A DNA stretch of 12,901 nucleotides from Verrucomicrobiota bacterium. GTDB taxonomy: Bacteria; Verrucomicrobiota; Verrucomicrobiia; Chthoniobacterales; UBA10450. Location: the NCBI GenBank assembly GCA_003219995.1, contig QHRC01000064.1:1-12901 (forward strand). The letters run 5' to 3'. The translations under genes were made by a program, and so were the position numbers. The notes under the pieces were generated by a model that ran no database searches, was not told the origin of the DNA, and saw nothing but the letters and a program-made list of their open reading frames with translations. This document shows, in pieces, positions 1-12,901 of the stretch (within the stretch, counting starts at the first letter, position 1; each line of letters opens with the position of its first letter).

Positions 1-2
1 TA

Positions 3-125
3 CAGGCCTTTCTCAAGGAGCGTAAACAAGTGAATCCGCGTCGAAAAGATGAAAGTTCCTGTTTTTGCTCGTTGTTCAAAAAACATTCGCGCGTTGCGCT
101 CCCGAATGACATGGTCGACCAGTGA
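3..125 (+). CDS. C-terminal end of an unidentified protein (partial)
   Basis: A reading frame is open from the left edge of the window (first full codon at 3) to a TGA at 123-125, giving about 40 residues that begin QAFLKERKQ and end NDMVDQ. It is basic and has no motif I recognise. Its stop codon overlaps the GTG start of the next gene in a four-base GTGA arrangement, the usual sign of translational coupling, which is the main reason for calling it real. If so, it is co-transcribed with the response regulator and might be a sensor kinase or another signalling protein, but the visible tail shows no kinase ATP-binding motif. It could also be chance open sequence. Confidence 0.4.
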   Translation, partial: QAFLKERKQVNPRRKDESSCFCSLFKKHSRVALPNDMVDQ

Positions 126-520
126 AAATGGAAGAAGCGAGCATCGACAAAGTCCACATACTCCACGTGGACGACGATCCCGATGTGCGCCTGCTAATGG
201 CGGGTTCTCTGCAAGAATTTGGCTATGCCGTGCTCACCGCCGGAACGGTCGCTGAAGCGTTGCAATTGGCCAAAGACTTAAAATTCAACCTATGCATCCT
301 CGATGTGCGGCTTCCGGACGGCAGCGGCATCGAACTGTGTCAGCAATTGCGTAAGTTGCAGCCCAATGTTCCGATCGTTTATTACTCCGCCTGCGCGGAT
401 GACGCGCTTCAGCGGGAAGCGCTTTCAAGATGTGGCGATGCCTACTTGCAAAAGCCAGTCTTTGCTGCCGAGTTGGAACAAACAATCGCCGGGCTCCTCA
501 ACCGAAAAGAGCACGACTGA
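122..520 (+). CDS. Single-domain response regulator (CheY-like receiver)
   Basis: This 132-residue protein is almost entirely one receiver domain. The acidic pocket is D17-D18-D19 (HVDDDPDVR), the phospho-acceptor is D61 (CILDVRLPDGSGIEL), the switch residue is S89 and the conserved lysine is K111 in LQKPV. No DNA-binding or enzymatic output domain follows, so it probably acts by protein contact, as a phosphorelay intermediate or as a CheY/Spo0F-type regulator. The GTG at 122 overlaps the upstream stop codon (GTGA). An ATG two codons later (128) is an equally good start and would remove only two residues. No kinase is visible beside it unless the truncated upstream gene is one. It ends 8 bp before the convergent methyltransferase gene. 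Confidence 0.9.
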   Translation: MKMEEASIDKVHILHVDDDPDVRLLMAGSLQEFGYAVLTAGTVAEALQLAKDLKFNLCILDVRLPDGSGIELCQQLRKLQPNVPIVYYSACADDALQREALSRCGDAYLQKPVFAAELEQTIAGLLNRKEHD

Positions 521-528
521 AACAACGC

Positions 529-1314
529 TTAGCCCTCCGGGTCTGAAACTTTGCCGCTGAGGGTGTGCGGCAAAAATTTGCCGATTTTAGAAACGACGAT
601 CGAAACCGCGCGCGCCCAGATTATTTTAATTAACAAAATCGAATAAGACGCGGGCAGACCCGAAGGAAGGCAGACAAACGGCGACGTAGTATGTTTTGAA
701 TCCGGATCGTAGGCCGGGTCGATTTGCGATCCGAGTTCACGAAAACGGGCGGCCAACGCGGGGTCGTCGCTGAAAAAAGCGCCTGTCCAATGGCGTTCGA
801 CAAATGTCCGGCCCGGTTGGCCCCGGTAGAAGTCATGGATAAGAACGGCGCACGGTTTGCCAGTGGCCAAGAGCTGGAGGGCCAGTTTTAGCGCGCGAAA
901 TTCTTTTGGGCCATCAATCAGAACCGCGTCGCCGGCTTGAAGCCGTTGCGGGAGAATCTCGCGAGAATCCCCGTAGAGAAGTTCAACATTCGCGTACGGC
1001 CTGAGTTTCGCTTCAGCCATGGCCGCATGCGTTGGCTCGAGATCAAACTCAACGCTTACAATTCGCGCTTGCGGGAAACAACGTGCCAGCATGAGTGTGC
1101 TCTCGCCACGCATGCGGCCTGATTCCAGGATCTGCTTCGGGCCAAACGGGCGCACCGCCGCGTAAAAGAAAAACATTCCGCGGGAGCCAATGCCTTTGAA
1201 TCCCCTTTCACGCGGCACGGATTCAATCGCACGCCGAAAATCGGGCAACAGCCGATCGGCTCGTCCCGCTATCGACGCTGCGTTAAACGTCGCTTCGTCC
1301 CTGGCGCCGTGCAT
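529..1314 (-). CDS. Class I SAM-dependent methyltransferase (Methyltransf_24-like)
   Basis: This 261-residue protein has a Rossmann-type methyltransferase core. Motif I is ILESGRMRGES (residues 62-72). An acidic strand end lies at VSVEFD (86-91), where the SAM ribose is normally held. GDS at 115-117 matches motif II, AVLIDGP at 130-136 follows, and VLIHDFYRG is at 158-165. The pattern resembles Methyltransf_24 proteins, often found in polysaccharide or secondary-metabolite clusters, but the substrate cannot be read from the sequence. Residues 222-248 are hydrophobic and basic and may contact a membrane. ATG at 1314 is the first in-frame start after a TAG; no clear ribosome-binding site precedes it. 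The gene converges on the response regulator and lies divergent from the tRNA. Confidence 0.75.
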   Translation of the reverse strand: MHGARDEATFNAASIAGRADRLLPDFRRAIESVPRERGFKGIGSRGMFFFYAAVRPFGPKQILESGRMRGESTLMLARCFPQARIVSVEFDLEPTHAAMAEAKLRPYANVELLYGDSREILPQRLQAGDAVLIDGPKEFRALKLALQLLATGKPCAVLIHDFYRGQPGRTFVERHWTGAFFSDDPALAARFRELGSQIDPAYDPDSKHTTSPFVCLPSGLPASYSILLIKIIWARAVSIVVSKIGKFLPHTLSGKVSDPEG

Positions 1315-1331
1315 ATGCTAATCAACGGCGG

Positions 1332-1352
1332 CTCGTTGCCTCAGGCAACGAG
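1332..1352. repeat. Near-perfect palindrome between methyltransferase and tRNA
   Basis: CTCGTTGCCT, a single C, then AGGCAACGAG form a 10-bp inverted repeat with a one-base centre (a 9-bp stem with a 3-base loop as RNA). It lies 18-38 bases upstream of the methyltransferase start and about 85 bases upstream of the tRNA. This position suits an operator for a dimeric regulator or a 5' leader hairpin of the methyltransferase mRNA. Neither role can be proved from this copy alone. There is no T-run, so it is not an intrinsic terminator. Confidence 0.6.
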
Positions 1353-1388
1353 AACGAGTGCGTGGCATTTTGGCCAACTATTGCTGGT

Positions 1389-1419
1389 TTGATATTGGTT
1401 ACAACCTGCTGGCTATGTT
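1389..1419 (+). promoter_or_regulatory. Possible promoter of the tRNA gene
   Basis: TTGATA at 1389-1394 and TATGTT at 1414-1419 resemble -35 and -10 hexamers with a 19-base spacer, slightly longer than optimal. Transcription would start near 1426 and give a 5' leader of about 10 bases before the tRNA at 1437. The region 1353-1436 is otherwise AT-richer than its surroundings. The match is weak. Confidence 0.3.
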
Positions 1420-1435
1420 TTACTCTCAAAGTATA

Positions 1436-1509
<74 letters not shown>

Positions 1510-1510
1510 G

Positions 1511-1539
1511 CCTTCGCTTTTGAGGGCGAAAAGCGAAGG
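1511..1539 (+). terminator. Perfect hairpin directly downstream of the tRNA
   Basis: CCTTCGCTTTT (1511-1521) pairs perfectly with AAAAGCGAAGG (1529-1539) around a 7-base loop GAGGGCG. It begins two bases after the mature tRNA 3' end. It is strong enough to stop exonucleases and could define the tRNA 3' trailer or act in termination. No T-run follows, so it does not meet the classical intrinsic-terminator pattern. It also lies 36 bases upstream of the TTG start of the next gene, where it could affect that gene's leader. Confidence 0.55.
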
Positions 1540-1574
1540 ATTGCCGCTGCCCGAGCAAAGCTTAGCCGGGCTAT

Positions 1575-3257
1575 TTGTTTGGAAGCGAAAGCGAGAGCAA
1601 GCTTTTAAGTTCGGATTTCGATCTACAATTTGCCATTGTCGATCTTGTGCATCGAGCCGGATGTTTCATTCTCGTTGTTCTCGAGATCGCCATCTTAAGC
1701 GCGCTCATTCTGGCAGCCCGGGGCGCGAATTATCAGGATGTGTTCGTTGCCGGTAACGTTTATTTCACCGATGCGGATTGTTACGCGCGGATGACACGGG
1801 TGCGCATTTGCCAGCAACATCCGGGTTTGATCGTGCGTCATCACGATTTCGAAAATTATCCGCGCGGCACGACTCCGCATACGACTGCCCCGCTTGATTA
1901 TCTCATCCTCACATTATCGATCTTGCTCAAGCCGTTAACGATGCACGCGACCGATCTTGCCGGCGCATTCATCTCGCCGCTGCTCGCACTGCTCGGCGGC
2001 TGGTTTCTCTGGTGGTGGTCGCGGCTGATGAAATTCCGTTATCGCTGGGCGCTGCTCATTCTCTACGCCATTAGCCCGATTCTCGTTCACGCAACGGTCC
2101 TTGGACGACCCGACCATCAATCGCTCTCGATTTTGCTCGTCACCATCGCGATCTGCGCGGAATGGACTTGGCGAGGCGCCGGTTCGCGAAAATCCGATGC
2201 TACACGTGATTCACGTATGGCATGGTCTGCGCTGAGTGGTATTGCGTGGGGTCTGGCGATTTGGGTATCGCCTTATGAACCGCTGGTTTTGTTCCTTATC
2301 GTCCTTGCGATCACCGTGCTGCAAGATCGACATCTTCTTTTTGCGAAAGATCGGCGCATTAGCTGGATCTTGTTCGCGGTAGTCGTTGCGGTTGCATTCG
2401 TCGTGGAGAGACGGGTGCCGCAGTTGTCGATCTTTCATTCCGGGGAGCTTTTCCGGAACTGGTCGCGCTCGATTGGCGAACTTGCTCACGTCTGGCCGGC
2501 GAATTCGATCTGGTTTCACTGGGCCGGGTACATGATTGCGGTGGGGCCATTGCTCATTTGGGTTCTTGCCCGAGAGCAAAATAACGGCGCGTCTGGCGGT
2601 CGCGGCCAAGCAATATTCATTTTTGGACTTCTCCTGACGACCTATTGCTTGACAATCTGGCAGGCGCGCTGGGGTTATTTTTTCATGTCGATCTTCGCCA
2701 TCGCGCTTCCATTTTTACTGGAACCGATCAAATCACGAGGCGCGGTTTGGATTGCCTTTGCCTTGTCGATTTTTCCGATCCTTAGCGATTGGGATAAGCG
2801 GCTTTGGCCGAACGAAGCGGAGTACGGGCGCCGAGTGGAGCGGCGCAATGAATCGGCGCAGTTGCGCGATCTGGCGATCAATTTGGAATCGTCGGAGACG
2901 CATCCGTTTCTTGCACCATGGTGGATTTCTCCATCCATTGCGTATTGGTCAGGTCAACCTGGCGTGGCCGGCAGTTCGCACGAGAGCCTCGGCGGGATCG
3001 TGGAGAGCGCGCGATTTTTTCTTGCGGGAAATTGGGCGGAAGCGCGCGTCATTTTGGATAACCAGAAGGTGACATGGGTGCTGGTTTACGATGCCGAACG
3101 GGTTGCGCAAAATTCCGCGGCAGTGCTCGGTGTGACCGTGCCACGTCAAGCGCTTTGCTCGGTTCTGGAGAGAACATCCGCCCAGGTGCCGCGATTCCTG
3201 GTTTTGTCGGCCCAAAACGGAGTCGGCAAACTTTATCGAGTTGGTAATAATCGGTGA
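1575..3257 (+). CDS. Multi-spanning GT-C glycosyltransferase, STT3-like
   Basis: This 560-residue integral membrane protein probably transfers a sugar or oligosaccharide from a lipid carrier. After a first membrane segment (about 29-49) comes an acidic loop TDADCYARMTRVR (65-77). Its D66/D68 and following tyrosine and arginine resemble the first DxD-type loop of STT3/AglB/PglB. PRGTTPHTTAPLDYL (96-110) resembles the conserved proline-rich stretch after it, and GRPDHQS (177-183) sits where STT3 has its DHH-type motif. Further membrane segments cover about 111-400. A soluble C-terminal part has PWWISPSIAYWSG (448-460), recalling WWDYG but without the aspartate. At 560 residues it is shorter than most STT3 proteins. 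The frame opens at TTG 1575; GTG 1647, just before the first membrane segment, is an alternative. Acceptor and donor are unknown. Confidence 0.7.
   Translation: MFGSESESKLLSSDFDLQFAIVDLVHRAGCFILVVLEIAILSALILAARGANYQDVFVAGNVYFTDADCYARMTRVRICQQHPGLIVRHHDFENYPRGTTPHTTAPLDYLILTLSILLKPLTMHATDLAGAFISPLLALLGGWFLWWWSRLMKFRYRWALLILYAISPILVHATVLGRPDHQSLSILLVTIAICAEWTWRGAGSRKSDATRDSRMAWSALSGIAWGLAIWVSPYEPLVLFLIVLAITVLQDRHLLFAKDRRISWILFAVVVAVAFVVERRVPQLSIFHSGELFRNWSRSIGELAHVWPANSIWFHWAGYMIAVGPLLIWVLAREQNNGASGGRGQAIFIFGLLLTTYCLTIWQARWGYFFMSIFAIALPFLLEPIKSRGAVWIAFALSIFPILSDWDKRLWPNEAEYGRRVERRNESAQLRDLAINLESSETHPFLAPWWISPSIAYWSGQPGVAGSSHESLGGIVESARFFLAGNWAEARVILDNQKVTWVLVYDAERVAQNSAAVLGVTVPRQALCSVLERTSAQVPRFLVLSAQNGVGKLYRVGNNR
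1637..1646 (+). repeat. First copy of the over-represented word TGTCGATCTT
   Basis: The exact 10-base word occurs nine times in this window. On + it starts at 1637, 2425, 2686, 8800, 10620, 11570 and 12550. On - (read as AAGATCGACA on +) it lies at 2323-2332 and 5240-5249. The preceding base is T or A in eight of nine. Near matches with one change lie at 1914-1924, 2763-2773 and 12189-12199. Seven copies lie in genes and two in gaps. In genes it is read as VDL, LSIF, MSIF, DRH or KID, that is, in different frames. See findings. Confidence 0.85.
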
Positions 3258-3287
3258 AAAAGTGGGGGAATTTCCTATGAGAAGACG

Positions 3288-3313
3288 TTGACAGAATCGA
3301 CCAGTCTTACAAT
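3288..3313 (+). promoter_or_regulatory. Possible promoter of the bactofilin cluster
   Basis: A perfect TTGACA at 3288-3293 is followed by TACAAT at 3308-3313. The spacer is only 14 bases, so the pair is imperfect; AATAGT at 3311-3316 would give 17. Transcription would start near 3320, almost on the GTG at 3322. Translation would then be leaderless from 3322 or start at ATG 3361. Confidence 0.35.
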
Positions 3314-3321
3314 AGTAGCAT

Positions 3322-3876
3322 GTGTTAAGAAAATTCATCCCGCAGAAACCGATACCGGCGATGGAAGAAGGGTCGCCGCATTCAACTGGGGATGATTTCA
3401 ACCGGCTTGCGCGGAACGAACAATCAAACACATCACTATCCACAACTGACTATCAAAAACTTATGGCAGAACATTCCGGAAAAGACATCCTCTCGAGCGA
3501 TGTCGAAATCAAGGGCTCGATCAAATTTCAGAAAGAACTTCTTATCGACGGCAAGGTTGAAGGAGAAATCAATTCTGATGGTGTGCTGACGATTGGCGAA
3601 AATGCCGATATCCGGGGCGAGATCAAAACCAAATCGATCACGGTGTTTGGGAAGGTGCAGGGGAACATCACTGTGGCCGAGCGTTGCGAGCTAAAGACAA
3701 AGTGCACACTGCAAGGAGATTTGAAAGCGGCCCGGCTTGTCATCGAAGAAGGAGCAACTTTTATCGGGAAATCGGAAGTGACCAGCGGCGCGAGCCCGGC
3801 AAAATCGGTGACCGGGCGGCCGGAAATTGTTCGGCACGATGAGCCGGTAAAAGCCGCCTTTGGCGCTCGCACATAA
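3322..3876 (+). CDS. Bactofilin (polymer-forming cytoskeletal protein)
   Basis: Residues 57-150 of 184 form a typical bactofilin (DUF583) domain, a short right-handed beta-helix built from repeats such as SIKFQKELLIDGKVEGEI, VLTIGENADIRGEI, SITVFGKVQGNI and ARLVIEEGATFIG. Bactofilins self-assemble without nucleotide into filaments that scaffold envelope growth, stalks or polar proteins. The N-terminal tail (about 55 residues, polar) and C-terminal tail (rich in A, S, P) are low-complexity, as usual in the family. The frame opens at GTG 3322. ATG 3361 (residue 14) and ATG 3463 (residue 48, immediately before the domain) are plausible alternatives, and the last gives a length closer to compact bactofilins. 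It leads a tight + strand cluster with a second bactofilin-like gene 27 bp downstream. Confidence 0.9.
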   Translation: MLRKFIPQKPIPAMEEGSPHSTGDDFNRLARNEQSNTSLSTTDYQKLMAEHSGKDILSSDVEIKGSIKFQKELLIDGKVEGEINSDGVLTIGENADIRGEIKTKSITVFGKVQGNITVAERCELKTKCTLQGDLKAARLVIEEGATFIGKSEVTSGASPAKSVTGRPEIVRHDEPVKAAFGART

Positions 3877-3903
3877 CAAAGAGAGTGTTCGCGTAGCAAA
3901 CCA

Positions 3904-4743
3904 GTGGCCAAGCCGTCGCCTGCCAAGGTCAGTGTCGAATGTCCACACTGCGGTTTTAAGCAGATGGAGTATGCGGCGGCGAAGAGCACGGTGTGCCGCC
4001 AGTGCGGACGCTACTTCTCTCCATTTGCGCCTAAACCAGGACTAAAGCTCAAAGATCAAACTGCTACGGCCCCGGAACCTTCCGGTCTTCGCAAACTTGA
4101 AGGTCTCTGGAGCAAGCAGCGAACTCGACTGATAGGCTGCTTTGAGTGCAAGCGCAAACACGAAGTCAGTGACGCTGCGACATCGACAAATTGTCCGGGC
4201 TGCAGTGCCCACATTGATCTCCGCGATTACAAAATTGCAACCAGCTTTAGCCGATCGATCCGAACGCGGGGCGATGTTCATCTGACGGTCAAAGGCGATC
4301 TTAGCAGCACAAGTGTTGTTTGCAGATCGGCCCTGCTCGAGGGCAAGTTGCGTGGCAATCTCCAGTGCGAGACCTCAGCCACAATTAACCTCGTCGGAAA
4401 AATCCCGGGACGCCTTGTCGCCAATTATGTCTGCGTTGAGCGAAAAGCAGATGTCCAATGTTACCGACGCGTGAGAGTGGCGAATATCGACATAAAAGGA
4501 CGGATGTCCGGAGAAATAATTGCCACTGGCGCCGTGAACGTTCATAAAACCGGAGTACTTGAGGGCAATGTAGCGGCGAAATCGATCATGATCGACAAAG
4601 GCGGGATTTTTTCCGGCCAGCTTGTGATTGGACAAGCCGATCTTACACAAGCTGAATTGTTGCCGGAGCAAAAATCCGCAGCCGCGAGTACACGCGAATC
4701 GAGCGTCCCGGAAGCCGCGGCGCATCCTCTGCCTGCTACGTAA
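3904..4743 (+). CDS. Bactofilin-like protein with two N-terminal zinc ribbons
   Basis: The 279-residue product begins with a CPHC...CRQC zinc ribbon (C13, C16, C31, C34). After a linker, a second cysteine set follows (C79, C82, C97, C100: CFEC...CPGC). Residues about 118-245 then show the bactofilin-type beta-helix pattern, with turns such as VHLTVKGDL, SALLEGKLRGNL, VANIDIKGRMSGEI, VNVHKTGVLEGNV and SIMIDKGGIFSGQL. The last 30 residues are a disordered A/S/P/E tail. The fold implies polymerisation or co-assembly with the bactofilin encoded 27 bp upstream. The ribbons could recruit a partner or bind metal or nucleic acid, which is inference. The start is GTG 3904, giving MAKPSPAKV; a purine-rich AAAGAGAG lies too far upstream to be a good ribosome-binding site. 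Confidence 0.8.
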   Translation: MAKPSPAKVSVECPHCGFKQMEYAAAKSTVCRQCGRYFSPFAPKPGLKLKDQTATAPEPSGLRKLEGLWSKQRTRLIGCFECKRKHEVSDAATSTNCPGCSAHIDLRDYKIATSFSRSIRTRGDVHLTVKGDLSSTSVVCRSALLEGKLRGNLQCETSATINLVGKIPGRLVANYVCVERKADVQCYRRVRVANIDIKGRMSGEIIATGAVNVHKTGVLEGNVAAKSIMIDKGGIFSGQLVIGQADLTQAELLPEQKSAAASTRESSVPEAAAHPLPAT

Positions 4744-4754
4744 GCTTCGCGTCG

Positions 4755-5174
4755 ATGCAAAAACTGCGTCCACGCAGTCCCTACGAAAGACTCGGCGGGT
4801 ACGTGCATCTGCCGCGCTTAATCGACAAAGCCAGATTGCACCGAAAAGGCCTGCTCAACGGCTACAATTACAAAACCGTCGGCTTCGATAAACATTTGCT
4901 CGCGTTTTTAAAACTCAACCCGGATGCATTTGAAGAAGCGGCCAACCGGCTGGACGACGACCATGCCGTTCTAAGATGGGTGGAGGAACGTTGCGTCAAG
5001 CATTCTCGGGAAGCAATCGAGCAATGGAATGAGGTGATGATTTCCCGTCACCCGGACACGGCCGTAAAAAAAGCACGCTTTTTACACTTTCTCAAAGAAG
5101 CGGGCGGCGAAGGTCGCAAGGACATTCGGACTTACTTCGATCTCATCGAATTCGATGAAGGACGGTTGAAATGA
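4755..5174 (+). CDS. DUF5069 domain-containing protein
   Basis: This 139-residue soluble protein matches my recollection of DUF5069 over its whole length: RSPYERLGGYVHLPRLIDKARL near the N terminus, then LNGYNYKTVGFDKHLLAFL, a central acidic helix, and RWVEERCVKHS with EQWNE. The function of the family is unknown; it is common in Verrucomicrobiota and Planctomycetota. No catalytic motif, signal peptide or membrane segment is visible. ATG 4755 lies 11 bp after the zinc-ribbon bactofilin stop, so it is probably the last gene of that operon. Its TGA stop lies inside the first ATGACGAA unit of the downstream repeat. Confidence 0.8.
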   Translation: MQKLRPRSPYERLGGYVHLPRLIDKARLHRKGLLNGYNYKTVGFDKHLLAFLKLNPDAFEEAANRLDDDHAVLRWVEERCVKHSREAIEQWNEVMISRHPDTAVKKARFLHFLKEAGGEGRKDIRTYFDLIEFDEGRLK

Positions 5175-5230
5175 CGAAGCACGAATGACGAATCGGCCAA
5201 CAGCTTTTCCTCTACTGGTTCGTCATTCGT
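5171..5230. repeat. ATGACGAA direct and inverted repeat between convergent genes
   Basis: ATGACGAA occurs at 5171-5178 and again at 5185-5192. The longer unit ACGAATGACGAA (5181-5192) is repeated perfectly in inverted orientation at 5219-5230, giving a 12-bp stem around a 26-base spacer. It fills the gap between two convergent genes, so it may act as a bidirectional terminator, though no T-run follows. It also looks like a dispersed REP-type intergenic repeat. Confidence 0.65.
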
Positions 5231-5239
5231 CGGTCCTTT

Positions 5240-5249
5240 AAGATCGACA
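5240..5249 (-). repeat. Intergenic copy of TGTCGATCTT (reverse orientation)
   Basis: An exact copy on the - strand, 1 base beyond the stop codon of the nucleotidyltransferase gene. No protein-coding constraint applies here, which supports selection of the word as DNA. Confidence 0.85.
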
Positions 5250-5250
5250 G

Positions 5251-5997
5251 TCACTGTTTGGCAAAAAGCTCATTGGCTTGTGCGAGTGTCTCTTTGCTGC
5301 CGATATCGAGCCATTTCCCTTTGATCTGGAAAGCATTCACCGGCTTGCGCTGATAAAGCCATTGCACAAACCGGCCCGGCTGATCGGGATTATTTCCCGC
5401 GGCAAGATAGGTGGTCAGGAGAGCGGAGGCTTCGCGTGAGTAATAATAAACCGCAAGAGCGGCCAGAGTGCTTCGCGGCTTCTCCGGCTTTTCTTCAAAG
5501 TGCGTGATGTTGTTGTTCGAATCGATCGCAATGTTGCCATATTTTTTTATCGCCTCCAGATCGCCGACATCGTAAGCGGCAACGGTCGCCACAGTATTCT
5601 TCGCATAGTCAACAAAGCCCCGGAGCGATTCGCTAAAGAGATTATCGCCCGCGATGATCAATAAATCGCGCTGCGCCAAATTCTCACGGCTAATCACAAA
5701 ATTAATATCTCCGATCGCGCCTAATTTATCGTCATCGCTTTTCGAACCGTCATTGACAATTTTAAGTTCGAGTGCCGGGCGTCGATTTTGATAACTTTCT
5801 GCCCAAACCCGAAAATCGCTCGCGAACTTGTCGTTGGTTACGATGTAAATAGTTCCGAGGCTTGGAACTTCGGCTAGGTTATCCAGGACCCATTCGATTA
5901 TGGGCCGGCCTGCGACTTCCAGTAACGGCTTGGGCTTGTCGAGCGTGAGTGGATAAAGGCGGGTCGCATAACCAGCAGCGAGGATGATTACGTTCAT
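5251..5997 (-). CDS. Sugar-phosphate nucleotidyltransferase family protein
   Basis: This 248-residue single-domain enzyme probably makes an NDP-sugar from a sugar-1-phosphate and an NTP, with release of pyrophosphate. It begins with the nucleotide-binding signature LAAGYATRLYPLT (6-18) followed by DKPKPLLEV (20-28), in which the catalytic arginine R13 and lysine K23 are present. GDN at 117-119 supplies the metal-binding aspartate D118. FEEKP at 167-171 and WLDIGSKETL (229-238) complete the sugar-binding and second-metal motifs. The length and lack of a C-terminal beta-helix fit the glucose-1-phosphate thymidylyl-/cytidylyl-/uridylyltransferase group; the exact NTP and sugar cannot be assigned. 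It starts 45 bp downstream of glnD on the same strand. Envelope-related genes occur in the + strand cluster next to it. Confidence 0.85.
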   Translation of the reverse strand: MNVIILAAGYATRLYPLTLDKPKPLLEVAGRPIIEWVLDNLAEVPSLGTIYIVTNDKFASDFRVWAESYQNRRPALELKIVNDGSKSDDDKLGAIGDINFVISRENLAQRDLLIIAGDNLFSESLRGFVDYAKNTVATVAAYDVGDLEAIKKYGNIAIDSNNNITHFEEKPEKPRSTLAALAVYYYSREASALLTTYLAAGNNPDQPGRFVQWLYQRKPVNAFQIKGKWLDIGSKETLAQANELFAKQ

Positions 5998-6042
5998 GCC
6001 GGTGCGAGACCATAGAGAGCGGGGAAAAACGAGCCAGCTATT

Positions 6043-8793
6043 TCAATGCTCGAGCGCCGCCAGTTGGAGATATTTTTGGAGCGCGGCGATGCGTTGTGAG
6101 TCGGTGATTTTGCTCCGAGTGGAGCGGTCAGCGACATAAAAAGTGTCGATAGCCGCTCCTTTCTGCGTGCTGATGCGCGAGAGCGCGATGGAAACGCCTT
6201 CGCGGTCCAGGCACGCGAGAAGGTCGTAGAGCAAACCGAGCCGGTCGGGCGTTTGAATTTGGATGAGCGTGTAAGTGGGATGTGCCCTGTTATCCATCGC
6301 GATGCGAGTAGGGAATTCTATTTCCTGGACAAGACGATGCCGGCTTTGATCCCTCGCTTTTTCCATTAACTGTCCAAAATCGAACTCGACGTTCTCGAGC
6401 GCGGTATGCAGGGTTTTTTCGACCAGCTTCAGATCCGCCTTGTCGGTAACCGCGCGTGCTTTCGTGTCGCAAACCCGAAAAATGTCTAGAACGACATTGT
6501 CTCCCCGGGAAAAAATGTCCGCGCTCAAGATATTAATTGGAACAACCGAAAACGAGCCGGCGATTTTGGCCAATAGTTGTTCGCGGTCCCAAGTGCAGAA
6601 ACTGACAATACTGTGACCCTCCTCGGGGAACGCTTCCCAATTGATTGCCGGAGCCAACGGCTGCTCGCCACCCATGGATACGTTCTCAAGAAATGCGCGA
6701 AAAAGTTCAAGATGCCCGACAATTTCGGGAACGTTGAAAGCCCGAAAATAATTGTCCGGCATGAAATCAAAGTGCGCTTCAATCTCCTCCCCGTAATCGC
6801 GAGAAAGGTTATCGGCGATAGAGCGTTGCAGGCTTTCACGCTCGATTTTTGTTTGTTCGTAATAGGATTTTTGGTCGGCGAGGTATTGCGAAGTGGCATG
6901 AAAGAGTTGCCAGACGAGCGATTCCTTCCAATCAGACCACGCTTCCGCGCTCGTGCCCTGGCCGTCCGCCAAGGTGAGGAGCATCAGTGTATTCAAGTTC
7001 TTCTGATCCCGTACGATGTTGCCCAACTCCACCACCGTGGCCGGATCATCGAGATTTCTCTGTTGCGCAATATTGGAGAGCGTGAGGTGATGATCGACGA
7101 GAAGAATAAGGGATTTGCGCTGCTCGGAAGACAACTGCAGACGCGTTGCGACGCGCTGGGCAAAAAGCGCGCTCGCTTCTGAGTGCGGGCGCGCCCCCAC
7201 CGCTTTGCCCGTGTCGTGCAAAAGCAGTGCCAGGTAAAGAATAAAAGGATCTTCAAGTCGCTCAAAGAGCTTCCGATACGAAACCAGTTTCGGGTCAGCC
7301 GTCTGCGCCAGCGCATCGAGTTTGTCGATACAAACTAGTGTGTGCTCGTCCGCCGTGTAACGATGACGAAACTCATGTTGGACAAGGCAGGTTAGCTGGC
7401 CAAACTCGGGAATGTAGCGACCGAGAAAATCGACGCGATGCATCATTCGCAGGACGCGTCCCACTTTTCCCTTTTGCGATAGGACCGTCTTAAAAACTTC
7501 GCGCGGGGACTTGGCATATTGATATGTCCGCGTGATTTGCCTGAGGCTTCGGGTAAGCAAGTCTGCCAGGTCCGGACTAACATCCAGAGCGCGCTGCTGC
7601 GCGAGCCGAAAAACATGCATCATCTGCACCGGCTCTTTGTGAAAGAGATCGCGTTGGTCGGTGTTGAGTTGTCCGTTGCGAATGAAAAACGGCCCAACCC
7701 GTGTCTCATCGCTGCGCACCAAAGGCAGAAAACTAAAAAGCGAACGTGTTCGCTCCGTGGCGCGTCCGCTCGCAAATTGTTCCGTGATCCGCTCCGTCAC
7801 GCGGAAAATGTTTCGGGTGTGTTCATAGTACTGGCGCATGAGCGCCTCGCTTCGGAGCTGCCCCCGCTCCGAGGAATAGTTCAAGCGTTTCGCGATTTGC
7901 TCCTGCATATTAAGATGGAGAAAATCTGTGGGCCGCCCGGTGGCGTAGTGCAGATCCGTGCGAATGCGAAGAAGGAAATCGTAAGCCCGCTCGATCCGGC
8001 GCTGATCGGATTGGCTCAGCCAATCTTTCCCGACAAGGTGCGTCGTGGTCAGAGCGCCTTCCTTGAAATAAGTCATCCAGAGTAGATTTTGATAATCGCG
8101 CAAACCACCGCACCCGCTTTTTAGGTGTGGCTCTTGCATGTAAACGCTGTCCCCAAATTTTTTATGGCGCGCGATTTGATCCTGCATCCGCATTTCGACG
8201 TAGCCCCGCTCATTACCGGCCACACATTTTGAGCGAAATTGGTCTCGAAATTCTCTCGCCAGCTCGGCCTCTCCCGCCAGATGACGCGACTCGAGCATCG
8301 AGGTTTTTGTGCGCATGTCGCGATTGGCCTGAGTGATAGCCTCCTTAATCGAACGGGTGGAGTGACCGACCTTGAAACCGATATCCCAAAGCGAATAGAG
8401 AATTTGCTCGACGATTTGCTCGAGGTAGGGCGGGACTTTCCGGGCGCTTTGGCCATGCAGGAGCATGACGTCGACATCGCTAAAAGGATTGAGCTCTCCC
8501 CGGCCATACCCGCCAAGCGCAATAAGGGCGAGCGGCACCTTTGCCTTCTCCTCACTCCCCGTTGAAGTGGTCGCAGCGGTGAAAACGTGTCGCAATAGAA
8601 CATCGACAAGATCGGCCCGTCGCGCGCAAATTTCACGACCACTGCCACCAGCCTGATGTTTCAAGCGCAATCGATGTTCTTCGATCTTCAGAAATTTTTT
8701 GTAAAACGGAAGGACCTCCGTCGGACGTCTTGCGCCGGTGGCCGCGAGCTGGTTCTCCGCATGCGCCAGGACTTGTTCGAGATGGCGAGACAT
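6043..8793 (-). CDS. glnD: [Protein-PII] uridylyltransferase / uridylyl-removing enzyme GlnD
   Basis: This 916-residue protein has the full GlnD architecture. The nucleotidyltransferase domain has GGYGRGELNPFSDVDVMLL (94-112) with catalytic D106 and D108. The family motif KSGCGGLRD is at 225-233. An HD phosphohydrolase domain has HEFRH (473-477), HDTGK (526-530) and DHH (567-569). Two ACT domains follow (about 728-790 and 840-900, the second with TPDRLGLLYDLLACL). The family uridylylates PII proteins when glutamine is low and removes UMP when it is high, and so controls glutamine synthetase activity and the Ntr system. Length is close to the usual 850-950. ATG 8793 is the only good start. The gene lies 120 bp downstream of an NtrC-type regulator, which suggests a shared nitrogen theme. 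No PII or glutamine synthetase gene is in the window. Confidence 0.95.
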   Translation of the reverse strand: MSRHLEQVLAHAENQLAATGARRPTEVLPFYKKFLKIEEHRLRLKHQAGGSGREICARRADLVDVLLRHVFTAATTSTGSEEKAKVPLALIALGGYGRGELNPFSDVDVMLLHGQSARKVPPYLEQIVEQILYSLWDIGFKVGHSTRSIKEAITQANRDMRTKTSMLESRHLAGEAELAREFRDQFRSKCVAGNERGYVEMRMQDQIARHKKFGDSVYMQEPHLKSGCGGLRDYQNLLWMTYFKEGALTTTHLVGKDWLSQSDQRRIERAYDFLLRIRTDLHYATGRPTDFLHLNMQEQIAKRLNYSSERGQLRSEALMRQYYEHTRNIFRVTERITEQFASGRATERTRSLFSFLPLVRSDETRVGPFFIRNGQLNTDQRDLFHKEPVQMMHVFRLAQQRALDVSPDLADLLTRSLRQITRTYQYAKSPREVFKTVLSQKGKVGRVLRMMHRVDFLGRYIPEFGQLTCLVQHEFRHRYTADEHTLVCIDKLDALAQTADPKLVSYRKLFERLEDPFILYLALLLHDTGKAVGARPHSEASALFAQRVATRLQLSSEQRKSLILLVDHHLTLSNIAQQRNLDDPATVVELGNIVRDQKNLNTLMLLTLADGQGTSAEAWSDWKESLVWQLFHATSQYLADQKSYYEQTKIERESLQRSIADNLSRDYGEEIEAHFDFMPDNYFRAFNVPEIVGHLELFRAFLENVSMGGEQPLAPAINWEAFPEEGHSIVSFCTWDREQLLAKIAGSFSVVPINILSADIFSRGDNVVLDIFRVCDTKARAVTDKADLKLVEKTLHTALENVEFDFGQLMEKARDQSRHRLVQEIEFPTRIAMDNRAHPTYTLIQIQTPDRLGLLYDLLACLDREGVSIALSRISTQKGAAIDTFYVADRSTRSKITDSQRIAALQKYLQLAALEH

Positions 8794-8799
8794 GGTGAT

Positions 8800-8809
8800 T
8801 GTCGATCTT
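8800..8809 (+). repeat. Copy of TGTCGATCTT in the glnD leader
   Basis: An exact copy in the 120-bp gap between the NtrC-type regulator gene and glnD, 7 bases from the glnD start codon. On the glnD mRNA strand it reads AAGATCGACA just before ATG. It occupies the position of a ribosome-binding site but is a poor Shine-Dalgarno match. The rest of the gap (8810-8913) holds two short palindromes, CTTGGCCAAG and CTCCGGAG, and no promoter I can defend. Confidence 0.8.
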
Positions 8810-8913
8810 AGCGCGGGATGTTGTCAGCGCCAATGAACTGTAGTCGCTGGCTTGGCCAAGGGCGGCATGAGACGCGTTCGGGCGCGACGATAGCGTCCTC
8901 CGGAGAGCGTCGG

Positions 8914-10308
8914 CTACAACTCGATCGCGTAACGCTTCATTTTGTTGTAAAGCGTCGGTCGCTGGATGCCAAGAAGCTGGGCCGCTTTCTTCTTGTTCCC
9001 ATGACATTGCGCGAGCGCCTGAAGAATTGTGTTTCGCTCCATGTCATCCAGGGTCTGCACGCCGGCTCGCTGTGCAATCCCGCGCTCGGATTGCTGCAGT
9101 GCGTTTGGCAACTGTAATTCTGCGGGCAACTCTTTTACGCCAATTAGATTTTGCCGCGCCAGGACCACTGCATACTCCATTGCATTCTGCAATTCGCGCA
9201 CGTTACCCGGCCAGGCGTAGTCGAGTAATTTCTCGAAAGCATCCGGCGCGATCGTTGGCTCGGGCTTGCCAAGTTGCTCCGCGAATTGTTTCACAAATGA
9301 AGCGACCAGCGGCGGAATATCCTGTTTTCGTTCTCGCAGCGGCGGCACTTCGATCTGAAATGTATTCAGCCGATAATACAAATCGGAGCGCAGGCGATTC
9401 TCGGCGAGCGCTTGTGCTACGGGTCGATTGGTCGCGGCGATGACCCGGAAATCGGCCTTGAGCGTGCGCGTGCTGCCCAACGGCCGGTACTCGCGCTCCT
9501 GCAGCACGCGCAAGAAACGCGTCTGTAAATCCGCCGGCATATCGGAAATCTCATCGAGAAACAAAGTGCCTCCACCGGCCGCAGCGATCATTCCTGGAAA
9601 ATCGTTCATCGCGCCGGTGAAAGCGCCTTTTACATAACCAAAGAGTTCTCCCTCAATCAGCGTCTGTGGAAATGCGGCGCAGTTGAGCTTTACCATTGGT
9701 TTGGCGGCGCGACGGCTGCGCGTATGGATCACATTGGCGATTACTTCTTTGCCCGTCCCGCTTTCCCCCGTGATTAAGACATTTGCTTCCGAAGGCGCCA
9801 TCGCCTCGATCAGTTCGTCAATCTCTTGCATCACCTTGCTTTTGAAAACAGGAGCCAGGCGCGTTTCGGCAATTTCAAGACGCTTCTCCAGCTGTTCTGT
9901 TTTCTGACGCAGCTCTTTCGTCTCGCGGAGAAGCAACTCCTTTTCCAAAGCTTTCTCCACCAAACTAAGCAACTCTTCCGGGGCGTACGGTTTGCTGATA
10001 AAATGAAAAGCACCGCGCTTGATCGACTCGATCGCGTTGCTCAAGGAATCGTGCGCCGTCAAAATGATGACTTGGGTCTCCGGAGACTCCGCTTTGATTT
10101 GATCGAGTGTTTGCAGTCCTTCCGCGTCGGGTAGCTGGAGATCAAGCAAAACCAGGTCAGGCGACTTCGTCTTCAACAATCGAAGGCCGTGCGAAGCAGT
10201 GCCGGAGGTTTCAACCTGATAACCATGCCGGCCGAGAAGCGCCTCCAGCGTCAGGAGGATCGGCCGCTCATCGTCAATGATCAGAATTCGGCGCTGAGCT
10301 GTCGTCAT
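8914..10308 (-). CDS. Sigma-54-dependent response regulator (NtrC/AtoC family)
   Basis: The 464 residues show three domains in canonical order. The receiver (1-120) has D12-D13, phospho-acceptor D56 (LVLLDLQLP), T84 and K106. After a coiled-coil linker (about 112-150), the AAA+ sigma-54 activation domain has Walker A GESGTGKE (181-188), the GAFTGA loop (228-233) that contacts sigma-54, Walker B TLFLDE (248-253), and an arginine-rich sensor region through 325. WPGNVRELQ (366-374) marks the lid. A Fis-type helix-turn-helix (about 433-458, NKKKAAQLLGIQRPTLYNKM) binds DNA. When phosphorylated it should hexamerise and open sigma-54 promoters. It lies 78 bp downstream of a histidine kinase on the same strand and upstream of glnD. 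Its targets cannot be named from here. Confidence 0.95.
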   Translation of the reverse strand: MTTAQRRILIIDDERPILLTLEALLGRHGYQVETSGTASHGLRLLKTKSPDLVLLDLQLPDAEGLQTLDQIKAESPETQVIILTAHDSLSNAIESIKRGAFHFISKPYAPEELLSLVEKALEKELLLRETKELRQKTEQLEKRLEIAETRLAPVFKSKVMQEIDELIEAMAPSEANVLITGESGTGKEVIANVIHTRSRRAAKPMVKLNCAAFPQTLIEGELFGYVKGAFTGAMNDFPGMIAAAGGGTLFLDEISDMPADLQTRFLRVLQEREYRPLGSTRTLKADFRVIAATNRPVAQALAENRLRSDLYYRLNTFQIEVPPLRERKQDIPPLVASFVKQFAEQLGKPEPTIAPDAFEKLLDYAWPGNVRELQNAMEYAVVLARQNLIGVKELPAELQLPNALQQSERGIAQRAGVQTLDDMERNTILQALAQCHGNKKKAAQLLGIQRPTLYNKMKRYAIEL

Positions 10309-10386
10309 GGAGATGATGCTCGCGCCAATCCAGGTTGCGGTTGCCCGTTTTTGGAATTGGTCGCTCCAAAATTCACGCCCAACACT

Positions 10387-11097
10387 TCAACCCTGTTTTG
10401 CGGACAAAGGCAGCATAATTGTCGTAACCAGAACCGATTCCGTTGGATCATAATGAGCGCTCAACTGGCCGCCGTGAGCTTCGACAATAACGCGTGCGCA
10501 GTTTAGTCCAAGCCCATAATGCCCGGGGCTGATTTTCCGAAGCGGTTCGCGTCCCCAGTTTGCGGTGGATGATTCGAATCGCGATTTTGGCTCGCGCAGG
10601 GTCAAAACAAATCGGTCATTGTCGATCTTGGCCGTGACACCGAGCGCTCCGTCACCACGCTCATGTCGAAAGGCATTATTGAACAGTTCGATCAACGCCC
10701 GCTGCAGCAATTGCGGGTCGACCTCGAGCGTGGCCTCATTTAATTGAACGTCCCAACTGATGGCCGCACTCTCCTGCGGGAAATCATTCGCGATCTTCTT
10801 GCGCAGGTCCTCGATAAAATCCGCCCCGCCATAAGGCATGAATTCCGTCTTAATCTGACCGAAGCCTGCCGAAAGCCTCTGCAAAACCGCGCTCAGCCCG
10901 GAGAGCGTTTCGCGCAACCTCATGATCTCCTCTTTGATTTCCGAGTCCGTGGTCAATTCGCCGATGTACGCGCTTTGCAGCTCGGCTGCATTCAGGTGAT
11001 TGCGTAAATCGTGACTCAGTTGCCGAACAAACCGCACCATGTCGATCCACGGAATACTTAACAAATCATTTTGAGCATCGGGAACGGCGCTTGTCAT
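10387..11097 (-). CDS. Small cytosolic sensor histidine kinase without a visible sensor domain
   Basis: The 236-residue protein has an H box LSHDLRNHLNA with phospho-acceptor H29, a dimerisation helix pair (about 20-80), an N box LIELFNNAFRH (135-145) and a G2 box GHYGLGLNCARVIVEAHGG (192-210), so it has a HisKA-like plus HATPase_c core. There is no membrane segment, HAMP or PAS domain, and only about 20 residues precede the kinase core. The segment where the G1 box (DxGxG) is expected reads LREPKSRFES (167-176) and lacks the nucleotide-binding aspartate. ATP binding may therefore be altered, or this may be an unusual subfamily. It is followed after 78 bp by the NtrC-type regulator, almost certainly its partner, and starts 21 bp after the broken pgi. 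Input is probably cytoplasmic, possibly through a partner protein. Confidence 0.85.
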   Translation of the reverse strand: MTSAVPDAQNDLLSIPWIDMVRFVRQLSHDLRNHLNAAELQSAYIGELTTDSEIKEEIMRLRETLSGLSAVLQRLSAGFGQIKTEFMPYGGADFIEDLRKKIANDFPQESAAISWDVQLNEATLEVDPQLLQRALIELFNNAFRHERGDGALGVTAKIDNDRFVLTLREPKSRFESSTANWGREPLRKISPGHYGLGLNCARVIVEAHGGQLSAHYDPTESVLVTTIMLPLSAKQG

Positions 11098-11118
11098 ATT
11101 CGACGAAAAAGTTAACCG

Positions 11119-12682
11119 CTATTCTGCGACTGAAAACATCTCATCACCCGGCTGCTCGGCCGCGACAACTCGAATACGGGCATCATTGGCCGCAAGATGA
11201 CGCAGAACGTGAAATACGTCTTCGGGATCCGCGTCGATGGAGCGGGCTATTTCTTCCGCTGTCTTTCCGGCCGTGGCGCTAAGATTTTCACGCACCTGTG
11301 TTTGCAATTGCAACAATTTTGTCGCCGCCTTTTTTCCTGCCTCTACTCCAGGCTGATGATAAGCGTTGATGTTGACGAGCGATCCATAGAAACCGACCGC
11401 ACGCTCGTACAGCGCAATCAACGCTCCAACGTTGAATTCGTTCACTTCCGGGATGCTCACGGTGATCGATTCACGTCCGCTCTCATAAAGTGCGCTGCGT
11501 GTCCCGCGCAGGAATCCTTGAAGATAATCGCCGCTGGTGATGCCGTCTTCCACTTCAAAGGCCATACCATGTCGATCTTTGCGAACCTCGATGAAAGTGA
11601 CGAAAAAATTCAAAATACCGTCGCGCAATTGCTGGACGTAAGCGTGCTGGTCGGTCGAGCCTTTGTTCCCATAAACGGCGATGCCTTGATGAACGACGTT
11701 GCCATCAAGGTCTTTTTCTTTGCCTAACGATTCCATCACGAGCTGCTGCAAATATTTGCTGAACAGGGCCAGCCGATCCTTGTATGGCAAAACGACCATG
11801 TCTTTTTCGCCATGACCGTTGCCAGCGTAATGCCACATCAGCGCTAGAAGCATAGCTGCGTTTTGCGCGACGTCGGGCACGCGCGTCCGCTCGTCCATGG
11901 CGGCGGCCCCTGATAAGAAGTTGTCAATCTCAAAACCTTCGAGCGCCATCGGCACCAGTCCAACCGCGCTCATGACGGAGGTTCGTCCGCCGATCCAATC
12001 GTACATCGGGAAACGCCCCAGCCATCCATCTTTCGTCGCGTATTTGTCCAGCTCGCTGCCCACGCCAGTGACCGCGACCGCCTGTTTGCCAAATTGAAGT
12101 CCGGTCGACTTGAATTTTGCCTCCGCTTCCAACATCCCGTTGCGCGTTTCCTTCGTCCCACCGGATTTCGAAACCACGATGACAAGCCTTGTCGATCTGG
12201 TCGAGGACTCGGTCGAAACCGTCGGGATCGGTGTTGTCGAAAAAATAAATGTCCATCGGATCCCGCGTCGATCCGAGCGCATCTGCAACGAACTGGGGTC
12301 CGAGCGCGGAACCACCGATTCCGATCAACAAAACGTGCGCGAACTTTTTCCGATTCGCCGCTGCAACTTTTCCAGAGTGAACATCCGCCGCGAACTGCTT
12401 GACGCGCTTGTTCGTTTCTTCGATATCGGCGCGCAGTTGCTAGTTCGGCGCCAGTGCCGGATTGCGCAGCCAATAATGACCGACCATTCGCTTTTCATCC
12501 GGATTGGAGAGCGCGCCCGCTTCCAATTCGTGCATGGCGGCAAACGCCTTGTCGATCTTGGCTCGCATGTTGACGAAAAAATCGTCCGGAAATTTCATCC
12601 GGCTAACGTCGATGGAAAAATCGAGCTCGTCGTAGCGGAGAAAATAGCGCTGGAAACGTTGCCAACGTGAGGAGGAAGCCAT
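11119..12682 (-). pseudogene. pgi: Glucose-6-phosphate isomerase gene with an amber codon and a frameshift
   Basis: Together the three parts cover a normal-length PGI (about 520 codons). From ATG 12682 the frame reads MASSSRWQRFQRYF to NPALAPN and meets TAG at 12440-12442 (codon 81). The same frame continues as a clear PGI sequence, [23 protein letters not shown] then [18 protein letters not shown]. Near 12190 the homology jumps to another frame, [19 protein letters not shown], which runs intact to TAG at 11119-11121. It includes the phosphosugar-binding SKSGGTKET, the catalytic-region signature [11 protein letters not shown] and the C-terminal [10 protein letters not shown]. Relatives, as I recall, have about four more residues at the junction, so an 11- or 14-base deletion fits. 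The enzyme interconverts glucose-6-P and fructose-6-P. Sequencing or assembly error is possible, but two separate lesions favour real decay; the rest is well preserved, so decay would be recent. Confidence 0.85.
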
Positions 12683-12699
12683 GTGGGAAGAATAATGGC

Positions 12700-12721
12700 G
12701 GGACGACCTCTGTGTCGTCCC
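12700..12721. repeat. Hairpin with CTCTGT / ACAGAG loop upstream of pgi
   Basis: GGGACGAC (12700-12707) pairs perfectly with GTCGTCCC (12714-12721) around loop CTCTGT, which reads ACAGAG on the pgi strand. It lies 18 bases upstream of the pgi start codon, within its probable mRNA leader. The arm GTCCC can alternatively pair with GGGAC at 12732-12736. Confidence 0.7.
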
Positions 12722-12737
12722 CAAAATTTTAGGGACT

Positions 12738-12801
12738 GTAGCCGCCCCGCTCAGCTGGGGTGTTTTCGAAAATGAACACGGCGACAGAGCGCCGTGGCTA
12801 C
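12738..12801. repeat. Composite palindromic repeat (64 bp, GTAGCC ends)
   Basis: The element is bounded by GTAGCC (12738-12743) and its inverse GGCTAC (12796-12801). Inside are a CCCC/GGGG hairpin (12745-12760), a TTTTCGAAAA palindrome (12763-12772) and a perfect 7-bp hairpin CACGGCG/CGCCGTG (12777-12783 with 12790-12796) whose loop is ACAGAG. The nested symmetry and intergenic location suggest a dispersed, possibly mobilised non-coding repeat. No transposase is nearby, and only one copy of the full element is in this window. Confidence 0.6.
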
Positions 12802-12817
12802 GCACCTTCGAAAAGAC

Positions 12818-12901
12818 CTATTGTGCCGGACTGGCCTGGTTCTTCGGCTCGGAAGCTTTCTTAACCGGGGACTTCCTCCTGCGGCGCTACTTCATATTCC
12901 G
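12818..12901 (-). other. Possible C-terminal fragment of a gene entering from the right, with a frame break
   Basis: On the - strand, one frame entering the window reads EYEVAPQEEVPG and stops at 12861-12863. Deleting one C from the CCCC run (12867-12870 on the complementary strand) would join it to VKKASEPKNQASPAQ, ending at TAG 12818-12820. The joined tail looks like a lysine- and proline-rich protein end. Without that change both pieces are short and the second frame has its own stop codon upstream. I do not recognise a family. It may be a real gene end with a frameshift or sequence error, or simply non-coding sequence. Confidence 0.25.

What the first reader, a model, noticed from the sequence alone, without database searches (positions are those of the whole stretch)
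1637..12559. A 10-base word, TGTCGATCTT, is repeated nine times across unrelated genes and gaps
I count exact copies on + at 1637, 2425, 2686, 8800, 10620, 11570 and 12550, and on - at 2323-2332 and 5240-5249. A random 10-mer should appear about 0.03 times on both strands of a window this size. Copies in genes fall in different reading frames (VDL, LSIF, MSIF, DRH, KID) and two copies are intergenic, so protein constraint does not explain it. Eight of nine are preceded by T or A, extending the consensus to WTGTCGATCTT. Seven of nine share one orientation. Candidates are a DNA uptake sequence, a Chi-like recombination hotspot, a KOPS-like chromosome-orienting word, or a methylation/regulator site (it contains GATC). 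I know of no description of this word in such a role.
Basis: partly seen in the sequence, partly recalled or inferred. Interest (0 to 1): 0.8.

Follow-up and report, generated by a model that had tools for sequence, protein, structure and literature searches.

The report
Iterated genome-wide DNA word in Verrucomicrobia
A ten-letter DNA word that looked over-repeated in this small window turns out to be repeated about a thousand times in this soil bacterium's genome and over four thousand times in a relative, much like the "password" words that some bacteria use to recognise DNA of their own kind, although that use has not been tested here.

Summary
TGTCGATCTT occurs 9 times here, 996 times in the 2.1 Mb draft genome and 4,653 times (1.6 per kb) in relative G013. 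Of 83 family genomes, 49 in seven genera carry 74-4,653 copies and 34 in seven other genera 9-85. The maximum in 384 sampled genomes of the phylum outside the family is 57. Word-rich rows form one branch. Orientation is random, copies lie in several frames and between genes, sites change mostly by substitution, the centre is nearly invariant, and a mobile-element region lacks the word. An unrelated second word, TCGTTAGGC, reaches 1,410-4,605 copies in two other genera and in G013.

Best explanation (inferred, 0.6): a DNA-uptake-sequence-like self-recognition word spread by biased uptake and recombination. ComEC (76 of 83) and PilT-family matches (81 of 83) occur in word-poor genera too, so they do not discriminate. 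KOPS-like polarity is excluded in G013; Chi and HIP1-like methylation are disfavoured, not excluded. Unexplained: same-strand pairs 15 or 16 bp apart in G013. There is no bench evidence. The paper listings I saw held no such report for Verrucomicrobia.

The parts
1637..1646 (+). exact copy of word 1 (TGTCGATCTT), in the ORF at 1575-3257, read as VDL
   Evidence: no relative's alignment covered this place
2323..2332 (-). exact copy of word 1, opposite to the ORF at 1575-3257, read as DRH
   Evidence: exact in relative L066, two changes in L053
2425..2434 (+). exact copy of word 1, in the ORF at 1575-3257, read as LSIF
   Evidence: exact in L066 and L053
2686..2695 (+). exact copy of word 1, in the ORF at 1575-3257, read as MSIF
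   Evidence: exact in L066 and L053
5240..5249 (-). exact copy of word 1, intergenic, just past the end of the ORF at 5251-5997 (-)
   Evidence: the aligned place in L053 and L052 is diverged and has gaps
8800..8809 (+). exact copy of word 1, intergenic, 6 bp upstream of the start of the ORF at 6043-8793 (-), which reads by eye like GlnD
   Evidence: exact in L066, L053 and L052, four changes in L051
10620..10629 (+). exact copy of word 1, opposite to the histidine-kinase-like ORF at 10387-11097 (-), read as KID
   Evidence: one change in L053, two in L066, exact in L051
11570..11579 (+). exact copy of word 1, opposite to the ORF at 11119-12315 (-), read as DRH
   Evidence: exact in L066 and L053, two changes in L051
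12550..12559 (+). exact copy of word 1, opposite to the ORF at 12440-12805 (-), read as KID
   Evidence: exact in L066 and L053, changed in L051
1915..1924 (+). one-mismatch site (TATCGATCTT) whose counterpart is an exact word in L066 and L053
2764..2773 (+). one-mismatch site (TGTCGATTTT) whose counterpart is an exact word in L066 and L053
12190..12199 (+). one-mismatch site (TGTCGATCTG) whose counterpart is an exact word in L066 and L051

Best explanation
(A)/(T)TGTCGATCTT is a self-recognition word that works like the DNA uptake sequences of Neisseriaceae and the uptake signal sequences of Pasteurellaceae. A DNA receptor, most likely part of the type IV pilus and competence machinery, is inferred to prefer DNA that holds the word. 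DNA of the same kind is taken up more often, and recombination with it spreads new copies and restores broken ones, so the word becomes dense at sites where genes and gaps tolerate it. Shown here: the genome-wide excess, its limitation to some genera of one family, random orientation, spread over frames and gaps, change mostly by substitution, better conservation than comparable 10-mers, a nearly invariant centre, absence from one mobile-element region, and presence of ComEC and PilT-family genes. Inferred: that the word is read during uptake, and by what protein. The family holds a second, unrelated word of the same kind (TCGTTAGGC), which by its distribution looks older.
For: Counts: 996 in the own genome; 49 of 83 family genomes with 74-4,653 and 34 with 9-85; at most 57 in 384 sampled genomes of the phylum outside the family. 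Excess over codons: 100 against 5.5 in G000 and 250 against 16 in G013. Single origin as the simplest reading: the 14 word-rich rows form one branch at 100/100 in a GlnD tree of 30 rows. No polarity. Nearly invariant centre: in 622 kb of G013 there are 1,000 exact and 237 one-mismatch copies (118 expected), positions 3-6 holding 37 against about 29 expected. One-mismatch sites thus add 24%; PMC3630211 gives 21% for the kingDUS of Kingella oralis (passages). Sites are kept: 25 of 33 aligned words unchanged against 169 of 417 other TCGA-centred 10-mers, Fisher p = 9.5e-5, 18 distinct positions. The longest word-free gap in 420 kb of G013 (13,034 bp) holds a phage-type integrase and borders a tape-measure-like gene; PMC7371117 uses atypical DUS distribution to find integrative elements in Neisseriaceae (abstract). 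ComEC in 76 of 83 and a PilT-family match in 81 of 83 genomes. Intergenic excess: 26.0% of copies against 15.1% non-coding DNA in G013, 22.5% against 14.0% in G000.
Against: No functional data of any kind. ComEC and PilT-family matches occur in all 14 genera, word-poor ones included. Five of the seven genomes without a ComEC match are word-rich (G003, G034, G077, G082, G102; 68-80% complete). Six of 83 genomes have no PilT match over the cut-off; G025, the richest of its genus with 755 copies, reaches only E = 4.2e-52, and low-scoring matches may be other pilus or secretion ATPases. No receptor was identified. Close inverted pairs, which PMC2346458 says were linked to terminators in known systems, are rare: 16 within 60 bp on C4. 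The even spacing on C4 appears only after 15/16 bp pairs are merged and the 55-75 kb region is left out (CV 0.79); before that CV was 1.15, above random. It was not significant in the other 202 kb of G013 (80 of 1,000) nor in G000 (405 of 1,000). At Markov order 5 the excess shrinks to about 9-fold in G013 (112 expected) and 10-fold in G000, since the word inflates its own parts.
Confidence: 0.6

Rival explanations
1. A HIP1-like word: a methyltransferase reads the centre of the word and a methylation-dependent repair bias makes and keeps the sites, without any role in DNA uptake.
For: The word contains GATC and TCGA. One-mismatch variants avoid the centre: in G000 they lie at positions 1-2 and 7-10, in G013 mainly at 7-10; PMC4390886 reports deviations of HIP1 mostly at its ends (abstract). 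That paper's model also predicts saturation at a typical spacing (section 3.4, first part), so the spacing does not separate the two ideas.
Against: HIPs are palindromic and come with matching methyltransferases (abstract); word 1 and word 2 are not palindromes, and the invariant part of word 2, GTTAG, is not either. PF02086 has no match in 12 of 14 word-rich genomes tested, G013 included. PF01555 is present in 30 of 31 genomes, rich or poor. Outside the word GATC is at expectation, and TCGA is 3-16% above it in four of five genomes, word-poor ones included, and slightly below in the fifth.
Confidence: 0.18
2. A binding site of a chromosomal protein (nucleoid, recombination or Chi-like), with copies kept by selection for coverage of the chromosome.
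For: Same-strand pairs at exactly 15 or 16 bp in G013: 41 of 47 same-strand pairs within 60 bp on C4, with near-perfect partners hardly at any other distance, which suggests paired binding. Apart from these, gaps under 100 bp are rare on C4: 35 against about 99 expected.
Against: Orientation is random, unlike KOPS and most known Chi sites (recalled). Selection on each of 4,653 copies of a 10-mer inside and outside genes would have to be effective copy by copy. The mobile-element region without the word fits spread over time better than structural need.
Confidence: 0.15
3. Chance, codon usage or base composition.
For: Higher-order Markov models raise the expectation (13 in G000 and 112 in G013 at order 5), because the word inflates its own sub-words.
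Against: Observed 129 in G000 and 1,000 in G013; 100 against a maximum of 11 in 100 synonymous shuffles; near absence in other genera of the same family, some of similar G+C such as G006.
Confidence: 0.01

Closest known systems
DNA uptake sequence (DUS) and its dialects, Neisseriaceae
   Same: 10-12 bp non-palindromic word, thousands of copies, a short core more strictly needed than the flanks, mobile elements of atypical content; two dialects can share one genome (Simonsiella muelleri), and paired copies are known there (PMC3630211, abstract and passages; PMC7371117, abstract).
   Different: Unrelated sequence and phylum; the two words of this family share no evident core, whereas all DUS dialects share CTG; close inverted pairs are rare; G013 has direct pairs at 15/16 bp; uptake and receptor untested.
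Uptake signal sequence (USS), Pasteurellaceae
   Same: Short non-palindromic word, hundreds to thousands of copies, no general orientation bias, more than one version in one family (PMC2346458, first of three parts; PMC1939737, passages).
   Different: Unrelated sequence; the flanks of word 1 in G013 show no long A+T-rich blocks such as USS flanks have (recalled); no link to competence shown.
HIP1 and alternate HIPs, Cyanobacteria
   Same: Genome-wide iterated word that differs between lineages, deviations away from the centre (PMC4390886, abstract and first part of section 3.4).
   Different: HIPs are palindromes with matching methyltransferases; these words are not palindromes and no word-specific methyltransferase was found in the two families screened.
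Chi and KOPS
   Same: Short words repeated over the chromosome (recalled).
   Different: Those are oriented with replication (recalled); here orientation is random over 420 kb.

Membership tests
DNA uptake sequence / uptake signal sequence | Short word greatly over-represented genome-wide | tested here: met
   996 copies in G000, 4,653 in G013; in samples 129 against 1.7 and 1,000 against 7 expected at Markov order 3
DNA uptake sequence / uptake signal sequence | No general orientation bias along the chromosome | tested here: met
   353 against 348 over 420 kb of G013, runs z = +0.64
DNA uptake sequence / uptake signal sequence | Strict short core, more tolerant flanks | tested here: met
   one-mismatch spectra: positions 3-6 near background in G000 (11 against 9) and G013 (37 against 29); excess at 1-2 and 7-10 in G000, at 7-10 in G013. 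This is tolerance in the genome, not in an uptake assay
DNA uptake sequence / uptake signal sequence | Scarce in recently acquired mobile DNA | tested here: inconclusive
   one region of one genome: 13,034 bp without the word, with a phage-type integrase; not surveyed further
DNA uptake sequence / uptake signal sequence | Competence and type IV pilus genes present | tested here: met
   ComEC 76 of 83, PilT family 81 of 83 (77 over the cut-off); not specific to word-rich genera
DNA uptake sequence / uptake signal sequence | DNA with the word is taken up better than DNA without it | not testable with these tools
   needs a competence assay
DNA uptake sequence / uptake signal sequence | A receptor that binds the word (ComP in Neisseria) | not tested
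   no candidate was sought
HIP1-like words | Palindromic word | tested here: not met
   TGTCGATCTT and TCGTTAGGC are not palindromes (by inspection)
HIP1-like words | A matching methyltransferase in word-rich genomes | tested here: inconclusive
   PF02086 without match in 12 of 14 word-rich genomes; PF01555 present in 30 of 31 genomes regardless; other families not screened
KOPS / Chi | Orientation domains along the chromosome | tested here: not met
   runs test on 420 kb of G013:C4
Integron attC sites (considered for word 2 only) | Paired inverted core sites in cassette arrays | tested here: not met
   in G013 and G027 word 2 is scattered in both orientations and in the non-stop frames; two pairs closer than 60 bp on 420 kb of G013, eight pairs within 40 bp in 163 kb of G027, six of them same-strand

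The most novel reading that the evidence does not exclude
The words are neither uptake sequences nor methylation-linked HIPs but are kept by a mechanism not yet described: a protein that reads the word as a tandem pair 15-16 bp apart, and a process that restores the exact word wherever it breaks, with one word (TCGTTAGGC) being displaced by another (TGTCGATCTT) within one family.
Probability: 0.2. Interest if true: 0.93.

Novelty: new variant of a known kind. Interest (0 to 1): 0.82.

Why it matters
Uptake words have, to my knowledge, been established only in Neisseriaceae and Pasteurellaceae (recalled; the listings, several of them cut to the first 10-20 papers, showed no counter-example). 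An independent case in uncultured soil Verrucomicrobia, in a family that includes Candidatus Udaeobacter, would mean that self-marking of DNA evolved again in a distant phylum and that these soil bacteria probably exchange genes by transformation with a species filter. Two unrelated words in one family, with one genome rich in both, would make the open question of how such words arise and are replaced testable. The word also gives a practical sign for binning and for spotting foreign DNA in these genomes.

Tried and rejected
KOPS-like orienting word: rejected by the runs test. Protein or codon constraint: rejected by synonymous shuffles and the spread over frames. Dispersal by insertion of a mobile repeat: not supported, since orthologous sites mostly differ by substitutions; 2 of 33 aligned words fell at a gap. 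Duplication as the source of the 15/16 bp pairs: spacers and outer flanks shown differ, read by eye. attC arrays for word 2: rejected in G013 and G027 (membership test), although word 2 contains GTTAGGC, which fits the attC core consensus GTTRRRY (recalled). Neutral decay of word 2 in G013: considered because one-mismatch forms are common (550 against 171 expected), but the excess is at positions 1-2 and 8-9 only, with positions 3-7 not above expectation (88 against about 110), so a looser recognition fits better. A third word in word-poor genera: k-mer scans of samples of 9-100 kb showed none at comparable density; the samples of G011 (9 kb) and G006 (31 kb) are small. The search for the core TGTCGATC in papers gave 511 papers, 20 listed, none of those titles on Verrucomicrobia; a search on competence and Verrucomicrobia gave 103, 20 listed, none of which held the word Verrucomicrobia. 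The protein search of plasmids gave only general NtrC-type relatives. The D12 methyltransferase search was a test of the methylation idea and did not support it. A figure in my notebook (136 against 39 one-mismatch words in G000) was a miscount; the rows add up to 125 against about 34.
Full report
WHAT WAS CHECKED. The window lies in G000, a draft genome of 2,097,096 bases in 285 contigs, 77% complete. The named records with the closest relatives of its GlnD-like protein are Verrucomicrobia, Spartobacteria, Chthoniobacterales and Candidatus Udaeobacter MAGs.

GENOME SCALE. The whole genome holds 499 forward and 497 reverse copies. The tool's control, the word read backwards, gave 0, but that string contains CTAG and is a weak control. 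In 228.6 kb of this genome (21 of 285 contigs, the window among them, two cut at 20 kb) there are 129 copies against 1.7 expected at Markov order 3 and 13 at order 5; it is the most frequent 10-mer. In predicted genes of that sample, 100 copies were seen against a mean of 5.5 (maximum 11) in 100 synonymous-codon shuffles; for 223 kb of G013, 250 against 16 (maximum 25). The gene calls are my own simple ones.

WHO HAS IT. Of 83 genomes of the family, 49 in seven genera (g1, g5, g8, g11, g12, g13, g14) hold 74-4,653 copies; 34 in seven others (g2, g3, g4, g6, g7, g9, g10) hold 9-85. The split is by genus and the ranges touch at their ends. G013 holds 4,653 in about 2.9 Mb, one per 620 bp. Among 384 sampled genomes of the phylum outside the family the maximum is 57. 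In a GlnD tree of 30 rows the 14 word-rich rows form one branch (100/100), so one origin is the simplest reading; one gene, one tree. Copy number varies widely inside genera, 74-755 in g5 and 147-1,016 in g14. G102 probably is the Candidatus Udaeobacter MAG COA_Bin_6_1, since the match has the same coordinates in both (inference), which would make g5 that genus.

A SECOND WORD. A k-mer scan of stretches of relatives brought up TCGTTAGGC (word 2). It has 1,410-4,605 copies in the five g10 genomes, 2,147 in G004 (g2) and 1,802 in G013; the other 76 family genomes have 19-587. In 278 sampled genomes of the class outside the family five have 59-133, four of them in one genus, and the others 39 or fewer. 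It too is scattered in both orientations, in the two frames per strand that avoid the stop codon, and in gaps. In the tree the five g2 and g10 rows form the branch that parts first within the family, and G013 lies inside the word-1 branch. The simplest reading, an inference, is that word 2 is older and was largely displaced by word 1, with G013 still rich in both. The two words share no evident core.

ANATOMY. In 622 kb of G013, 967 of 1,000 copies are preceded by A or T; in the G000 sample 114 of 129. One-mismatch forms in G013 number 237 against 118 expected. Positions 1-6 together are close to expectation (79 against about 71; position 4 alone has a small excess, 13 against 4); the excess is at positions 7-10, above all T to A at position 10 (62 against 1.2). 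In G000 the rows add up to 125 against about 34, with excess at positions 1-2 and 7-10 and none at 3-6 (11 against 9). So the TCGA centre is nearly invariant in both, the 5' end is strict in G013 and softer in G000. Exact copies in G013 are about 140 times over the order-3 expectation and one-mismatch forms about 2 times, a 70-fold drop; PMC1939737 reports 92-fold and 82-fold drops for the uptake words of Haemophilus influenzae and Neisseria gonorrhoeae, with a different expectation (passages). In G000 the drop is about 20-fold. For word 2 there are 182 exact and 119 one-mismatch (54 expected) in 163 kb of G027, and 418 exact and 550 one-mismatch (171 expected) in G013, with positions 3-7 (GTTAG) not above expectation.

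POSITIONS. Intergenic share is 88 of 338 (26.0%) against 15.1% non-coding in 220 kb of G013, and 29 of 129 (22.5%) against 14.0% in G000. Over 420 kb of G013:C4 orientation is 353 against 348 with no domains (runs z = +0.64; word 2 z = -1.1). Spacing there had a CV of 1.15, above random, with everything counted; with 15/16 bp pairs merged and the 55-75 kb region left out it is 0.79 against 1.00 +/- 0.04, more even than any of 1,000 random sets. That evenness was weaker in the other 202 kb of G013 (0.92, 80 of 1,000) and absent for word 1 in G000 (405 of 1,000), for word 2 in G027 (281 of 1,000) and for word 2 in G013 (387 of 1,000, 620 of 1,000). Same-strand pairs are sharply set at 15 or 16 bp: 41 of 47 same-strand pairs within 60 bp on C4 and 11 of 15 within 40 bp in the other stretches. 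Partners with at least 8 of 10 letters occur downstream at these two distances for 41 and 20 of 990 sites and at most for 4 at any other distance tested on the same strand. Opposite-strand pairs within 60 bp on C4 number 16, about half of my estimate of 35 from the density. G000 has one 15 bp pair in its sample. I cannot explain the pairs; 15-16 bp is about one and a half turns of DNA.

HISTORY OF SITES. Aligned to close relatives (at least 84% identical), 25 of 33 words of G000 are unchanged, three differ by one base, three by two and two fall at gaps, against 169 of 417 other TCGA-centred 10-mers unchanged (Fisher p = 9.5e-5; 18 distinct positions, so the pairs are not all independent). The longest word-1-free gap of the 420 kb (61,686-74,720) holds a phage-type integrase (PHROG 1, E 1.2e-54; Pfam PF00589, 2.2e-17) and borders a gene with a weak tape-measure match (3.8e-6); a nearby gene has a transposition-protein match (3.1e-11). 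Between 53,768 and 74,720 there are three words where about 35 would be expected, and eight of word 2 where about 14 would be (expectations from the mean spacings). It is one region in one genome.

MECHANISM. The pattern is that of an uptake word: dense, exact, non-palindromic, without polarity, changing by substitution, held against mutation, missing from a mobile-element region, confined to some genera and exchanged for another word in relatives. The machinery is there: ComEC in 76 of 83 genomes and PilT-family matches in 81 (77 over the cut-off). These genes are equally present in word-poor genera. Five of the seven genomes without a ComEC match are word-rich but incomplete, and G025, the most word-rich g5 genome, has no strong PilT match, so the genes permit the idea and do not prove it. 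The HIP1-like rival is the strongest other reading, because HIP1 deviations also avoid the centre and its model also predicts a typical spacing (PMC4390886, abstract and first part of section 3.4). Against it: non-palindromic words, no D12 methyltransferase match in 12 of 14 word-rich genomes tested, PF01555 in 30 of 31 genomes regardless, GATC at expectation outside the word, and TCGA at most 16% above expectation, in word-poor genomes as well. Chi-like and chromosomal-protein roles remain possible; the tandem pairs would suit a binding protein.

LITERATURE. Searches for uptake sequences with Verrucomicrobia or Udaeobacter, for uptake words in general, for competence with Verrucomicrobia and for the words themselves listed no report of such a word in Verrucomicrobia. 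The library is open-access only, and searches listed only part of what they found. Papers seen: PMC3630211 (abstract and passages), PMC1939737 (passages), PMC2346458 (first of three parts), PMC4390886 (outline, abstract and first part of section 3.4), PMC7371117 (outline and abstract); all others only in listings. PMC3630211 reports that Simonsiella muelleri carries two DUS dialects at once and that 1,294 of their copies are overlapping pairs, a precedent for both features of G013, although those two dialects differ by a single base and the pairs there are dyads.

LIMITS. That the word exists as a maintained genome-wide feature is, in my judgement, practically certain; that it is an uptake word is about 0.6.

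Noticed in passing
G013, G027, G004 and g10 genomes (loci L081-L092, L101-L103, L118-L155): A second, unrelated iterated word, TCGTTAGGC, with up to 4,605 copies per genome; it contains GTTAGGC, which fits the attC core consensus (recalled) but is not arranged as attC.
   Followed up: yes
L081-L091, L121-L140 (G013): Same-strand word pairs at exactly 15 or 16 bp, with almost none at neighbouring distances.
   Followed up: partly
G038:C7:94047-96651 and G038:C2:640583-643004: Clusters of TCGTTAGGC about 400-1,300 bp apart, six in one orientation on C7, which look like integron cassette arrays (listing).
   Followed up: no
window 11119-12805 (-): What reads by eye like glucose-6-phosphate isomerase (recalled; no family search) is spread over three ORFs in different frames (12440-12805, 11930-12331, 11119-12315): apparent frameshifts, from assembly errors or a broken gene.
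   Followed up: no
window 3322-3876 and 3904-4743 (+): Two neighbouring bactofilin genes (PF04519), the second with a cysteine-rich N-terminal part (by eye).
   Followed up: no
L122-L123 (G013:C4 about 54,000-74,700): A word-poor phage-like or mobile region with an integrase, a DUF2326 protein and a tape-measure-like gene.
   Followed up: partly
G020 stretches L156-L160: A set of overlapping 12-mers (CCGGATCGTACA and others, up to 17 copies in 100 kb), possibly one repeat family; arrangement not examined.
   Followed up: no
G285, G288, G297, G625 (genus g64 of another family of the class): TCGTTAGGC moderately raised (61-133 copies) outside the family.
   Followed up: no
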